A stretch of 64,000 bases of DNA from Gluconacetobacter asukensis (lineage in GTDB: Bacteria > Pseudomonadota > Alphaproteobacteria > Acetobacterales > Acetobacteraceae), in contig NZ_JABEQE010000006.1 of assembly GCF_014174375.1 (NCBI RefSeq), positions 1 through 64,000 on the forward strand, in the 5' to 3' direction. The notes below the pieces were generated by a model that saw only the letters and a list, made by a program, of their open reading frames with translations, searched no databases and was not told the DNA's origin. Every line of letters starts with the position of its first letter. Position 1 is the first letter of the stretch. The position numbers and the translations under genes are program-made. Shown here in pieces: positions 1-64,000 of this stretch.

Positions 1-121
1 CGACAGACATGACGTCATCCAGCGCTTTCGACGAAGACAGGCACAACCCGTCAGAAAGCGAAGCTCACAAGCTCAAGACCTCAGAAAATATTAACTTCGC
101 GCCTATGGGGCAGCGCCCTGG

Positions 122-1213
122 TTAGGGTGCGTCGGTGTGGGCCGGATGAGCGGCCCGCGCCAGGCCGTGGGCGATCAGGCGTTCGATGATTTCGGCGTAG
201 CTTACGCCGCTGGCCGCCATGGCCCTGGAATACATGCTGATATCGGTGAAGCCGGGGATTGTGTTCACCTCGTTCACGATGATCGTCATGTCCGCCGTCA
301 GGAAGAAATCGACGCGCGCCATGCCGTCGCAGCCGAGGGCCCTGAAGGCCTCGGCGGCCATCTTGCGCATCCGTGCTTCGACGTCCGGCGGCAATTCGGC
401 GGGCACCTTCAATGCCGCGCCGTGCTGGTCGATATATTTCGCGTCGTAGCTGTAAAAGCCGTGGCTGACGGAGGGGATGATCTCGCCGGGCCTGGAGACG
501 AACACTTCGCCGGTGCTGTCTTCCAGGACGCTGAATTCGATCTCGCGCCCCGGAATGAATTCCTCGGCCAGCAGGCGGCGGTCGTGCCGGAAGCCCTCGG
601 TGAGTGCCGGCAGGAATTCCTGGCTGCCGGAGATCTTTCGCACGCCGACGGATGAGCCCTGGCGGGCCGGTTTGAGGAAAAGCGGGAGCCCGATTGCGTT
701 TTCCAGCACCGCGAGGTCAGGAACCGCGCCCTCGCTGATGGTGATCGCGCGGGCGACCGGAAGGCCGCTGGCGCGGAGGAGCTGCTTGGCGATTACCTTG
801 TCGAGCGCGGTTGCGGAGCCGAGGATGCCGCAGCCCGCGAGCGGTACCCGCGCCACGTCCGCCAGCCCCTGCACGGAACCGTCTTCGCCATGAAGGCCGT
901 GCAGCACCGGGAACAGGATGTCGATCTTTCCGGCCTCGGCGGCGCGGCCGTCGGTGCCGATCGCGATCATGCGCCCGCGGCCGCCGGGGATGAGGCAGAG
1001 TTCCGTGCCGGTTTCGGGGGTGGTGAGCGTGCCGGCTTCGAATTGGCTCATCAGCCATCGCCCGTCGCGCGTGACGAAAATCGGGACCGCGTCGTATTTC
1101 GCGGGCTCCAGGGCCTTCAGGACATTGGTGGCCGACAGCACGGAGACCTCGTGCTCGGTGGAGCGGCCGCCGAAAAGCACGGCGATCCGCAATCTGGTCG
1201 GGGGCACTGGCAT
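122..1213 (-). CDS. ddl: D-alanine--D-alanine ligase
   Basis: This ATP-grasp enzyme joins two D-alanines for the peptidoglycan pentapeptide in the cytoplasm. The predicted protein is 363 aa. The N-terminus carries GGRSTEHEVS with the Glu (residue 20) that binds the first D-Ala. The centre has the ARQGSSVGV loop and YSYDAKY, whose Tyr marks a D-Ala-D-Ala rather than a D-Ala-D-lactate enzyme, and the C-terminal half has the metal-binding NEVNTIPGFT segment. I chose the ATG at 1213 because AGGAGG lies four bases upstream; the longer frame from 1276 adds an unsupported 21 residues and would run into the operator region. The gene is divergent from a MocR-type regulator with an inverted repeat between them, so that regulator probably controls it. 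Confidence 0.93.
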   Translation of the reverse strand: MPVPPTRLRIAVLFGGRSTEHEVSVLSATNVLKALEPAKYDAVPIFVTRDGRWLMSQFEAGTLTTPETGTELCLIPGGRGRMIAIGTDGRAAEAGKIDILFPVLHGLHGEDGSVQGLADVARVPLAGCGILGSATALDKVIAKQLLRASGLPVARAITISEGAVPDLAVLENAIGLPLFLKPARQGSSVGVRKISGSQEFLPALTEGFRHDRRLLAEEFIPGREIEFSVLEDSTGEVFVSRPGEIIPSVSHGFYSYDAKYIDQHGAALKVPAELPPDVEARMRKMAAEAFRALGCDGMARVDFFLTADMTIIVNEVNTIPGFTDISMYSRAMAASGVSYAEIIERLIAHGLARAAHPAHTDAP

Positions 1214-1280
1214 GAGACCTCCTGAGGCCGGCGTTGAAAGGATGGTCTGAAAACGACCGCGATCAAGCGATGGCATGTTG

Positions 1281-1330
1281 AAAGTGGATCATTAAAAAGA
1301 CAGGATCGATTCGATTGAAAGATCCACTTT
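1281..1330. promoter_or_regulatory. Inverted repeat, probable MocR operator
   Basis: Perfect 10-bp arms aaagtggatc (1281-1290) and gatccacttt (1321-1330) are separated by 30 bp in the divergent ddl/mocR promoter region. The AAAGTGG core resembles, as I recall it, the half-site described for PdxR, another MocR-family regulator. The right arm lies just before the regulator's ribosome binding site, which fits autoregulation. Confidence 0.65.
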
Positions 1331-1341
1331 GGAGGCGGGTC

Positions 1342-2877
1342 GTGAGCCACTTGGATGACGGGCCGAGGAGTTTGAAGCGGCGGCGGGAAACGCCGTCGGC
1401 GGTCTTTCGGCCCGAGATCGATCCGTCCCGGCCGGCGTCGCTGGCGCGGCAGCTCTATGTCGCGCTGCGCGAGGCGGTTGCCGATGGCCGGCTGGAGGCG
1501 GGGCAGAGGCTGCCCTCCACCCGTCTAGCCGCGAAGGAATGGACGCTGTCCCGTGGGACGATTGCCGAGGCCTATGACATCCTGATCGCGGAGGGCTATG
1601 CCGTCGCCCGCCACGGGTCCGGCACCTACATCATGTCGGAGGTGCCGGAGAGCGTTCCGAAGGGTGGCGGGGGGCAGGTGGCGGCGGCCCCTGTGACCGG
1701 CCGCGTGCTGTCGGATGCGGCGAGGCGGGTTTGCACCGTCGGGCCCAGTCTGGAACCGCAAAAGCTCCTGCCGTTCGTGACGGGGCGGATGGCCCATGAC
1801 GAGCGGACGGCGGGGTTGTTGAACCGCATCGCCGGGCGGCACATGAACTACGCTTTCGAAGGCTATGGCGATATCCAGGGAGAACCCGGATTGCGGTCCG
1901 CGATCGCCGCCCATCTGGCGGTTTCGCGCGGGGTGCGGTGTACGGCCGATCAGATCCTGATCACTGCCGGCACGCAGCAGGCGCTTGATCTGGCGTTTCG
2001 CATCCTGGCGTCTCCCGGCGATACCGTGATTGTCGAAGACCCCTGCTATCCGCCTGCCAGGCAGTGCCTGGCGCTCAACGGCGCGACGATCGTCGGCCTG
2101 CCGGTGGATCGGGAGGGGATCATGACGGAGAGGCTGGTGGAGGGCGCGCTGCGGCCGCCGGCTTTCATCTATGTCACGCCGTCCAATCAATATCCGGTTG
2201 GTTCCGTCCTGTCCCTGCCGCGACGGCTGGAATTGCTGTCCTATGCCCGGGACCATGGCTGCTGGATTGTCGAGGACGATTATGACAGCGAATTCCGCTA
2301 TGACGGGCACCCGATCGCATCGCTCCAGGGGCTCGATCAGGCAGGGCGCGTCCTCTATACGGGGACGTTCAGCAAGGCGCTTCTGCCCAGCCTGCGCATC
2401 GGTTATCTTGTGGTGCCGGCCGATCTCGTGCCTGTGTTCAGGGCCGTTCGTCCCGCGCTCGATCGCTGCCCGCCCACGTTTCAGCAGCGTGTTATCGCCG
2501 ATTTTCTCAATGAGGGATATTTTCCGGCGCATCTGCGCCGCCTCAGGGAGCGTCTGCGCGTGTCGCGGGATCTGCTCGCGGCCATGCTGAGGGCGCGTGT
2601 CGCCGAGCATCTTGCGGTCATCCTGCCGGATCAGGGCATCAATCTGACCGTACGCAGCACCGGGACCTGGAGCAGCGATAGCGCCGTTTCGGAAGCTGCG
2701 TTGAAGCGTGGCGTCGTTGTCATGCCGCTTTCGCGGATGAATGTCGCCTCTCGCGATACATCACGATTGATGCTCGGGTTTTCGGGACTGTCGGAGCATG
2801 AGGCGGATATGGGAACGCGGATTCTGGCCGATGTTTTCAGACGCGGGGCGTTTGTCGGCGGTGCGGCCCGAGCGTGA
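1342..2877 (+). CDS. MocR/PdxR-type regulator (GntR HTH fused to an aminotransferase-like domain)
   Basis: A 511-aa transcription factor. Residues ~20-95 form a GntR winged helix (RLPSTRLAAKEWTLSRGTIAEAY). Residues ~130-500 form a fold-type-I aminotransferase domain with the PLP-binding Lys (K345) in TFSKALLPSLRIGY and the Asp motif VEDDYDSEFRYDG. Such proteins use PLP or an external aldimine as effector. GTG 1342 is preferred over TTG 1315: GGAGG at 1331-1335 is well placed for it, and the TTG lies inside the spacer of the inverted repeat. The gene is divergent from ddl. A MocR-type regulator of ddl (DdlR) is known from Brevibacillus, so a DdlR-like role is likely. PdxR-like control of PLP synthesis is the alternative. 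Confidence 0.88.
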   Translation: MSHLDDGPRSLKRRRETPSAVFRPEIDPSRPASLARQLYVALREAVADGRLEAGQRLPSTRLAAKEWTLSRGTIAEAYDILIAEGYAVARHGSGTYIMSEVPESVPKGGGGQVAAAPVTGRVLSDAARRVCTVGPSLEPQKLLPFVTGRMAHDERTAGLLNRIAGRHMNYAFEGYGDIQGEPGLRSAIAAHLAVSRGVRCTADQILITAGTQQALDLAFRILASPGDTVIVEDPCYPPARQCLALNGATIVGLPVDREGIMTERLVEGALRPPAFIYVTPSNQYPVGSVLSLPRRLELLSYARDHGCWIVEDDYDSEFRYDGHPIASLQGLDQAGRVLYTGTFSKALLPSLRIGYLVVPADLVPVFRAVRPALDRCPPTFQQRVIADFLNEGYFPAHLRRLRERLRVSRDLLAAMLRARVAEHLAVILPDQGINLTVRSTGTWSSDSAVSEAALKRGVVVMPLSRMNVASRDTSRLMLGFSGLSEHEADMGTRILADVFRRGAFVGGAARA

Positions 2878-2888
2878 AGGAAGGCGCG

Positions 2889-3662
2889 TCAGAGGCTGCG
2901 CCAGATCATGTAGGCGGCGACGCAGAAGATGACACCGGAGAAGAAGATGGTCAGCGCGCCGGTGGTGCCGGCCATGGCCCTTGCCGCGCGCATGCCGCCG
3001 AAACTGCCGGCGATTCCGCCCAGGATGAACAGCAGGGCGAGGTTCCAGTCGATCAGGCCGGAGGCCATGTAGCTGATGGCCGTGCTGGCGCCGAAGGCGG
3101 CGACGGCGACCAGCGAGGTGCCGATGGCGTTGAGGATCGGCATGCCGGTGGAGGCGACCAGGGCCGGCACGATCAGGAACCCGCCGCCGATGCCGAAAAA
3201 GCCCGACAGCAGGCCGGTGCCCAAGCCGGAGGACATGACGCGGGTGATGTTGTGACGGTTGCAGGCGGCGCCCGGGCAGCCGAGATTGCGGCGCCCGCGC
3301 AGCATCAGCACGCCGACCACCACCATCAGCAGCGCGAAGCACAGCAGTAGCCGGCGCCCGTCCATGGCCTTGCCCAGCGTGGCGCCGGCCAGGGCGCCGA
3401 TGACGCCGCAACTGGCGAAGATCGCGGCGCAACGCCATTTGACGGTGCCCGCGCGCGCATGCTGGGCCACGCCCGCCAGCGCATTGACCGCGACCGCCAG
3501 TGCGCTGGTGCCGATGGCCACATGCGGATTGGCGACGCCGACCACATAGACCATCAGCGGCACGGCCAGGATCGATCCGCCGCCGCCGATCAGGCCCAGC
3601 GTGAAGCCGACCAGGGCGCCGGAGAGGATGTCCAGCGCCAGATGGGCCAGGTCGGCTTGCAT
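2889..3662 (-). CDS. TauE/SafE (TSUP) family permease
   Basis: A 257-aa inner-membrane protein with about eight hydrophobic helices and the family glycine signature GLIGGGGSILAVPLMVY near the N-terminus, repeated as GFFGIGGGFLIVPALV in the second half. TSUP proteins move sulfite, sulfoacetate or related sulfur anions. It is the last gene of a minus-strand operon: its ATG is one base downstream of the stop of the sulfurtransferase-SQR gene. Context therefore suggests export of sulfite or thiosulfate made from sulfide oxidation. The substrate is inferred from context only. Confidence 0.85.
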   Translation of the reverse strand: MQADLAHLALDILSGALVGFTLGLIGGGGSILAVPLMVYVVGVANPHVAIGTSALAVAVNALAGVAQHARAGTVKWRCAAIFASCGVIGALAGATLGKAMDGRRLLLCFALLMVVVGVLMLRGRRNLGCPGAACNRHNITRVMSSGLGTGLLSGFFGIGGGFLIVPALVASTGMPILNAIGTSLVAVAAFGASTAISYMASGLIDWNLALLFILGGIAGSFGGMRAARAMAGTTGALTIFFSGVIFCVAAYMIWRSL

Positions 3663-3663
3663 G

Positions 3664-5346
3664 TCAGGCGCCCTGTGTGATCCGGGGTGCCACCATCAGC
3701 TCATGCCCGCGCAGCATGGCGTGCCAGTAGAGCGGGGGCATGATTTTTTCCTTGAGGAACCATGCCAGGCGGGTCGGCTGCGTGCCGCGCAGCAGCCACA
3801 GGGGCAGGGTCGGCTCCAGCTTTCCGCCATAGCCGAATTCGGCCAGCACGATCCGCCCGCGTTCGACCGTCAGCGGGCAGGCGCCGTATCCATCATAGGT
3901 CGCGACGGGGGCCTTGCCGTCCAGCGCCGCCAGGACGTTGACCGCCACCACCGGGGCCTGCTTGCGCACGGCGGCGGCGGTCTTGGCATTGGATGTGCCG
4001 GCGACGTCGCCCAGGGCGAAGACATCGGCGAAGCTGGTATGGCGCAGCGTCGCGGGGTCGACGGCCACGAAGCCGTCGGCGCCGGCAAGGGCGCTGCTGC
4101 TGACGATGGCGGGGGCGATCTGCGGTGGGACGGCGTGCAGCATGTCGAAGCTACGTTCGATGCGCGTCGTGCCCTCCGTGGTCGTGCGTTCGAAGGTTGC
4201 CACGCGCCGGTCGCCATCGACCGCCACCAGCTTCGAGCGCAGATGGAGGTCGATGCCGTAGCGTTCGATATAGGTCATGAGCGCGGGCACGAAGGCCGGC
4301 ACGCCGAACAGGGCGGGGGTGGCGGTGTCGAACGCGACGGAGATATCCGTCAGCACGCCGCGCCGGCGCCAGGCGTCGCAGGCCAGGTACATCGCCTTCT
4401 GCGGTGCGCCGGCGCATTTGATCGGCATTGGCGGCTGGGTGAACAGGGCGGTGCCGCGCGTCAGGCCCTGCACCAGTTGCCAGGTATAGGGTGCGAGGTC
4501 GTAGCGGTAGTTGGAGGTGACGCCGTTGCGCCCCAGGGTTTCTGCCAGGCCGGGGATGGCCGACCAGTCCAGTACCAGCCCCGTGGCCACGACCAGGATG
4601 TCGTAGGACAGCGTGGTGCCGTCATCCAGCGCGACCTCGCGCCGGTCGGGCAGGAAGCCGGCCACCGCCTGGCGCACCCATGTCGCGCCGGCCGGGATCA
4701 GGCCTTCTTCCGGGCGCTTTGTCTGTTCCGGTGTGAACACGCCGCCGCCGACCAGGGTCCAGCCCGGCTGGTAGAAATGAGTCGGGGAGGGCTCGATGAT
4801 GGCGAGGGAGATGCCCGGCCGGCGGCGCAGGATGCTGGCGGCGGTGGCCAGGCCTGCCGCGCCGCCGCCCGCGATCACGATGTTGAAGCGCCTTGGTGCT
4901 TTCTGCCCGCCGGCCGGCGGCGCCTCCGCCGGGGCGGTCAGGCGGGGCGAGAGCGGGGACAGGTCGATCCCGGCATTCCGGCCTGCCGCGAGGATGGCTT
5001 CGGCCGGCATTGTGCCGGCTTGTGCCAGTGCCCAGAGCCGTGCGGCCCGGCCGCCGCCCTGGCAATAGGCCAGGACCGGGCCGGGCATGGCGTCGAGCGC
5101 CGAACGCATGGCCTGCACCGCTACTTCGTCCGGCGTGCTGCCCGACGGGACGGGAATGGCGACGAAGGCCAGCCCCCTTTCCTGTGCCGCCTGTTCGATG
5201 GTGCCGGCCGGGATCTGGCCGGGCGTTTCGCCGTCCGGGCGGGCGCAGACGATGGCCTTGAACCCGTCGGCGGCAGCCTGGTCCACGTCGGTGATCGACA
5301 GTTGCGGAGAGACGGAGAAAAGGGGCGTCAGGGAGCGGAAGGGCAT
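3664..5346 (-). CDS. TIGR01244/DUF442 sulfurtransferase-like domain fused to sulfide:quinone oxidoreductase
   Basis: A 560-aa two-domain protein. Residues ~1-110 are a DUF442/TIGR01244 domain with the rhodanese- or phosphatase-like loop CQGGGR (Cys95, Arg100). Residues ~150-560 are an FAD-dependent SQR with the dinucleotide motif IVIAGGGAAG (from ~157), the quinone-side motif KCAGAPQK with Cys311, and GACPL with Cys490. The latter two match the redox Cys pair of mitochondrial-type SQR. SQR oxidises sulfide to a persulfide and passes electrons to quinone at the membrane; the fused domain may receive or relay the sulfane sulfur. The gene lies between the persulfide dioxygenase and TauE/SafE genes. 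In many bacteria the DUF442 domain is fused to the dioxygenase instead (Blh). Confidence 0.87.
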   Translation of the reverse strand: MPFRSLTPLFSVSPQLSITDVDQAAADGFKAIVCARPDGETPGQIPAGTIEQAAQERGLAFVAIPVPSGSTPDEVAVQAMRSALDAMPGPVLAYCQGGGRAARLWALAQAGTMPAEAILAAGRNAGIDLSPLSPRLTAPAEAPPAGGQKAPRRFNIVIAGGGAAGLATAASILRRRPGISLAIIEPSPTHFYQPGWTLVGGGVFTPEQTKRPEEGLIPAGATWVRQAVAGFLPDRREVALDDGTTLSYDILVVATGLVLDWSAIPGLAETLGRNGVTSNYRYDLAPYTWQLVQGLTRGTALFTQPPMPIKCAGAPQKAMYLACDAWRRRGVLTDISVAFDTATPALFGVPAFVPALMTYIERYGIDLHLRSKLVAVDGDRRVATFERTTTEGTTRIERSFDMLHAVPPQIAPAIVSSSALAGADGFVAVDPATLRHTSFADVFALGDVAGTSNAKTAAAVRKQAPVVAVNVLAALDGKAPVATYDGYGACPLTVERGRIVLAEFGYGGKLEPTLPLWLLRGTQPTRLAWFLKEKIMPPLYWHAMLRGHELMVAPRITQGA

Positions 5347-5391
5347 CGGTGGGGGACCTCTGGAATGGGAAGAAGGAGTGACTAGGTCGGA

Positions 5392-5554
5392 GAGGCTGTT
5401 TCAAAAGTTCCGATGGTGAGTGGAAGCGTGGCGCCAGCCACGCGTCTGGCGGTGGTTTTTGAGCATCGGAGCGGAGCGACCTTGTGGGCCGTGAGCACCG
5501 AAGCGCAGGAAACCGCCGTCAGGCCGCCGCCAGCGGGGCTTTTGAAACAGCCTC
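5392..5554. repeat. MITE-like element with 16-bp perfect terminal inverted repeats
   Basis: The ends are gaggctgtttcaaaag (5392-5407) and its exact reverse complement (5539-5554), enclosing 131 bp. The interior holds further hairpins, such as cgtggc-gcca-gccacg. No convincing open frame or target duplication is seen. It sits between the persulfide dioxygenase and SQR genes of one operon and ends two bases short of the dioxygenase stop codon. Similar arms occur at 61501-61516 (14/16) and 7732-7747 (13/16), so it looks like a dispersed family. A large transcript hairpin is the other reading. Confidence 0.6.
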
Positions 5555-5556
5555 GC

Positions 5557-6483
5557 TCAGAGTGTGTCGATGGGGATTTTGATGTAGCGGGTGCCGTTGG
5601 ATTCGGGTTCGGGCAGGCGGCCGCCGCGCATGTTGACCTGTACGGACGGCATGATGAGGTTGGGCAGCGAGAGGGTGGCGTCGCGCGCGGTGCGCATGGC
5701 GGCGAACGCGTCCTCGGTCACGCCGTCATGCACGTGGACATTGGTCTGGCGCTCGGCGCCGATGGTGGTCTGCCACGCGAAATGGTCGCGGCCGGGGGCC
5801 TTGTAGTCGTGGCAGAGGAACAGGCGGGTTTCGTCCGGCAGGGAGAGCAGGCGCCGGATGGAGCGGTAGAGCTGGCGGGCATCGCCGCCGGGGAAGTCGG
5901 CCCGCGCCGTTCCGTAATCGGGCATGAACAGCGTGTCGCCGATAAAGGCCGCGTTGCCGATGATGAAGGCCATGTCGGCCGGGGTATGGCCGGGAACATG
6001 GAGGGCGATGGCCTCGATCCGCCCCACGGTGAAGCGGTCGCCGTCATGGAACAGTTGGTCGAACTGCGAGCCGTCGCGTGCGAAATCGGTGCCGGCGTTG
6101 AAGATCTTGCCGAACACGTCCTGGACGCGGACGATTTCGGCACCGATGCCCAGCCTGCCGCCGAGCTGCTGCTGCAGCCAGGGTGCTGCGGACAGGTGGT
6201 CGGCATGGGCGTGGGTTTCGAGCTGCCAGCGCACATGCAGGCCTTCGGCCCGGACGTAATCGACGATCCGTTGGGCCTCGCTATGGCGGGTCCGGCCCGA
6301 GGCGGCTTCGTACTCCAGCACGCTGTCGATGATTGCAGCCTCCCGGGTCTCGGGATCATGCACCACGTGGCTGGCGGTGAAGGTCTGTTCGTCGAAGAAG
6401 GTGCGCACCATCGGCGCGGGGGCGCGTCCCTGTTCAACATCTTGGATCTGGGCGGCGGCTGCCGCCAGCACGGGGTCGGACAT
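5557..6483 (-). CDS. Persulfide dioxygenase-like metallo-beta-lactamase fold protein
   Basis: A 308-aa protein of the ETHE1/Blh branch of the MBL superfamily. It shows THAHADHLS (first metal-binding His/Asp set), VPGHTPADM, GDTLFMPDYGTARADFPGGD and the C-terminal CHDY...P segment. These enzymes use non-haem iron and O2 to oxidise glutathione persulfide to sulfite, the step after SQR. Start ATG 6483 has AGGAGG six bases upstream. It is the first gene of the operon pdo-sqr-tauE and is divergent from a peroxiredoxin gene across a long palindrome. The in-operon SQR supports the substrate assignment. Confidence 0.9.
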   Translation of the reverse strand: MSDPVLAAAAAQIQDVEQGRAPAPMVRTFFDEQTFTASHVVHDPETREAAIIDSVLEYEAASGRTRHSEAQRIVDYVRAEGLHVRWQLETHAHADHLSAAPWLQQQLGGRLGIGAEIVRVQDVFGKIFNAGTDFARDGSQFDQLFHDGDRFTVGRIEAIALHVPGHTPADMAFIIGNAAFIGDTLFMPDYGTARADFPGGDARQLYRSIRRLLSLPDETRLFLCHDYKAPGRDHFAWQTTIGAERQTNVHVHDGVTEDAFAAMRTARDATLSLPNLIMPSVQVNMRGGRLPEPESNGTRYIKIPIDTL

Positions 6484-6496
6484 CGGGGTCCTCCTG

Positions 6497-6521
6497 ATAA
6501 TTAATGAAAATCATTAATTAT
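6497..6521. promoter_or_regulatory. 25-bp palindrome in the divergent pdo/prx promoter
   Basis: Arms ataattaatg and cattaattat (10 bp, perfect) surround aaaat. The site lies 13 bp upstream of the persulfide dioxygenase ATG and in front of the peroxiredoxin-arsR pair. It is the obvious operator candidate for the ArsR/BigR-like protein encoded at 7258. Size and AT-richness suit an ArsR dimer, but binding is inferred. Confidence 0.62.
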
Positions 6522-6590
6522 TGCTTCGTAGTTTATTTAATAATGAAACTGTCTTGCGTCAAGCCGGATGGGCGCCTTATGAAATGGGTC

Positions 6591-7247
6591 ATGAGCGATC
6601 CTGTTTCTCCGTCCCGTGCCGGATTGCCGGTTGTTGCTCCCAAGATTGGGGATGTGGCGCCGGATTTCAGTGCCCGCACCACGCAGGGCCGTCTGCGCCT
6701 GAGCGATCTGCGTGGGCGGTGGGTTCTGCTGTTTTCGCATCCGGCGGATTTCACGCCGGTCTGCACCAGCGAGTTCCTGGCTTTCGCGGCGGCTTCCGAC
6801 CGGTTCCAGGCGATGAACTGCGCCCTGCTGGGCCTGTCGGTGGACAGCCTGTCCGCACATCTGGCGTGGGTCGAGGCCATTCGCGCCCAGTTCGGGGTGA
6901 CGATCCCCTTTCCGATCATCGAGGACCCGTCGATGGCGATCGCCCGGGCCTATGGCATGCTGGACGAGACGGCGGAGAGCAGTGCCACGGTGCGGGCGGT
7001 GCATGCGATCGACCCTGAAGGGGTGATCCGTGCCGTCGTCTGGTATCCGATGTCGGTGGGTCGCTCGGTGGCGGAATTGCTGCGGTTGGTGGCCGCGTTG
7101 CAGAAGGTGACGGCGGATAATGTGCTGACGCCCGAGGGGTGGATGCCCGGAGACGATACCGTGCTGCCCGCAGTACAGACGCAGCAGGACGCGGCGGCGG
7201 CCGGGCCGGCCTGGTTCATGCGGATGCGGCCGGATCATGCCGCGTGA
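6591..7247 (+). CDS. 1-Cys peroxiredoxin (Prx6/AhpC-TSA family)
   Basis: A ~218-aa thioredoxin-fold peroxidase. The peroxidatic Cys (C58) is in HPADFTPVCTSEF, and the C-terminal Prx6 extension (NVLTPEGWMPGDDTVLP) is present. No second resolving Cys is placed as in 2-Cys enzymes. The frame is open back to 6504, but that ATG lies inside the palindromic operator, so I place the start at 6591 (6579 is also possible; neither has a strong ribosome binding site). It is followed by, and overlaps in the longest frame, an ArsR regulator, and is divergent from sulfide oxidation genes. It may reduce peroxides or persulfides formed during sulfide oxidation. Confidence 0.85.
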   Translation: MSDPVSPSRAGLPVVAPKIGDVAPDFSARTTQGRLRLSDLRGRWVLLFSHPADFTPVCTSEFLAFAAASDRFQAMNCALLGLSVDSLSAHLAWVEAIRAQFGVTIPFPIIEDPSMAIARAYGMLDETAESSATVRAVHAIDPEGVIRAVVWYPMSVGRSVAELLRLVAALQKVTADNVLTPEGWMPGDDTVLPAVQTQQDAAAAGPAWFMRMRPDHAA

Positions 7248-7257
7248 GCGGGGCCGC

Positions 7258-7659
7258 ATGAGCGGGCTGACGCCGGACGAGGCGCGGCGGGTGGCCGATC
7301 GGCTGAAACTGTTCGCCCAGCCGCAGCGGCTGCTGATCCTGTCGCGGTTGCTGGACGGCCCGCGCGCCGTCAGCGTGCTGGAGGATGAAACCGGCATCGG
7401 CCAGCCGGTCCTGAGTCAGCAACTGGGTGCGCTGCGTCGTGCGGGGATTATCCGGGCCGAGCGGGAATCGCGCGCCATTTTCTACAGTTTTTCGGACGAG
7501 GGAGAGGCGAGGTGGGCACGGATGCTGCTTGGCGTGCTGGATGGGCCCCGCGGCCCGGCCGCCATTGCGCAACCCGGACGCCCGCCCGCCCTGCGCGAGG
7601 GGCAGGAGGAGGCCGGCGCGGTGTTCGCCCGCGTCGGGATGTCGGCGGATCGGGGATAG
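7258..7659 (+). CDS. ArsR-family regulator, BigR/SqrR-like but without cysteine
   Basis: A 133-aa winged-helix repressor with the motif GQPVLSQQLGALRRAGII as recognition helix. BigR/SqrR relatives sense persulfide through two cysteines, one in the segment before the HTH (typically an LC.LL pattern). Here that segment reads LLILSRLLDG, and the whole protein contains no Cys. It probably binds the palindrome at 6497-6521 and controls both the peroxiredoxin and the pdo-sqr-tauE operon. How it would sense a signal is unclear. The start could also be ATG 7237, which overlaps the peroxiredoxin stop. The gene ends shortly before a hairpin. Confidence 0.83.
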   Translation: MSGLTPDEARRVADRLKLFAQPQRLLILSRLLDGPRAVSVLEDETGIGQPVLSQQLGALRRAGIIRAERESRAIFYSFSDEGEARWARMLLGVLDGPRGPAAIAQPGRPPALREGQEEAGAVFARVGMSADRG

Positions 7660-7677
7660 ACGCGATGGTTCGCGTCT
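7658..7677 (+). terminator. Hairpin after arsR
   Basis: Stem agacgcga/tcgcgtct (8 bp) with loop tggt begins at the arsR stop codon and is followed by ccgtttctg. It lies between convergent genes. Confidence 0.5.
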
Positions 7678-7711
7678 CCGTTTCTGCCTTCGTGCCCTCG
7701 GAGGTCATGTT

Positions 7712-7732
7712 CCGCCCCGGCCGGCGGGGCGG
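7712..7732. terminator. GC hairpin between convergent arsR and efflux operon
   Basis: Stem ccgccccg/cggggcgg with loop gccgg, located just downstream of the outer-membrane efflux gene on the minus strand. It can act for both directions. No long T-run follows on either side. Confidence 0.45.
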
Positions 7733-7747
7733 CTTTGTAAACAGTCT

Positions 7748-9208
7748 CTACAGGATATGGCCGCCGGCGGAGGCGGTCGGGCGTGGGGGAATGGTGCTGG
7801 TCCATCCGCCGCCGAGCGCCTTGTAGAGGGTCACGCTGTTGGCCATGGTCTGGAGTTGCGTCGTGATGCCGCCGAGGCGGGCCGTGTACAGGTCGCGCTG
7901 GGCGACCAGGGTGGTCAGGTAGGGGTCGTAGCCGGCTCGGAAGCGTGTGATCGCCAGATGGTATTGCCGGTCGTTCGACGCGATCAGGGCGTCCTGCGCG
8001 TGGAGCTGCTTCAGGTAGGTGTCGCGGCCGGCCAGGGCGTCGGCGACTTCGCGGAAGGCGGTCTGGATCGTCTTTTCGTAGCGGGCGATTTCTTCCTTCT
8101 TGCGGGCTTTCGCCACGCGGAGCTGGGCTGTCAGGCGGCCGGCGTCGAAGAGCGGCACGGTGATCTGGGGGGCGACGTTCCAGGCGCCCATGCCGCTCTG
8201 GAACAGGCGGGTGATGTTGTTGCTGGCGGTGCCGTTGGCCGCCGTGATCTGGATCTTGGGGAAGAATTCGGCGCGGGCGGCGCCGATATCGTCGTTGGCC
8301 GCGCGCAGCACGTCTTCGGCCGACAGAATATCCGGGCGGCGGGCGATCATGTCCGATGGCAGGCCGGCCGGAACGTCGGGAAAGGCCATGACGGAATCAA
8401 GGGATGTGATGCCGTGCAATGCCCGCATGGTGGTGTCGTCGAGTGGCGTGCCGACCAGCAGGGTCAACTGGTCCAGGGCCTGGGCGCGCTGCCGCGTATA
8501 GACCTGCAGGCTGGTTTCCGCGTCGTGCAGGGCGGATTCCGCCTGTGCGACGTCCAGCGCCGTGACCGTGCCGGTCTGGGCCGCCTGCCGGACAAGATCG
8601 TAGGTGCGCTGGCGGCTGTCCAGCACCTGTTGCGTCACCAGCACCGCCTGGTTGTCCGCCACCCAGGTCAGCATGCCCGATGCCACGCTGGCGATCAGGC
8701 TGAGTTGCATGTTCTCGCGGTTCAGCGCGTCGGCCATGTAGCGGTCGAAGGCGGCCTGCGAGGCGCTGCGGATGCGCCCCCACAGATCGACCTCGTAGGC
8801 CGAGACGCCGAAGCCCACTGCGTATTGGCGCATGTAGAACGGGCCGTTTGTCTGCGAGAGGCTCCAGATCCTGGCATATTCCTTCTGGACGTTCGCCATG
8901 GCGCCGCCGTTCAGGGTGGGGAACAGCGATGCGTTTTCGATGTCGAACTGCGCGCTGGCGGCCTCGACCTGGTGCTGGGCGATCCGCAGGTCCTGATTGT
9001 TTGCCAGCGCCAGGGCGATCAGGCGTTGCATGACCGGATCGCGGTAGAAATGCTGCCAGTCCGGCAGGCTGGCGGTGGCCTCGTTGCCGCCGGGCCATGA
9101 CGTGGCGATGGCGGGGGCGGGGCGGTGCCAGGCCGGGATCATGGTGCAGCCGGACAGGAGCAGCGCGAGGCCGGCGGCGAGTGAGGCGAGGGGTCTGGTG
9201 GGCCGCAC
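7748..9208 (-). CDS. RND efflux outer-membrane lipoprotein (NodT/OprM family)
   Basis: A 486-aa TolC-type channel subunit. The N-terminus is a lipoprotein signal with lipobox LSGC (Cys21), then two repeated coiled-coil/strand units typical of OEP proteins (e.g. LALANNQDLRIAQHQVEAASAQFDIE and the second-half DAGRLTAQLRVAKARKKEEIARYEKTIQTAFREVADAL region). It would form the outer-membrane exit of the tripartite pump encoded with the two upstream genes. It starts two bases after the adaptor gene stop. The substrate is unknown. Confidence 0.9.
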   Translation of the reverse strand: MRPTRPLASLAAGLALLLSGCTMIPAWHRPAPAIATSWPGGNEATASLPDWQHFYRDPVMQRLIALALANNQDLRIAQHQVEAASAQFDIENASLFPTLNGGAMANVQKEYARIWSLSQTNGPFYMRQYAVGFGVSAYEVDLWGRIRSASQAAFDRYMADALNRENMQLSLIASVASGMLTWVADNQAVLVTQQVLDSRQRTYDLVRQAAQTGTVTALDVAQAESALHDAETSLQVYTRQRAQALDQLTLLVGTPLDDTTMRALHGITSLDSVMAFPDVPAGLPSDMIARRPDILSAEDVLRAANDDIGAARAEFFPKIQITAANGTASNNITRLFQSGMGAWNVAPQITVPLFDAGRLTAQLRVAKARKKEEIARYEKTIQTAFREVADALAGRDTYLKQLHAQDALIASNDRQYHLAITRFRAGYDPYLTTLVAQRDLYTARLGGITTQLQTMANSVTLYKALGGGWTSTIPPRPTASAGGHIL

Positions 9209-9210
9209 CG

Positions 9211-10386
9211 TCAGGCTCCCTTTGTGTCGGAATCGGAGTGGGGCGCGACGGGGCTGCCGTCATGCAGTGCGGAGGGTGGGTGGACGATCAACTGGCTGCC
9301 GTCCGGCAGGCCGCCGAGGATTTCGAGCCGGTCGCCATAATCGCGCCCCACCGTGACGTGCCGGATCGTGACGTGGTGGTCGGGCGAGACCGTATCGACC
9401 GACAGCCCGTCGGCTTCGTAATTCAGGGCCTCCGCCGGGATGAGCGTGATGCCGCCCGCGCGTGGCAGGTCGAAATGGATGGTGGCGTAGAGGCCGGCCG
9501 CCAGCCTGCCATCCGGATTGTCCAGTTCGATTTCCACCGGCAGCATGCGGCTGTCGCGTTCCAGAGCATGGCCGGTGCGGGTGACGGTGCCGCTGAAATG
9601 CTGGTCGGGCCGCGCGGGCAGCGAGAGGGTGGCCTGCGTGCCGACCGCGAGGCCGGCGGCCTGGTCTTGCGGCACATGAACCCGCACGCGCAGCCGGTCG
9701 GTGCGGGCCACCACAAACAGCGGCGCCGCCTGGACATTGTCGGCGTTGACCAGATCGCCGGCCTCGACCGTGCGGGCGGTCACGACGCCGTCGAAGGGCG
9801 CGGTGATGGTCGTATAGGCCTGGCGCTGGGCGATGTCGGCCAAGGCTGCGCGGGCGGCGTCCTGTTCGGCCAGCCTTGCCTGCTGGGTGATGCGGTCGAC
9901 GTCGAAATTCTGCCGGCTGACGGCGCCGCCGCCGACGAGCCCCGCCGAGCGCCGCGCCGTGACGCGGGCCAGGTCGAGGTCGGCCTGGGCCTGGGCCAGT
10001 GCGGCCTGGGCGCGGGCGACCTGCCGGTCCAGTTCCGGGGCGCGGATCAGCGCCAGAACCTGGCCGGCCTTGACCGGGGTGCCGATATCGACGAACCGCT
10101 TTTCGATATAGCCCGACGCCCTTGCGCCGATTGCCGCCGTCTCCAGCGGGGCGGTTTCGCCCGGCAGGTCCAGCGCGATCGGTGTCGTGTCCGCGTGGAC
10201 GACCATCGTGAGCACTTCGGGCGCCTGGTCGCGGCGGGTATCGGCCAGTGCCCGGACCGCGCGGGCGCGTTCGACATGCGTCACCGCGCCGTAGCCCAGC
10301 AGGGCCACCAGGCCCAGGCCGATCGCGGCCCCGGTGGCACGGCCGCCGCGCGAGGATGGAACTGGCGGGGAAGAGAGGTCAGACAT
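9211..10386 (-). CDS. RND efflux periplasmic adaptor (membrane fusion protein)
   Basis: A 391-aa protein with one N-terminal membrane anchor (AAIGLGLVALLGYGAV, ~residues 20-35), a biotinyl-lipoyl-like half (GYIEKRFVDIGTPVKAGQVLALI), an alpha-hairpin of alternating Ala/Gln/Arg, the second half-motif (TITAPFDGVVTARTVEAGDLV) and a beta-barrel domain. It links pump and channel in the periplasm. Its ATG overlaps the permease stop in ATGTCTGA, so translation is probably coupled. Confidence 0.92.
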   Translation of the reverse strand: MSDLSSPPVPSSRGGRATGAAIGLGLVALLGYGAVTHVERARAVRALADTRRDQAPEVLTMVVHADTTPIALDLPGETAPLETAAIGARASGYIEKRFVDIGTPVKAGQVLALIRAPELDRQVARAQAALAQAQADLDLARVTARRSAGLVGGGAVSRQNFDVDRITQQARLAEQDAARAALADIAQRQAYTTITAPFDGVVTARTVEAGDLVNADNVQAAPLFVVARTDRLRVRVHVPQDQAAGLAVGTQATLSLPARPDQHFSGTVTRTGHALERDSRMLPVEIELDNPDGRLAAGLYATIHFDLPRAGGITLIPAEALNYEADGLSVDTVSPDHHVTIRHVTVGRDYGDRLEILGGLPDGSQLIVHPPSALHDGSPVAPHSDSDTKGA

Positions 10387-13300
10387 CGCGATAATCCTCG
10401 AGAAGGCGGCTCTCGCGCCGCCGCAGGCGGCTGTAGAGCCAGGGCACCACGAACAGCGTGGCGCAGGTTCCCACCATCAGGCCGCCGATGACGGCGCGGC
10501 CCAGCGGCGCGTTCTGTTCGCCGCCGTCGCCCAGGCCCAGCGACATCGGCAGCATGCCGATCACCATGGCCAGAGACGTCATCAGGATCGGGCGCAGGCG
10601 TGCCTGCCCGGCGGCGATGGCGGCCTCGGCTGCCGAATGGCCGTCGGCGCGGCGTTCCTTGGCGAAGGTGACGAGCAGGATCGAATTGGCGCTGGCGACG
10701 CCGACGCTCATGATCGCGCCCATCAGTGACGGGACGGAAAAGGTCGTGCCGGTGACGAACAGCATGAACACGATGCCGCACATCGCCCCCGGCAGGCCCA
10801 GCACCACCACGAACGGGTCCATGAAGGACTGGAAGTTCACGACCATCAGCAGATAGACGGCCAGGGCCGCGACGATCAGCCCGATGCCCAGCCGGGTGAA
10901 GGCCGAGCGCATGCTGTCGATCTGGCCCTGCACCGTGATGGTGTTGCCGGGCGATAGCTGGCCGCGATGGCGGTCGACGATCCGGTCGATGGCGCGTGCG
11001 ATGCCGCCCAGGTCGCGCCCTTCGACGCTGGCGTCGATATCCAGGACCGGCTGGATGTTGCTGTGCGAGATCACGTTCTGCGCCATGCCGCGCCTGATCG
11101 TGGCCACGTTGCTGAGCAATGAGGGCGTGCTGGTTGCGCCGTTGGCCGGCGAGATGACCGTATCCAGCAGGTCGCCCAGCCCGTTGACGCGGTATTGCGG
11201 CGTCTGCACCGCCAGCGGATACTGGATGCCGGTGGCAGGATCGACCCAGAAATTGGGCGTGACGGTATTGGACGAGGCCAGCGACACCATGACGTTGCGC
11301 GCGACGTCGTTGAGGGTGAGGCCCAGATCCTGGGCGCGTATCCTGTCGATGGCGATCAGCAGTTCGGGGGCCGCGATCTGCTGGTGCAGATGTACGTCCA
11401 CCAGGCCCGGAATCTGTGCGGCCTCGCGCAGGATGTCGCGCATCACCTTGCGGTTGTTGGGCTGGTCGTAGCCGGCGATGCGGATATCGACCTGGGCGGG
11501 AATGCCGAAATTCAGGATCTGGGTGACGATGTCCGCCGGCTGGAAATAGAACACGCAGTCGGGGAAGCGCCGGGCCAGTTCGGTACGCAGCGTGCGGATG
11601 TAATCGGCGGTGGGGCGATGATGTTCCTTGAGCGCCACCATGATCTGTCCGTCATTGGGGCCGATCGTGGTGCCGTCGTCGAACGGCATGCTGTAGCGGA
11701 AGGGGATGCCGATATTGTCCAGCACCAGATCGCGCTCGCTGTCCGGCACGATCTGGCGGATCGTGTCCTCGACGCGATCGAAGATTTTCTCCGTGCTTTC
11801 GATCCTTGTGCCGGCGGGGGCGCGGACATGCAGGCGGAATTCGCCGGCATCGATGGCGGGAAAGAAATCCTGGCCGACCTGGGTGGCCACGAGTCCGGCG
11901 GCCACCAGCATCGTTCCTGCCAGCGCGGGCACTTTCCACGAACTGGCGATCAGCCGGTGCAGCAGGGCGATATAGCGGTCGCGCAGGCGTTCGAAATGCT
12001 GGTCGAACCGCTGCCCGAAGCGGGCGATGCGGCCGGGCGGCAGGCCGGCGTCGTGGCGGCGGCGGGCCTGCTCTTCTTCGGCGCCCAGCAGCAGGGCGGC
12101 CAGGATCGGCACCAGGGTCCGGCTGATGGCGTAGGAGGCGAGCATGGCATAGACCACCGCCAGCGCCATCGGCGTGAACAGGAAGCGCGACGGGCCGGTG
12201 AGGAATTCCACCGAGACGAACACGCAGGAAATTGCCAGCGTGGAGACCAGGGTCGGCAGTGCGATGCCGGCGGCGCCGTCCAGCACGGCAAGCCGCAGGT
12301 CTGCGCCGTCATGGCGAATGCGGTGGATGTTCTCGATCGTGACCGTGGCGTCATCGACCAGGATGCCGACCGCCAGCGCCAGGCCGCCCAATGTCATCAG
12401 GTTCAGCGTCTGGCCCGTCATCGACAGGATGGCGATCGAGGACAGGATGGCCAGCGGGATCGAGGCCGCGACGATGAGCGTCGAGCGCCAGCTTGCCAGG
12501 AAGGCCAGGATCATTGCTGCCGTCAGCAGGCCGGCGATGACGGCTTCCGACGCCACGCCGGAAATGGCGGCCTTGACGAAGACGGACTGGTCGAACAGTT
12601 CGTCGATCTTCATGCCCGGCGGGGCGGCGGCGCGGGTGACCGGCAGCACCTTGTCGCGGATTGCATTGACCACGTCGAGCGTCGAGGCGTTGCCGGCCTT
12701 CATGATCGACAGCAGGACCGAGCGTTGCCCTTCGCGCCGCACGACATTCTGCTGGACCGCCGTGCCGTCGCGGACCTGGGCCACGTCGGCGATCCGCACG
12801 ATGGCGCCGGTTTTGGGGTCGCGCTTCAGGGGCACCTGGTTCAGTTGTGCGGCCACGTCCGGCATGCCGTTCATGCGCAAATCATATTGGGTCGGGCCGA
12901 ACTTCGTGGTGCCGGCGGGCAGGGTCAGGTTCTGCACGTTGATGGCGTTGGACACGTCCAGCGGCGTCAGCCCCAGGCCGGCCAGCCTCGTGCTGTCGAT
13001 ATCCACCATGACCTGGCGGATCTTGCCGCCATAAGGGGGCGGCAGCATGGTGCCGGGGATGGGCGCGAGTTGCTGGCGCACGCGATAGACGCCGTAATCG
13101 TAGAGTTCGCTCTCGGTCAGGTGGTCGGACGACAGCGAGAGTTGCAGCACCGGCACGGACGAGGCGCTGTACTGCATGATGATCGGCGGCTGCACGCCTG
13201 GCGGCAGGAAGGCGCGGATCGAGTTCGTGGCCGAGACGGTCTGCGCCACCGCCAGGTCGACATTCACGCCGGGCTGGAAATAGAGCTTCTGCAGCACCAG

Positions 13301-13564
13301 GCCGGGCGTGGTCTGGCTTTCGATGGTGCGCAGATTGTTGACGAAGAAGCTTTCGGAAAACTCGGTATAGGTGCTGAGGCGTTTTTCAGTCTCGGCCGCG
13401 TCCAGCCCGTCATAGTACCAGACGACCGTCACCACCGGGATATCGATGGCGGGAAAGACATCTGTGGGCGTGCGAAAGAGTGCCGTGATCCCCATGAGCA
13501 GGATCAGGACGCCCGTGACGAGGAACGTGTATGGCCGTCGGAGCGCGAATGCGACGATACCCAT
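10379..13564 (-). CDS. RND multidrug efflux permease (HAE1-like)
   Basis: A 1061-aa inner-membrane proton antiporter with the RND pattern: one N-terminal helix (PYTFLVTGVLILLMGITALF), a large periplasmic porter loop, six helices including GGLALAVGILVDDATVTIENI with the charged Asp pair of the proton relay, a second loop, and a C-terminal helix bundle. ATG 13564 (MGIVAFALRRPYTF) fits family starts; the upstream frame from 13615 adds residues unlike the family. It is the first gene of a three-gene operon (permease, adaptor, channel) and is divergent from an AraC regulator. Confidence 0.93.
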   Translation of the reverse strand: MGIVAFALRRPYTFLVTGVLILLMGITALFRTPTDVFPAIDIPVVTVVWYYDGLDAAETEKRLSTYTEFSESFFVNNLRTIESQTTPGLVLQKLYFQPGVNVDLAVAQTVSATNSIRAFLPPGVQPPIIMQYSASSVPVLQLSLSSDHLTESELYDYGVYRVRQQLAPIPGTMLPPPYGGKIRQVMVDIDSTRLAGLGLTPLDVSNAINVQNLTLPAGTTKFGPTQYDLRMNGMPDVAAQLNQVPLKRDPKTGAIVRIADVAQVRDGTAVQQNVVRREGQRSVLLSIMKAGNASTLDVVNAIRDKVLPVTRAAAPPGMKIDELFDQSVFVKAAISGVASEAVIAGLLTAAMILAFLASWRSTLIVAASIPLAILSSIAILSMTGQTLNLMTLGGLALAVGILVDDATVTIENIHRIRHDGADLRLAVLDGAAGIALPTLVSTLAISCVFVSVEFLTGPSRFLFTPMALAVVYAMLASYAISRTLVPILAALLLGAEEEQARRRHDAGLPPGRIARFGQRFDQHFERLRDRYIALLHRLIASSWKVPALAGTMLVAAGLVATQVGQDFFPAIDAGEFRLHVRAPAGTRIESTEKIFDRVEDTIRQIVPDSERDLVLDNIGIPFRYSMPFDDGTTIGPNDGQIMVALKEHHRPTADYIRTLRTELARRFPDCVFYFQPADIVTQILNFGIPAQVDIRIAGYDQPNNRKVMRDILREAAQIPGLVDVHLHQQIAAPELLIAIDRIRAQDLGLTLNDVARNVMVSLASSNTVTPNFWVDPATGIQYPLAVQTPQYRVNGLGDLLDTVISPANGATSTPSLLSNVATIRRGMAQNVISHSNIQPVLDIDASVEGRDLGGIARAIDRIVDRHRGQLSPGNTITVQGQIDSMRSAFTRLGIGLIVAALAVYLLMVVNFQSFMDPFVVVLGLPGAMCGIVFMLFVTGTTFSVPSLMGAIMSVGVASANSILLVTFAKERRADGHSAAEAAIAAGQARLRPILMTSLAMVIGMLPMSLGLGDGGEQNAPLGRAVIGGLMVGTCATLFVVPWLYSRLRRRESRLLEDYRDV

Positions 13565-14022
13565 GGGTCTCTCTATGTGATGGATGGACCGGGCGCGCTG
13601 GCGCTCCGGAGGCAATGGCGAGGGCGGCCTGCCGAAGATGTCCGTTCATGCCGGAGATAAACCGAACAGCTTCGTTGAGGCGCTCTTGTGGTCGGATCAT
13701 GCAACCTGTGCGGGTTGGAGCGGTAGAGCGATCCGCTCTCGTTCTTGCATGATTCGCGCCTGCCGGCCGGTTTCGGGGGGGCGTGATGGCGAGCGGCGTC
13801 ATCATATCATTATGTATAATATGGAGCTTTTGCCGATTTTTCTCTTCTCGCGATGGGGCGATGGCATGATCCGATCAAATGATTGCACGATCCTCTTGAA
13901 CTGCCCGCAAGGACGGTGTGATCGGATCGGACATGCGCTATCATCGCGGGGAACTGGAGCATCGTTGCCCGTCCGGATGATCCTGGCCGGACGGGATGGG
14001 ATATGTGGTTTCGGAGGGTTGG
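13565..14022. promoter_or_regulatory. Divergent intergenic region, RND operon / araC
   Basis: No gene is supported here. It holds an AT-rich stretch (13800-13830), a 10-bp inverted repeat gatccgatca (13868-13877) / tgatcggatc (13919-13928) that could be AraC half-sites, and a perfect 9-bp hairpin cccgtccgg/ccggacggg (13968-13995) in the araC leader. Confidence 0.45.
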
Positions 14023-14940
14023 ATGCGCGATCTGCTCGACCGTCTGCGCGATACGATCGAACGACACTGCGTCGCGCCCACCACGCGGACCGCCTTGCCA
14101 GGCCTGCTGCTGTTTCGGGCCGAGGCCCCGACCACGCCGATGAATGTGGTATACGAACCGCGTTTCTGCGTGATCGTGCAGGGCAGCAAGCAGGTCATGC
14201 TCTGTGACCAGGTCTTCGATTACGATGCCAGCAAATATCTGGTGACGGCGGTCGATCTGCCGGTGAGCGGCCATATCACCCATGCCAGTCCCGAGGAGCC
14301 CTATCTGGCTCTGTGCCTGACGCTGGACCCGGCCGATATCGCGGATGTGCTGCTGGAACTGCGCGATCGGCCGGAGGATCTTTCCCACCAGTGCCCGCGC
14401 TGCCTGACAGTCAGCGCCCTGACGCGGAATATCCTCGATCCGGTGACGCGGCTGGTGGGGTTGCTCGATACACCCGAGGATATCATCTTTCTGCGCCATC
14501 TGGCGGTCAGGGAATTGCTCTATCGCCTGTTGCAGGGGCCGCAGGGTGGCGTCCTGCGCCAGATCGCCACCGCCGGCAGCAACCTGTCGCATCTGAACAG
14601 GGCGATCGCCTGGATCAGGGATCATTATGCCCAGGCGTTCGACATCGCGGATGTCGCCCGGCTGGCGGGCATGAGCCCATCATCCTTCCATCGGCATTTC
14701 CGGGCGGCGACGATGATGAGTCCGCTGCAATATCGCACGCGTCTGCGCTTGCAGGAGGCCCGGCGGCAATTGATGGGCAATGCGGTCGATGCGGCGGAGG
14801 TGGGGTTTGCGGTCGGGTATGACAGCCCGTCGCAGTTCAGCCGCGAATATCGGCGCATGTTCGGGAATCCGCCGGCGCGGGACGCGCAGCGGATTCGGGC
14901 GGAGAATGCCGTGGAGGCGCGGACGCTGGAGGCGGTTTGA
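14023..14940 (+). CDS. AraC-family regulator
   Basis: A 305-aa regulator with an AraC_N cupin-type sensor domain (TTPMNVVYEPRFCVIVQGSKQ, ~residues 35-150) and a C-terminal double HTH (~205-295; IADVARLAGMSPSSFHRHFR and GFAVGYDSPSQFSREYRRMFG). ATG 14023 has GGAGGG at 14013-14018. The alternative ATG 13996 directly abuts a strong hairpin and has no ribosome binding site. It is divergent from the RND pump and probably regulates it. The inducer is unknown. Confidence 0.88.
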   Translation: MRDLLDRLRDTIERHCVAPTTRTALPGLLLFRAEAPTTPMNVVYEPRFCVIVQGSKQVMLCDQVFDYDASKYLVTAVDLPVSGHITHASPEEPYLALCLTLDPADIADVLLELRDRPEDLSHQCPRCLTVSALTRNILDPVTRLVGLLDTPEDIIFLRHLAVRELLYRLLQGPQGGVLRQIATAGSNLSHLNRAIAWIRDHYAQAFDIADVARLAGMSPSSFHRHFRAATMMSPLQYRTRLRLQEARRQLMGNAVDAAEVGFAVGYDSPSQFSREYRRMFGNPPARDAQRIRAENAVEARTLEAV

Positions 14941-14962
14941 TTGATGGCGGAGGGGAGGTCTG

Positions 14963-15060
14963 TCTTTTCTTCTTTTTCTGAAGAAAAAGAAGAAAAAAGA
15001 CTTTTATCCGTTCAGGAGCCGTGTGCCAGGTGCAGACAATGTCCCTGAACGAATAAAAGT
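14963..15060. repeat. Tandem palindromes between araC and yghU
   Basis: Two stem-loops lie back to back. The first, about 14963-15000, is an AT stem (cttctttttct pairing with agaaaaagaag) and looks like a terminator. The second, 15000-15060, has 17-bp arms (cttttatccgttcagg type) with one mismatch and a 27-nt interior. They lie between convergent genes and could be a bidirectional terminator or a dispersed intergenic repeat. Confidence 0.5.
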
Positions 15061-15116
15061 TTTTTGGTTCTTTTTTCAAAAAATAACAGAAACCAGAGCG
15101 AATCTGTTCAACGCCT

Positions 15117-15995
15117 TTACCCGGCGGTACCGAGCTTGTCCTGTGTCTTCGTCTCGAAATCACTTGCCTCGTGGCGTTCGCGCAGCTGGCTGGAGGGTTC
15201 GCCGCTCATGCGGTTGACCATGCGGCCGCGCTGGACGGCCGGGCGTTCCAGCAGGCGGTCGGCCCAGGCCTGGAGATGTTTGTAGTCCTGCACGCTCAGG
15301 AACTCGGCGCCGCCATAGAGCCAGCCTTTGGCCAGTCCGCCATACCAGGGGAAGATCGCCATGTCGGCGATGGTGTAGCTGTCGCCCGCGATATAGGGGC
15401 TTTCCGCCAGCCGGCGGTCCAGCACGTCGAGCTGGCGCTTGGCCTCCATTGCGAAACGGTCGATCGCATATTTGATCTTGTGCGGTGCGTAGGCGTAGAA
15501 ATGCCCGAACCCGCCGCCCAGATAGGGGGCGCTGCCGACCTGCCAGAACAGCCAGTTGAGGCATTCCGTGCGCCCGGCGATGTCCTTTGGCAGGAAGGCG
15601 CCGAATTTCTCGGCCAGGTAGAGCAGGATCGAGCCGGATTCGAACACCCGGATGGGGGCGGGCCCGCTATGGTCGACCATGGCGGGGATCTTGGAGTTCG
15701 GGTTGACGGCGACGAAGCCGCTGCCGAACTGGTCGCCCGCGCCGATATTGATCAGCCATGCATCATATTCGGCCCCGGCGTGACCGGCCGCCAGCAGTTC
15801 CTCCAGCATGATCGTCACCTTCACGCCGTTGGGCGTGCCGAGCGAATAGAGCTGGAGCGGGTGGCGGCCGACGGGGAGTGTCTTGTCATGCGTCGGGCCT
15901 GCGATCGGGCGGTTGATGCTAGCGAACTGGCCGCCGCCCGACTTGTTCCAGGTCCAGACCTTAGGTGGGGTGTAGTCGGTGGGTTCGGTCATCAT
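15117..15995 (-). CDS. yghU: Glutathione S-transferase / disulfide-bond oxidoreductase, YghU type
   Basis: A 292-aa GST. YghU-type features are the long N-terminal arm (YTPPKVWTWNKSGGGQFASINRPIAGPTHDK) before the thioredoxin fold, then PNGVKVTIMLEE, NPNSKIPAMVDH and ESGSILLYLAEKFG, followed by a helical domain with FWQVGSAPYLGGGFGHFYAYAP. Family members bind two glutathiones and reduce disulfides. It is the second gene of a pair, 12 bp after another GST gene, and both are divergent from a TetR regulator. Confidence 0.9.
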   Translation of the reverse strand: MMTEPTDYTPPKVWTWNKSGGGQFASINRPIAGPTHDKTLPVGRHPLQLYSLGTPNGVKVTIMLEELLAAGHAGAEYDAWLINIGAGDQFGSGFVAVNPNSKIPAMVDHSGPAPIRVFESGSILLYLAEKFGAFLPKDIAGRTECLNWLFWQVGSAPYLGGGFGHFYAYAPHKIKYAIDRFAMEAKRQLDVLDRRLAESPYIAGDSYTIADMAIFPWYGGLAKGWLYGGAEFLSVQDYKHLQAWADRLLERPAVQRGRMVNRMSGEPSSQLRERHEASDFETKTQDKLGTAG

Positions 15996-16007
15996 GGATC
16001 TCCGATA

Positions 16008-16712
16008 TCAGGATGCAGGCGGATAATTCGAGGGGAACAGCGCGCGGAGGGCCTGTTCGTCGGTCGTGGTCTTGAAGGCGTGATCCTGCCCGACGGCGCG
16101 GGCGCGCGCTACGGCGGGGCGGCTGTCGATGGTGTGGAAGAAGCGTTTCAGGTGGGGCCAGGGGGTCAGCGGATCTTTCGTACCCTTCATGACTCGGGCC
16201 GCGCGATCGATCCAGCCCCAGGCTGACATGTCGGCGATCGTGTAGCTGTTGCCGGCGATATATTCCCGGCCTACCAGGTGATCGTTCAGCACCTGGTAGT
16301 GCCGCTGGGCCTCGCGCCGGTAGCGGTTGATGGCATAGTCCTGGTCTTCGGGCGCGAAATACTGGAAGTGGACTGCCTGGCCCGAATAGGGGCCGAGGCC
16401 GGTGGCGATGAACATCAGCCAGGACAGCAATTCCGGCCGGTCGGCCGGGGTGCCGAGAAAGCGGCCGGTCTTTTCGGCGAGGTAGAGAAGGATGGCGGTG
16501 GAATCGAAAACGTGTGCCGGCGTGCCGTCTGGTCCGTCCGGGTCGACGATCGCCGGCACCTTGCCGTTGGGGTTGATGGCGCGGAATGCCGGGTCATGCT
16601 GTTCGCCCTTGCGGGTGTCGACGGGAATGACCGTGTAGTCCAGGCCGCTTTCCTCGAGGAAGAGGGCCACCTTCGCGGGATTGGGGGTGGGGTGGAAATA
16701 GAAGCGGATCAT
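16008..16712 (-). CDS. Glutathione S-transferase
   Basis: A 234-aa cytosolic GST with an N-terminal thioredoxin-like domain (MIRFYFHPTPNPAKVALFLEE, INPNGKVPAIVD, FDSTAILLYLAEKTGRFLG) and a C-terminal helical domain ending around residue 210. It resembles the YfcG/Nu group of bacterial GSTs, which act as disulfide reductases. It lies directly upstream of the yghU-type gene and starts about 115 bp from the divergent TetR gene. Confidence 0.88.
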   Translation of the reverse strand: MIRFYFHPTPNPAKVALFLEESGLDYTVIPVDTRKGEQHDPAFRAINPNGKVPAIVDPDGPDGTPAHVFDSTAILLYLAEKTGRFLGTPADRPELLSWLMFIATGLGPYSGQAVHFQYFAPEDQDYAINRYRREAQRHYQVLNDHLVGREYIAGNSYTIADMSAWGWIDRAARVMKGTKDPLTPWPHLKRFFHTIDSRPAVARARAVGQDHAFKTTTDEQALRALFPSNYPPAS

Positions 16713-16759
16713 GGTGCCTCCGTTCGTGCCGGCGCATGGCGCGGTGCGTTTTAGTATGA

Positions 16760-16773
16760 TCGTTCTAGAATGA
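16760..16773. promoter_or_regulatory. Palindromic operator candidate for the TetR regulator
   Basis: tcgttctagaatga is a near-perfect palindrome (one mismatched pair) around ttctagaa, in the divergent GST/TetR promoter region. Size and position fit a TetR operator. Confidence 0.4.
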
Positions 16774-16827
16774 CGCGTCGTATCTCATGTGGCAAGATGG
16801 GATCGTAATGCCTGCATGGATGAGGGA

Positions 16828-17463
16828 ATGGCCCGGCCGCGAGAATTTGACGAAGATGCTGTGCTGGATGCGGCGGTTGCGTGTTTCTGGCGGCACGGGT
16901 TCGATGCGACGTCCATCAGGGACCTGGTCGGGCAGACCGGGTTGACGGCCGCGAGCCTGTACAATGCCTTCGGCGACAAGAGGTCGCTGTTCCGGCTGGC
17001 GCTCGAACGGTATATCGCGGGGGGGATTGGCCCGCGCCTTGCGCGGTATGAGGCCGCGCCGCCGCTGGATGGTGTGCGGGGCTATCTGGACGATGTGGTG
17101 GCGCGTTCGCTGGATGATCCGGCCAGCAAGGGCTGCATGGTGGTGAATGCCGCGCTGGAATTCGCGGCACAGGATGCGGAGTTCCGGCCGCTGATCATCG
17201 GGACGTTCGCCCGGATCGAGGCATTTTTTCTCGACTGCGTTCGGCGGGGGCAGGGCGATGGCAGCATTACGCGCGCGATGGCGGCCGAGGATCTGGCCCT
17301 GCACTGCCTGGCGGTGCTGATGGGGGTGCGGGTGCTGGCGCGTATCCGCCCGGAGCGGGCGGTATTGAACGGAGCCGTGGCGGCGCTTCTGGCCGCGCTG
17401 GCCGCGCGGCCGGAAGAGCGGCTGGACGGGGCTGCGGATCGTTCGGAACGTGGTATGACATGA
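16828..17463 (+). CDS. TetR-family regulator
   Basis: A ~211-aa repressor. The HTH at ~residues 8-55 reads FDEDAVLDAAVACFWRHGFDATSIRDLVGQTG, then LTAASLYNAFGDKRSLF. The ligand domain (GCMVVNAALEFAAQDAEFRPLI) matches the TetR_C group seen in regulators of redox or electrophile-detoxifying genes. It is divergent from two GST genes, which it probably represses. ATGs at 16789, 16816 and 16828 are all in frame; the last gives the usual MARPREFDED start. Confidence 0.85.
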   Translation: MARPREFDEDAVLDAAVACFWRHGFDATSIRDLVGQTGLTAASLYNAFGDKRSLFRLALERYIAGGIGPRLARYEAAPPLDGVRGYLDDVVARSLDDPASKGCMVVNAALEFAAQDAEFRPLIIGTFARIEAFFLDCVRRGQGDGSITRAMAAEDLALHCLAVLMGVRVLARIRPERAVLNGAVAALLAALAARPEERLDGAADRSERGMT

Positions 17464-17562
17464 AAGCCTGGCCGGAAATGTGACTGGCGAGCGGTGGCGC
17501 GCGGGGACGCGCGTCGGATCGTCGTCGGCGCGTGTGCCCGGTCGGGCCACAGGAGACAGACA

Positions 17563-18204
17563 ATGATCTTGCCCGTTACCCATCTTGCCGCGTTTGCGCT
17601 GGTCGCGCTGGGCATGGCGCTGACGCCCGGCCCGAACATGATCTACCTGATTTCCCGTTCCATCTGTCAGGGGCCGCGTGCGGGGCTGGTCTCGCTTGGC
17701 GGCGTGGCGCTTGGATTTGTCTTTTACATGCTGTGCGCCGCGTTCGGGATTACCGCGCTGGTTATGGCTGTGCCCTATGCCTATGCCTATGACGCGCTGC
17801 GGCTGGGTGGGGCGGTGTACCTGCTTTATCTCGCATGGCAGGCGATCCGGCCCGGCGGACGGTCGCCGTTCCAGGTGCGCAAGCTGGCGGCGGATGGCAA
17901 TCGCCGGCTGTTTCTCATGGGTTTCATGACCAATCTGCTGAATCCCAAGATCGCCGTGATGTATCTGTCGCTTCTGCCCCAGTTTACCGTGCCGGGCACG
18001 TCTATGCTGTTCCAGATCCTGATCCTGGGGACCATGCAGATCGTCATCAGCGTGCTGGTGAATGCCGTCATTGCGCTTTCCGCCGGCAATATGGCGAAAT
18101 TCCTTGAATCCAACCCCCGTTTTGCCATGGCCCAGCGCTGGGTGATGGCAACGGTGCTCGGCGGTCTGGCAGCGCGGATGCTGACCGAGCAGCGGGGGGC
18201 CTGA
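17563..18204 (+). CDS. LysE/RhtB-family exporter
   Basis: A 213-aa inner-membrane protein with about six helices and the family signature ALTPGPNMIYLISRSICQGPRAGLVSLGGVALG near the N-terminus, plus GFMTNLLNPKIAVMYLSLLPQF in the middle. Such proteins export amino acids or homoserine lactones. ATG 17563 has AGGAGA seven bases upstream; the longer frame from 17494 is unsupported. It lies 100 bp after the TetR gene and may be co-transcribed with it. Confidence 0.88.
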   Translation: MILPVTHLAAFALVALGMALTPGPNMIYLISRSICQGPRAGLVSLGGVALGFVFYMLCAAFGITALVMAVPYAYAYDALRLGGAVYLLYLAWQAIRPGGRSPFQVRKLAADGNRRLFLMGFMTNLLNPKIAVMYLSLLPQFTVPGTSMLFQILILGTMQIVISVLVNAVIALSAGNMAKFLESNPRFAMAQRWVMATVLGGLAARMLTEQRGA

Positions 18205-18215
18205 AGGAGGCGCAT

Positions 18216-18244
18216 CCCCGATCAGACGGATGGTCTGATCGGGG
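18216..18244. terminator. Bidirectional terminator between lysE-type gene and chemoreceptor
   Basis: A perfect 12-bp stem ccccgatcagac/gtctgatcgggg with loop ggatg lies between two convergent genes. Confidence 0.7.
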
Positions 18245-18264
18245 GCGTGTGCCGGAAGGCGCGG

Positions 18265-20472
18265 CTAGCTGCCGTGCCTTGCCAGTTCCCGGCTGGCGGT
18301 GTTCCGGGAGCCGGGAAGCCTGAAATGCGTGACGAGTTGCGTAAGCTTCTGCGTTTCTCCGGCCAGGCTGCGGGCCGAAGAGCGTGACGTGTCGGCGATG
18401 GATGCGTTTTTCTGGGTGCTCTGGTCCATGACGGTCACCGCGGCGCTGACTTCCTTGAGGCTGGTGGCCTGGTCGCGCGCGCTGTGAACGATCGTGTTCA
18501 GCTTTTCCCCCATTGTCGAGACCAGTCCGGAAATGGTTTGCAGGGCTTTCTCGGTATCGCGCACGCAGGTGGCGCCGGTGTGGATTTCCTCGACCGTCTT
18601 GCGCACGAGGTCGCCGATATCGCGGGCGGCGTCGGTGCAGCGCTGGGCAAGGACGCGGACTTCGTTGGCCACGACGGCGAAGCCTTTTCCGGCGTCGCCG
18701 GCGCGCGCGGCCTCGATGCTGGCATTGAGGGCCAGCACGTTGGTCTGGAACGCGACGCCGTCGATGACCTCGACGATGGCGACGACCTGCGCCGAGCTGG
18801 TTTCGATGCGCTGCATGGCCTGGCGGGTGCGGCTCATGATTTCGGAAGACGATTCGGCTGAATCGCAGGCCTGCGTGCCGATGGCCTGGGTGTTGTTGAT
18901 GACATCCTCGGCATGCGAGACGTTTCGGGTGATCTGATTGATCGCAGCCGTCGTTTCCTCGAGGGCGGCGGCCTGCTGTTCCGTTCGGTCGGCGAGTTCC
19001 TCGGCGCCGGTGGAGACGGTCTGGCTGCCTTTGCGGATCGTATCGACCGCGTTGGAAATGCCTGTGATGGCCGTGGCGAGCTGCTGGATGGACCGGTTGA
19101 AATTGGTCCGCAGCGGTTCGAATTCCTGCGGTAGGGGCTGCTGGATCTGCGACGAGAGGTCGCCGGTCGACAGGGCGTTGAGGGCCGTGCCGATCGTGTC
19201 GATGACCCTGTTGACGTCCTTGAGCCTCTGCTCGTCTTCCTGGCGGCGCCTGGCCTGCTGCGCCTCGTTCCAGCGGCGCTCCTGCTCGGCTTCGGCGTCG
19301 GCCTGCCGGGCCCGGAGAAGGGAACCGCGGAAATTCTCCAGCCCGCGGGCCGTGGCGCCGAGTTCGTCGGATCGCTGCACGCCGTAGACGGTGACGTCGT
19401 AATCGCCATGTTCCAGCGCCGAGACGGACTGCAGCAGGTTGCGCAGCGGTGTGCTCAGCAGCTTGTTGAAGATGAACCACATCAGCGCGACCGACAGGAT
19501 GATCAGCGTCACGCCGGGAATGACGAGGGAGAAGATGTTGTCCCAGACCGGCTTGGTGATGGCCTCGGACGGCACATCGACGATCAGGGTCCAGTACACA
19601 TTGAAATTGTCGATCTTGAGCGGAACGACGATGCGGTCCATCGTGCCGTTATTGAAATTGCGAATGATGGAAAGCTTGTGTTCTGAAATGGCTTTTTCGA
19701 CAAGCGTGTTGGGTGTGTCGTTATAGTGCTTCATCACCAGGGCGGGATCGGGATTGACGATCCAGAACCCCTGGCTGGATAGCAGGGAGATGGTCGACCC
19801 TTCGGCGATCTTGACGTTCTTCAGCAGCGGCGCCAGCCAGCCGAGCGGGACATCGGCCCCGATGACGGCGATTCTCTTGCCGTCGAATGTGATGGGATAG
19901 GTGGGGGACACCATCGGAACCTTCGTATCCGCGTCGATATAAGGTTCCAGCCCGTCGAGGTCGCCGGTCTTGATGATGTTCTTGTAAACGTCGCTGTAAT
20001 GTTCGGGTGGTGTGTTGATCGTGACCTTGCCGTCGGCGCCGCGCAGGACATACGGAAAGAAGATGCCGTGGCTGTTGGTGCCCGGGCCGCCGGGAACCTG
20101 GGTGCCGTCAAATCCGCGCGGGACTTCCTTGAAGTCCATGCCGTAAATGTCGGGAAAGCGCTGCATGTCTTCATACAGGAGGTCGACGATGAACTGCTTG
20201 GTCAGCACGCCGGACCGGTGGGCGGTTTCAATCGTGCTTTGAATGCCGCGGACGACGGTGTTCTGCGCGGTCAGGGCCAGGGTGATCTTCTGTGCCAGGA
20301 TCTGGCTGTTCGAAATCGCCTCGGAATAGATGTTCTTTTCGACCTGGGCCTTCATCTGCGTGCTGGACAGGGTCACCGCGACAAGCTGGATGATGATGAA
20401 GGACAGCCCGCATATCATTATGATTTTTGTGGATAGATATGCGCGGGGGCGCGCATTCGACGATGCGACCAT
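18265..20472 (-). CDS. Methyl-accepting chemotaxis protein
   Basis: A ~735-aa receptor. A membrane helix at ~20-42 precedes a ~300-residue periplasmic domain of the double-Cache type ([42 protein letters not shown]). A second helix ([23 protein letters not shown]), a HAMP region and a long cytoplasmic coiled coil follow. The signalling tip ([39 protein letters not shown]) is highly conserved. I prefer ATG 20472 because the residues before it in the longer frame are unlike a start. No che genes are nearby, so it is an orphan receptor; the ligand is unknown. Confidence 0.9.
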
Positions 20473-21113
20473 CAAAGAGACACTCCGGGAGAAAGGTGAA
20501 GCAAAGTCATGAGGTAAAACCAGTTGCGGATACTCTGACATCTTCGTTGCTTCTACACAAGCGAAGTCTGTCCTTCAGTAAAGATGGACCAGGCAATGAT
20601 ATTATACGACTCAACAATGAATATATACGTCGTTATTGTTTATTTTTGTGTTTTTTCAATAGTATTCATTTATGAAGGTCGTGGAGTTCAATAATTTTCA
20701 GGCCCTGCGCTGGAATAGGGTGATTGTATTGGTTCTAGGATGGATTCTGGTCGGATGGAATTCTCTGCTTGGGTGAGGTGCCTGTCAAAACAACGCGATA
20801 GCGCGTTTTTCGTGATCCGTTGAGACAAAAATCCGCATAAGTGTTTGATGGAATTTGTTTTTCCGCCAGGTGTCCGTGTTCGGACGAGGATCGCCCGTGC
20901 AGGCCGGGGCGGTCTGTGTGCTGCCGGGCCTCGGCGATGTGTCGGATCGGGAAAGCGGGGGCGCGGGGAAGGCAGGGGCTGCGACCCGCTGGGGCGTGTG
21001 GTGCCGGGTATTGCGCGCGGCTTTAACCGCTCTGTGCGCGCCATGTGCGCCTGCATTGCCCGGACCGGGCGCAGGGCGGTCTTTCTTTAGTCTTTGAAGA
21101 AATAAGGAAAGGT
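20473..21113. other. Intergenic region without a supported gene
   Basis: The first 230 bp are AT-rich and should hold the chemoreceptor promoter (minus strand), with an 8-bp inverted repeat aatgaata (20616) / tattcatt (20663). A palindrome aacgcgatagcgcgtt followed by T residues lies at 20792-20809. The rest, up to the tRNA, is GC-rich with short frames of no recognisable content. Confidence 0.5.
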
Positions 21114-21189
21114 TGGCTCCCGAAGTAGGACTCGAACCTACGACCCAGCGATTAACAGTCGCTTGCTCTACCAACTGAGCTATTCGGGA
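21114..21189 (-). tRNA. tRNA-Asn (anticodon GTT), CCA encoded
   Basis: The minus strand reads tcccgaatagctcagttgg...ctgttaatc...ggttcgagtcc...ttcgggagcca. The acceptor stem TCCCGAA pairs with TTCGGGA, the anticodon loop CTGTTAATC gives GTT (Asn), the T loop is canonical, and the discriminator G is followed by encoded CCA. Length is 76 nt including CCA. Confidence 0.96.
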
Positions 21190-21205
21190 TCAGCGCCGGG
21201 GCACC

Positions 21206-21234
21206 GTATAGCGGAGGTTCGGGACGGAGGTAAA
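21206..21234 (-). promoter_or_regulatory. Promoter of tRNA-Asn
   Basis: On the minus strand TTTACC (21234-21229) and CTATAC (21211-21206) are separated by 17 bp and end 17 bp before the tRNA 5' end. This is a good sigma-70-type arrangement. Confidence 0.55.
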
Positions 21235-21375
21235 CCCCCTCGATACGTTTTTTTTTGACGGCTAGGAGAGGAGGCTCCAACCATGCGAAGACGTCTCATG
21301 CGCGATGGGCTGAATCGCGTCGGATAAGGGCTGAAGGGGGCCAAAGACACGGATGGATCAGAAGGCCGGTCATCC

Positions 21376-22452
21376 ATGCGTGGCCTGACGCGGCGGCGCC
21401 TGCTGGTTGCCGCCGGTGGGGTGGCAGGTGGGGCGGCGGTCGTGGGGGCCGTTGTGACGCGCAATCGGGGGCCCCATCCGGTGGTGCGGCACAAGATTAT
21501 GCCCGATGGCCGGGCGCGGCGGCTGGTCCTGTCCTGGCCGTCGTCGAATCGTCTGTTGTTCGCCGTCGCGCGGGCCCGGTTTTTCGGCCCCTACAATCTG
21601 GACGTGACATTGGTGGATGGGCCGCGCACCGGCCGCACGACCATTGCCGATGTGGCGGAAGGGCGGGCCGTGGGAGCGGCGGCGCCGATTCTGACCTGGC
21701 TGGACCGTTTTCGTCTTGGGCCGATTCCGGCCCATCTGGTCAGCGGCCTGCAATCGGGCAGTTTCCGCCTGCTGGTGCGGCGCGGGGTCAAGGGCTCGCG
21801 GCTGGATAATGTCGCCGGGATGCGAATCGCGGTGACGGACCAGGACATGGCCGACCGGCTGTTCTTCTCGGTCATGATGCGGCGCAAGGGCATTGATCCG
21901 GAAAGCGCGGTGCATTGGGTGACACTGGCGCCGACACAGGTGGAGCAGGCCGCGCGGGCGGGCGAGATCGATGCCGTGGCGGCCCATGATCCGCAGGCGT
22001 GGCAGTGGCTGCATTTGCCCGATCCGCTCTTCTTTGAGCTGGAGAACAGCACGACCGGCCATTACGGGGAGCGGACCAATCTGGCCCTTGGCCTGTCCGA
22101 CGCCCTGTTGCGGTCCGACCCGGTGGCGGCGGCGTCGCTGGTGATGGCGCTGCGCGCCGCGTCGGACTGGATTCGCGCCCATCCCGACCAGGCGGCGGAC
22201 CTGGTGGCCGAGGCGATGGAAGGCATGGGTGCGGGCCAGATCCTGGCCATGCTGCGGCATGAGAGCCTGGGCATCAGCCCCGTGGGCGGCGACCTGCGGG
22301 TGCAGGTGTCGCAATATGTGGACGAAATGAAGCTGCTGGGACGGGTGCCCGATACGGTCGGCTCGGCGGCCTATGCACGGCGGCTGTGCGTCAACGTGCT
22401 GGAGGCGGACGAATCCGGCGCGCTGTCGATTCCGGGGAACGGGCCGGCCTGA
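21376..22452 (+). CDS. Tat-exported solute-binding protein, NitT/TauT type
   Basis: A 358-aa periplasmic binding protein. The N-terminus MRGLTRRRLLVAAGGVAGGAAVVGAV is a twin-arginine-like signal. The mature part reads as an ABC substrate-binding fold of the nitrate/sulfonate/bicarbonate class (LVLSWPSSNRLLFAVARARFFGPYNLDVTLVDG, VAGMRIAVTDQDMADRLFF, SDWIRAHPDQAADLVAEAM). No ABC ATPase or permease gene is adjacent, so the transporter partner is elsewhere or the protein has another role. A GC hairpin overlaps its stop codon. Confidence 0.78.
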   Translation: MRGLTRRRLLVAAGGVAGGAAVVGAVVTRNRGPHPVVRHKIMPDGRARRLVLSWPSSNRLLFAVARARFFGPYNLDVTLVDGPRTGRTTIADVAEGRAVGAAAPILTWLDRFRLGPIPAHLVSGLQSGSFRLLVRRGVKGSRLDNVAGMRIAVTDQDMADRLFFSVMMRRKGIDPESAVHWVTLAPTQVEQAARAGEIDAVAAHDPQAWQWLHLPDPLFFELENSTTGHYGERTNLALGLSDALLRSDPVAAASLVMALRAASDWIRAHPDQAADLVAEAMEGMGAGQILAMLRHESLGISPVGGDLRVQVSQYVDEMKLLGRVPDTVGSAAYARRLCVNVLEADESGALSIPGNGPA

Positions 22453-22461
22453 CGCCGGCCC
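22441..22461 (+). terminator. Hairpin overlapping the solute-binding protein stop
   Basis: Stem gggccggc/gccggccc with loop ctgac includes the TGA stop codon and lies between convergent genes. Confidence 0.45.
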
Positions 22462-22497
22462 GATTGCGCTGCGATATTCGGGCGCGTGCCGGAACCG

Positions 22498-23949
22498 TCA
22501 GCCGATGGACGAGCAGAGATATTTGATTTCCAGATATTCCTCGATGCCGTGGCGTGAGCCCTCGCGGCCCAGGCCCGACTGCTTGATGCCGCCGAAGGGG
22601 GCGACCTCGTTGGAGATCAGGCCGGTATTATGGCCGACCATGCCGTATTCCAGGGCCTCGGCGACGCGCCAGACCCGGCGGACATTCTCGGTGTAGAAAT
22701 AGGCGGCCAAGCCGAATTCGGTGTCGTTGGCCATGGCGACCACCTCCTCCTCCGTCTCGAAGCGGAACAGGGGGGCGACGGGGCCGAATGTTTCCTCGCG
22801 CGCCACTTTCATCTTCTGGGTGACGCCGGTCAGGATCGTCGGTTCGTAGAAATTGCCGCCGGCCGGGGGCTGCCTGCCGCCGGTGACCAGGGTGGCGCCA
22901 TGGGCCAGCGCGTCGGCGACGTGGGATTCGACCTTTTCGACCGCCGCGGAATCGATCAGCGGGCCGATGGTCACGCCGGGTTCGGTGCCCTGGCCCAGTT
23001 TCATGGCCCGCACCGCCTCGGCCAGGCGGGCTGCGAAGGCGTCATAGATGCCGGACTGGACATAGAGCCGGTTGGCGCAGACGCAGGTCTGGCCCGCATT
23101 GCGGTATTTCGAGGCCAGCGCGCCCTCGATCGCCGCGTCCAGATCCGCGTCGTCGAAGACGATGAACGGTGCGTTGCCGCCCAGTTCCAGGCTGAGTTTC
23201 TTGATGGTGGGCGCGCACTGGCTCATCAGGATGCGTCCGACCTCGGTGGAGCCGGTGAAGGACAGTTTGCGCACCACGTCCGACCCCGTCAGCACGCCGC
23301 CGATGGCACGGGCGTCGCCGGTGATGACCTGGAACACGCCGGCGGGCACGCCCGCCCGCTCGGCCAGCACGGCCAGGGCCAGTGCGGTCAGCGGCGTCTG
23401 TTCGGCGGGTTTGACGATCATGGTGCAGCCGGCGGCCAGCGCGGGGGCGGCCTTGCGGGTGATCATGGCGGCAGGGAAGTTCCACGGCGTGATCGCGGCG
23501 CACACGCCGACCGGCTGCTTGATGACCAGCAGCCGCTTGTCGGTGGTGGGGGCGGGGATCGTCTCGCCGTAGATGCGCTTGGCTTCCTCGGCGAACCATT
23601 CGAGGAACGAGGCGGCATAGAGGGCCTCGCCCTTCGCCTCGGCCAGGGGCTTGCCCTGTTCGGCCGTCATCAGCGCCGCCAGGTCGTCGGCGTTGGCGAC
23701 CACCAGATCGAACCAGCGGCGCAGGATGGCGCCGCGATCCTTGGCGGTGCGGGCCGACCAGGCGGGCAGCGCGCGGGCGGCCGCGGCGATGGCGGCTTCG
23801 GCTTCGGCCGCGCCCAGGTCGGGCACCTGGCCGACGACGCGCCCGGTCGCGGGGTCGGTCACGGGGGATGTCCGCTCGGGCGCGGTCACCCATTTTCCGT
23901 CGATCAGGCAGTCCGATCGCAACAGGGTCGGGTCTTTCAGCATCACCAT
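22498..23949 (-). CDS. gabD: Succinate-semialdehyde dehydrogenase (NAD(P)+), GabD type
   Basis: A 483-aa aldehyde dehydrogenase. It oxidises succinate semialdehyde to succinate, the last step of the GABA shunt. Seen in the sequence are the cofactor segment TPWNFPAAMITRKAAPALAAGCTMIVKPAEQTPLTAL, the catalytic Glu in LELGGNAPF, the catalytic Cys in GQTCVCANR, and the GabD-like tail NTGLISNEVAPFGGIKQSGLGREGSRHGIEEYLEIKY. ATG 23949 has GGAGG five bases upstream. It is divergent from an IclR regulator with a palindrome between them. Related semialdehydes are possible substrates. Confidence 0.88.
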   Translation of the reverse strand: MVMLKDPTLLRSDCLIDGKWVTAPERTSPVTDPATGRVVGQVPDLGAAEAEAAIAAAARALPAWSARTAKDRGAILRRWFDLVVANADDLAALMTAEQGKPLAEAKGEALYAASFLEWFAEEAKRIYGETIPAPTTDKRLLVIKQPVGVCAAITPWNFPAAMITRKAAPALAAGCTMIVKPAEQTPLTALALAVLAERAGVPAGVFQVITGDARAIGGVLTGSDVVRKLSFTGSTEVGRILMSQCAPTIKKLSLELGGNAPFIVFDDADLDAAIEGALASKYRNAGQTCVCANRLYVQSGIYDAFAARLAEAVRAMKLGQGTEPGVTIGPLIDSAAVEKVESHVADALAHGATLVTGGRQPPAGGNFYEPTILTGVTQKMKVAREETFGPVAPLFRFETEEEVVAMANDTEFGLAAYFYTENVRRVWRVAEALEYGMVGHNTGLISNEVAPFGGIKQSGLGREGSRHGIEEYLEIKYLCSSIG

Positions 23950-23963
23950 TGCCGCCTCCATAT

Positions 23964-23981
23964 CGTTCAGTATATTGAACG
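23964..23981. promoter_or_regulatory. Palindrome between gabD and iclR-type gene
   Basis: Arms cgttca/tgaacg (6 bp) surround gtatat. Further tgaac half-sites lie at 23996 and 24012. The size and spacing are typical of IclR operators in divergent promoters. Confidence 0.5.
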
Positions 23982-24042
23982 CGTGGTCATCATAATGAAC
24001 TGTGGGTGCATTGAACGCCTTCGGTCAAGGCGGGAGAGGGGA

Positions 24043-24825
24043 ATGCGGGCTCACGATGGGATCAGGTCCGGCGGGGCGCATGTGCCGGCGCTGCGGCGGG
24101 CGGTGGCGATTCTCGATCATATTTCGGCCTCCTGCGACGCGCCGACGCTCTCCGGACTGGCGCGCGCGCTGGGATTGCCCAAGAGCACGGCACATGGGCT
24201 GGTGCAGGCGATGGAGGAACTGGGGCTGCTGGTGCGTGCGGCCGACGGCACGCTGCGGACGGGGCCGCATCCGTTGCGCTGGGCGGGGGATTTCCTGGCC
24301 CGGACCGATCTGGTTTCGGTCTTCCGGCAGTCCATCGCCGAGGCGCGGCGATTCGAACGGTTTACCGTGACGATGACGGTGCTGGACGGTGGCGAGGTCG
24401 TTTATATCGCCTGTTCGGATGCCAATCGGCCGCTGGATGTGGCCTTTCGTATCGGCATGCGCCTGCCCGCACCCTTTACCGCCACGGGCAAGGCGCTGCT
24501 GGCGGCCCGGCCCGACGGGGAGTTGGACGCGCTGTTCGGGCTGGGGTTTCCGGCCCCGCTGACGCGCTACAGTGTTGCTTCACTGTCCGATCTGCGGCGG
24601 GAGCTTGTGGAGACGCGGCAGCGGGGTTTTTCGATTGATGACGGGCAGATCCGCGAGGGGTTGTTCTGCCTGGGGGCGACGGTGGGCGATCATACCGGCC
24701 AGGCGGTGGCCGCGCTGGCGTTGTCGCTGACGCGCAGCGAGGCGACGCCGGATACGATCGCCACCCTGGGGGGCGCCCTGGTCGAGGCCGCCGCCGATCT
24801 GTCGTGCCGGCTGGGGGGCGGCTGA
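24043..24825 (+). CDS. IclR-family regulator
   Basis: A 260-aa protein with an N-terminal winged HTH (LRRAVAILDHISASCDAPTLSGLARALGLPKSTAHGLVQAMEELGLL, ~residues 18-65) and a C-terminal effector domain (ERFTVTMTVLDGGEVVYIACSD, RLPAPFTATGKALLAARPD, REGLFCLGATVGDHTG). ATG 24043 has GGAGAGGGG directly upstream; the very long open frame starting at 22630 is antisense to gabD and not real. It is divergent from gabD and probably controls it. Confidence 0.88.
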   Translation: MRAHDGIRSGGAHVPALRRAVAILDHISASCDAPTLSGLARALGLPKSTAHGLVQAMEELGLLVRAADGTLRTGPHPLRWAGDFLARTDLVSVFRQSIAEARRFERFTVTMTVLDGGEVVYIACSDANRPLDVAFRIGMRLPAPFTATGKALLAARPDGELDALFGLGFPAPLTRYSVASLSDLRRELVETRQRGFSIDDGQIREGLFCLGATVGDHTGQAVAALALSLTRSEATPDTIATLGGALVEAAADLSCRLGGG

Positions 24826-24839
24826 CCAGAGGGCTCGGC

Positions 24840-25592
24840 TTATGCCGCCACGTGGCGCTTGCGGGGCGCTTGTGTCTTTGGGGCGGCCTTCGTTCCGCTT
24901 TTCTTTTCGCTCTTCGCACGGGTGGCGGAGGCTTCGTGGCGGAAGATCGTGAGGATCTGGGCCGCGATCTCGGCGGGGGAGAGGCGGCCCTCGTGATACC
25001 AGGTATCCGCGGTATTGAGCAGGCGCAGCAGCAGGATGCGATAGATCTGGCGGTCCAGCCCGGGCGGCAGGGGGAGGGCGTCGACGATCGTGCGGAAGAT
25101 GGTCTCGAACTCGTCGCGCTTCTTGACGAGGATGGCTTTCACCTCCTCGGGCACCGAGCGGAAATTGTTCATGATCGGCAGCGTGAGGGATTCGGGATTG
25201 AGCTGGATTTCCAGCATCTCGGTACACGCGGCCTCCAGCCTTGCCCACGGCGCGGTGTGCGGTGCCATGGCGGCGCGTATGCGCCGCGCCGCCGCGTCCA
25301 GCGCCCGGTCGTGGATTTCGATGAACAGCGCCTCTTTCGAGCGGATATGGTAGTACAGGGACCCGCCCATCATGCCCGCCCGCTCGGCGATCTCGCGGAT
25401 CGAGGTCGCCTTGTAGCCGTATTCGGCGAACAGCTTGGCCGCGATTTCCAGAATTTCCTGACGGCGTTCCAGGTTGGGGGCGGCTTCGGCCGCTGGGACT
25501 GCCTGTGCGCGGCCACGCCTGACCGGGCGGGCCGGGGGCTCGTCATGCGTCCTGCCGGGACCGGTGGTCTTCTGTCTTTGCCTCGCGCTCAC
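24840..25592 (-). CDS. TetR-family regulator with basic C-terminal tail
   Basis: A 250-aa protein. The HTH lies at ~residues 40-85 (RRQEILEIAAKLFAEYGYKATSIREIAERAGMMGGSLYYHIRSKEALF). The ligand domain (LPIMNNFRSVPEEVKAILVKKRDEFETIFRTIVDALPLPPG) resembles the KstR2/TetR_C group that bind acyl-CoAs. The last ~25 residues (KSEKKSGTKAAPKTQAPRKR) are strongly basic and may add nonspecific DNA contact. The first ~38 residues are also Arg/Pro-rich, so the start may be further in. It is divergent from a thiolase gene, which suggests acyl-CoA control of that gene. Confidence 0.84.
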   Translation of the reverse strand: MSARQRQKTTGPGRTHDEPPARPVRRGRAQAVPAAEAAPNLERRQEILEIAAKLFAEYGYKATSIREIAERAGMMGGSLYYHIRSKEALFIEIHDRALDAAARRIRAAMAPHTAPWARLEAACTEMLEIQLNPESLTLPIMNNFRSVPEEVKAILVKKRDEFETIFRTIVDALPLPPGLDRQIYRILLLRLLNTADTWYHEGRLSPAEIAAQILTIFRHEASATRAKSEKKSGTKAAPKTQAPRKRHVAA

Positions 25593-25610
25593 GCCGTCCT
25601 GTGCTCCTGC

Positions 25611-25792
25611 TATCTGATTCCAGATAATTCTTAGTGCATGGCCGGTTCATGTTCCATGGCCTGATGCGCGGTCTGTCCCGGAAATGCGTGCGGGCGGCGG
25701 GGCGGCGCTCAATCATGTGTGATGAGGCGGGACTGTTTTCGGCCTCGACAGGGGTGGGCGCGCTCCATAGAAAGTTGACTAACAAATGTTAG
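25611..25792. promoter_or_regulatory. Two palindromes in the tetR/thiolase divergent region
   Basis: tatctgattccagata (25611-25626, 6-bp arms) lies close to the tetR start, and ctaacaaatgttag (25779-25792, 6-bp arms) lies 40 bp before the thiolase start. The two are different in sequence. The second is the better TetR operator candidate for the thiolase. Confidence 0.45.
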
Positions 25793-25832
25793 GCAAATTT
25801 CGGCCAGCGTGACGTATGAAGGGTGCGACATC

Positions 25833-27020
25833 ATGAACATGGATGATCCTGTCGTCATTGTTTCGGCGGCACGTACGCCGGTTGGCTGGTTCCAGGGCGT
25901 GCTGTCGGATGTGCCGGCGACCGAACTGGGGGCTGTGGCGATCCGGGGGGCGCTGGAGCGGAGCGGTCTGGCGCCTGATTCCGTCGATACGGTGCTGATG
26001 GGGTGTGTGTTGAGTGCCGGGCTGGGGCAGAACCCCGCGCGGCAGGCCGCGCATGGCGCGGGGCTGCCGTTTGGCGCCGCGACGGCGACCGTCAACAAGC
26101 TGTGCGGGTCGGGGATGATGGCGATCGCGATGGGGCACGATGCGCTGAAGGCGGGCTCGGCCCAGGCGGTCGTGGCCGGTGGCCTGGAGTCGATGTCGAA
26201 CGCGCCCTACCTGCTGACCAGGGTGCGGCAGGGCTATCGTCTGGGGCACGGCCAGATGATCGACCATATGTTCCACGACGGGCTGGAGGATGCGTACGAA
26301 CCCGGGCAATTGATGGGGCATTTCGCGGAACAGACCGCGCGCGATTATGGTTTCAGCCGGTTGGAGCAGGATGCGTATGCCGCGATGACGCTGGCGCGTG
26401 CCCGTGTCGCGGTGGAAGGCGGGGCCTTCGCGGCCGAGATTTCGCCGGTTTCCGTCAGGACCCGCAAGGGAGAGGTGGACGTCGCGCAGGACGAGAATCC
26501 CCTCAAGGCGCAGCCGGACAAGATCCCGACGCTGCGTCCGGCCTTCGGCAGGGATGGCACGATCACGGCGGCCAGTTCGTCGGGCATTGCCGATGGTGCG
26601 GCGGCGGTGGTTCTGGCGCGCCGGTCCTGGGCCGAACGGCAGGGAGTGCCGGTATTCGCCGCCATCCGGGCGCTGGCGGTTCATTCGCAGGCGCCGCGCG
26701 ATTTCACGCAGGCGCCGGTGCCTGCCATCCGCAAGCTGCTGGATCGGGCGGGGTGGCGCGTGGGCGATGTCGATCTGTTCGAGATCAACGAGGCTTTCGC
26801 AGTCACGGCGATGGTGGCGCAACGCGATCTGGACATTCCGTCGGACAGACTGAACGTGAATGGGGGCGCCTGCGCGCTGGGGCATCCGATCGGGGCGACG
26901 GGGGCGCGGCTGGTGACGACCCTGCTGCATGCATTGCGCGCGCGGGGATTGCGGCGCGGGGTGGCGGCTGCCTGCATCGGCGGTGGCGAGGCGATTGCGA
27001 TCGCGGTGGAGCTGCCCTGA
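25833..27020 (+). CDS. Acetyl-CoA C-acetyltransferase (thiolase)
   Basis: A 395-aa thiolase. It condenses or cleaves acyl-CoA and acetyl-CoA. The nucleophilic Cys is in TVNKLCGSGMMAIAMG. The C-terminal catalytic motifs are NVNGGACALGHPIGATGAR (His) and CIGGGEAIAIAVE (Cys). EINEAFAVTAM is also present. Length and N-terminus (PVVIVSAARTPVGWFQGVLSDV) match biosynthetic AtoB/PhaA-type thiolases. ATG 25833 is preferred over GTG 25809. Only the TetR gene is nearby, with no phaB or phaC, so a PHB role is not shown. Confidence 0.9.
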   Translation: MNMDDPVVIVSAARTPVGWFQGVLSDVPATELGAVAIRGALERSGLAPDSVDTVLMGCVLSAGLGQNPARQAAHGAGLPFGAATATVNKLCGSGMMAIAMGHDALKAGSAQAVVAGGLESMSNAPYLLTRVRQGYRLGHGQMIDHMFHDGLEDAYEPGQLMGHFAEQTARDYGFSRLEQDAYAAMTLARARVAVEGGAFAAEISPVSVRTRKGEVDVAQDENPLKAQPDKIPTLRPAFGRDGTITAASSSGIADGAAAVVLARRSWAERQGVPVFAAIRALAVHSQAPRDFTQAPVPAIRKLLDRAGWRVGDVDLFEINEAFAVTAMVAQRDLDIPSDRLNVNGGACALGHPIGATGARLVTTLLHALRARGLRRGVAAACIGGGEAIAIAVELP

Positions 27021-27111
27021 CGACCGGGGCGTCGATCGACTGGAAGATGGCTGGCAGCTTCTCTATCGTCTGACATGCCCGATGTTCGTGGCGGTTGTGA
27101 CGAGGTTCTGC

Positions 27112-27795
27112 ATGTGCTGCCGCGCAGGGAATGTGCTGGAGGGGCTGTCGCGATTTCTGTTGCTGGCCGCCATGGGGGTTCTGCTGGCCTGCTGTGCCGG
27201 CGGGAGCGGGCCGTCGGCCTGCCGGCCCGGGGAGCTGAATTCGGTCTATCTGGTCGATCGGGGGTGGCATACCGAAATCGGGGTGCCGGTGGCGGCGCTG
27301 TCGGGGAAACTGGCGGTTTATCGCGAGATCTTCCCCGGCGCGCGGACCATTCTGTTCGGCTATGGCAAGAAGACGTTCTTCACCGCCCCGGCGAGCAGTC
27401 TGGAAGAGTATCTGATCGGGCCTTTTCCCGGCCCGGCCGTGGTGCAGGTCTTTGCCATGACCACCACGCCTGACCTGGCCTATGACCCGGATGCCGTGGT
27501 GGTGCTGCCGGTGAGCCGTGAGGGGATGGGTCGCCTGTCGGACTTTATCGGGGACGACCTGGAGACGGGGCGTGATGGCCGGCCACGGTTGGTTGCGGCC
27601 GGTCATGGGCCGGAAAGCCTGTTCTATGCGGCGCGCAGCCGTTACACGCTGTTCCATACCTGCAACGGATGGGTGGTGCAGGCGCTGCGGGAGGCCGGGT
27701 TGCCGGTCTCGGCCGATGGTGTGGTGTTCGCCGGCCAGGTCATGGCGCGCGGCGCGCGTGCGGCGGCGATGTTGTGCCGCAAGACAGCACCGTGA
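27112..27795 (+). CDS. DUF2459 / TIGR02117-type lipoprotein
   Basis: A 227-aa protein of unknown function. A lipoprotein signal (FLLLAAMGVLLAC) is followed by the conserved start VYLVDRGWHTEIGVPV and motifs GARTILFGYGKKTFFTAP, VVLPVSREGMGRLSDFI and LFHTCNGWVVQALREAGLPVS. The Cys/Asn motif HTCNGW recalls papain- or NlpC-like hydrolase folds, but this is not established. GAGG lies six bases before ATG 27112. It follows the thiolase gene by 91 bp. Confidence 0.78.
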   Translation: MCCRAGNVLEGLSRFLLLAAMGVLLACCAGGSGPSACRPGELNSVYLVDRGWHTEIGVPVAALSGKLAVYREIFPGARTILFGYGKKTFFTAPASSLEEYLIGPFPGPAVVQVFAMTTTPDLAYDPDAVVVLPVSREGMGRLSDFIGDDLETGRDGRPRLVAAGHGPESLFYAARSRYTLFHTCNGWVVQALREAGLPVSADGVVFAGQVMARGARAAAMLCRKTAP

Positions 27796-27810
27796 GGGAT
27801 CTCAGGGTCT

Positions 27811-27861
27811 GACCGAATATGTGGGCTGGCGCGCGATCGCCGCCAGCGCGCATTTTCGGTC
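27811..27861. terminator. Large bidirectional terminator hairpin
   Basis: 21-bp arms (27811-27831 and 27841-27861) pair at 18 of 21 positions around a 9-nt loop. They lie between the convergent DUF2459 and small lipoprotein genes. Confidence 0.6.
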
Positions 27862-27867
27862 GGGCTC

Positions 27868-28062
27868 TCAGGGGCAGGGTGGGTGGTTGCCGTCGGGACA
27901 GACGACATCCGTGCCGCGCGGTACGACGATGACCTTGTGGTCGCGGGGCGGGTGGTCGTCGCCGTCGCCGCTGGCCGAACTGCATGCGGCCAGCGGGAGA
28001 AGGATCAGGCACAGGGCGGCGGAAAGGCGGAGCGGGCGGCACGGCAATGGAAGGTCGGTCAT
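27868..28062 (-). CDS. Small lipoprotein of unknown function
   Basis: A 64-aa product with a clear lipoprotein signal (RLSAALCLILLPLAAC, Cys27) and a short mature part rich in Asp and Pro ending in KVIVVPRGTDVVCPDGNHPPCP. Two Cys in the tail could form a disulfide. I recognise no function. The signal, codon use and flanking hairpin support a real gene, although the ribosome binding site is weak. Confidence 0.62.
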   Translation of the reverse strand: MTDLPLPCRPLRLSAALCLILLPLAACSSASGDGDDHPPRDHKVIVVPRGTDVVCPDGNHPPCP

Positions 28063-28158
28063 GGAAGCGCTTTCGCAACGGGAAGAGTGGATGTTCCTTC
28101 AATCGCATGGCGTTCGTCGGAGTTGCCGGTCGGGGGACATCGTTCTGTACCGGGCTGT

Positions 28159-30015
28159 TCAGCCGCCAGCGTGAGTCACGCCCACGATCCGTGCCGGGGC
28201 GCCGGCGTGGCAATCAAGCACCAGCAGATCGTTCCCCGCCGGGCGCAGGAACTCCGCCGGACAGAAGAGACGTTGCTGGGGGCCGATCGACCAGAAGCGC
28301 CCCAGCGCGTGGCCATTGATCCAAGCATAACCTTTTTTCCATTCTGCCATGTCGATATAGGTGGCGCCGATGCCCGGCATGTCGAAGGTGGCGCGGTAAA
28401 GCCCCGCAGGGTGGCCGGGTACTGATGGGTGGCGGGTGGCTTGGGCAAGCCGTGCCGCGTCGAGGGGCAGGCCGAAGATCGTCCAGTCCCGGAGAGGCGC
28501 GCCGCCCAGCGTGACAGGGCCTTCCAACCCCTTGCGATCGCCCATGGCGAGGCCGAAGCCGATATGGCCGAAACTGTCCACCAGGATATCCAGTCGCCTC
28601 GACCCCGGCGCAGGCGCGATGACGAGTGGTGTCCTGGTCGGAAAGAGGCGTGATATTGCGGCGATTTCCGTGCCGTCGAGGATCAGGCGCGCGTCGTCGT
28701 GGACCGGCGGCAGGTGAAGCGGGCCGCCGCGACCGGCCGGGACGACGCAGCGATAGAGCGCCATGCCGCCGGGTTGTCGCAGGCCGCGTTCCATCGACAC
28801 CGGATCGCGGGCCCGGACCGGGTCGCCCAGCGCGTTCCACGGCGATCCGGCGGCACGCGCCATGACCGGGGCGAAGCCGAGGATCGGCGGGTCCGGAGGG
28901 ACGGGCGGAAGGGGAAGGTTCGTGGCGCGCGCGATCATGGTGCGCAGGGTGTGATATTTCGGCGTGGCGCGTCCGGCCTCGTCGATCGGCGCATCGTAAT
29001 CGTAGCTGGTCACCACGGGCTGGAAGCGGCTGCCGTCCCGATGGGCGTTCGCGCCCGCGCCGGAGCCGAAATTCGTCCCGCCATGGACGACATACAGGTT
29101 GAACGATGCCCGTTGATCCAGGATTTTCCGGAAATCCGGGACGAAATCGATCGTCGCCATGCTCTTCTCGCCCCAATGGGTCAGCCAGCCGGGATAGGCC
29201 TCGCTGATCCAGGGCGGCGTTTCCGTCGCCAGGTCGCGAGCCTGATCGAGCCGGTAGTCGCCGTCCAGCCCAATCGCGCAGCCGGACAGGATAGTGCGTT
29301 TCTCGCGCAGTTGGGCCAGCCCGTCGGCGGTGGTGCAGGCGCCGGTGATGCCGTGCCGGAACCAGGTGTCGCGGGTCCAGGCCATATAGGCGGGGTCGCC
29401 GCCGAAGGACGCATATTCGTTTTCGATCTGCGTCATCAGGATCGGGCCGCCGCGATCGGCCATGAAGGGGCGCACGGCCTGTGCGATGGTGGCGATATAG
29501 CGCCTGGCGGCGGCGAGGAAGGCGGGGTCCATGCTGCGGACGCGGATATCGCCGTCATAGAGCAGCCATGCGGGCAGGCCGCCGAAATCCCACTCGCCGC
29601 AGACATAGGGGCCAGGACGCAGGGAGACCCACAGTCCGGCCTGCTGGCACAGGGTCAGGAAGGTGCGGAAATCGCGCCGGTCCGTGGTCAGGTCGAACCG
29701 TCCGGGGGCGGGTTCGAGCATGTTCCACATCAGGTAGATGGCGATGGTGTTCAGTCCCATCGCCTTCGCCATCGCGATCCGCGCCGGCCATTCGCCGCGC
29801 GGGATGCGGATGGGGTGCATTTCGCCCGACCGGATCTGGAAGGGGGTGCCGTCGAGGCGGAAGCCGTCGCGATGCAGCGTGAAGGCGTGAGGCCGCCCGT
29901 CCGGTACCGGCTCCGGGCCGGGTGTGGCGGCCAGGAGCCGGCCGCCGGCTGTGAACAGGCCGACGGCCATGGAGCCGGAGAGGACGGCGCGGCGCCCGAA
30001 AACGGAGTGCGTCAC
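28159..30015 (-). CDS. Beta-galactosidase, GH35, exported
   Basis: A 618-aa retaining glycosidase. The N-terminus is a Tat-like signal (FGRRAVLSGSMAVGLFTAG). The GH35 barrel shows LRPGPYVCGEWDFGGLPAWLL, the acid/base Glu200 in QIENEYASF and the nucleophile Glu272 in SEAYPGWLTHWG. A jelly-roll C-terminus includes KGYAWINGHALGRFWSIGPQ. It removes terminal beta-linked galactose in the periplasm. The start is GTG 30015, overlapping the previous stop in GTGA; the upstream frame is the alpha-galactosidase gene. It is the last gene of the TonB receptor-glycosidase operon. Confidence 0.92.
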   Translation of the reverse strand: MTHSVFGRRAVLSGSMAVGLFTAGGRLLAATPGPEPVPDGRPHAFTLHRDGFRLDGTPFQIRSGEMHPIRIPRGEWPARIAMAKAMGLNTIAIYLMWNMLEPAPGRFDLTTDRRDFRTFLTLCQQAGLWVSLRPGPYVCGEWDFGGLPAWLLYDGDIRVRSMDPAFLAAARRYIATIAQAVRPFMADRGGPILMTQIENEYASFGGDPAYMAWTRDTWFRHGITGACTTADGLAQLREKRTILSGCAIGLDGDYRLDQARDLATETPPWISEAYPGWLTHWGEKSMATIDFVPDFRKILDQRASFNLYVVHGGTNFGSGAGANAHRDGSRFQPVVTSYDYDAPIDEAGRATPKYHTLRTMIARATNLPLPPVPPDPPILGFAPVMARAAGSPWNALGDPVRARDPVSMERGLRQPGGMALYRCVVPAGRGGPLHLPPVHDDARLILDGTEIAAISRLFPTRTPLVIAPAPGSRRLDILVDSFGHIGFGLAMGDRKGLEGPVTLGGAPLRDWTIFGLPLDAARLAQATRHPSVPGHPAGLYRATFDMPGIGATYIDMAEWKKGYAWINGHALGRFWSIGPQQRLFCPAEFLRPAGNDLLVLDCHAGAPARIVGVTHAGG

Positions 30016-31184
30016 CGGCTGGGGCCTTCGAGGCGCAGCAGGATGACGTCGCGGGCGGGGATCGTGAAACGTGTATGGGGGGTGAGCGGCCCGGTCTCGC
30101 GCCCCGTCCACAACTCGCGCGCACTCCGCTCCGTCATCGTGGCGCGCAATGCTGTTCCCGGTGTCGTGTCGATCGCATGATCGAGTGTATTGACCAGCGC
30201 GATGGCGGTTCCGCCGTCGGCAAGATGGCGCAGCCAGATCTGTACGGCGCCATTCCAGGAAACGAGGTGGCCAGGATGGGACGAAACGTCCTGGTCGATG
30301 GCGATGACGTCACGATTGGTCAGGATCGCACGAGTCTCCGGCGTCATGGCAGAGAGGTCGTTCCCCGCGATCAGCGGCGCGGCAAGCATGACCCACAGCG
30401 TCAGGTGCGTGCGTTCCGCGCCGGGGGCGGTCAGGTCCCCGTTGCCGATTTCCAGCATGTCCGGGTCGTTCCAATGGCCGGGTGGCGGATCGGGGATGGC
30501 CTGATCGCTCAGGGCATTGAACATCATGGCCGCGTAATCGGGGGTAATATCCGTCGTGGTGCGCCAGATCGTCCCGCCTGTCGAGGCGGCCCACTCCCAG
30601 ACACGGCTCCAGCCGTACGAACACAGGGCAAGAATGACCGTGCGGCCGGTCGCGTCCAGAGCGGTGCCCATGCGGCGATACGCATCGATCATCATGGCGC
30701 GCTGGCGGTCGAGGTCCTGCCCGGCGAGATGTCGGCGGAAGCCGCAGAGATCATATTTGAGATAGTCCACGCCCCAGGCGGCGAACCGGCGCGCATCCTG
30801 CGCTTCGTGCCCTTCGCTGCCCGGCCGTCCGGCGCATGTGCGCGCGCCGGGGGATGAATACAGCCCGAACCGCAAGCCTCGGCCGTGGATATAGTCGGCG
30901 AGCGCTTTCATGTCGGGAAAGCGGGAGGGATCGGGCTGCAGGTTGCCCTGTGCGTCGCGCTGGCCCTGCCAGCCGTCGTCGATGATGACAGTGCGATAGC
31001 CGGCTGCCGCCATGCCGCTGGAAAGAAGAGCATCCGCAGCGTGCCGGATGTCGGCGTCCCGGATCTTGTCGCCGTAATGGTTCCAACTGTTCCAGCCCAT
31101 GGGCGGCCCGGACGCGCGCGCGGGGCCGGTGGCCAGTGCCGCCATTGCGAGCAATGCCGCGCGTATCGTCCCGCGCGGCTGCAT
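30012..31184 (-). CDS. GH27 alpha-galactosidase or alpha-N-acetylgalactosaminidase, exported
   Basis: A 390-aa clan GH-D glycosidase with a signal peptide (AALLAMAALATGPARA). Family motifs are PPMGWNSWNHYG, TVIIDDGWQ, the nucleophile Asp145 in YLKYDLCG, and WNDPDMLEIGN with ITPETRAILTNRDVIAIDQD. In alpha-galactosidases the specificity loop reads CEWP or CEWG with a Glu; here it reads LCSYGW, with Ser at that place, as in human alpha-N-acetylgalactosaminidase (CSWP). Together with the aga-type genes next door this favours GalNAc. Its ATG overlaps the preceding stop in TGATG, and its own stop overlaps the beta-galactosidase start. Confidence 0.87.
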   Translation of the reverse strand: MQPRGTIRAALLAMAALATGPARASGPPMGWNSWNHYGDKIRDADIRHAADALLSSGMAAAGYRTVIIDDGWQGQRDAQGNLQPDPSRFPDMKALADYIHGRGLRFGLYSSPGARTCAGRPGSEGHEAQDARRFAAWGVDYLKYDLCGFRRHLAGQDLDRQRAMMIDAYRRMGTALDATGRTVILALCSYGWSRVWEWAASTGGTIWRTTTDITPDYAAMMFNALSDQAIPDPPPGHWNDPDMLEIGNGDLTAPGAERTHLTLWVMLAAPLIAGNDLSAMTPETRAILTNRDVIAIDQDVSSHPGHLVSWNGAVQIWLRHLADGGTAIALVNTLDHAIDTTPGTALRATMTERSARELWTGRETGPLTPHTRFTIPARDVILLRLEGPSR

Positions 31185-33169
31185 CAGGGTGTCAGCTCCA
31201 GCGTCATGACCTCGAATGGCGCCAACTGGATGACGACGGGCGTGGCGGCGTCCAGAGTCCGGGGCGCGGGAGATTTCGCCCACAAGGTATGCACGGTGTA
31301 GCGCATCGGCGCATCATCGGGCAGTTCGAGCACCTTGTCCGGTTCGATCAGGATGCGGCGCGGTACCTGGTCGGGATTGCGCAAGGTCAGGAAGGCCTTT
31401 TTGGGCGTCCAGGCCGCCCAGCCATAGGGTTCGAGGCGGCCGGGGTCGCCGCCGACCCAGTGGCTGTCCTTGAGTATCCCGGCGTTTGCCCGTGCCCATT
31501 TTGCCGTGTCGGCGATCACGTCCCAATCGGCGGGCTTGAGCAGGTCGGGTGTTAGATAGAGTTCCTGCTCGTCCGTGCCGGTGGCGAAGAAGCTGTGTAC
31601 TTCATCGGGGAAATCATGGCCGGGGTCGGCGTCGAGGCGCTGGTTCTTTTGTGCGTAGATGATGCCGTGCAGCATCAGGGAGTTCAGGGGGAAGAGTGGC
31701 GCCTTGACGACGATGTTGTGGTAGGTGTCCGAATCGCGGTAGGTGATCCAGCGCTGGCGCCTGGTGCCCACGCCGCGCAGCCAGAAGGGCGACGGGAAGG
31801 TGCCGGTCGTCAGGTTGATGAAGGTGTTGGGGCGGGCGGCGTAGATGTCGGCAATCAGGTGGATGGCGGCGTCGAAATCACTGTTGAACACGCTGCCGGG
31901 CGCGACCTGGTCGGCATTGCCGGTACCGTCGAACTTGAACTGGTTGATGCAATCTTCCTTCAGCATCCGCATGACGGCATCGTGGAAGACGGCATAATAT
32001 TTCGGTCCCGAAAGATCGAACCCGTCGTCGCGGATTTCCAGGCCGGCCTTGCGTCCATTGGCGACGCGGATCTGCTGCGGCTTGCTGTAGCCGCCCCAGG
32101 GGGACAGCCAGACGCCGGGAGCGGCGCCAAAGGACGAGGCCAGCGTGCAGAGCGGCCTGAAGCCGGCGGGGAAGTCCTTGCTGAACCGCCAGAAGCCGCT
32201 CCGGTCGTCCCATCCGTCGTCGAAAAGGTAGGAATCGAGCGTTACGCCCCGCTTGCGGACCAGTTCTTCGCCGATGGCGCGAATGCGGTTCTCGGCATCT
32301 TTCTGCGTGTAGGGCGTGAAATAGCCGATATCGTACCAGGAATTGTAGTTGAGGAACGGGCGGTAGGGATGGCTGCGCTCGCGCTCGACATAGATCTGGA
32401 AATCGCGGCGCAACTGGCCGTGGCGGACGATACCCGCGACGGCGGAGACGGTCAGCGCGTGGTCGGGTTGGATCGGCAGTGCCTGGGCCAGGGTCAACTG
32501 CGAGCGGCCGTTGAACACCAGGCTGTTGGCCAGCGGATTTTCGATGCCGAAATAGCTGTCATCGACGACAGCCGGCGAGCCCTGCACGTCGCCGACCACC
32601 TCGCCCGTTTCCACGTTGGCTTCGAACAGTGCCACGCTCTTCAATGAAAGAGGCCGGGTCTTTGGCGTCAGCGCCACGATTTCGCGCAGATAGGGCGATC
32701 CGTCGCGCTGTTCGACCCGCCAGGCGATTGTGAAACGGCCTTTCGGGTCGGTGAATTGTGCGGTGACGGCCCGGCCGGGCAGGCGGTCGGCCGCGCGTGC
32801 GCTGGTCGCGTCCGGCGCGATTGTCTCGACGCGCGGGGGCTGGATCACCGTCAGGTCGGCGCTGGAAATCGCTTTGCCGTCGGCGAGGGTGAGCGTGAAC
32901 AATCCGCGTAGCGTGATCGTCCTGTCATGGACGAGGTCGGAAAACCGGGGATCGACGAGTTTGCTGGCCTGGGTCGTCCCCAGGGTGGTTCCCAGGGCGG
33001 TCCATGACAGGCGGACGGCCTGGTTACCGAAGCTCTGGTGGACGGCGGCCAGATCGCCGGCGGGATTGCCGGGAGCCAGGACCAGGGTGTCGTCAGCCTG
33101 CGCCGGGGGAATCGCGGTCAGGGCACTTGAAGCCAGGATGGCGCAGACGACCAGTTTTTTCATGTTCAT
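31184..33169 (-). CDS. GH36-like alpha-galactosidase / alpha-N-acetylgalactosaminidase, exported
   Basis: A 661-aa protein with a Sec signal (VVCAILASSALTAIPPAQA). The N-terminal half is beta-rich, and the (beta/alpha)8 half has LNYNSWYDIGYF, LDSYLFDDGWDD and QFKFDGTG, whose Asp414 is in the position of the clan GH-D nucleophile. The barrel is closer to GH36 alpha-GalNAcase-like proteins (some databases label such proteins enterotoxin) than to raffinose-type alpha-galactosidases. It starts three bases after the TonB receptor stop. ATG 33163 is an equal start candidate. Substrate identity is inferred from neighbours. Confidence 0.75.
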   Translation of the reverse strand: MNMKKLVVCAILASSALTAIPPAQADDTLVLAPGNPAGDLAAVHQSFGNQAVRLSWTALGTTLGTTQASKLVDPRFSDLVHDRTITLRGLFTLTLADGKAISSADLTVIQPPRVETIAPDATSARAADRLPGRAVTAQFTDPKGRFTIAWRVEQRDGSPYLREIVALTPKTRPLSLKSVALFEANVETGEVVGDVQGSPAVVDDSYFGIENPLANSLVFNGRSQLTLAQALPIQPDHALTVSAVAGIVRHGQLRRDFQIYVERERSHPYRPFLNYNSWYDIGYFTPYTQKDAENRIRAIGEELVRKRGVTLDSYLFDDGWDDRSGFWRFSKDFPAGFRPLCTLASSFGAAPGVWLSPWGGYSKPQQIRVANGRKAGLEIRDDGFDLSGPKYYAVFHDAVMRMLKEDCINQFKFDGTGNADQVAPGSVFNSDFDAAIHLIADIYAARPNTFINLTTGTFPSPFWLRGVGTRRQRWITYRDSDTYHNIVVKAPLFPLNSLMLHGIIYAQKNQRLDADPGHDFPDEVHSFFATGTDEQELYLTPDLLKPADWDVIADTAKWARANAGILKDSHWVGGDPGRLEPYGWAAWTPKKAFLTLRNPDQVPRRILIEPDKVLELPDDAPMRYTVHTLWAKSPAPRTLDAATPVVIQLAPFEVMTLELTP

Positions 33170-33172
33170 GAA

Positions 33173-35659
33173 TCAGAAGCCCGTCGTGACTGAAAAGACA
33201 ATGCCGAAGCCACCGCCTACGACATAGGTGGGGGCCCTGCCGGCAAGCGTCGTGCCGTGAACGCCCGTCGTGGTCCTGGCATTGTAGCCGCCGTTGCCGG
33301 CCGCGAGATATTTGTTGTCCGTGACGTTCATGACATTGACCTGGACCTGGGGGGATTTGGCGATCCACAGTTTCTTGAATCGATAGCCCGCCGTCACGTT
33401 TCCGGTGGCATAGGCGGGCATGACCTGGTCGTTCATGAAGGTTGCGTATTGCGAACCGACATAGCTCATATACCCGTTGGCGAAGAAATTGCCGTTATCG
33501 TAGGAGAGCCCGACATTGACCGTGGTTTTCGGGCTGTAGGGTGCTATCTTGCCGGCGCTGCGGATGAAGTCGGTCTTGTCGGGTAGGTTGTTGTCCGTGG
33601 TGACGTGCAGATATTGGAACGACGCATAGGGGCTGAATCCGTGCCATGGCCGCAGGCCCGCCGCGAGCTGGAAGCCGCGCGAGGTCTGGCCGCCGGCATT
33701 CACGTAATTCGACACCAGCCGGCCGCCGATATAGCTGGAAATCGAACTCTGCTTGTTGGTCATGTTGTAGTTGAAGAACGACGCAGTGATGTTCACCAGG
33801 CCGGTGTGCCGGTAGCCGATTTCCTCGGAAATCGAGTATTCCGCCTTCAGGTTGGTCGAATGGGCCTCGTCGACGATCGGCGCAGAGCCGTCCCAGTATG
33901 TGCCGTAGACGAGGATACCGGTCGGTTCCATGAAGGCGGTCGCGCCGTCCAGATAGATCTGGTCGTGCGGCGTGATCTGGAAGGACGCGGAGACCTGTGG
34001 CAGAGGCTGGGCGTCGTTGCGGCCGTAATTATACATATCGCCCGGAATCGCATTCGTCGAATGATAGGACATCATGACGTATTTGAAGCCGGCATTCAGG
34101 GTCAGCCTGTCGCTCAGCGCCTTGTAGGTGTCTGAAATGAACAGGGAGTTGAGCTGCTGGATCAGGTGGATGTTGAACATCATCAGGGGCGCGCCGTCCT
34201 GGCCCCGGATCGGGTACATCCCCCAGTAATTCTCGCCTTCGCCATTGGCCCCGATTTGCGACAGTGGGGCGATTTCGTGCTGGTCGTAATAATTGTACCA
34301 GTAGCCGGCCTTCAGTTCGTTATGGCCGAGCTTCCAACTGAGCGTGTTGTTGAAACCAGCCGTGTGCTGGTTCCAGTTGTCGATGGCCAGTACCGACGCG
34401 TACCCGTCCTGAGCGTTGGGGATGTTGAGGTTTCCGGTGGGCTGGATGCCGTTATAGCCGTATTCCGCCTGGGTCTGCCCGTTATCGCCGGCGCCGTGGA
34501 TATGCACGTAATAAGGCGAGGATTCGAAGGTCAGGCCGTGGCCCAGATTGAAGGAGAGCGGCGCGCCGATGATGACGGAATGCTGCTCGGTCGCGTTGAG
34601 CTTGTAATAATTATAGTCGCCCGTCGTGTAGGTTGGGTCGTAATAAGCTGCTGAGCGGCCGTATTGCTTCCATTGCTGCATCGTGATGCTCATCAGATAC
34701 GGCTCACTGCTCTGATTGTAAGTCAGGAAGACGCGGGCGCTGTTTCCCTCGCCCCATTCCTTGAGCGCCATCGCATCGACATGTGAGCGGCGGCTGCGGC
34801 CCGGGCCGAGCCACATCGCATGGGTGCCGTAGGAGTAGGACGCGAATGTCTTGATGCCCGAATGGCCGATCTCGCCGCTGTCGAGGCGGATGAATTCGCG
34901 CGCGGCCTGATGGTTGCCGTAGCTGAGGTCGATCTTGCCGCCGAAATGATCGGCGGGGTCGGTCAGGGATTCCTTAATCGACCCCGCCAGGGCGTTGTAG
35001 ACCGGCATCGCGATGTCCGCCACGCCCTGTTGGACCGTGAGGTGGCTGATATTCTCGGTATCGGCGGCCTGCGACGTATAGGGGACGTAATGCGTCGGGT
35101 CGGCGGTGGGAATGCCGTTGAGCGTATAGCCGACCGAAGTCTGCCCCATGCCGCGCATATAGAAGCTGCTCTGGTCCGACTGGCCGAACGCGTCGGCATT
35201 GGAGAGCGTGACGCCGGGGACGTACTGGATCAGCGAGAGCGGATTGCTGGTGGGCGACTGTTTGGCGATGAAGTCGCGCGTGACGGTTTGCTGGGCCTGT
35301 GCCGCGGTTTCGGGGGCCAGCAGGCCGCCGCCGGGCGTCGTGTTCGTCACGCCGGTCGCATTGGAGACCGCTCCGGTTACCTGGATGTCCTCTCCCTTCG
35401 CGGAAGTCTTTGGGGCCGCCGCCGGCGCGGTGCGGCTGGATGTCGGGCGTGGATGATCGTGGCGGGGCGCCGTCCTGCCGGCCGGATCCGTGGTGGCCCC
35501 GAGCGCGGTTGAACAGGAGAGGAGAAAGGCAAGCTGTGACAGCAGGTCCACGGATCGGCGGGGAGATCGACGGGGCATTTGGCAACGGGATGATTGATTG
35601 TGATCGTGCTGGCTCATGGCATTGCTTCGCATTGCAAGGTTATGACGCAGTTTAGCCAT
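33173..35659 (-). CDS. TonB-dependent receptor for an oligosaccharide
   Basis: An outer-membrane barrel of up to 828 aa. A signal peptide (VDLLSQLAFLLSCSTALGA) is followed by a linker, a plug domain (VTRDFIAKQSPTSNPLSLIQYVPGVTLSN, FYMRGMGQTSVGYTLNGIP) and a 22-strand barrel ending in an aromatic residue (GGGFGIVFSVTTGF). No STN domain is evident, so it is not a sigma-regulating transducer. The true start may be ATG 35632 or 35617, nearer the signal peptide. It leads the operon of three glycosidases and is divergent from the DeoR/aga genes, so it should import a galactosamine- or galactose-containing glycan. Confidence 0.88.
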   Translation of the reverse strand: MAKLRHNLAMRSNAMSQHDHNQSSRCQMPRRSPRRSVDLLSQLAFLLSCSTALGATTDPAGRTAPRHDHPRPTSSRTAPAAAPKTSAKGEDIQVTGAVSNATGVTNTTPGGGLLAPETAAQAQQTVTRDFIAKQSPTSNPLSLIQYVPGVTLSNADAFGQSDQSSFYMRGMGQTSVGYTLNGIPTADPTHYVPYTSQAADTENISHLTVQQGVADIAMPVYNALAGSIKESLTDPADHFGGKIDLSYGNHQAAREFIRLDSGEIGHSGIKTFASYSYGTHAMWLGPGRSRRSHVDAMALKEWGEGNSARVFLTYNQSSEPYLMSITMQQWKQYGRSAAYYDPTYTTGDYNYYKLNATEQHSVIIGAPLSFNLGHGLTFESSPYYVHIHGAGDNGQTQAEYGYNGIQPTGNLNIPNAQDGYASVLAIDNWNQHTAGFNNTLSWKLGHNELKAGYWYNYYDQHEIAPLSQIGANGEGENYWGMYPIRGQDGAPLMMFNIHLIQQLNSLFISDTYKALSDRLTLNAGFKYVMMSYHSTNAIPGDMYNYGRNDAQPLPQVSASFQITPHDQIYLDGATAFMEPTGILVYGTYWDGSAPIVDEAHSTNLKAEYSISEEIGYRHTGLVNITASFFNYNMTNKQSSISSYIGGRLVSNYVNAGGQTSRGFQLAAGLRPWHGFSPYASFQYLHVTTDNNLPDKTDFIRSAGKIAPYSPKTTVNVGLSYDNGNFFANGYMSYVGSQYATFMNDQVMPAYATGNVTAGYRFKKLWIAKSPQVQVNVMNVTDNKYLAAGNGGYNARTTTGVHGTTLAGRAPTYVVGGGFGIVFSVTTGF

Positions 35660-35686
35660 GGGCGGTCAGGAGATTGCAATACAAAA

Positions 35687-35706
35687 ACGATCATAAACGA
35701 TCATAA
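35687..35706. promoter_or_regulatory. Tandem-repeat operator, TonB receptor side
   Basis: acgatcataa occurs twice back to back (35687-35696, 35697-35706), upstream of the TonB receptor gene. The same tandem occurs in front of the kinase gene at 36738. An inverted single half-site tgatcgtttt lies at 35851. Direct repeats with a 10-bp period fit DeoR-family regulators. Confidence 0.7.
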
Positions 35707-35928
35707 AAATTCCATTTTAAAAAATGTAATTAATACAGATAGTTAAATATATTTATTGTGTCGATCGTGGGGTTGTGTGGCGTATTGCGGCGAGAGAATG
35801 TCGGATTTTATCCGCGAATCGATTGGTCGTGGATCGGATCGATCTCTTTGTGATCGTTTTTCGCGTGCGAATTGAGAACGGGGGGAAATGATGCCAGAAT
35901 GTCGGGCCCATTCTGTCGGAGATTTTCC

Positions 35929-36720
35929 ATGCAGCCCGATCGATTGACCCAGATCCGCCATTACCTCTACCTCCATGGCATTACGGGAGTGAACGAACTG
36001 GCGCGTGTCGTGGATACGTCGGTCGTGACGGTGCGGCGCGACCTTCATCGCCTGGAAGAGCTGGGTCATGTGCGCCGGACGCATGGCGGGGCCGAAATCG
36101 TCAATTCCGGCGGGCTGGAAATCGGATTCGAGGCGCGCGAAAGTCATTGCCTGATGATCAAGCGTGCGATCGCCGAGGCGGCTTATGCGTCGCTGCGGCC
36201 GCATTCCTCGATTTTTCTCGATTCGGGCACGACGGTGCTGCAACTGGCGCGGCGCCTGCGGCTGGGGCCGATTCCACTGACCGTGTTCACCAACAGTATC
36301 GCCATCGTGCAGGCGCTGCTCGATACCCCGCAGCTTCAGCTCTGCCTGCTGGCGGGGCGTGTGCGGAACGAAAACCGTAGCATCGTCGGGCCTATGGCTG
36401 AACGATCCATCGAAGGGCTGTGGTTCGATCAGCTTTTTCTCGGCGCGAGCGCGGTGCAGCCCGATGGCGGGATCGCCACCCCCGATTGCGAGGAGGCCAG
36501 CCTGAATGCCGCCATGGTCCGGCGCGCGGGCGAACGGCTGCTGCTGATCGACAGCAGCAAGTTCGGGCGTCATGCGACGTTCCGTGTCGCGGGGCTGGAG
36601 GATCTGGGACATCTGATCACGGATGACGGTATTTCTGGCGAATGGCTCGCCCGCCTCGAACAGGCGGGGGTTGCCTGCACGCGGGTGCGGAGCGCGGGCG
36701 GTGAAGCGGGAGATGAGTGA
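35929..36720 (+). CDS. DeoR-family regulator, AgaR-like
   Basis: A 263-aa repressor. The DeoR HTH is at the N-terminus (RLTQIRHYLYLHGITGVNELARVVDTSVVTVRRDLHRLEELGHVRRTHGGA). The sugar-phosphate-binding DeoRC domain follows, with IFLDSGTTVLQLARRL, TVFTNSIAIVQALLD and LFLGASAVQPDGGIATPDCEEASLN. ATG 35929 has GGAGA six bases upstream; the in-frame 35872 start is not supported. It lies between the TonB/glycosidase operon and the aga-type operon, and the same operator is found in front of both, so it probably represses both until a galactosamine or tagatose phosphate appears. Confidence 0.9.
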   Translation: MQPDRLTQIRHYLYLHGITGVNELARVVDTSVVTVRRDLHRLEELGHVRRTHGGAEIVNSGGLEIGFEARESHCLMIKRAIAEAAYASLRPHSSIFLDSGTTVLQLARRLRLGPIPLTVFTNSIAIVQALLDTPQLQLCLLAGRVRNENRSIVGPMAERSIEGLWFDQLFLGASAVQPDGGIATPDCEEASLNAAMVRRAGERLLLIDSSKFGRHATFRVAGLEDLGHLITDDGISGEWLARLEQAGVACTRVRSAGGEAGDE

Positions 36721-36737
36721 CGGGCGGGTCGGGCATA

Positions 36738-36757
36738 TCGATCATAAACGATCATAT
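36738..36757. promoter_or_regulatory. Tandem-repeat operator, aga side
   Basis: tcgatcataaacgatcatat repeats the cgatcata unit twice with 10-bp spacing, as at 35687. A TTGACA-like -35 lies just downstream (36765), so a bound repressor would block the promoter of the kinase operon. Confidence 0.68.
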
Positions 36758-36835
36758 AAATGACTTGACATGAGAGCTTTCTGATCGGAAGCATCGGGTC
36801 ATCGCACGACACACCTGTTGGTCGGAGGAAAGAAC

Positions 36836-37813
36836 GTGCCGCACGCTTCCGGCGAGCCCTGCCTTTTGGCGATGGATAGTGGCGGGTCGAAGACGCTGCT
36901 CGTCCTGATCGATCGGCATGCCACGGTGCTGGCGGTGCGCCAGGCCGGCGGCACCAATCCGTTCGATCGGCCGGACTGGCGGGACGAGATGGCCGGATTG
37001 CTGGCGGACCTGCCTGGCGGCATCGTCGCCGCCGCTTTCGGCATGGCCGGCTATGGCGGCAGCCCGGCGGTCAGCGCCCGGCAGGACGAGGTGCCGGCGG
37101 AATGGGGGCGGTGTCCGTACGTCGTGCGCAACGATGTCGATATCGCCTGTGTCGGCGCGTTCGGCGGCGGCCCCGGCATCCTGCTGCTGGCGGGGACCGG
37201 GTCGATGGTCTGGGCGGCGGACTCGGCCGGGCGCGGCCTTCGGGTCGGCGGATGGGGACATCTGTTCGGCGATGAGGGCAGTGCCTTCTGGATCGGGCGC
37301 GAGGCGCTGGGCACCCTGACGCGGGCGGTGGACGGGCGGGAGCCGGATGCCGCGTCCTTCATTGCCCCGTTCTGCCGGTTCATGGGGCTGTCGGACGATC
37401 CCGCCGGGATCGAGGCCGCCCTGCTGGACTGGTATGGCGGTCTGCACCATGCGCGGTCGGAGGTGGCGGCGTTGACGCGTGGCGTCGACATGCTGGCGGC
37501 GGCGGGCAACGGGCCGGCGCGGCGGATCGTGGAACGGGCGGCGGCGCATCTGGCCCGGCATGTCGGCGCGGCGCGGCGGATGCTGGCGCTGCCCGGCCTG
37601 GCCTGGTGCGATGCCGGCGGGGCGTTTCGGAACGCGTCGCTCCGCCGGGCGGTCATCGATCTGTGCGGCGTGCCGGCGGCCCCGATCCTGCCGCCCGTCG
37701 GCGGCGCGGCGCTGCTGGCGGCCCGGCGGGCGGGGTGGGACCCCGATGCGGCCTGGATCGTGAGGCTGGCAGCCGGCCTGACCGATGCCGGCCTGTTCGC
37801 CCAGGCGCCCTGA
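36836..37813 (+). CDS. BadF/BcrA-family sugar kinase (AgaK-like)
   Basis: A 325-aa ASKHA kinase. Phosphate-1 motif MDSGGSKTLLVLID, phosphate-2 motif LLAGTGSMVW and the GGWGHLFGDEGSAFWIG segment are those of N-acetylhexosamine kinases of this family. It would phosphorylate free GalNAc (or GlcNAc) at C6 after uptake. GTG 36836 has GGAGGA well placed; TTG 36818 is not supported. It is the first gene of the operon kinase-isomerase-AgaZ-permease-deacetylase. Confidence 0.85.
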   Translation: MPHASGEPCLLAMDSGGSKTLLVLIDRHATVLAVRQAGGTNPFDRPDWRDEMAGLLADLPGGIVAAAFGMAGYGGSPAVSARQDEVPAEWGRCPYVVRNDVDIACVGAFGGGPGILLLAGTGSMVWAADSAGRGLRVGGWGHLFGDEGSAFWIGREALGTLTRAVDGREPDAASFIAPFCRFMGLSDDPAGIEAALLDWYGGLHHARSEVAALTRGVDMLAAAGNGPARRIVERAAAHLARHVGAARRMLALPGLAWCDAGGAFRNASLRRAVIDLCGVPAAPILPPVGGAALLAARRAGWDPDAAWIVRLAAGLTDAGLFAQAP

Positions 37814-37874
37814 TCCGGCCCGATGCCGAATATCCACACGAATATCCAAACGGAAGCAAAGGCAACGATTGACC

Positions 37875-38828
37875 ATGAACGCAACGGAACGCGGCATCCG
37901 CGAGCAATTCCCGCTATGGGACAAGCTGGTCATGGACGGGGTGCGGCCGCGTGCCGGTCTGGTCCATGTGGTGGTGGGGTGTGGCACGTCGGTCCATATC
38001 GCGGATTCGATCGCCGCGGCGCTGAACATGCACGGGGTGCTGGCTCGCGCGGTGCCGGGCAACGAATGGACGCGGCGGCGGGACAATTACGTGCCGGCGG
38101 CCATTGCGCCGCATGTCGTCGCCCTGTCGCGCAGCGGCGAATCGACCGAGACGGTAGCCGCGGCCGCGGCCAGCCGGGCGGCCGGCCTGGCGGTCACGGC
38201 CTTCTGCTGCGCGCCGGGCAGTGCGCTGTGCCACAATGCCGATGAAATCGTGTTGGCCGAAACCCATCCCGAGGAAGGGATCGTGATGACGGCCTCAGCC
38301 AGCCTGATGCTGCTGATGGGCCTGCGCTATGCCGGGATCGCCGTCGGGCCCGAGACCACGAAGGCTGCCGAGGTGCTGCTGCGCGCGGCCGACCCGGTTC
38401 TGCCGGGGCTGATCGCGGGGCGGTCGCATTTCGTCTTCCTGGGGGCTGGGGCGCTGTATGGCGTGGCGCGCGAGGGCGCGCTGAAACTGCAGGAAATGAG
38501 CCTGAGCCAGACCGAGGCGCATCATCCGCTGGAATATCGTCATGGCCCGATCAGCCTGGTCGACGATCGCTCCTGCGTCGTCATGCTGTATCATCCGGAT
38601 ACGATCGAGGAGGAAGCGCGGCTTGCGCGGGAATTGATGGCGAAGGGAGCGCGGGTGCTGGGACTGGGCGGACCGGGTAGCATCGAACTGTCCGTTGACG
38701 GTCTGGCCGCCGTGCTGCCGCTGCTGTGCCTGCCCGTGCTGCAATTGCTGGGCGAATATGTGGCGCGCCAGCGCGGGCTGGACACGCTGGCACCCCGCCA
38801 CCTGACCAAAGTCGTGACGGTCGCCTGA
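37875..38828 (+). CDS. agaS: SIS-domain sugar-phosphate isomerase/deaminase (AgaS-like)
   Basis: A 317-aa protein with two SIS domains (VVVGCGTSVHIADSIAAAL, VVALSRSGESTETVAAAAA; HFVFLGAGALYGVAREGALKLQEMSLSQTEAHHPLEYRHGP). The glutaminase domain of GlmS is absent, as in AgaS and NagB-II. It should convert galactosamine-6-phosphate to tagatose-6-phosphate and ammonia. The AgaZ-type gene next to it favours AgaS over a glucosamine-6-phosphate enzyme. Confidence 0.84.
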   Translation: MNATERGIREQFPLWDKLVMDGVRPRAGLVHVVVGCGTSVHIADSIAAALNMHGVLARAVPGNEWTRRRDNYVPAAIAPHVVALSRSGESTETVAAAAASRAAGLAVTAFCCAPGSALCHNADEIVLAETHPEEGIVMTASASLMLLMGLRYAGIAVGPETTKAAEVLLRAADPVLPGLIAGRSHFVFLGAGALYGVAREGALKLQEMSLSQTEAHHPLEYRHGPISLVDDRSCVVMLYHPDTIEEEARLARELMAKGARVLGLGGPGSIELSVDGLAAVLPLLCLPVLQLLGEYVARQRGLDTLAPRHLTKVVTVA

Positions 38829-38855
38829 GCGGTCGTGGCCGGAAGGAAATATTTC

Positions 38856-40160
38856 ATGTCCCTGGCCTTATTCGGCGCGCTGGTCGCGCAGGCGCATGAT
38901 CCGTCGGTACCGCGCGCCGCGCGGGTCGGGTTGCCATCGGTCTGCTCGGCGCATCCGCTGGTGCTGGAGGCCGCGCTGGCGCGCGCCGGGCGCACCGGGC
39001 GCCCGGTTCTGATCGAGGCGACCTGCAACCAGGTCAATCAGGAAGGGGGCTATACCGGCATGACGCCGGCCGATTTCCGCGACATGGTATGGCGCATCGC
39101 GGATCAGGCTGGTTGCCCGCGCGGGCTGGTCCTGCTGGGAGGAGACCATCTGGGCCCCAACCCGTGGAAATCGCTGCCGCCCGATGAGGCGATGCGCCGG
39201 GCGGATGCGATGATCGCGGCCTATGCCGAGGCCGGCTTCGTGAAGCTGCATCTGGATGCCAGCATGGGATGCGGGGGCGAACCCGCCGCCCTGGCCGACG
39301 ATGTCGTGGCCGGGCGGGCCCGCGCGCTGGCGGCGCGGGCCGAGGCCGTGGCCCCGGGACAGGCGGTGTATGTCATCGGGACCGAAGTGCCGGTGCCCGG
39401 CGGCGTGAGCGGCGCATCGGATCATCTGGACCATGTGGTCCCGACCACGCCCGACGCGGCCCTGCGCACCCTGGCGGTGCATGAGGCGGCGTTCCGCCCC
39501 ACGTTGGGAGACGACGTCTGGTCGCGGGTGATCGCGCTGGTTGTGCAGCCGGGGGTGGAATTCGATGCCGAGGACGTGGCCGTCTACCGCCGCGATCCCG
39601 CCCAGCCGCTGGCGGCCACGTTGGCCGCGATGCCGGGCCGGGTGTTCGAGGCGCATTCGACCGACTATCAGCCGGAATCCGCGTTGCGCGCGCTGGTCGA
39701 GGACGGGTTCGCGCTGCTGAAAGTGGGACCGGGCCTGACCTTCGCGCTCCGCGAGGCGCTGTATGCGCTGGACGCGGTGCGCGCGGTGCTGTGTCCCGGT
39801 AGCGAAAGCCTGCGCGAGACGATGGAGCAGGTCATGACGGGCGCGCCCGGCCATTGGACCGGTCATTATGCGGGATCGCCCGTGCGGCAGGCGATGTTGC
39901 GCCATTACGGTTACAGCGACCGGATCCGCTATTACTGGCCGTCCGCCGCCGCGGAGGCGGCGGTGGGGCGGCTGTTCGCCGATCTGGAGGAAGGCGGCCT
40001 GCCGGATGCGCTGCTGCGCCAGTTCCTGCCGGCCGTCAGTGCGCGCGTGCGCGCCGGCGCGGTCGCGCGCACGCCGCGGGCCATTGTCCTGGCCGCGATC
40101 GATCAGGTGCTGAAGGAATACGCGCGGGCCTGTGTGCCGGCCGGGCCGCGACGCGCATGA
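38856..40160 (+). CDS. agaZ: Class II tagatose-bisphosphate aldolase non-catalytic subunit / AgaZ-type protein
   Basis: A 434-aa GatZ/KbaZ/AgaZ protein. Seen are IEATCNQVNQEGGYTGMTPADF, LGGDHLGPNPWKSLP, FVKLHLDASMGCGGEP, EVPVPGGVSGASDHLDH, FEAHSTDYQPESALRALVEDGFALLKVGPGLTFALREALYAL and RIRYYWPSAAAEAAVGRL. In enterics the family supports the aldolase KbaY/GatY; in PTS-independent Aga pathways AgaZ has been linked to the tagatose-6-phosphate kinase step. No GatY-type gene is present in the window. ATG 38856 follows AAGGAAATATTTC. Its TGA overlaps the permease ATG. Confidence 0.9.
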   Translation: MSLALFGALVAQAHDPSVPRAARVGLPSVCSAHPLVLEAALARAGRTGRPVLIEATCNQVNQEGGYTGMTPADFRDMVWRIADQAGCPRGLVLLGGDHLGPNPWKSLPPDEAMRRADAMIAAYAEAGFVKLHLDASMGCGGEPAALADDVVAGRARALAARAEAVAPGQAVYVIGTEVPVPGGVSGASDHLDHVVPTTPDAALRTLAVHEAAFRPTLGDDVWSRVIALVVQPGVEFDAEDVAVYRRDPAQPLAATLAAMPGRVFEAHSTDYQPESALRALVEDGFALLKVGPGLTFALREALYALDAVRAVLCPGSESLRETMEQVMTGAPGHWTGHYAGSPVRQAMLRHYGYSDRIRYYWPSAAAEAAVGRLFADLEEGGLPDALLRQFLPAVSARVRAGAVARTPRAIVLAAIDQVLKEYARACVPAGPRRA

Positions 40161-41455
40161 CGCGCCACCAGCCCCCGCCGCGTGGGCCGGCCGGCGATTT
40201 CGGCTGGGCGCCGCTGGCGATCATCGCCGGGCTGTTCTTCGTCATCGGATTCGTCACCTGGCTGAACGGCCCGCTGATCTCGTTCGTGCAGGTTGCGTTC
40301 TCGCTGGATGATGTCGGCGCGTTTTTTATTCCGCTGGTCTTCTACCTGTCCTATTTCCTGTTCGCGCTGCCGTCGTCGGCGGTCGCGCGGCGGATGGGGT
40401 TGAAGCGCGGGCTTGCGCTCGCCCTTCTGGTCATGGCCGTGGGGAGCGCGCTGTTCGGCCAGTTCGTCGCCAGCCGCTGGTATGCTGGCGCGCTGGCGGG
40501 GCTGCTGGTGCTGGGCGCTGGGCTGGCGCTGTTGCAGGTGACGGCGAACCCGTATGTCAGCCTGCTGGGACCTCCGGCGCGGGCTGCCCAGCGCATTGCT
40601 ATCATGGGGATCTGCAACAAATTCGCCGGCATCCTGGCGCCGGTCGCGCTGGCCGTGCTGGCTATGCGCGATATCGGCGGCGTGGCGCAGCGCGCGCGGG
40701 CAGCATCCGACCCGATGGCGCGCGAGGCGATCCTGGTCGGCTTCGTGCGGGCGATCTATTGGCCCTATATGGGCATGGCGGCGGTTCTGGTGGCGATGTC
40801 GGCCGCGATCGTCCTGTCGCCGTTGCCTGACCTGGATGTGCCGTCGCTGCCGCCGTCGCGCCGGGCGGAGGCCGGCTGGAAGGCGTATGTCCTCCAGCCG
40901 CACCTGCTGGCCGGGATCGGGGCGATGTTCCTGTATGTCGGTGTCGAGGTCATGGCGGGGGATGCGATCGGTACCTATGGTCGGGGGCTGGGGTTGCCGC
41001 TGGATCAGACCCGCTTTTTCACCGCCCTGACGCTGGCGGCGATGATGCTGGGCTATCTGGGCGGATTGCTGGCGGTGCCGCGCCTGTTGCGGCAGGAACG
41101 CTGCATGGAACTGTCCTGTCTGGCGGGCTGTGTGCTGACCGTGCTGGCCTGGGCCACGCATGGCTATGTCTCGGTGCTGTGTGTGGCGCTGCTGGGCCTG
41201 AGTAATGCGATGATCATGCCGGCCCTGTTTCCGATCGCCATCCGGGACGCGGGCGCCTTTACGCCTCTGGCCTCGGCGCTGCTGGTCATGGCGTTCTGCG
41301 GTGGCGCGGTCATGCCGCAATTTTATGTCTGGCTGAAGCCGGTTGTAGGCTTTCAACGCCTGTTCGCGATGCTGGTGCTGCCGTCGTATCTTGCCATCCT
41401 TTTCTACAGTCGGCATTTCGGACGTGAACGGCTGCCGATCGCGGAGGAATCATGA
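40157..41455 (+). CDS. FucP-type MFS sugar permease (AgaP/NagP-like)
   Basis: A 432-aa transporter with 12 predicted helices. FucP/GluP family features are WAPLAIIAGLFFVIGFVTWLNGPLI at the start, FALPSSAVARRMGLKRGL between helices, LQVTANPYVSLLGP, and IGAMFLYVGVEVMAGDAIGTY in the second half. It imports a hexose or N-acetylhexosamine with protons. ATG 40157 overlaps the AgaZ stop in ATGA, and its own stop overlaps the next ATG the same way, so the three genes are translationally coupled. GalNAc is the likely substrate from context. Confidence 0.88.
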   Translation: MTRHQPPPRGPAGDFGWAPLAIIAGLFFVIGFVTWLNGPLISFVQVAFSLDDVGAFFIPLVFYLSYFLFALPSSAVARRMGLKRGLALALLVMAVGSALFGQFVASRWYAGALAGLLVLGAGLALLQVTANPYVSLLGPPARAAQRIAIMGICNKFAGILAPVALAVLAMRDIGGVAQRARAASDPMAREAILVGFVRAIYWPYMGMAAVLVAMSAAIVLSPLPDLDVPSLPPSRRAEAGWKAYVLQPHLLAGIGAMFLYVGVEVMAGDAIGTYGRGLGLPLDQTRFFTALTLAAMMLGYLGGLLAVPRLLRQERCMELSCLAGCVLTVLAWATHGYVSVLCVALLGLSNAMIMPALFPIAIRDAGAFTPLASALLVMAFCGGAVMPQFYVWLKPVVGFQRLFAMLVLPSYLAILFYSRHFGRERLPIAEES

Positions 41456-42570
41456 CGTCGTCTCCAGCTTTGGAGGGCCGGGTCGTCCTGCCCCAGCGGA
41501 TCATGCCGGGGCGCATTGCCTTCGACGGGCATATCCGCGAGATCGCGGCGTGCCCGGATGCACCGCGACACTATATCCTGCCCGGCTTCATCGATTGCCA
41601 TGTCCATGGCGGCGACGGTGCGGACACCATGGACGGGGTGGCGGCGATCGGGCGCCTGTCGCGCTTTCATCTGTCGCACGGAACCACGACGATCCTGCCG
41701 ACGACCATTACCCGTCCCTGGCCGGATGTCATGGATGCCCTGCGCGCGATCGCCGAGGTGCGTCGGGTGGGCGTGGCGAATGGTCCCGACATCCATGGCG
41801 CGCATCTGGAAGGGCCGTTCGTCAGCCCGCACAAGCTTGGCGCGCAGCCGCCCTACGCCATCGCACCCGGTCCCGAGGTGGTACGAGAGGCGCTGGAGAC
41901 CGGCATTGTACGCGTGGTGACCCTGGCGCCGGAACTGGACCATGCCGAAAGCGCCATGCAGGCTTTCGCTCGCGCGGGGGTGCGGATCAGTCTGGGCCAT
42001 ATGACGGCCGATTACGAACGGACCGAGCAGGCGATCTGCACGATCTGTGCCGCCGGCGGTACGGTGGGGGCGACGCATCTGTTCAATGCCATGGCGCCGA
42101 TCGAGGGACGCCGCCCCGGCCCCGTTGCGGCGTTGATGTGCAGCGATGTGGCCTATGCCGAAATGATCCTGGACACGCATCACGTTCACCCCGCCACCTT
42201 CCGCATGGCGGCGCGCCTGATGGAGGGACGGCTGCTGCTGGTGACGGACGCGATGCGCGGTACGGGCCTGCCGGATGGGCCGAGCCAGTTGGGCGGGCAG
42301 GATGTGATGATCAAGGACGGGGTGGTACGCTTGCCGGGCGGGTCGCTGGCGGGCAGCGTGCTGACCCTGGATGTCGCCTTGCGCAACGCCGTGGAAAGTG
42401 GTGGCGTGTTGCTGACGCGTGCCGCAGACTTGGCCAGCGGTGCCCCCGCGCGCTATCTGGGCCTGTATGACCGGGGCGTTCTGGCGGTGGGGCGCCGGGC
42501 CGACTTCGTCGTAATGGACGAGGATCTGCGGGTTCGGCAGGTGTGGGTGGCCGGACAGCAGGTCGTCTGA
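41452..42570 (+). CDS. N-acetylhexosamine-6-phosphate deacetylase (NagA/AgaA)
   Basis: A 372-aa amidohydrolase. ILPGFIDCHVHGGDGADTMD carries the metal-binding HxH, GAHLEGPFVSPHKLGAQP the catalytic-site Glu, ATHLFNAMAPIEGRRPGPVAAL and DTHHVHPATFR further His, and LVTDAMRGTGLPDG the catalytic Asp. It removes the acetyl group from GalNAc-6-P or GlcNAc-6-P. It is the last gene of the operon and overlaps the permease stop by ATGA. NagA and AgaA cannot be told apart by eye; the operon favours AgaA. Confidence 0.9.
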   Translation: MTSSPALEGRVVLPQRIMPGRIAFDGHIREIAACPDAPRHYILPGFIDCHVHGGDGADTMDGVAAIGRLSRFHLSHGTTTILPTTITRPWPDVMDALRAIAEVRRVGVANGPDIHGAHLEGPFVSPHKLGAQPPYAIAPGPEVVREALETGIVRVVTLAPELDHAESAMQAFARAGVRISLGHMTADYERTEQAICTICAAGGTVGATHLFNAMAPIEGRRPGPVAALMCSDVAYAEMILDTHHVHPATFRMAARLMEGRLLLVTDAMRGTGLPDGPSQLGGQDVMIKDGVVRLPGGSLAGSVLTLDVALRNAVESGGVLLTRAADLASGAPARYLGLYDRGVLAVGRRADFVVMDEDLRVRQVWVAGQQVV

Positions 42571-42583
42571 CGGCGCAGGGCTC

Positions 42584-42793
42584 TCAGGAGGGCTCGCTGC
42601 CCGGGCTTTCGGCCACACGGATGCCGCGCCTGGTCAGGGCCTCGCGCAGGAGGATTTCGATCTGTGCGTTTGCGCTGCGCAGTTCGGCGTCCGCACAGCG
42701 TCTGATGGCCGCCAGCAGGGCCGGGTCGAGACGCAGGGCGAAGGCCGCCTTGTCCGGTCCGCGCGGCCTTCCCCTGCTTCTCTCGTGGGTCAC
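42584..42793 (-). CDS. Arc-type ribbon-helix-helix protein
   Basis: A 69-aa protein with an RHH fold (AAFALRLDPALLAAIRRCADAELRSANAQIEILLREALTRRG) after a basic start (RSRGRPRGPDK). RHH dimers bind short palindromes. The start GTG 42793 overlaps the SPFH stop in GTGA. The perfect 16-bp palindrome at 43757-43772 in front of the SPFH gene is a natural target, giving autoregulation. Confidence 0.82.
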   Translation of the reverse strand: MTHERSRGRPRGPDKAAFALRLDPALLAAIRRCADAELRSANAQIEILLREALTRRGIRVAESPGSEPS

Positions 42794-43725
42794 GAATAGA
42801 GCGTGCCCGTGTTGACCACCGGCGTGACATCGCGATCGCCGACCAGGACCACCAGCAGGTTGGAAATCATCGCCGCCTTGCGCTCGGCGTCGAGGACGCC
42901 ACCCAGGCGGTCTTCGAGTTCGTTCAGGGCCTGTTCGACAATGGAAACGGCGCCGGAGGTGATGGTGCGCCGGGCGGCGATGACGGCGCTGGCTGCCTGT
43001 TTGCGCAACATGGTCGCCGCGATTTCGGGCGCATAGGCCAGGTGCGACAGGCGGGCCTCCTTCACCACCAGGCCGGCCAGTTCCATCCGTTCCCGAAGGT
43101 CGGCGGCGAGGGTGGCGGTCAGCCTGTCTCCGCCGTCGCGCAGGGACAGTACGCCGCCATCCTGGTGGAGCGTCTCCCCGGACTGCTGCAGGGTCAGGGC
43201 TTGCCGGTATTCCTCTTCGTCATAGGGGTGGCGGCTGGCCAGGCTGCGCAGGGCGGTTTCGCCCTGGGCGGTGACATAGGCCTGGTAATTCTCGACATCG
43301 AAGACCGCGCGTGCGGCTTCGGCCACGCGCCATGTCAGGACCATGCCGATTTCGACCGGGTTGCCGGCCGCGTCATTGACCTTCAGCGGTCCGATTTCCT
43401 GCGTGACCAGCCTGCGGGTGAGCCGCTTGCGGGCGGCGAAGGGATTCACGAGCCAGAAGCCGTCCTGGCTCAACGTGCCCGAATATTTCCCGAGGAATGT
43501 CAGGACCACGGATTCGTTGGGTTGCAGGGTGAGGAGGCCCCGCAGCAGGATCACGGCCGTGATGCCGCACAGGCCCGTGGCGACCGCGCACGACGCTTTC
43601 GCCATGTCGCCGGGGACGAGTCCGGCGGACAGCGCGTTGAGCAATCCTGCCAGGACCAGCAGTGTGACGATGCCGATCCCTGCGAAACCCGAAATGGCCC
43701 GTGCCTTGATTTCCTGCGTTCCCAT
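42790..43725 (-). CDS. SPFH/Band 7 domain membrane protein
   Basis: A 311-aa protein with two N-terminal helices (IGIVTLLVLAGLLNALSAGLVPGD, CAVATGLCGITAVILLRGLL) and a Band 7/prohibitin domain (LQPNESVVLTFLGKYSGTLSQDGFWLVNPFA, EIGMVLTWRVAEAARAVFDVENY, ERMELAGLVVKEARLSHLAYAPEIAATML). SPFH proteins build membrane-associated oligomeric scaffolds. It is paired with an RHH protein by a 4-bp overlap. GGGAG precedes ATG 43725. A precise role is unknown. Confidence 0.87.
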   Translation of the reverse strand: MGTQEIKARAISGFAGIGIVTLLVLAGLLNALSAGLVPGDMAKASCAVATGLCGITAVILLRGLLTLQPNESVVLTFLGKYSGTLSQDGFWLVNPFAARKRLTRRLVTQEIGPLKVNDAAGNPVEIGMVLTWRVAEAARAVFDVENYQAYVTAQGETALRSLASRHPYDEEEYRQALTLQQSGETLHQDGGVLSLRDGGDRLTATLAADLRERMELAGLVVKEARLSHLAYAPEIAATMLRKQAASAVIAARRTITSGAVSIVEQALNELEDRLGGVLDAERKAAMISNLLVVLVGDRDVTPVVNTGTLYS

Positions 43726-43756
43726 GCGTGCCGCTCCCTGCTTTTTATCTTATATA

Positions 43757-43772
43757 TTTATGATATCATAAA
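43757..43772. promoter_or_regulatory. 16-bp perfect palindrome upstream of the SPFH-RHH pair
   Basis: tttatgatatcataaa is self-complementary over all 16 bases and lies 32 bp upstream of the SPFH start, in a short AT-rich gap after metF. It is probably the operator of the RHH protein. Confidence 0.55.
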
Positions 43773-43801
43773 ATAAGCAAGGAGAAGGTGCGCGCCGTCT
43801 G

Positions 43802-44668
43802 TCAGGGTGTGCTGCCGGCATGTAGCAGCCGGTGCAGGGCCAGTGCGGCGTCGGGGCGGTTCAGCGTGTAGACATGCAGGTCGGTCACGCCGTGATCGTG
43901 CAATTGGCGGCACAGTTCCGCCGTGACGGTGGTGGTGACCATGGCGCGCGCGCCGGGATGGTCGTCCAACCCGTCGAACAGGCGGCGCATCCAGTCCGGC
44001 ACATGGGCGCCGCACATTTCGGCGAAGCGATAGGCTTGGGCGATGTTGGCGACCGGCAGGATGCCCGGCACGATCTCGGTCGTGATGCCGGCGGCCGTGG
44101 CACGGTCGCGGAAGCGCAGGAAGGTTTCGGCCTCGAAGAAGAACTGGGTGAGGGCACGGGTGGCGCCGGCGTCGATCTTGGCCTTCAGATGATCCAGGTC
44201 GGCGGCCGGGCTGATGGCGGCGGGATGGGTTTCCGGATAGGCGGCGACCGAGATTTCGAACGGCGCGATGCGGCGCAGGCCGGCGACCAGTTCCACCGCC
44301 CCGGCATAGCCGTCGGGATGGGCGACGAAGGGGGCGCCGAGTTCGGACGGGTCGCCCCGCAGGGCCACGATATGCCGCACGCCTGCATCCCAATAGGCGC
44401 GGGCGACGGCGTCGACCTCGGCGCGGGTGGCGTCGACGCAGGTCAGATGGCCCGCGACTGGCACATTGGTTTCGCGCACCAGTTCGGCGACCGTCTGCAG
44501 CGTGCGGTCGCGGGTCGAGCCGCCGGCGCCGTAGGTGACGGAGATGAAGCGCGGGCCGAGCGGGGCCAGGACCGATGCGGTCTGCCGCAGCGCCTCGGCC
44601 ATCTTCGGCGTCTTGGGCGGGAAGAATTCGAACGAGAGCCCGGGGCCGGGGGGCTGGGACAGGGACAT
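43802..44668 (-). CDS. metF: Methylenetetrahydrofolate reductase
   Basis: A 288-aa FAD-dependent TIM barrel. It reduces 5,10-methylene-THF to 5-methyl-THF, the methyl donor for methionine synthase. Motifs are LSFEFFPPKTPKM with the catalytic Glu, FISVTYGAGGSTRDRT, AHLTCVDATRAEVD, IVALRGDPS and TRALTQFFFEAETFLRF. ATG 44668 fits the family start and follows AAGGAA; the open frame to 44878 is out of family. It lies 40 bp after the ArsR-methyltransferase gene, in the same operon. metE at 53 kb uses its product. Confidence 0.93.
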   Translation of the reverse strand: MSLSQPPGPGLSFEFFPPKTPKMAEALRQTASVLAPLGPRFISVTYGAGGSTRDRTLQTVAELVRETNVPVAGHLTCVDATRAEVDAVARAYWDAGVRHIVALRGDPSELGAPFVAHPDGYAGAVELVAGLRRIAPFEISVAAYPETHPAAISPAADLDHLKAKIDAGATRALTQFFFEAETFLRFRDRATAAGITTEIVPGILPVANIAQAYRFAEMCGAHVPDWMRRLFDGLDDHPGARAMVTTTVTAELCRQLHDHGVTDLHVYTLNRPDAALALHRLLHAGSTP

Positions 44669-44708
44669 ATGGCCGGTTCCTTGGAAGCGGAAAAAGGAAA
44701 GAAGCGGG

Positions 44709-45647
44709 TCAGGCGGACGGGGTGGCCGTGCGGCGGCCCAGCCACAATTTGACGGTGAGTTCGCCATCCAGATGGACCGGCGGCGCGCTGGCCAGGCCGG
44801 CGGCGGCGAACCAGTCCGCCATCTGCCGGTCCGTAAAGCCGAGGCGGACATGGGCGTCGCGCTCGCGCAGATCCTCACGGTCGTGCGGTGCGAAATCCAC
44901 GATCAGCAGGCGGCCGCCCGGTGCCAGCACGCGCGCGGCCTCGGCGATCGCGGCGGCGGGATGCTGCGCGTAATGCAGGACCTGATGCATGATCGCGAAA
45001 TCGGCCGCGCCATCGGGCAGGGGCAGGGCATACATGTCGCCCTGCCGCAATTCGGCATGGTCCGATCCCGGCTGCGCCAGCTTGGTGCGTGCCAGGCGCA
45101 GCATGGCCGGGCTGCGGTCGAAGCCGATGGCGCTGGCGGCCTGCCGGCCCAGCAATTCCATCATCCGGCCGGTGCCGGTGCCGATATCGACCATGCGCCC
45201 GATCGGCTCGGGCGCCAGCAGGCGTTCGATCGCGGCCTCGACATCGCGTTCGGCCACGTGGAGTGAGCGCAGCGCGTCCCAGTTGGCGGCGTGGGTTTCG
45301 AAATAATCCTCGGCCGCTGTGGCGCGGACGGCGCGTACCGCCTTCAGCCGGGCGAGGTCGGCCTGCTGTTCGCCGTCACCCTGGGGGCTCCAGCAATCGA
45401 TCGCCTTCAGCACCGGGGCCACGATGCCGGGCGCGCCGAGGGTCAGGAAGACCCAGCTTCCTTCCTTGCGCCGATCCGCCAGTCCGGCGCTGACCAGGAT
45501 CTTCACATGGCGCGAGACGCGGGGTTGGCTCTGGCCCAGCACCTGCGCGATTTCGCCGATCGAGAGTTCCATGGCGCGCAGCAGCGCCAGGATACGCAGG
45601 CGCGTCGGGTCGGCCAGGGCCTGGAACAGGGTGAGGGGGGAAGTCAT
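44709..45647 (-). CDS. ArsR-type HTH fused to a SAM-dependent methyltransferase
   Basis: A 312-aa two-domain protein. Residues ~1-85 are an ArsR winged helix (ALADPTRLRILALLRAMELSIGEIAQVLGQSQPRVSRHVKILVSAGL). Residues ~130-310 are a class I methyltransferase with the SAM motif VDIGTGTGRMMELL and the post-motif APGGRLLIVDFAPHDRE. Such fusions next to metF are common in Alphaproteobacteria and are thought to sense SAM or SAH and control methionine genes. No ribosome binding site precedes ATG 45647, and the promoter/operator ends ~12 bp away, so the mRNA may be leaderless. The same operator occurs in front of the metE riboswitch. Confidence 0.87.
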   Translation of the reverse strand: MTSPLTLFQALADPTRLRILALLRAMELSIGEIAQVLGQSQPRVSRHVKILVSAGLADRRKEGSWVFLTLGAPGIVAPVLKAIDCWSPQGDGEQQADLARLKAVRAVRATAAEDYFETHAANWDALRSLHVAERDVEAAIERLLAPEPIGRMVDIGTGTGRMMELLGRQAASAIGFDRSPAMLRLARTKLAQPGSDHAELRQGDMYALPLPDGAADFAIMHQVLHYAQHPAAAIAEAARVLAPGGRLLIVDFAPHDREDLRERDAHVRLGFTDRQMADWFAAAGLASAPPVHLDGELTVKLWLGRRTATPSA

Positions 45648-45658
45648 GAAGGAGTGAT

Positions 45659-45689
45659 ATAATGATATCCTTATATATGCAAATTATAT
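45659..45689. promoter_or_regulatory. Methionine regulon motif, copy 1
   Basis: A 31-bp AT-rich motif, with core gatatccttatat and then gcaaattat, lies immediately before the ArsR-methyltransferase start. It matches 52822-52852 upstream of the cobalamin riboswitch at 28 of 31 positions in the same orientation. This is probably the binding site of the ArsR-methyltransferase. Confidence 0.7.
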
Positions 45690-45730
45690 CGCTTCCTGGG
45701 GGATGTCTCCGTTCATGACCCCCAATAGCG

Positions 45731-45765
45731 ACGCGGCCGCCGGACAATGTGTCCGGCGGCCGCGT
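45731..45765. terminator. Strong hairpin downstream of fdhL
   Basis: A perfect 16-bp GC-rich stem acgcggccgccggaca with its complement and a 3-nt loop, in the gap between the ArsR-methyltransferase promoter and the fdhL end. It would isolate the fdh transcript. Confidence 0.65.
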
Positions 45766-45783
45766 GTCTGGAGCCTTGGGCCG

Positions 45784-45808
45784 TGATGAGGTGGGGGGCA
45801 CCTCATCA
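45784..45808 (-). terminator. Second hairpin downstream of fdhL
   Basis: Stem tgatgaggtg/cacctcatca (10 bp) with loop ggggg, located 20 bp after the fdhL stop codon. It is likely the first terminator of the operon. Confidence 0.5.
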
Positions 45809-45828
45809 TGGCGGAGATGTTGAGAAAC

Positions 45829-47463
45829 TCAGCCGTGCTTGAGATCGGCGAGGATCGCGTCGCCGGCGCGCAGCGACAGCGCGGCCATGGTCAGGGTGGA
45901 GTTGACCGTGCCGGAGGCCGCCATCGTCGCACCTGTCGCCAGGAACAGGTTGGGATGGTCGTGGGTGCGCAGCCAGCTGTCGACGACGGAATCCCGGGGG
46001 TCATGCCCCATGATCGCGCCGCCGGTGATGTGGTTGTTCGGCGTGAAGAACGACGACATCTCGATTTCCGTGCCGCCCATCGCCTGGGCGATCTTCGTCA
46101 GATGCTGGCGCGACAGGGCGGCGGATTTGCGGACATATTCGCCGACATCGTAGGTGACTTCCGGATGCGGGATGCCCAGCGCGTCGCGATGGTCCTTGGA
46201 CAGGACCAGGCGATTTTCCGGGTTCGGCAGGATTTCGTGGTTGGCGTAGATATCCACGCCGTGCGCCGTGCGGCGACGGATTTCCTCGTCCAGCTTCCGG
46301 CCGACCAGACCCATGGACAGCGCCTTCATGCCGGCGCGGGAATTCTGGGCGGTGTTGTTGTAGCCGATCTGGATGGCGGCATACTCCGAACGGAACGGGC
46401 CGTCGCGGAAATTGGTGATCGAGCTCATCTGCACCGAGCCGCCGCCGGCCCAGACGGGCTCGGCTGCCTGGAAGCTCATGCCGATGCCCGGATGGTCCAT
46501 CATGTTGCGGCCGACCTGGTCGGACGAATTGGCGATGCCGTTCGGGTTGCGGTCATTGGCGGCGAGCAGCAGCAGCTTGGGCGTCTCGATACCGTTGGCC
46601 GCGATGACGAAGGTCTTGGCGACGACGCGATGCGATCCCTTGTCCGGATCGTAGTAGTTCATCGCGACGATCTTGTTCTTCGCGTCGGTCTCGATCGAAT
46701 AGACGACGGCGTTGGGGATGATCCGCGCGCCGGCCCGTTCGGCCTTCAGTGCCGAATAGATGCCGTTATACATGGCACCGATCGGGCAGATGGGCATGCA
46801 GTTATTGTTGCCGCAGCACTGGGGACGGTCGTCATAGGGACGGCTGTTGCGCGCCTGGGGCACCGGCGTGTTGTCATAGCCGAGCGGCTTGACGATGTCC
46901 GTGAAGACGCGGTCGCCCGGCCCGTACGGCATGGAGTCCATCGGCCACAGGTTCTTTCGCGGCGCCGAGGGGATGATCTCCTGCCCGTTGGGGCCCTTGA
47001 CTCCCATTTCGCATTCCGCGGCGTAGTAATAGGCCTCGAGCTCATCATAGCTGAGCGCGTAGTCGCGGCCGACGCCATAGGCCGATTTCAGGCGGAAATC
47101 GTTGGGCAGGTAGCGCCAGCTGGACGCCGCCCAGTGCCAGGTGGTGCCGCCGACGCCCTTGATGATGCCCTGGCGATAGGCGCTGGCATCCGGGCCCTTG
47201 ACGATCAGGTAGTTGTTGTCGGGGAAATAATTGGTGTGCGGCGCCCACGGAACCGACGGATAGGGCGTCGCGTAATCATATTCCGACTTGTTGTTCGGCG
47301 GCATGTTCCGCCAGTTCTCGACGATCTGGTCGCGGTCGCGATAGGGGCCGGCATCGAGCAGGATGACGGACACGCCGTTGCGTGCGAGCTTGTGCGCCAG
47401 CATGGAGCCGCAGATGCCGGCACCGGCGATGACGACGTCCGCCGTCAGCGTTTCTTGAGCCAT
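45829..47463 (-). CDS. fdhL: Membrane-bound fructose dehydrogenase, FAD (large) subunit
   Basis: A 544-aa GMC oxidoreductase, the same length as I recall for Gluconobacter FdhL and very similar to it by eye. The FAD motif VVIAGAGICGSMLAHKL is at the N-terminus. A Cys-rich stretch (CCGNNNCMPICPIGAMYNG) fits the iron-sulfur-type cluster reported for FDH. The catalytic pair is His478 in NNHITGG and Asn521 in GTVNSTLTMAAL. It oxidises D-fructose to 5-keto-D-fructose on the periplasmic face and sends electrons through the cytochrome subunit to ubiquinone. It has no signal of its own and should be exported with the Tat small subunit. Close relatives act on sorbitol or gluconate; sequence and gene order favour fructose. 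Confidence 0.88.
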   Translation of the reverse strand: MAQETLTADVVIAGAGICGSMLAHKLARNGVSVILLDAGPYRDRDQIVENWRNMPPNNKSEYDYATPYPSVPWAPHTNYFPDNNYLIVKGPDASAYRQGIIKGVGGTTWHWAASSWRYLPNDFRLKSAYGVGRDYALSYDELEAYYYAAECEMGVKGPNGQEIIPSAPRKNLWPMDSMPYGPGDRVFTDIVKPLGYDNTPVPQARNSRPYDDRPQCCGNNNCMPICPIGAMYNGIYSALKAERAGARIIPNAVVYSIETDAKNKIVAMNYYDPDKGSHRVVAKTFVIAANGIETPKLLLLAANDRNPNGIANSSDQVGRNMMDHPGIGMSFQAAEPVWAGGGSVQMSSITNFRDGPFRSEYAAIQIGYNNTAQNSRAGMKALSMGLVGRKLDEEIRRRTAHGVDIYANHEILPNPENRLVLSKDHRDALGIPHPEVTYDVGEYVRKSAALSRQHLTKIAQAMGGTEIEMSSFFTPNNHITGGAIMGHDPRDSVVDSWLRTHDHPNLFLATGATMAASGTVNSTLTMAALSLRAGDAILADLKHG

Positions 47464-47491
47464 GAGTGAATCTCTCCTGTTTTCCGGCGGC

Positions 47492-48931
47492 TTACGCGGC
47501 GCGTCTGGACTTGAGGATAAAACGAAGCGCCAGGGCGAGAGCGCCCAGAATGATCAGGCCGACAATGCCGAGGACCGCGAGAACGCGCGGTTCGGAAAGC
47601 TGTGCGATGGCGGGCTTGGGGCCGCCGGCGCGAATGGTGGCGACGCTTTCGGCGGTGACGGTCGCCTGCCCGCTGCCGAAATGACCCAGCACATAGTTGG
47701 CGAGTGACGCGACCTGCTGGTCGTCCAGGCGCTGCACCAGAGACTGGGGACCGAAGTTCGGCATCAGGATCTGATGGCCGTCGACCGTGCGGTCGACACC
47801 GAACAGGATGCTGGCGACCAGGTCGGCCGGGTTGGGCTGGCCCGTCGTCGTGTTGCCGATCAGCGACGGATAATATCCATCGGCCGATCCCTTGCCGTTC
47901 GACTGGTGGCAGCTTGCGCAGACGGCCTCATACAGCACGTTGCCTTCGGTCATGCCTTTGAGGGAGCTGTTATTGCGGCGCGCATTGGCGGCGGCGTAAT
48001 TGAAGGGCGCCGCCTTGCCGTCATGGGCGAAATTCGCGGCGCTCTGGCCGGGCTCGGCAATTGCCGGCACGGTCTTGAGATAGGCGACCATCGCGGCCAG
48101 GTCGGTCGGCGTCAGATACTGGAAGCTATGTTCGACCGCTTCGGCCATCGGGCCCGCGGCACGCGCATGCGCAGATTTGCCCGTCCGCAGATAGTCCTGC
48201 AGTTCCTGATCGGACCAGCCGCCGATGCCCGCAACCTTGTCGCTGGTGACGTTGGGCGCCCGCCAGGAGCCGAGATCGCCGCCGGCGAGATAGGCCGAGG
48301 ATTTCGGCGCCATCATGATGTTGCGCGGTGTGTGGCATTCGCCGCAATGGGCGAGCGTATCCACCAGATATTTGCCGCGGTTCCACGCCGCATCGTGCGT
48401 GGAATCGGGCACGAAGGGCTTGCCCTCGACGCCGCTCATCAGCTTCCAGCCCCACAGCGAGGCACGGATCGAGAAGGGGAAGGGAAGGTTGGTCTTCGGC
48501 GCGGGCTGGTCGACCGGCTTGACCTCGTGCATCAGGTAATCATACAGCGCCGCGACGTCTTCGTCCGTCAGCTGGCTGTAAGATCCATAGGGCATTGCCG
48601 GATAGAGTTCGGCGCCATCGGCGCGCACGCCGTGGCGGATCGCGCGCGAGAATTGCTCGGGCGTGTAATTGCCGATGCCGTACGTCTTGGACGGCGTGAT
48701 GTTCGTCGAATAGATCGCGCCCATCGGCGAGGCGATGGCATAGCCGCCGGCCAGTTCCGCGCCCTCATGGCCGTTGGTGTGGCAGGCGGCGCAGTCGGCG
48801 GCGACGGCAAGATAATGGCCACGGCTCATGGACGTGTCGGCATGCGCGATCGCATGCCCCGTCAGGACCAGCGGGGCGGCCAGCCAGAGGCTGCGGAGGA
48901 GTCTCCGGGAGTTCGATACGGAATTTTTCAT
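47492..48931 (-). CDS. fdhC: Fructose dehydrogenase cytochrome c subunit (triheme)
   Basis: A 479-aa exported cytochrome with a Sec signal (LLRSLWLAAPLVLTGHAIAHA) and three haem motifs: CAACH (47-51), CGECH (196-200) and CASCH (338-342). A C-terminal helix (VLAVLGIVGLIILGALALALRFIL) anchors the complex in the cytoplasmic membrane. It passes electrons from the FAD subunit to ubiquinone. It lies between the small and large subunit genes, the small-cytochrome-large order of fructose dehydrogenase; sorbitol and gluconate enzymes usually have small-large-cytochrome. Confidence 0.9.
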   Translation of the reverse strand: MKNSVSNSRRLLRSLWLAAPLVLTGHAIAHADTSMSRGHYLAVAADCAACHTNGHEGAELAGGYAIASPMGAIYSTNITPSKTYGIGNYTPEQFSRAIRHGVRADGAELYPAMPYGSYSQLTDEDVAALYDYLMHEVKPVDQPAPKTNLPFPFSIRASLWGWKLMSGVEGKPFVPDSTHDAAWNRGKYLVDTLAHCGECHTPRNIMMAPKSSAYLAGGDLGSWRAPNVTSDKVAGIGGWSDQELQDYLRTGKSAHARAAGPMAEAVEHSFQYLTPTDLAAMVAYLKTVPAIAEPGQSAANFAHDGKAAPFNYAAANARRNNSSLKGMTEGNVLYEAVCASCHQSNGKGSADGYYPSLIGNTTTGQPNPADLVASILFGVDRTVDGHQILMPNFGPQSLVQRLDDQQVASLANYVLGHFGSGQATVTAESVATIRAGGPKPAIAQLSEPRVLAVLGIVGLIILGALALALRFILKSRRAA

Positions 48932-48943
48932 GATACGCCCCGG

Positions 48944-49501
48944 TCAGAATTGCGGCATTTGCTCAACGGGAGCAGGTTCGGCGACCCAGTAGTTCGGTCC
49001 GTTATGCGCATAGGTCGGGATGACCACGACATCGCGCGCAGGCTGATACATCAGGGCATTTTCAAAAGCATAGACGCGGGCGTTGGTGCCGTCCTCGATC
49101 ACGCCGGAATACCAGGCCCGGATGATGTGCAGCAGCGTGTCGTGCAGCGGTGTGCCGCGCAGGGATTCCTCAAGCGCCTCGACATCGGCCGGCTTGTTGT
49201 CGGCGACCGTCTTGACCAGTGCCGCGAGTTGACCCGGGAAGAGCGCGCTCTGCGCACGCAGGGCGCCCAGCAGCGATTGGCCGACCAGCGGGTCCAGCGC
49301 GCTGTGTCCGGTCGCGAAACGGGAAAAGCTGATGAAATCAGCGGCTTCGTCTACGGTGGCACCGGTTGCTGCCTCGGCCGTGGCGGCTTGGAAGGACGGC
49401 AGGAGCAGGCCAAATGCCGACGCGGCGGATACCATCAGCATATGGCGGCGGGACATATGGCCGCGCACAGGCTCCCCCCGCGCTTTATCGGAATTTCCCA
49501 T
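48944..49501 (-). CDS. fdhS: Fructose dehydrogenase small subunit (Tat-exported)
   Basis: A ~185-aa subunit. A twin-arginine signal (MSRRHMLMVSAASAFGLLLP) starts ~15 residues in, and the mature part (FISFSRFATGHSALDPLVGQSLLGAL) is typical of small subunits of acetic acid bacterial sugar dehydrogenases. It probably carries the folded FAD subunit through the Tat pathway. ATG 49501 follows GGGAAAAAC; the open frame to 49546 is less likely. It is the first gene of the operon. Confidence 0.87.
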   Translation of the reverse strand: MGNSDKARGEPVRGHMSRRHMLMVSAASAFGLLLPSFQAATAEAATGATVDEAADFISFSRFATGHSALDPLVGQSLLGALRAQSALFPGQLAALVKTVADNKPADVEALEESLRGTPLHDTLLHIIRAWYSGVIEDGTNARVYAFENALMYQPARDVVVIPTYAHNGPNYWVAEPAPVEQMPQF

Positions 49502-50308
49502 GTTTTTCCCAGACGAGTTCAAAGGTATGGATTGTGCAAATATCAAGGCGTACGAACTATGTTTCCGATGTCCTTGAGATCTGAAGCATCACTGACGGAT
49601 GGCAATCCATAATCGCCGAAATATCGGAACGCAATGGATTGATATGGTGAGCGGAGGAGCAAGAAGAGATAACGTTTTTTTGAACACGAGAGTAATTTCA
49701 AATAGATTCCTGACTTTCAAAAAATTAATAATCAAAGACGAAAATAAAAATGTTATAACATGATGGGAATGGGTTGATGTGGGTGTGCTTATAAATAATA
49801 GATAGTTTCATTCTTTGATTTTGTCGTATATTACTAGAATAATGTTATAAAAATCCGAAAGAAATTTCTGAAAATCAGTATATGTATATAGTTTTTGGAC
49901 AAATTTATTCCAAAATTTGAAAAATTGATCAAAAAATAGACGGTGGGATGGCTTGAGTCGCGATTTTATCCGGAAACTAAAATTTTTTTTAATGGGAAAA
50001 CGTTTTCTAATTTGTATTCACGGATGGCATTCGCGCGCCGCTTTGTGAAAAAAACTTTACGCAAGGCTGTTTTGGAAATATGGATCTGTGTGGGTTTAGG
50101 GCAGGTTCGGCTTGGACCCATGACGGCCATCGCAGGGCCGCGCGGGCATATGATGATTAAAGAGAAATCATGGCCGATTGCGTTTTATTTCTTTATAATC
50201 ATAGGCCTTTTCAAAAATGAAAGATGACCTGATGCCCCCCTCCCGGCCATAAACGAGACGAAGCGTTTCATAGAGAAAAAGTTTCGCCATATTCCCAATA
50301 GGACTCCG
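49502..50308. other. AT-rich intergenic region between fdhS and the porin gene
   Basis: About 800 bp without a supported gene. From ~49640 to ~50090 the base composition drops sharply to mostly A and T, in strong contrast to the coding DNA around it. A nested palindrome at 49603-49641 (caatccat ... ccgaaatatcgg ... atggattg) lies ~100 bp before fdhS and may be an operator. The divergent promoters of fdhSCL and the porin must be here. Confidence 0.55.
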
Positions 50309-51823
50309 ATGATCGGACACTGTGAATGTCACCGGTCGCGCCACTTTGTGAAAAGTGTTGGACGGTTTGTAGCGTTTTTTATTTTGGTATGCGGTCTTCA
50401 TGCCGGCGACGGTCTTGCCCAATCGTCAAGCAGCAATAATCCCCCGTCGGCAACCAGCAAGGGCGAGGCGGTCGAATACGGCGCGGTCTCGTCCAAGGCT
50501 TACCAGCCGACGGCGTATCCGCTGGATGATGTGGGCGGATTCACGATCGGCCCCGTCATTCCGACCCTTGCGGGAGCGCCGCATCTGTTTGGTGACTGGT
50601 ACGGCATTCAGCCGTGGCTGCTCAAGCACGGCGTCTTTCTGAACCTGGCCCTGAACGAGGAATATGTCGGCAATATCACCGGCGGCAAGACCCGGTCGAA
50701 CGTGCTGGCGGGTCAGGTCGCGGGAGAGCTGGATATCGACTGGCAGCGCCTGGCCGGCGTGGAGGGGCTCTGGACCCATATGCTCGTCATCAACGGGCAT
50801 GGTCGCAGCTTCAGCCTCAATTCCGGCGATTCGGTGACGAATCCGGAACAGATCTACGGCGCGCGCGGCAACGTCGTTGCCCATCTTGTCGAGATGTATG
50901 CGGACAAGAGCTTTTTCAACAAGCGCGTCATCGTGTCGGTGGGTGACATTCCGACCGGCAGCTTCTTCTCGTACGATTATACGGCGTGCTTTTTCATGAA
51001 CGTCTCGGTGTGCAGCAACTGGGCGCCGGGAAAATACAATCCTGGTGGTCGTGACTGGCCGTCGGGGAATGTGGGCGGCGTGCTGAAGATCCGGCCGACG
51101 CAGCAGACTTATATCGAGGGTGGTATCTTCCTTGTCAGCCCGCATGCCTATAACGGCGGTATTTCGGGATGGGCGATTGCGCAGGACGGCATGGACAAGG
51201 TCACCTCGCAGGTCGAAATCGGCTGGATGCCCGAGTTCGGCAAGCACAAGCTGCGCGGCAACTACAAGATCGGCTACTGGTACGACAATTCGCGCTATCC
51301 GAACCTGTATGAGGATATTCACGGCAATTCCTTCCAGGCGACCGGTCAGCCGCGCCGCTATGAAGCCGGCATGAGCGTCGCGTGGTTCATGTTCAACCAG
51401 ATGCTGGTCCGCAACGGAGAGGGCCTGACCAACGGCCTGATCATCGAAGGCGGCGCGGGCTATGCGCAGGGCAACCTGGTTGCGATGCGCGATCGCGAAT
51501 GGGTCGGTTTCGTAGAAAGCGGCACGCCGTGGCATCGTCCGAACGATGCGATGGGCATCATGTTCCAGCATTACGACATGAGCCGTACCGTCAGCCTCCA
51601 GCAGGAATCGTCCCTGGCGCTCGGTCTTCCGTTCATGTCGAACCAGTGGGGCCCGGTCTACGGTATTCAGAACTGGGAAAATGCCTACGAGGCCTTCTAC
51701 AGCATCAATCTGGCGCCGGCGACCAACCTGATGGCCGATTTCCAGTATATGCAGCATCCGGGCGCCACGACGACGTTCAAGGATATTGCGATCCTGGGTG
51801 GTCAGTTCACGACGAATTTCTGA
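50309..51823 (+). CDS. OprB-family carbohydrate porin
   Basis: A 504-aa outer-membrane porin. Signal peptide FVAFFILVCGLHAGDGLAQ, a polar linker, then the OprB barrel (HLFGDWYGIQPWLLKHGVFLNLALNEEYVGNITGG, SVGDIPTGSFFSYDYTACFFMN, EIGWMPEFGKHKLRGNYKIGYWYDNS), ending in the required C-terminal Phe. It lets sugars cross the outer membrane. It is divergent from fructose dehydrogenase, so it may feed that enzyme. TAGGACTCCG precedes ATG 50309. Confidence 0.9.
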   Translation: MIGHCECHRSRHFVKSVGRFVAFFILVCGLHAGDGLAQSSSSNNPPSATSKGEAVEYGAVSSKAYQPTAYPLDDVGGFTIGPVIPTLAGAPHLFGDWYGIQPWLLKHGVFLNLALNEEYVGNITGGKTRSNVLAGQVAGELDIDWQRLAGVEGLWTHMLVINGHGRSFSLNSGDSVTNPEQIYGARGNVVAHLVEMYADKSFFNKRVIVSVGDIPTGSFFSYDYTACFFMNVSVCSNWAPGKYNPGGRDWPSGNVGGVLKIRPTQQTYIEGGIFLVSPHAYNGGISGWAIAQDGMDKVTSQVEIGWMPEFGKHKLRGNYKIGYWYDNSRYPNLYEDIHGNSFQATGQPRRYEAGMSVAWFMFNQMLVRNGEGLTNGLIIEGGAGYAQGNLVAMRDREWVGFVESGTPWHRPNDAMGIMFQHYDMSRTVSLQQESSLALGLPFMSNQWGPVYGIQNWENAYEAFYSINLAPATNLMADFQYMQHPGATTTFKDIAILGGQFTTNF

Positions 51824-51841
51824 TCGTCTCTTGACGCTCCG

Positions 51842-51870
51842 CAGGCGTGGCCCACAATGGGCCACGCCTG
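51842..51870 (+). terminator. Hairpin after the porin gene
   Basis: A perfect 13-bp stem caggcgtggccca/tgggccacgcctg with loop caa starts 18 bp after the porin stop. No T-run follows, so it may be an attenuator or mRNA-stabilising hairpin before the next gene. Confidence 0.55.
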
Positions 51871-51939
51871 AACCGTTATGGAAAACGGGTGGTCCTTCCT
51901 TGATCGTTTCGAGACGATCCATGTAAAGGTGACGACATC

Positions 51940-52479
51940 ATGATTTTATTCTCCGGCCTTTCCCTCTCCTCGACCGAAGGGGGGCGCGTGCGGCGTGCGG
52001 CGATGCGCTGTGCGGTGGCCGCGTCCTGCCTGCTGGTGGCCGGGGCGGCGCTTCCGCGTGCGGCGCTGGCGCATGAGCGCACCATGGACCTCAAGACTTC
52101 GCTCGCGTTCATCGAGCGTGCGAAGCAGGCCGCCGAGGCGGTGCATGCGCATGTCGCCATTGCGATCGTCGATGAGGGCGGCAATCTGGTCGCACTCGAG
52201 AAAATGGACGGCACGCAGCTGGGCAGCATGAAGCTGGCGATCATGAAGGCCAAGACCTCCGTGAACTATGCGCGTCCGTCGGCGGACATGGAACATGCCC
52301 TGAATGGCGGCAATTACATGATCGGCACCCTGCCTGATACGCTGCCTGCCGGCGGCGGATATCCGATCACCATCGGCAACAAGATGATCGGTGCGCTGGG
52401 CCTGAGCGGTGGCGAAGGTGAGACCGATGCCAATCTGGCGAAGGAAGCTGTCACGACGGCTCTGCAGAGCCTCAAATAA
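51940..52479 (+). CDS. Exported DUF336 (GlcG/HbpS-like) protein
   Basis: A 179-aa protein with a signal peptide (RCAVAASCLLVAGAALPRAALA) and a DUF336 domain (IERAKQAAEAVHAHVAIAIVDEGGNLVALEKMDGTQLGSMKLAIMKAKTSV, LPAGGGYPITIGNKMIGALGLSGGEGETDANLAKEAV). The family includes haem-binding HbpS and GlcG, and forms octamers. Exported members are often encoded beside periplasmic dehydrogenases in acetic acid bacteria, and here the gene follows the porin next to fdhSCL. Function is unknown. AAAGGTG precedes ATG 51940. Confidence 0.85.
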   Translation: MILFSGLSLSSTEGGRVRRAAMRCAVAASCLLVAGAALPRAALAHERTMDLKTSLAFIERAKQAAEAVHAHVAIAIVDEGGNLVALEKMDGTQLGSMKLAIMKAKTSVNYARPSADMEHALNGGNYMIGTLPDTLPAGGGYPITIGNKMIGALGLSGGEGETDANLAKEAVTTALQSLK

Positions 52480-52504
52480 GTTTTCTCCGGCTTTATTGTT
52501 TGAA

Positions 52505-52523
52505 GCGGGGCGTTTTGCCCCGC
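52505..52523 (+). terminator. Hairpin after the exported DUF336 gene
   Basis: Stem gcggggc/gccccgc with loop gtttt, 26 bp after the stop codon. Confidence 0.5.
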
Positions 52524-52821
52524 GATGGGGATATCAGCCTGGCCTCCAGGCTGGTATTCCGGCTCCGAAATCCGCAGGCGCGTTTCGGAGGTTTGCAGGG
52601 CGAGAGAACTTGGTGTGACGAGCCCGACGAGGCGCGGCATGCTCTCCCGTCCTGCCTTGAAGAGCGTCTTCACGCGATTGAGTGCGTTACCTCATCGCGA
52701 CCCGCGCCGGCGGCAGGACCATTCCCTGACATTTTGTACGGTTCCCGGTCATGCATTAGCGCGGCGGGATCGTCGGGAATATCGAGAATATGTCGTGGAT
52801 GCGTTTTATGGCGCTCTACAT

Positions 52822-52852
52822 ATAACGATATCCTTATATGTGCAAATTATGT
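52822..52852. promoter_or_regulatory. Methionine regulon motif, copy 2
   Basis: This 31-bp stretch matches 45659-45689 at 28 of 31 positions and in the same + strand orientation. It lies ~40 bp before the cobalamin riboswitch, where the metE promoter should be. The ArsR-methyltransferase protein is the likely binder. Confidence 0.68.
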
Positions 52853-52888
52853 TGACTGTCATGCGGGCGGGTGCCTTAATCCGGCACG

Positions 52889-53058
52889 TCATGGTTCCGC
52901 GTCCCGTTGGGGCGCGGCGAAGAGGGAAGCCGGTGTGATGCCGGCGCTGCCCCCGCAACTGTAAGCGGCGAGCATCGGTCCATTCGCGTCACTGGGGTTT
53001 GCGCCCTGGGAAGGCCGGACCGGCGATGCGCGGACCCGCGAGCCAGGAGACCTGCCAT
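52889..53058 (+). ncRNA. Cobalamin riboswitch
   Basis: The conserved core is readable in order: ggttcc (52893), aagagggaagccggtg, ctgcccccgcaactgtaagcgg, gtcactgggg and gagccaggagacctgcc (to ~53056). It lies upstream of metE, the B12-independent methionine synthase, so B12 should switch metE off. A GC-rich hairpin region follows before metE and probably forms the expression platform. Confidence 0.95.
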
Positions 53059-53183
53059 GGCCACAAAGATCCTCCGGCGGGGTGTCCGGATGGGGCGTGG
53101 ATGATGCCGCGCCGGTCCCTGGGCCGGCGTGAGCGCGCGTGCGCACCTGTCCCGACGGCACCGCCCAACCTGACGAGGCAGTC

Positions 53184-55496
53184 ATGAGTGTTACCGTCGC
53201 GACCCTGGGGTTTCCCCGCATCGGCCCCCGCCGCGAACTGAAGACCGAACTGGAGCAGCATTGGGCCGGGCGGAGCGATGCCGCGTCGCTGCTGGCCGCA
53301 GCGGCCCGGCTGCGCGCCGGCAACTGGGCCTGGCAGCGCGACCGGGGGGCGGATGTGATTCCGTCCAACGATTTCTCGCTCTACGACCATGTGCTGGATA
53401 CCAGCGCGATGGTGGGGGCGATTCCGCCGGTCTATGGCTGGAGCGGCGGGCCGGTCGACGGCGCGACCTATTTCGCCATGGCGCGCGGCACGCAGGGCGA
53501 GGCCGCCTGTGCCCATGGCCATGCCGCGCATGCGGCGGGCGGTGTGCCGGCGGCGGAAATGACGAAATGGTTCGACACCAACTACCATTATCTGGTGCCC
53601 GAATTTTCTGCCGATCAGGTGTTCCGCCTGTCCTCGACCAAGCCGGTCGATGAGTATAATGAGGCCCGCGCCCAGGGGATCGAGACGCGGCCGGTGCTGC
53701 TGGGGCCGGTCAGCTACCTGTTGCTGGGCAAGGCGCGCGGTGGCGATTTCGATCCGCTGACGCTGCTGCCGCGCCTGCTGCCGGTCTATGTCGCCGTGCT
53801 GCGGGCCCTGGCCGATGCCGGCGCCGGCTGGGTGCAGATCGACGAGCCCTGTCTGGTGCTGGACCTGAACGATGCGGCGCGTGCCGCCTATGCGCAGGCC
53901 TATGCCCAACTTCATGCGGCGCTGGACGGTACGCGCCTGATGCTGACGACCTATTTCGGCGATCTGGGCGACAATCTGGCGACCGCGTTGGCGTTGCCGG
54001 TCGACGGGCTGCATATCGACCTGGTGCGGGCGCCCGGGCAGTTGCAGCCCGTGCTGGAGGGGGCGCGGCCCGACCTGGTGCTGTCGCTGGGCGTGATCGA
54101 TGGGCGGAATGTGTGGCGGGCCGACCTGCATGCGATCCTGGCGAGGATTGCGCCGGCTGTGCGCTCGGGTCGGACGCTCCAGCTTGCGCCGTCCTGCTCG
54201 CTGCTGCACAGCCCGCTGGATCTGGACCGCGAGACCGCGCTGGACGAAGACGTGCGCTCCTGGCTGGCCTTTGCTGTGCAGAAGATCGGGGAACTGGCGA
54301 TTCTGGCCCGGGCGTTGAACACGGGGGTGGAGTCGGTGCGCGGGGAACTGGATGCCGCCTCGGCCGCCGTTGCGTCGCGCCGGACCTCGCCGCGTATCAA
54401 CAGCCCGGCTGTCCAGGCGCGCGTCGCTGGCGGAAGCGGGCAGGCGGGCCGCGCCACGCCGTTCCCTGTGCGGCAGGCCGCGCAGCGTGTGATGCTGGAC
54501 CTGCCGCCTTTCCCGACCACGACGATCGGCTCGTTCCCGCAGACGCCGGAAGTGCGTCAGGCGCGCGCCGCGCAGGCCCGGGGCGCGCTGGCCGATGACG
54601 CGTATGAGGCCTTCCTGAAGGAGGAGATTGCCGCTGCCGTCCGCTGGCAGGAAGAGGCGGGACTGGACGTGCTGGTACATGGCGAGTTCGAACGCAACGA
54701 CATGGTGCAGTATTTCGGTGAGCATCTGTCGGGCTTCGTGTTCACCAGGCATGGGTGGGTCCAGTCCTATGGCTCGCGCTGCGTGCGGCCGCCGATCATC
54801 TATGGCGACGTCGCGCGGCCCCAGCCGATGACCGTCGGGTGGTGGGAATATGCCCAGTCGCTGACGGCGCGGCCGATGAAGGGCATGCTGACGGGACCGG
54901 TCACGATCCTGAACTGGTCGTTCGTGCGCGACGACCAGCCGCGCGAGACCACCTGCCGCCAGATCGCCTATGCCATCCGTGACGAGGTGGTGGATCTGGA
55001 GCGGGCGGGGGCTGCGATCATCCAGATCGACGAGGCCGCGCTGCGCGAGGGGCTGCCGCTGCGGCGGCGCGACTGGCAGGCCTATCTGGACTGGGCGGTC
55101 GCGAGTTTCCGCATCGCCTCGTCCGGCGTGGCCGATGTGACGCAGATCCATACCCACATGTGTTATTCGGAGTTCAACGACATCATTGCCGCCATTGCGG
55201 CGATGGATGCCGACGTGATTTCGATCGAGACCGCGCGGTCGAAGATGGAACTGCTGGATGCCTTTGTGGACCATCGCTATCCGGCGGAGATCGGGCCAGG
55301 TGTGTATGACATCCATTCGCCGCGGGAACCCTCGGTGGACGAGATGGTGGCGCTGCTGAAGGCCGCAGCCCGGCGGCTGGACGCGCGGCAGATCTGGGTG
55401 AATCCGGATTGCGGGCTGAAGACCCGCAAATGGCCTGAGGTCTGGCCGGCGATCGCCAGCATGGTCGCGGCGGCGCGGGCGATGCGCGCGGGTTGA
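53184..55496 (+). CDS. metE: Cobalamin-independent methionine synthase
   Basis: A 770-aa zinc enzyme that transfers the methyl group of 5-methyl-THF-polyglutamate to homocysteine. N-terminal half: TLGFPRIGPRRELKTELEQHW and TKWFDTNYHYLVPE. C-terminal half: FPTTTIGSFPQTPEVR, VRPPIIYGDV and the zinc ligands His658 and Cys660 in THMCYSEF and Cys743 in NPDCGLKTR. ATG 53184 has GAGG seven bases upstream; 53139 is not supported. It is controlled by the cobalamin riboswitch and probably by the shared methionine motif. An MFT-producing metF lies at 43.8 kb. Confidence 0.97.
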   Translation: MSVTVATLGFPRIGPRRELKTELEQHWAGRSDAASLLAAAARLRAGNWAWQRDRGADVIPSNDFSLYDHVLDTSAMVGAIPPVYGWSGGPVDGATYFAMARGTQGEAACAHGHAAHAAGGVPAAEMTKWFDTNYHYLVPEFSADQVFRLSSTKPVDEYNEARAQGIETRPVLLGPVSYLLLGKARGGDFDPLTLLPRLLPVYVAVLRALADAGAGWVQIDEPCLVLDLNDAARAAYAQAYAQLHAALDGTRLMLTTYFGDLGDNLATALALPVDGLHIDLVRAPGQLQPVLEGARPDLVLSLGVIDGRNVWRADLHAILARIAPAVRSGRTLQLAPSCSLLHSPLDLDRETALDEDVRSWLAFAVQKIGELAILARALNTGVESVRGELDAASAAVASRRTSPRINSPAVQARVAGGSGQAGRATPFPVRQAAQRVMLDLPPFPTTTIGSFPQTPEVRQARAAQARGALADDAYEAFLKEEIAAAVRWQEEAGLDVLVHGEFERNDMVQYFGEHLSGFVFTRHGWVQSYGSRCVRPPIIYGDVARPQPMTVGWWEYAQSLTARPMKGMLTGPVTILNWSFVRDDQPRETTCRQIAYAIRDEVVDLERAGAAIIQIDEAALREGLPLRRRDWQAYLDWAVASFRIASSGVADVTQIHTHMCYSEFNDIIAAIAAMDADVISIETARSKMELLDAFVDHRYPAEIGPGVYDIHSPREPSVDEMVALLKAAARRLDARQIWVNPDCGLKTRKWPEVWPAIASMVAAARAMRAG

Positions 55497-55590
55497 ACGG
55501 AGCCTGTTGCATCCGGGCACGGAACGAGGTTGGTTGGGCGCTTCGCGCGCGATTCGCTCGCCCATCCCTTCGTTCCGGAGTTTGCCCAAC

Positions 55591-57183
55591 GTGTCGTCCC
55601 GCCTGAATCGTGCCCTTGGACCCTGGCAACTGATGTTCACCGGGCTGAGTGCCATGATCGGGTCGGGGTGGCTGTTCGGGGCCGAGCGGGCGGCCTCCAC
55701 CGCGGGACCGGCCGCCATCCTGGCCTGGCTGCTGGGGGCGTTCATCGCGCTGGTCATCGCCGCCATGGCGACCGAGCTGGGCGGCATGTTTCCGGTGGCG
55801 GGCGGCATGGTCCGTTACGCCAACCTGACGCACGGGCCGCTGGTCGGCTTCATGGCCGCCGGGGCGAACTGGCTGTCGATCGTCAGCGTCGTGCCGGTCG
55901 AGGCCGAGGCGTCGGTGCAGTATATGAGTTCCTGGCCGTTCTCCTGGGCGCGGGGGATGTATCATGACGGGGTGCTGTCGCCGAGCGGACTGGCGGCTGC
56001 CGCCGTGCTGGTGGTGGTCTATTTCCTGCTCAATTTCTGGGGCGTGCGTTTCTTCGCCCGGTTCAATTCCGCCATCACGGTCTTCAAGCTGATCGTGCCG
56101 GCGACGACGGCGGTGCTGCTGATGGCCAGCAGCTTCCATGGCGCTAACCTGACCGGTGCGGAGGCGGGAGGCTTCATGCCCTATGGCCTGTCCGGCGTGC
56201 TGACGGCGGTGGCGACCTCGGGCATCGTCTTCGCCTTCAACGGGTTCCAGAGCCCGCTGAATCTGGCAGGTGAGGCGCGCAATCCGGGCCGCAGCATTCC
56301 GTTTGCCGTGATCGGGTCGGTGGCGACGGCGACCGTGATCTATCTGCTGCTGCAATGCGCCTATCTGGGGGCGGTGCGGCCGGGTGCGGGGGGATGGGCG
56401 GCTCTGTCCTTTTCCTCGCCCTTTGCGCAACTGGCCATTGCCTTCAACCTGAACTGGGTGGCGGTGCTGCTGTATTTCGATGCGTTCCTGGCACCCAGCG
56501 GGGCCGGGGCGACGCATCTGGCGTCCAGCACGCGCATGACGCTGGGCATGCAGCGCAACGGCACGCTGCCCGACCTGCTGGGGGCGATCCATCCGGAATC
56601 CGGGGTGCCGCGCCCGGCACTGTGGTTCAACATTGGCGCGGCCTATATCTTCCTGTTCTGCTTTCGCGGCTGGGGTATCCTGGCGGCGGTGATTTCGGTC
56701 TGCACCGTGATTTCGTACCTGATGCTGCCGATTTCGGCGCTGGCGCTGCGGGGCACGCTGGCCGATCGGCCGCGTCCGGTGCGGGTGCCGGTGATGCGGG
56801 TGACGGGGGCGCTGGCCTTCATGTTCTCGTCGCTGCTGCTGTACTGGGCGCGCTGGCCGCTGAGCGGGGATATCATCCTGCTGATGCTGCTGCTTCTGCC
56901 GCTCTATCTGTGGTGCCGCCGCCAGGATAGCTGGGCGCAGCATCGCGCGGCGGCGCGGCATGCCATCTGGTTCATGGTCTATCTGCCGACGATCGCGGCG
57001 CTGTCCTATGCCGGCAGCCCGCAATTCGGCGGGCATGGGTGGATTCCCTATGGGTGGGACCTGATCGTGGTGGCGGGGGTCTCGCTGCTGTTCTGCGTCT
57101 GGGGGGTGCGCAGCGCCGTGGCCGCGCCGGATCTGTCGCTGATGGATGAAGCGGATGACGGGCTGCCGGATATCGGGCACTGA
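55591..57183 (+). CDS. APC-family amino-acid permease
   Basis: A ~530-aa transporter with about 12-14 helices. The first helix region (FTGLSAMIGSGWLFGAERAASTAGPAAILAWLLGAF) has the APC substrate-binding GSGW motif. ITVFKLIVPATTAVLL and SGIVFAFNGFQSPLNLAGEARNPGRSIPFAVIGSV are typical of the aspartate-proton symporter/YveA-like group. GTG 55591 gives a family-like N-terminus; the frame from 55507 adds a hairpin-forming leader. It follows metE by 95 bp and precedes an IclR gene. The amino acid is not known. Confidence 0.85.
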   Translation: MSSRLNRALGPWQLMFTGLSAMIGSGWLFGAERAASTAGPAAILAWLLGAFIALVIAAMATELGGMFPVAGGMVRYANLTHGPLVGFMAAGANWLSIVSVVPVEAEASVQYMSSWPFSWARGMYHDGVLSPSGLAAAAVLVVVYFLLNFWGVRFFARFNSAITVFKLIVPATTAVLLMASSFHGANLTGAEAGGFMPYGLSGVLTAVATSGIVFAFNGFQSPLNLAGEARNPGRSIPFAVIGSVATATVIYLLLQCAYLGAVRPGAGGWAALSFSSPFAQLAIAFNLNWVAVLLYFDAFLAPSGAGATHLASSTRMTLGMQRNGTLPDLLGAIHPESGVPRPALWFNIGAAYIFLFCFRGWGILAAVISVCTVISYLMLPISALALRGTLADRPRPVRVPVMRVTGALAFMFSSLLLYWARWPLSGDIILLMLLLLPLYLWCRRQDSWAQHRAAARHAIWFMVYLPTIAALSYAGSPQFGGHGWIPYGWDLIVVAGVSLLFCVWGVRSAVAAPDLSLMDEADDGLPDIGH

Positions 57184-57210
57184 ACGGGTGCTGGGCCCGC
57201 GGGGGCGGCT

Positions 57211-57903
57211 GTGATCCAGTCCGTCGAGCGGGCCGCCGCGATATTGGAGATTATCGCCCAGGAGGGTGGGCGGGCGCATCTGCGTACGATTCACGAGCAG
57301 ATGGGGATCGGCAAGACGACCATCCACAATATTCTGAAAACGCTTGACCGGCTGGGCTATGTGCAGCGTGTGCCGGGGGACATGCGCTATCATCTCGGCA
57401 ACCGTATCCTGAATATCGCGCGCATGGCCGGCGATGATTCCATTCTGCGCGACCGCGTGCGCCCGGTGCTGGAGGCGATTGCACGCGCCTGCGATGCGAC
57501 GGTGCTGCTGGCCGTGCCGAGCGGGGATGAAGTCGCGTATCTCGACATGATCGAGACACCGGCCTGGAGCATGGACGGGGCGGGCTTCGGGCAGCGTGAC
57601 AAGCTGGAAGGATCGGCCCTCGGCCTGGTCTTCCTGGCGTTTTTCCCTGGTGTCGAAAAGAGGATGACGCTGTCGCAGGGCAGGAACCTGAGCGCGGCGT
57701 TCCTGTCCCAGATCGAACAGGTCAGGACCAGGGGTTATGCGCTCGATCTCGAAGCCTCCCGGCCCGGATGGAACTGCCTGGCCGTGCCGTGGCGGGACCA
57801 CGGGCTGGTGCAGGCGGGTATCAGCATTACCGGCCCGGCCGACAGGCTGCCCCGGCGGCGGCTGGTTGAGCTGAGTTGGACGATGATGACGCTGGTGGCC
57901 TGA
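57211..57903 (+). CDS. IclR-family regulator
   Basis: A 230-aa protein. The HTH is at the very N-terminus (SVERAAAILEIIAQEGGRAHLRTIHEQMGIGKTTIHNILKTLDRLGYV), followed by an effector domain (RACDATVLLAVPSGDEVAYLDMIE, LEGSALGLVFLAFFPG, RPGWNCLAVPWRDHGLVQAGISITGPADRL). The start is GTG 57211. It may regulate the permease upstream or the DUF336-MFS pair downstream; a palindrome like that of the other IclR site lies at 57954. Confidence 0.85.
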   Translation: MIQSVERAAAILEIIAQEGGRAHLRTIHEQMGIGKTTIHNILKTLDRLGYVQRVPGDMRYHLGNRILNIARMAGDDSILRDRVRPVLEAIARACDATVLLAVPSGDEVAYLDMIETPAWSMDGAGFGQRDKLEGSALGLVFLAFFPGVEKRMTLSQGRNLSAAFLSQIEQVRTRGYALDLEASRPGWNCLAVPWRDHGLVQAGISITGPADRLPRRRLVELSWTMMTLVA

Positions 57904-57953
57904 GAACCGGCCGGGGCCCGGGGACACGGGTCATGGTCTGGTGGGCGTGGAAG

Positions 57954-57968
57954 TTCAACGATATTGAA
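57954..57968. promoter_or_regulatory. Palindrome upstream of the DUF336 gene
   Basis: ttcaacgatattgaa has 5-bp arms ttcaa/ttgaa. It resembles the gttcagtatattgaac site next to the other IclR gene (23964-23981), so it may be an IclR operator. Confidence 0.4.
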
Positions 57969-58061
57969 TAAATTCGTATTTATGGGATGGGACCGTTCCT
58001 TGCGGGCCTGTCTGGATTACAGTGCCGGCACGTTTTCCTGACAGGATCAGAGGTCTTTTTC

Positions 58062-58457
58062 ATGCAGCTTTCATCTGCCACCCACATGCTCTCCGCAGCC
58101 CGTGCGGAGGCGGAGCGGCTGGGCGTCGTTGTGTGCGTGTCCATTGTGGACGCGGCGGCTTACCCGGTTGCCTTCCTGCGCATGGATGGACTCGCGCTCG
58201 GCTGCATCGACGTTTGCAACAAGAAGGCCAAGACCGCCGCGCTGTTCCATATGGACAGCGCGGATTTCGCCCTGGTTGCCTGCCCGGGCGGAGGGGCCTA
58301 TTCCCTGGAGCAGACCAATGGTGGCCTGACCAGCTTTGGCGGCGGGCTGACCATACGCGACGGGAGCGGGGGCGTAATCGGCGGCATCGGCGTTTCCGGC
58401 GCCAGTACGGAAGACGATATCGCCATTGCCCGTGTCGCCCTGGCTGCCTTTTCGTAA
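58062..58457 (+). CDS. DUF336 (GlcG/HbpS-like) protein, cytoplasmic
   Basis: A 131-aa protein without a signal peptide, second DUF336 member in the window. Motifs: ARAEAERLGVVVCVSIVDAAAYPVAFLRMDG, CNKKAKTAALFHMDS, GGGLTIRDGSGGVIGGIGVSGASTEDDIAIARVAL. GAGGT precedes ATG 58062. It lies between an IclR regulator and an MFS transporter and may be co-transcribed with the latter. Function is unknown; GlcG-like proteins often accompany catabolic genes. Confidence 0.82.
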   Translation: MQLSSATHMLSAARAEAERLGVVVCVSIVDAAAYPVAFLRMDGLALGCIDVCNKKAKTAALFHMDSADFALVACPGGGAYSLEQTNGGLTSFGGGLTIRDGSGGVIGGIGVSGASTEDDIAIARVALAAFS

Positions 58458-58484
58458 AATATACCAGAATCCTGGACTGATCCG

Positions 58485-59705
58485 ATGTCGACAGAGATGA
58501 TTCCGGACGGGCACGGCATTGCCCGAATCCCGCCGCCGCATGGCGCGGCCCTGGCTTTCCTGACGCTGACATTCGGCACATTCGTTGTCGGAACCGGCGA
58601 GTTTGCGATCATGGGGATGCTGCCCCAGTTCGCCTCGTCGCTCCATGTGTCGGAATCCCAGGCCGGCTATGCCATTACGGCCTATGCGCTGGGGGTGGTG
58701 GTCGGCGCGCCGCTCTTCACCATTCTCGGTGCCCGCCTGTCACGTCGGGAGCTTCTGCTGGCGCTGTTCGTCTTTTTCTGCTGCGGGAATTTTCTGAGCA
58801 TCCTGATGCCGACCCCGGCCCTGGTCGATGGTGCGCGCTTTATCGCCGGCTTGCCGCATGGCGCGTTGTTCGGGATTTCGGCGCTGATCGGCGCCTCGAT
58901 GGTCGATCGCTCGCGGCGGGGCTGGGCGGTTGGCCGGGTGCTGTCGGGCATTGCGATCGCGACGCTGATCGGGGCGCCGTTTTCGACCTTCGCCGCCGAT
59001 CATCTCGGCTGGCGGGTGGCCTATGCCGTGATCGGGCTGGCGGGGGCCGTGACCCTGCTGGGCGTGTTGCGGTATATTCCGGCGGACAAGCCTGATCGTG
59101 CCGTGACGCCGCTGGGGGAGTTGCAGGGGCTGGCCAATGCGCAGGTCCTGCTGACGCTGCTGACGGCGGCCATCGGCTTTGGCGGCATGTTCACGCTCTA
59201 CACCTTCCTGACCAGCATCCTGCATAATGTGACGCAGGTCCCGGAATGGATGGTCATGGTCTATATGGTGGTCTGGGGCGCGGGCATGCTGGCGGGCGCG
59301 AATGTCGGGGCCTGGATTGTCGACCGCAACCTGAATGCGGCCGTGCTGGTCGCGCTGGTCGGCAGTATTGCCACCATGCTGGTCCTGCCGTTCGTCCTGC
59401 ACAGCCGCATCGGCCTGATGGCCGATGTCTTTCTGGTGCCGACCTTCTTCAATGCGCTGGGGCCGGCATTGCAGACGCGATTGATGGATTTTGCCGGCAA
59501 CGCGCAGACCCTGGCCGCGTCGCTCAACCATTCCGCGTTCAATATCGCGAACGCGCTCGGCGCCGTGCTGGGCAGCGTGCTGCTGGCCCATCAATTCGGC
59601 TATGGCGCGCTTGGCATGGGTGGAGCCCTGCTGTCCGTGGGCGGGCTGCTGGTTTATCTGGTGGCGCTGTTTGCTCTGAAGGTGCGGAACGCCCAATCCG
59701 CGTAA
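58485..59705 (+). CDS. MFS transporter, AraJ/YdhP-like (DHA1)
   Basis: A 406-aa protein with 12 predicted helices. The first helix (LTFGTFVVGTGEFAIMGMLPQFASSLHVSESQAGYAITAYALGVVVGAP) and the loop ARLSRRELLLALFVFF are those of the AraJ/YdhP/sugar-efflux branch. LNHSAFNIANALGAVLG in the second half is also typical. It probably exports small molecules. It lies 27 bp after the DUF336 gene. Confidence 0.87.
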   Translation: MSTEMIPDGHGIARIPPPHGAALAFLTLTFGTFVVGTGEFAIMGMLPQFASSLHVSESQAGYAITAYALGVVVGAPLFTILGARLSRRELLLALFVFFCCGNFLSILMPTPALVDGARFIAGLPHGALFGISALIGASMVDRSRRGWAVGRVLSGIAIATLIGAPFSTFAADHLGWRVAYAVIGLAGAVTLLGVLRYIPADKPDRAVTPLGELQGLANAQVLLTLLTAAIGFGGMFTLYTFLTSILHNVTQVPEWMVMVYMVVWGAGMLAGANVGAWIVDRNLNAAVLVALVGSIATMLVLPFVLHSRIGLMADVFLVPTFFNALGPALQTRLMDFAGNAQTLAASLNHSAFNIANALGAVLGSVLLAHQFGYGALGMGGALLSVGGLLVYLVALFALKVRNAQSA

Positions 59706-59722
59706 GGACTGGCGGGCGCTCA

Positions 59723-60238
59723 TTACTCCAGGGCGGCCGCCATCTCTGCCAGTCTGGCGACCGTGTTCATGTTGCGCGCGGTTCCGGTCTTTTCGCTGAG
59801 GATGCGCAGGCGGGTTGTCGCCATGCCGTTGGGGTAGAAGACGAACAATGCGCGTGGTCCCAGGCGGATCTGTTCGTCTTTCATGCCCGTGACGCCGTCC
59901 ATGGGATCGGCCGGCAGGGGGGTGTCGACGAACAGGGCCATGACGCGATTGCCCGGCATGTCGCGGAACGGGTTGCGTGCCACAACATCCGCGATTTCGG
60001 ACGCGGTTCGGACGATCACGCCCACGCGCTTGCCGCAATAATCCTGTAGCCGGTCCTCGAGCGCTGTCCGCACATGTTCTTCGGGTCTGTCGCTGTGGAA
60101 GACGACGTTGCCGCTGGCGATATAGGTTTGCACGCGCGCGAGCCCGGCCGCCGTGCAGAGTTCGGCCAGGGTGGTCATCGGCAGTTTTCCGGTGCCGCCG
60201 ACATTTACCGCCCGCAGCAGGGCAACATAGGCTGTCAT
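59723..60238 (-). CDS. DUF1697 protein
   Basis: A 171-aa cytoplasmic protein with the family start AYVALLRAVNVGGTGKLPMTTLAELCTAAGLARVQTYIASGNVVF and the later VIVRTASEIADVVARNPF and LFVFYPNGMATTRLRI. Function of the family is unknown. It lies 13 bp downstream of an MFS gene on the same strand. Confidence 0.85.
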   Translation of the reverse strand: MTAYVALLRAVNVGGTGKLPMTTLAELCTAAGLARVQTYIASGNVVFHSDRPEEHVRTALEDRLQDYCGKRVGVIVRTASEIADVVARNPFRDMPGNRVMALFVDTPLPADPMDGVTGMKDEQIRLGPRALFVFYPNGMATTRLRILSEKTGTARNMNTVARLAEMAAALE

Positions 60239-60251
60239 GCGTTTTCCCTCG

Positions 60252-61463
60252 TCAGGACCGGGCTACCCGGCGCAGCCATGCGGCGGCGGCCAGTGCCGCG
60301 CCCAGCAGCAGGAGCGTGAAGCTGGCGACCCCGTTCCATCCCAAGCCGGACCACCACCAGCCGCCGACCGACCCGGCGATGCTGGAGCCCAGATAATAGG
60401 CCAGCAGATAGAGCGAGGTTGCATGCCCGCGGTCGGTGCGCGCCAGGCGCCCCACCCAGCCGCTGGCGATGGCGTGGGCGGTGAAGAAGCCGATCGTGAG
60501 GAATACGATGCCGAGGAAGATGATTGGCAGGGCGGGCGCCAGGGTCAGCACGATGCCGGCGGCCATGATCAGGATGCCGGCCGTGAGCACGCGTCCGCGC
60601 CCCATGCGGTCGGACAGCGCGCCCGCGACCGACGAGGACACGATGCCGAACACATAGACCGAAAAGATCAGGCCCAGCCTGGTCTGGTCCAGATTATAGG
60701 GCGGGGCCATCAGCCGGTAGCCGGCATAGTTGAAGATGGTGACGAACGTGCCCATCACCGTGAAGCCAATGGCGTAGAGTGCCGGCAGCGCCGGGTCCCG
60801 CAGATGGCGTGCCCAGGCCTCGGCATGGTGACGGGTGCTCAGCCCCGGCCGGCGGACGAAATTGCGCGAGGGCGGCAGCAGCGCCAGGAAGCCCAGTGCG
60901 GCGAGCAGTCCGGCGGCGCCGATGATGGTCATGGCGGCGCGCCAGGACAGCGCGTCGGTCAGGATGCCGGTGCCGACCCGGCCGATCATGCCGCCGAAGG
61001 CGGTGCCGGCGACATACAGGCCCATGGCCAGGCCCAGTTCGCCGGGATGGATCTCCTCGGCCAGGTAGGTCATCGCCACCGCCGGCACGCCGCCCAGCAC
61101 GAAGCCCTCGGCCATGCGGGCCGCCAGCAGGGCCGGCCAGACCGGTGCCCAGGCGGCGACGATGTTCAGCAGCGCCGACAGGATCATGGACAGGGTCATG
61201 ATCTCGCACCGGCCGATGCGCTCGGACAGGGCGGCGGCGAGCAGGATGGCGATGGCGAGCGCGCTGGTGGAGAGCGAGAGGGAGAGCGAACTGCTGGCGG
61301 CGCCGATGGCGAACTGGCTGGAGAAGGCCGGCAGCAGCGGCTGCACGCAATAGAGCAGCGAGAAGGTGGCGAAGCCCGCCAGGAACAGGGCCAGTCCGGC
61401 GCGCCGATAGGCCGGGCTGGCGCGGGTGATGAACGTGCCGGCATCCGCCGGAGCAAAGGGCAT
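60252..61463 (-). CDS. MFS transporter, YnfM-like
   Basis: A ~403-aa protein with 12 predicted helices. The start ALFLAGFATFSLLYCVQPLLPAFSSQF is diagnostic of the YnfM group of putative exporters. MAEGFVLGGVPAVAMTYLAEEIHPGELG and ALSDRMGRGRVL follow. The frame is open to 61574, but the residues before ATG 61463 are not family-like. The native substrate is unknown. Confidence 0.86.
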   Translation of the reverse strand: MPFAPADAGTFITRASPAYRRAGLALFLAGFATFSLLYCVQPLLPAFSSQFAIGAASSSLSLSLSTSALAIAILLAAALSERIGRCEIMTLSMILSALLNIVAAWAPVWPALLAARMAEGFVLGGVPAVAMTYLAEEIHPGELGLAMGLYVAGTAFGGMIGRVGTGILTDALSWRAAMTIIGAAGLLAALGFLALLPPSRNFVRRPGLSTRHHAEAWARHLRDPALPALYAIGFTVMGTFVTIFNYAGYRLMAPPYNLDQTRLGLIFSVYVFGIVSSSVAGALSDRMGRGRVLTAGILIMAAGIVLTLAPALPIIFLGIVFLTIGFFTAHAIASGWVGRLARTDRGHATSLYLLAYYLGSSIAGSVGGWWWSGLGWNGVASFTLLLLGAALAAAAWLRRVARS

Positions 61464-61583
61464 GAGGGCGTCCGATCGAGGGGTCAGAACATGGTCGTCG
61501 GAGGCTGTTTGAAAAAAGGCGGTGCTGGCAAGCCCTGTGCGCGTTTTTCGGGGCTGGGGGCAGCCGGACGGCAAGGCTGGTCT

Positions 61584-61612
61584 CGGCAGTCCCCCGAAAA
61601 CGGGGACTGCCG
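61584..61612 (-). terminator. Hairpin downstream of adenine deaminase
   Basis: Stem cggcagtcccc/ggggactgccg around ccgaaaac, 58 bp after the ade stop. A gaggctgtttgaaaaa arm similar to the repeat ends at 5392 lies nearby at 61501-61516. Confidence 0.55.
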
Positions 61613-61669
61613 GGCGGCGTCAATTTCGCGCGAGCCACCGATGGTGGGGTAGTCGGGCCTGCTTTGGAT

Positions 61670-63379
61670 TCAGCCGATGACTGCCATCCGGCCGACATCG
61701 ACCAGCCCGTGATCGGTGATTTTCAGGTGCGGCACCACCGGCAGGGGCAGGAAGGCCAGTTGCAGGAATGGTTCTTCCAGCGTCACGCCCATGTCCCGCG
61801 TTGCGGCGCGCAGGATTTCCAGTTGCGTGCGCACGGTCTCGAAAGGTGCGTCGCTCATCAGGCCGGCGATCGGCAGGGGCAGTTCGGCGCGGATCGCTCT
61901 GTTCTCGACGATCACGAAGCCGCCGCCGATTTCGGCCAGGCGGTTGACCGCCATTGCCATGTCCGCATCATCGACGCCGACGACGCAGATATTATGCGCG
62001 TCATGCCCGACCGAGGACGCCAGTGCCCCGTCGCGCAGCCCGAAGCCGCGCACGAAGCCCCGGCCGATATTGCCGTTCAGCCCGTGCCGCGCCACGACCG
62101 CGACCTTGGCGATGTCGCGGGGGATGTCGGGGAGTGTTTGGCCGTCCGCTTCGGGCAGGTCGAGGGTCAGGAACTCGGTGATGATCTGGCCGGGGATGAT
62201 GCCCATGACCGGGCGGGCGGTGCCGCTGCCGGGTACCATGAAATCGTCCGCTGTTGCCGGCCGGTTCAGGAGGACGCTGTTGCGCCCGGGGGCGGCGATG
62301 GGCTGGCGCTGGTCCAGCGCCGGTGCGATCGGCCGGCCGCCGGCCAGCACGTCCGAGACCGTGCAGCGTTCCAGATCGTCGAGGAAGACGATGTCGGCGC
62401 GTTTGCCCGGTGCCAGCATGCCGCGATCGGTCAGACCGAAGGCGCGTGCTGCCGTGAGGCTGGCGGCGCGGTAGGCGGCCAGGGGCGGCACGCCGCGCGC
62501 GATGGCGCTGCGGATCAGGAAGTCGATATGGCCTTCATGCGCGATTTCCAGCGGGTTGCGGTCGTCGGTGCAGAAGGCGAGGAACGGCGAGGTTTCGACC
62601 GTCAGCAGCGGGGCCAGCGCCGCCAGATCCTTGCAGACCGAGCCTTCGCGGATCAGCACGATCATGCCCTTGCGGATCTTCTCCAGGGCCTCGTCGGCGC
62701 GGGTGGCCTCGTGATCGGTCGAGATGCCGCCCGACAGGTAGCCGTTCAGCTTCTTGCCGCGCATCAGCGGCGCGTGGCCGTCGATATGGCGGCCGGCGAA
62801 GGCGGCCAGCTTGTCCATGCAGTCGGGCGCGCCGGACAGCACGCCGGGCATGTTCATGAATTCCGCCAGGCCGATGACCTTGGGGTGGTTCATCAATGGC
62901 GTCAGGTCGTCCGCCATCAGGACGGCGCCCGAGGTTTCGACCGGCGAGGAGGGGACGCAGCTCGACAGATTGACCCGCAGGTCCATCACCATGCGGCTGG
63001 CGGCGTCGAGGAAATAGCGCAGTGCCGGTACGCCCAGCACGTTTGCCATTTCGTGCGGATCGCAGATCGCGGTCGTGACGCCGTGCGGGAGCACGCAGCG
63101 TTCGAACTCGAAGGGTGTGACCAGCGAGGATTCGACATGCAGGTGGGTGTCGATGAAGCCGGGCACGACGATGCGGCCGCGCCCGTCGAGCACATTGGGG
63201 CCGTCGTACCGGTCCAGAGTGCCGACGATGGTGTCGCCGCAGATTGCGATATCGGTGTCGATCAGCGCGCCGGTCACCAGATCGAACAGCCGGACGTCGC
63301 GGACGACCAGATCCGGTGGTTCCTGGCCGCTGCCCTGGCGAATGCGGCGGGCGATCAGGTCGGGAGAGATGCTTGCCAT
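61670..63379 (-). CDS. ade: Adenine deaminase
   Basis: A 569-aa amidohydrolase that converts adenine to hypoxanthine and ammonia for purine salvage. Metal-binding motifs are [46 protein letters not shown] and later [47 protein letters not shown] and the C-terminal [24 protein letters not shown] are family-specific. The start is ATG 63379 (GTG 63394 is also in frame). An MFS gene ends 35 bp upstream on the same strand, possibly supplying the substrate. Confidence 0.94.
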
Positions 63380-63413
63380 GTCGTTCTTAAGCACGGACAG
63401 GCGAGGTCGTCCA

Positions 63414-64000
63414 TTATATCCGTGTGGCGTCCTGCCCGGCGAGCGGAAGGGCGGGGTCGGGTGACGGGCGCGGGGTCGTGACGTCGGGCATGGCCCACAA
63501 CGCGGCGCCGCCCGCCAGGGCCGTGGCGATCACGTACAATGCGGGGGCGCGCGGATCGTGCCCCACCAAGGCCGAGACGCAGGCCGGTGTCAGGCCGCCG
63601 AAGACCGCGTAGGAGAGGTTGTAGGAGAAGGACAGGCCGGAGAAGCGGATCGCCGGGGGGAAGGCCCGCACCATCGCGATCGGCACCAGGCTGACATAGC
63701 CGGCGCCGATCCCCGCCAGGGCGGCCAGTGCCGGGAACCATGACGGATGGGCCGGGGCCACCGCATACAGCCCCCAGGCGCCGGCGACCAGCAGGGCGAT
63801 GACCGGCGGGATGACGCCGCGCAGGCCCCAGCGGTCGGTCGCCGCCCCGATCGCCACGGCGGCGATGGTGATGGTCAGCGTGGCGATCAGGCTGGCCTGC
63901 ATGGTGCTGGTGGCGGAGAAACCGTGCAGGCTCTGCAGCAGGGCGGGCATCATGAGCAGCAGGACGACGATGGCGGCGGTCAGCGTCCAGGTGCCGATCA
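63414..64000 (-). CDS. MFS transporter, MHS-like, truncated by the window end
   Basis: The C-terminal ~195 residues of a transporter; the frame stays open through the window end and its start is outside. The visible part has a cytoplasmic loop motif ([14 protein letters not shown]), [34 protein letters not shown] and several helices. This pattern is that of the metabolite:H+ symporter (ProP/KgtP/CitA) group. Position upstream of ade hints at nucleobase or related uptake but does not show it. Confidence 0.8.

Follow-up and report, generated by a model that had tools for sequence, protein, structure and literature searches.

Ten genes lie between positions 28,159 and 42,570 of the window, the whole 64,000-nucleotide stretch of Gluconacetobacter asukensis DNA analysed here. 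All ten were found at approximately the coordinates and in the orientation given by the first-pass annotation, with a TonB/glycosidase half facing a DeoR-family regulator and a five-gene operon, and the host is, as it had stated, an acetic acid bacterium. The minus strand encodes a GH35 beta-galactosidase family protein (28159..30015; PF01301, E = 3.5e-91, 306.5 bits, cut-off 27), a protein of the GH27 alpha-galactosidase/alpha-N-acetylgalactosaminidase family (30012..31184; PF16499, E = 3.3e-56, 191.1 bits, cut-off 23), an exported GH36-like protein of 661 aa with DDGW and KFD motifs (31184..33169) and a TonB-dependent outer-membrane receptor (33173..35659; PF07715, E = 1.2e-13); the GH27 and GH35 coordinates follow from refined starts. 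The plus strand encodes an AgaR/GlpR-like DeoR-family regulator (35929..36720, from a conserved ATG within an ORF spanning 35872-36720) and the operon: a BadF-type sugar kinase, proposed to be an amino-sugar 6-kinase (36818..37813; PF01869, E = 6.1e-23), a two-SIS-domain amino-sugar-6-phosphate deaminase/isomerase (37875..38828), a protein of the AgaZ/GatZ/KbaZ family, proposed to be a tagatose-6-phosphate 4-epimerase (38835..40160; PF08013, 537.7 bits, cut-off 26.7), a FucP/GluP/NagP-type MFS sugar permease (40157..41455; TIGR01272, 253.5 bits, cut-off 202.55) and a NagA-type N-acetylhexosamine-6-phosphate deacetylase (41452..42570; TIGR00221, 237.9 bits, cut-off 225.65). Because the family matches reach E = 2.1e-161 (PF08013), the locus is more than a set of chance open reading frames.

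Coupling of the genes by overlapping stops and starts had been proposed for this locus. It was found at four junctions, GH36-like/GH27 (TGATG, 1-nt overlap), GH27/GH35 (GTGA, the GH35 start overlapping the GH27 stop), AgaZ/permease and permease/deacetylase (ATGA overlap in both cases), but not between kinase and SIS genes (61-nt gap) or between SIS and agaZ genes (6-nt gap). The locus had also been described as complete and PTS-independent. All ten ORFs are open, but that of the GH36-like protein is shorter by an in-frame deletion of 45 bp when aligned with its homologues. A TonB receptor, permease, kinase, deacetylase and SIS deaminase stand together in one locus with no PTS gene, as in a PTS-independent GalNAc system, but PTS genes do occur elsewhere in the genome (EI, FruK and IIB, on contig C1).

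Regulator and operator-like repeat

The DeoR-family regulator did not reach the cut-off of any of the ten listed NCBIfam models; against the AgaR model NF040755 it reached 161.2 bits (cut-off 260). A tandem operator-like repeat stands before both halves of the locus, with one copy between the TonB and deoR genes (35687..35703) and a second, with one mismatch, upstream of the kinase gene (36738..36754). With at most one mismatch allowed, three copies occur in the 4.39-Mb genome, two of them in this locus, and the reversed-pattern control gave no match in the same 4.39 Mb. The third copy lies within a TonB-like coding sequence. The copy between TonB and deoR is also present at the loci L003, L002 and L041, and the copy upstream of the kinase gene at L003 and L002. 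The repeat common to both halves agrees with the earlier view of one apparently co-regulated system, and we infer that the DeoR regulator binds it.

Receptor and exported glycosidases

The TonB receptor is 89-92% identical to its counterparts in L002 and L003. Judged by eye, the GH35 protein, whose best PDB matches are beta-galactosidases, carries a twin-arginine-like signal and the GH27 protein a signal peptide. No GH27 gene was found at the corresponding place in the loci of the nearest relatives (L002, L003 and L072). In the GH27 pocket a Ser replaces the Glu of two aligned alpha-galactosidases (1uas and 6f4c); under the specificity rule that we assume for this position, the Ser would hint at GalNAc tolerance.

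The GH36-like protein had no match to any Pfam or NCBIfam family at E 0.001, and its profile match to the alpha-galactosidase 6lcj was weak (E = 0.015). We take the DDGW motif, a KxD nucleophile and an acid/base Asp to be hallmarks of GH36 and clan GH-D. Compared profile to profile with the window GH27 protein, the GH36-like family gave an uninformative probability of 7%, and a structure prediction from a three-sequence alignment was unusable (mean pLDDT 28). Across Alphaproteobacteria, 2 of 385 genomes matched the family, the genome of the window among them; the six scanned ORFs flanking the second match included no sugar gene. Aligned with nine distinct homologues (ten rows), the window protein shows a 15-residue in-frame deletion near 31780 relative to all nine. 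The deleted segment, present in every one of these relatives, includes the predicted acid/base residue; the D-to-D spacing in the L003 protein is 54. By this alignment, the strain's GH36-like enzyme is probably damaged.

Loss of this segment would fit a locus in decay, with glycan use lost in this strain. Two relatives lend support to such a reading, G364 lacking the TonB-to-AgaZ part while retaining the flanks and G189 holding only GH36-like fragments with stops. We nevertheless consider decay improbable: the nine other ORFs are open, both repeat copies are retained, GH27 may substitute for the GH36-like enzyme, and dN/dS on the window branch was 0.05-0.25 over the seven genes computed (TonB, GH36-like, GH35, DeoR, kinase, SIS and AgaZ). 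Between the window and its two nearest relatives the values for these seven genes were 0.05-0.31.

Apart from GH27, the gene order recurs in Ga. liquefaciens (L003), where the right flank is also shared, and partial clusters occur elsewhere. No permease or deacetylase match was found after agaZ in L041, or in the 1.6 kb between agaZ and the contig end in L002. AgaZ is commoner than chance in genomes that bear the GH36-like gene (7/11 versus 48/397, relatedness not corrected), and four genomes with a GH36-like gene have no AgaZ match (G001, G048, G364 and, with its fragments, G189).

Amino-sugar enzymes of the operon

The SIS protein had been called AgaS-type, and the curated models contradict this. 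It scored 69.6 bits against the AgaS family TIGR02815 (cut-off 529.2) and 133.1 bits against GlmD (cut-off 580), and by these scores resembles GlmD more than AgaS. The kinase reached 61.2 bits against NagK_SO3507 (cut-off 370) and the permease 272 bits against NagP (cut-off 625). None of these three proteins (SIS enzyme, kinase and permease) reaches the equivalog cut-off of a model that it matches, and they lean towards GlcNAc-type models. Elsewhere in the genome, a second nagA lies on contig C1 beside a TonB receptor, and there are three PF01182 matches (NagB-type deaminase candidates).

These assignments bear on an alternative in which the operon serves GlcNAc or N-acetylhexosamines in general, the kinase, NagA and SIS enzymes taking GlcNAc-6-phosphate to fructose-6-phosphate with AgaZ as a side branch. 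The deacetylase does pass the NagA model, the best equivalog models for the other three proteins are GlmD, NagK_SO3507 and NagP, albeit below cut-off, and in L075, L076 and L078 the SIS gene lies beside TonB and/or GH36-like genes in a stretch without agaZ. However, AgaZ sits between the SIS enzyme and the permease in the operon, and a GlcNAc route needs none; the glycosidases are of GH27, GH35 and GH36-like types rather than chitinase or hexosaminidase types; and the genome holds another NagA. We therefore regard this alternative as unlikely. SIS and BadF kinase genes adjoin agaZ in nine of 32 distinct agaZ loci, which is no test of it because the loci were collected by agaZ. The earlier argument that AgaZ beside AgaS separates the locus from a GlcNAc pathway survives in part: AgaZ still stands as a sign of a galacto-configured sugar, but the neighbouring SIS protein is not AgaS-type.

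Epimerase or aldolase subunit

AgaZ scored 559.3 bits against the agaZ_gatZ equivalog TIGR02810, just below the cut-off of 568.8, and matched the PDB entries 3txv and 2fiq; the length and numbering of 2fiq suggest that it is GatZ. The seven proposed GatZ active-site residues (metal ligands and catalytic) are all kept in the window AgaZ and in 32/32 AgaZ rows. The genome gave no match to class II aldolase (PF01116; 11/14 control genomes positive) or to PfkA-type phosphofructokinase (PF00365; 9/14 positive). Because the genome lacks a class II aldolase and all seven proposed GatZ epimerase residues are kept, a role of AgaZ as an aldolase subunit seems unlikely. With no such partner in the genome, AgaZ is better read as a tagatose-6-phosphate 4-epimerase, and conversion of tagatose-6-phosphate to fructose-6-phosphate by C4 epimerisation would fit best. 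Among 30 AgaZ-bearing genomes of the host family, the window's own included, PF01116 is absent from 16, and the remaining 14 carry it on a different contig or more than 100 kb from agaZ. A tagatose-kinase homologue adjoins agaZ or is one gene off in 21 of the 32 loci (two are unclear); this neighbour and the SIS/BadF kinase pair would both supply tagatose-6-phosphate. The SIS-linked AgaZ proteins form one group in the tree (support 97/89).

The idea that the genome lacks a tagatose-6-phosphate kinase candidate was rejected, as it encodes FruK, which passes its model at 303.2 bits (cut-off 292), and a Pfk-2-like kinase (186 bits, cut-off 353). These two kinases favour a classical route, in which AgaZ or a PfkB-type kinase phosphorylates tagatose-6-phosphate and a class I aldolase then cleaves the product. 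A 2025 review still presents AgaZ/KbaZ in amino-sugar catabolism either as a subunit of an aldolase or, in GalNAc pathways, as a proposed tagatose-6-phosphate kinase (PMC12118421). Yet PF01116 is absent from the genome, the LacC model is unmet (150.8 and 105.1 bits, cut-off 409.55), and neither such a kinase nor an aldolase is among the genes of the locus. In addition, C4-epimerase activity from fructose-6-phosphate to tagatose-6-phosphate was described in 2025 for GatZ and KbaZ of E. coli (PMC11907403). We judge the classical route improbable.

Discussion

The gene content probably reflects a DeoR-controlled scavenging system for galactose/GalNAc glycans that reaches from the outer membrane to the cytoplasm and ends in an AgaZ epimerase step. 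The TonB receptor would import oligosaccharides, which the exported GH36-like, GH27 and GH35 enzymes would trim in the periplasm. GalNAc would enter through the MFS permease, be phosphorylated to GalNAc-6-phosphate by the BadF kinase and be deacetylated by the NagA-type enzyme; the SIS enzyme would deaminate galactosamine-6-phosphate to tagatose-6-phosphate, and AgaZ, without an aldolase partner, would convert this to fructose-6-phosphate at C4. The carbon of fructose-6-phosphate could then pass to pentose-phosphate/Entner-Doudoroff routes. We infer every substrate of the system, the earlier proposal of GalNAc and of mucin or insect O-glycans included, as well as the epimerase step in vivo.

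Several observations were counted against the scavenging system: relatives with SIS or GH36-like genes but without agaZ; L041 and L002 without permease or deacetylase matches after agaZ; the sub-cut-off SIS, kinase, permease and AgaZ scores and the NagA-type deacetylase; FruK and the Pfk-2-like kinase; and the probably damaged GH36-like protein, second nagA and three PF01182 matches.

By analogy, the locus may be a variant of the PTS-independent GalNAc pathway of Shewanella (omp-Aga, AgaP, AgaK, AgaA-II and AgaS), in which a TonB receptor, permease, kinase, deacetylase and SIS deaminase likewise replace a PTS (PMC2996990, PMC12118421); its substrates here are putative. The comparison was made by published descriptions. 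In contrast to Shewanella, the window locus has a NagA-type deacetylase, a GlmD-like SIS enzyme and three exported glycosidases, its genome lacks a class II aldolase, and it belongs to an acetic acid bacterium. The likeness to the PF08013 epimerases GatZ and KbaZ of E. coli lies in the seven proposed active-site residues and in the tagatose-kinase homologue beside agaZ at other loci of the host family, but in the window the source of tagatose-6-phosphate would be an amino sugar instead of tagatose or a polyol. Wichelecki reportedly found in 2015 that an Agrobacterium PF08013 enzyme is a tagatose-6-phosphate 4-epimerase. The E. coli aga/kba GalNAc operon has a PTS and the class II aldolase KbaY, whereas the window has a permease and a kinase and its genome no class II aldolase. 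The two share a DeoR-family regulator, an SIS deaminase, a Z protein and a deacetylase (PMC12118421).

Such a locus was not reported for acetic acid bacteria among the open-licence literature matches listed, and the excerpted text of a review of their products mentions galactosamine only as oxidised to its acid by Gluconobacter (PMC9171043). It is conceivable, as a tentative extension, that the GalNAc pathway of acetic acid bacteria ends in a standalone tagatose-6-phosphate 4-epimerase and takes GalNAc to fructose-6-phosphate without tagatose-bisphosphate, and that the GH36-like protein founds a new family of clan GH-D acting on Gal/GalNAc glycans. If true, AgaZ in GalNAc loci, so far classed as a kinase or as part of an aldolase, could generally be an epimerase. 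A genome with AgaZ inside an amino-sugar operon and without a class II aldolase offers a natural case in which to test this role, and the locus suggests glycan foraging in bacteria known mainly for the oxidation of simple sugars.

Gene content and regulation of the locus

Ten genes occupy 28.2–42.6 kb of the window, and their layout bears out the first-pass annotation. Genes for a TonB receptor and for GH36-like (661 aa), GH27 and GH35 glycosidases lie on the minus strand; opposite them, the plus strand holds a DeoR regulator gene followed by genes for a BadF kinase, a two-SIS-domain deaminase/isomerase (SIS protein), AgaZ (PF08013), an MFS permease and a NagA-type deacetylase. All three glycosidases have signal-peptide-like N-termini, as judged by eye. 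The overlapping stops and starts proposed to couple the parts were found at four gene junctions, with overlaps of 1 or 4 nucleotides. The AgaS-type isomerase placed beside AgaZ corresponds to the SIS gene of the operon, but the SIS protein scores below the cut-off of every NCBIfam model listed, as do the kinase and the regulator. The broad GluP model was the sole NCBIfam model passed by the permease. G+C is 0.58–0.60 at 33000–36000 (the TonB gene and divergent promoter region) versus 0.65 for the whole window, and an OprB carbohydrate-selective porin gene lies at 50309–51823, about 8 kb past the locus.

The same operator-like tandem repeat, with 10-bp spacing, was observed in both intergenic regions, between the TonB and deoR genes (35687–35703) and upstream of the kinase gene (36738–36754). 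It is conserved in Gluconacetobacter liquefaciens (L003) and Acidomonas methanolica (L002), and the relative's locus L041 keeps the TonB-side copy. With up to two mismatches, the window holds three matches against 0.04 expected, the third at the start of the TonB gene. With up to one mismatch the whole genome also holds three, two at the locus and one inside a TonB-like coding sequence, and a reversed-pattern control gave none. The exact repeat was present in 8 of 91 loci (only those from the window, L002/L035, L003/L034, L041 and L075) and is thus not common to all relatives. We infer that the DeoR protein binds this repeat.

State of the glycosidases

The window GH36-like protein (31184–33169, minus strand) lacks 15 residues found in all ten aligned rows from relatives, nine of them distinct since L002 and L035 belong to a single organism. 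The loss is an in-frame 45-bp deletion, perhaps mediated by a short direct repeat; in L003 one of the two repeat copies is exact and the other is not. The L003 segment missing from the window includes an Asp 54 residues past the KFD Asp. From the analogy to GH27 and GH36 enzymes, we take the Asp of this segment to be the acid/base residue. Because dN/dS on the window branch is 0.10, the loss would be recent, or else an assembly error. GH27 was not found at the corresponding place in L002, L003 or L072, which makes a gain in the lineage of the window probable; GH27 may have taken over the role of the GH36-like enzyme.

Distribution and synteny among relatives

AgaZ matches were found in 48 of 397 family genomes (one very weak). 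A. methanolica (L002) and G. liquefaciens (L003) are the two named relatives in which AgaZ was found, each 86% identical. Among the 14 same-genus genomes listed, four have a match, of which G376 is of the tagatose-kinase type and G388 is fragmentary. The GH36-like protein is present in 11 of the 397 genomes, seven of them AgaZ-positive; the exceptions are G001, G048, G189 and G364. The G189 copy consists only of fragments with stops (L078:536–1894), adjoining a SIS gene.

We compared the ten window proteins with 20 regions around agaZ, with L002 and L003, and with eight further stretches; of these, seven surround the GH36-like gene of relatives and the eighth surrounds a second nagA in the window's own genome. 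The conserved synteny sought among acetic acid bacteria held for the complete set minus GH27 only in L003 (and L034, the same place) among the stretches searched, and other relatives have partial sets. L002 has that set through agaZ, and the 1.6 kb remaining to its contig end matched neither permease nor deacetylase. L041 has GH35, GH36-like, TonB, DeoR, kinase, SIS and AgaZ, with neither permease nor deacetylase matched in its stretch. The DeoR gene and five-gene operon are present in L036 and L037, with no glycosidase matches in the fetched regions. Kinase, SIS and AgaZ lie together in L038 and L039, where DeoR and a 42–44% permease match are set apart, and L043 has TonB, kinase, SIS and AgaZ. 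L073–L077 carry the GH36-like gene with variable TonB, GH35, GH27, DeoR and SIS; SIS is present and agaZ absent in the L075, L076 and L078 stretches.

Among these stretches, L072 (G364) has both window flanks and L003 has the right flank to 43786. G364 retains the flanks and is missing what lies between the GH36-like and permease N-termini; in this same-genus genome the TonB-to-AgaZ part is gone and truncated GH36-like and permease genes remain (L072:8774–10631). A stretch of about 11.7 kb immediately to the right of the locus (43786–55454) is without a counterpart there in L003, the alignment jumping from 43786 to 55454.

Role of AgaZ

As a bisphosphate aldolase subunit, AgaZ would need a class II catalytic partner. 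Neither a class II aldolase (PF01116) nor a PfkA-type PFK was found in the window's own genome. In the 30 of 48 AgaZ-positive genomes searched, our own included, PF01116 was present in 14 and absent in 16; where present, it was on another contig than agaZ (draft assemblies) or more than 100 kb off (G149 and G062). Counting against an epimerase role, the own genome encodes a FruK, within a PTS operon, as well as a Pfk-2-like kinase.

After L034 and L035 were dropped as repeats of L003 and L002, 32 distinct agaZ loci were compared. SIS and BadF kinase genes adjoin agaZ in nine, and linked to it in 21 is a homologue of the one protein scored, which passes the NCBIfam tagatose kinase model (455.3 bits, cut-off 420). 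Since both sets of partners point to tagatose-6-P, it is likely the common intermediate of both locus types. SIS-linked AgaZ form one group in the tree (97/89). The remaining two loci, L053, with the homologue 6 kb from agaZ, and L020, whose stretch ends short of that place, were labelled with the kinase group there. Operons that pair a tagatose kinase with AgaZ, most of them including a short-chain dehydrogenase, occur in many Acetobacteraceae (L042:8190–11214; also L040, L044–L052) and probably serve polyol or tagatose use via the same epimerase.

All 32 AgaZ keep the seven residues proposed for GatZ. According to PMC11907403, proteins of the PF08013 type in general conserve these residues, which therefore point to an intact site but do not tell one role from another; the paper also describes conversion of fructose-6-P to tagatose-6-P by GatZ and KbaZ in E. 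coli.

Substrate range and comparison with known systems

Other results count against a reading confined to GalNAc and an epimerase. Fructose-type PTS genes (EI, FruK, IIB) lie on contig C1 of the own genome (268000–277500, L100), which shows that PTS components do occur in this organism. The second nagA (C1:199402–200388; L071:9388–10587) shares 72% identity with that of the window and adjoins another TonB receptor; ABC peptide-type transporter genes lie alongside, and neither kinase nor SIS was matched in the L071 stretch. Three PF01182 matches, one of 229 bits, may include a NagB elsewhere in the genome. SIS without adjacent agaZ, and GH36-like genes in AgaZ-less genomes, show that the halves of the locus can occur separately. 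Given these results, GlcNAc may be a co-substrate.

The locus would be a co-regulated system for scavenging glycans and amino sugars, of the kind already known from the Shewanella Aga pathway (PMC2996990); in comparison, the host group here is new and the end of the pathway is apparently aldolase-free, as judged for class II aldolase PF01116.
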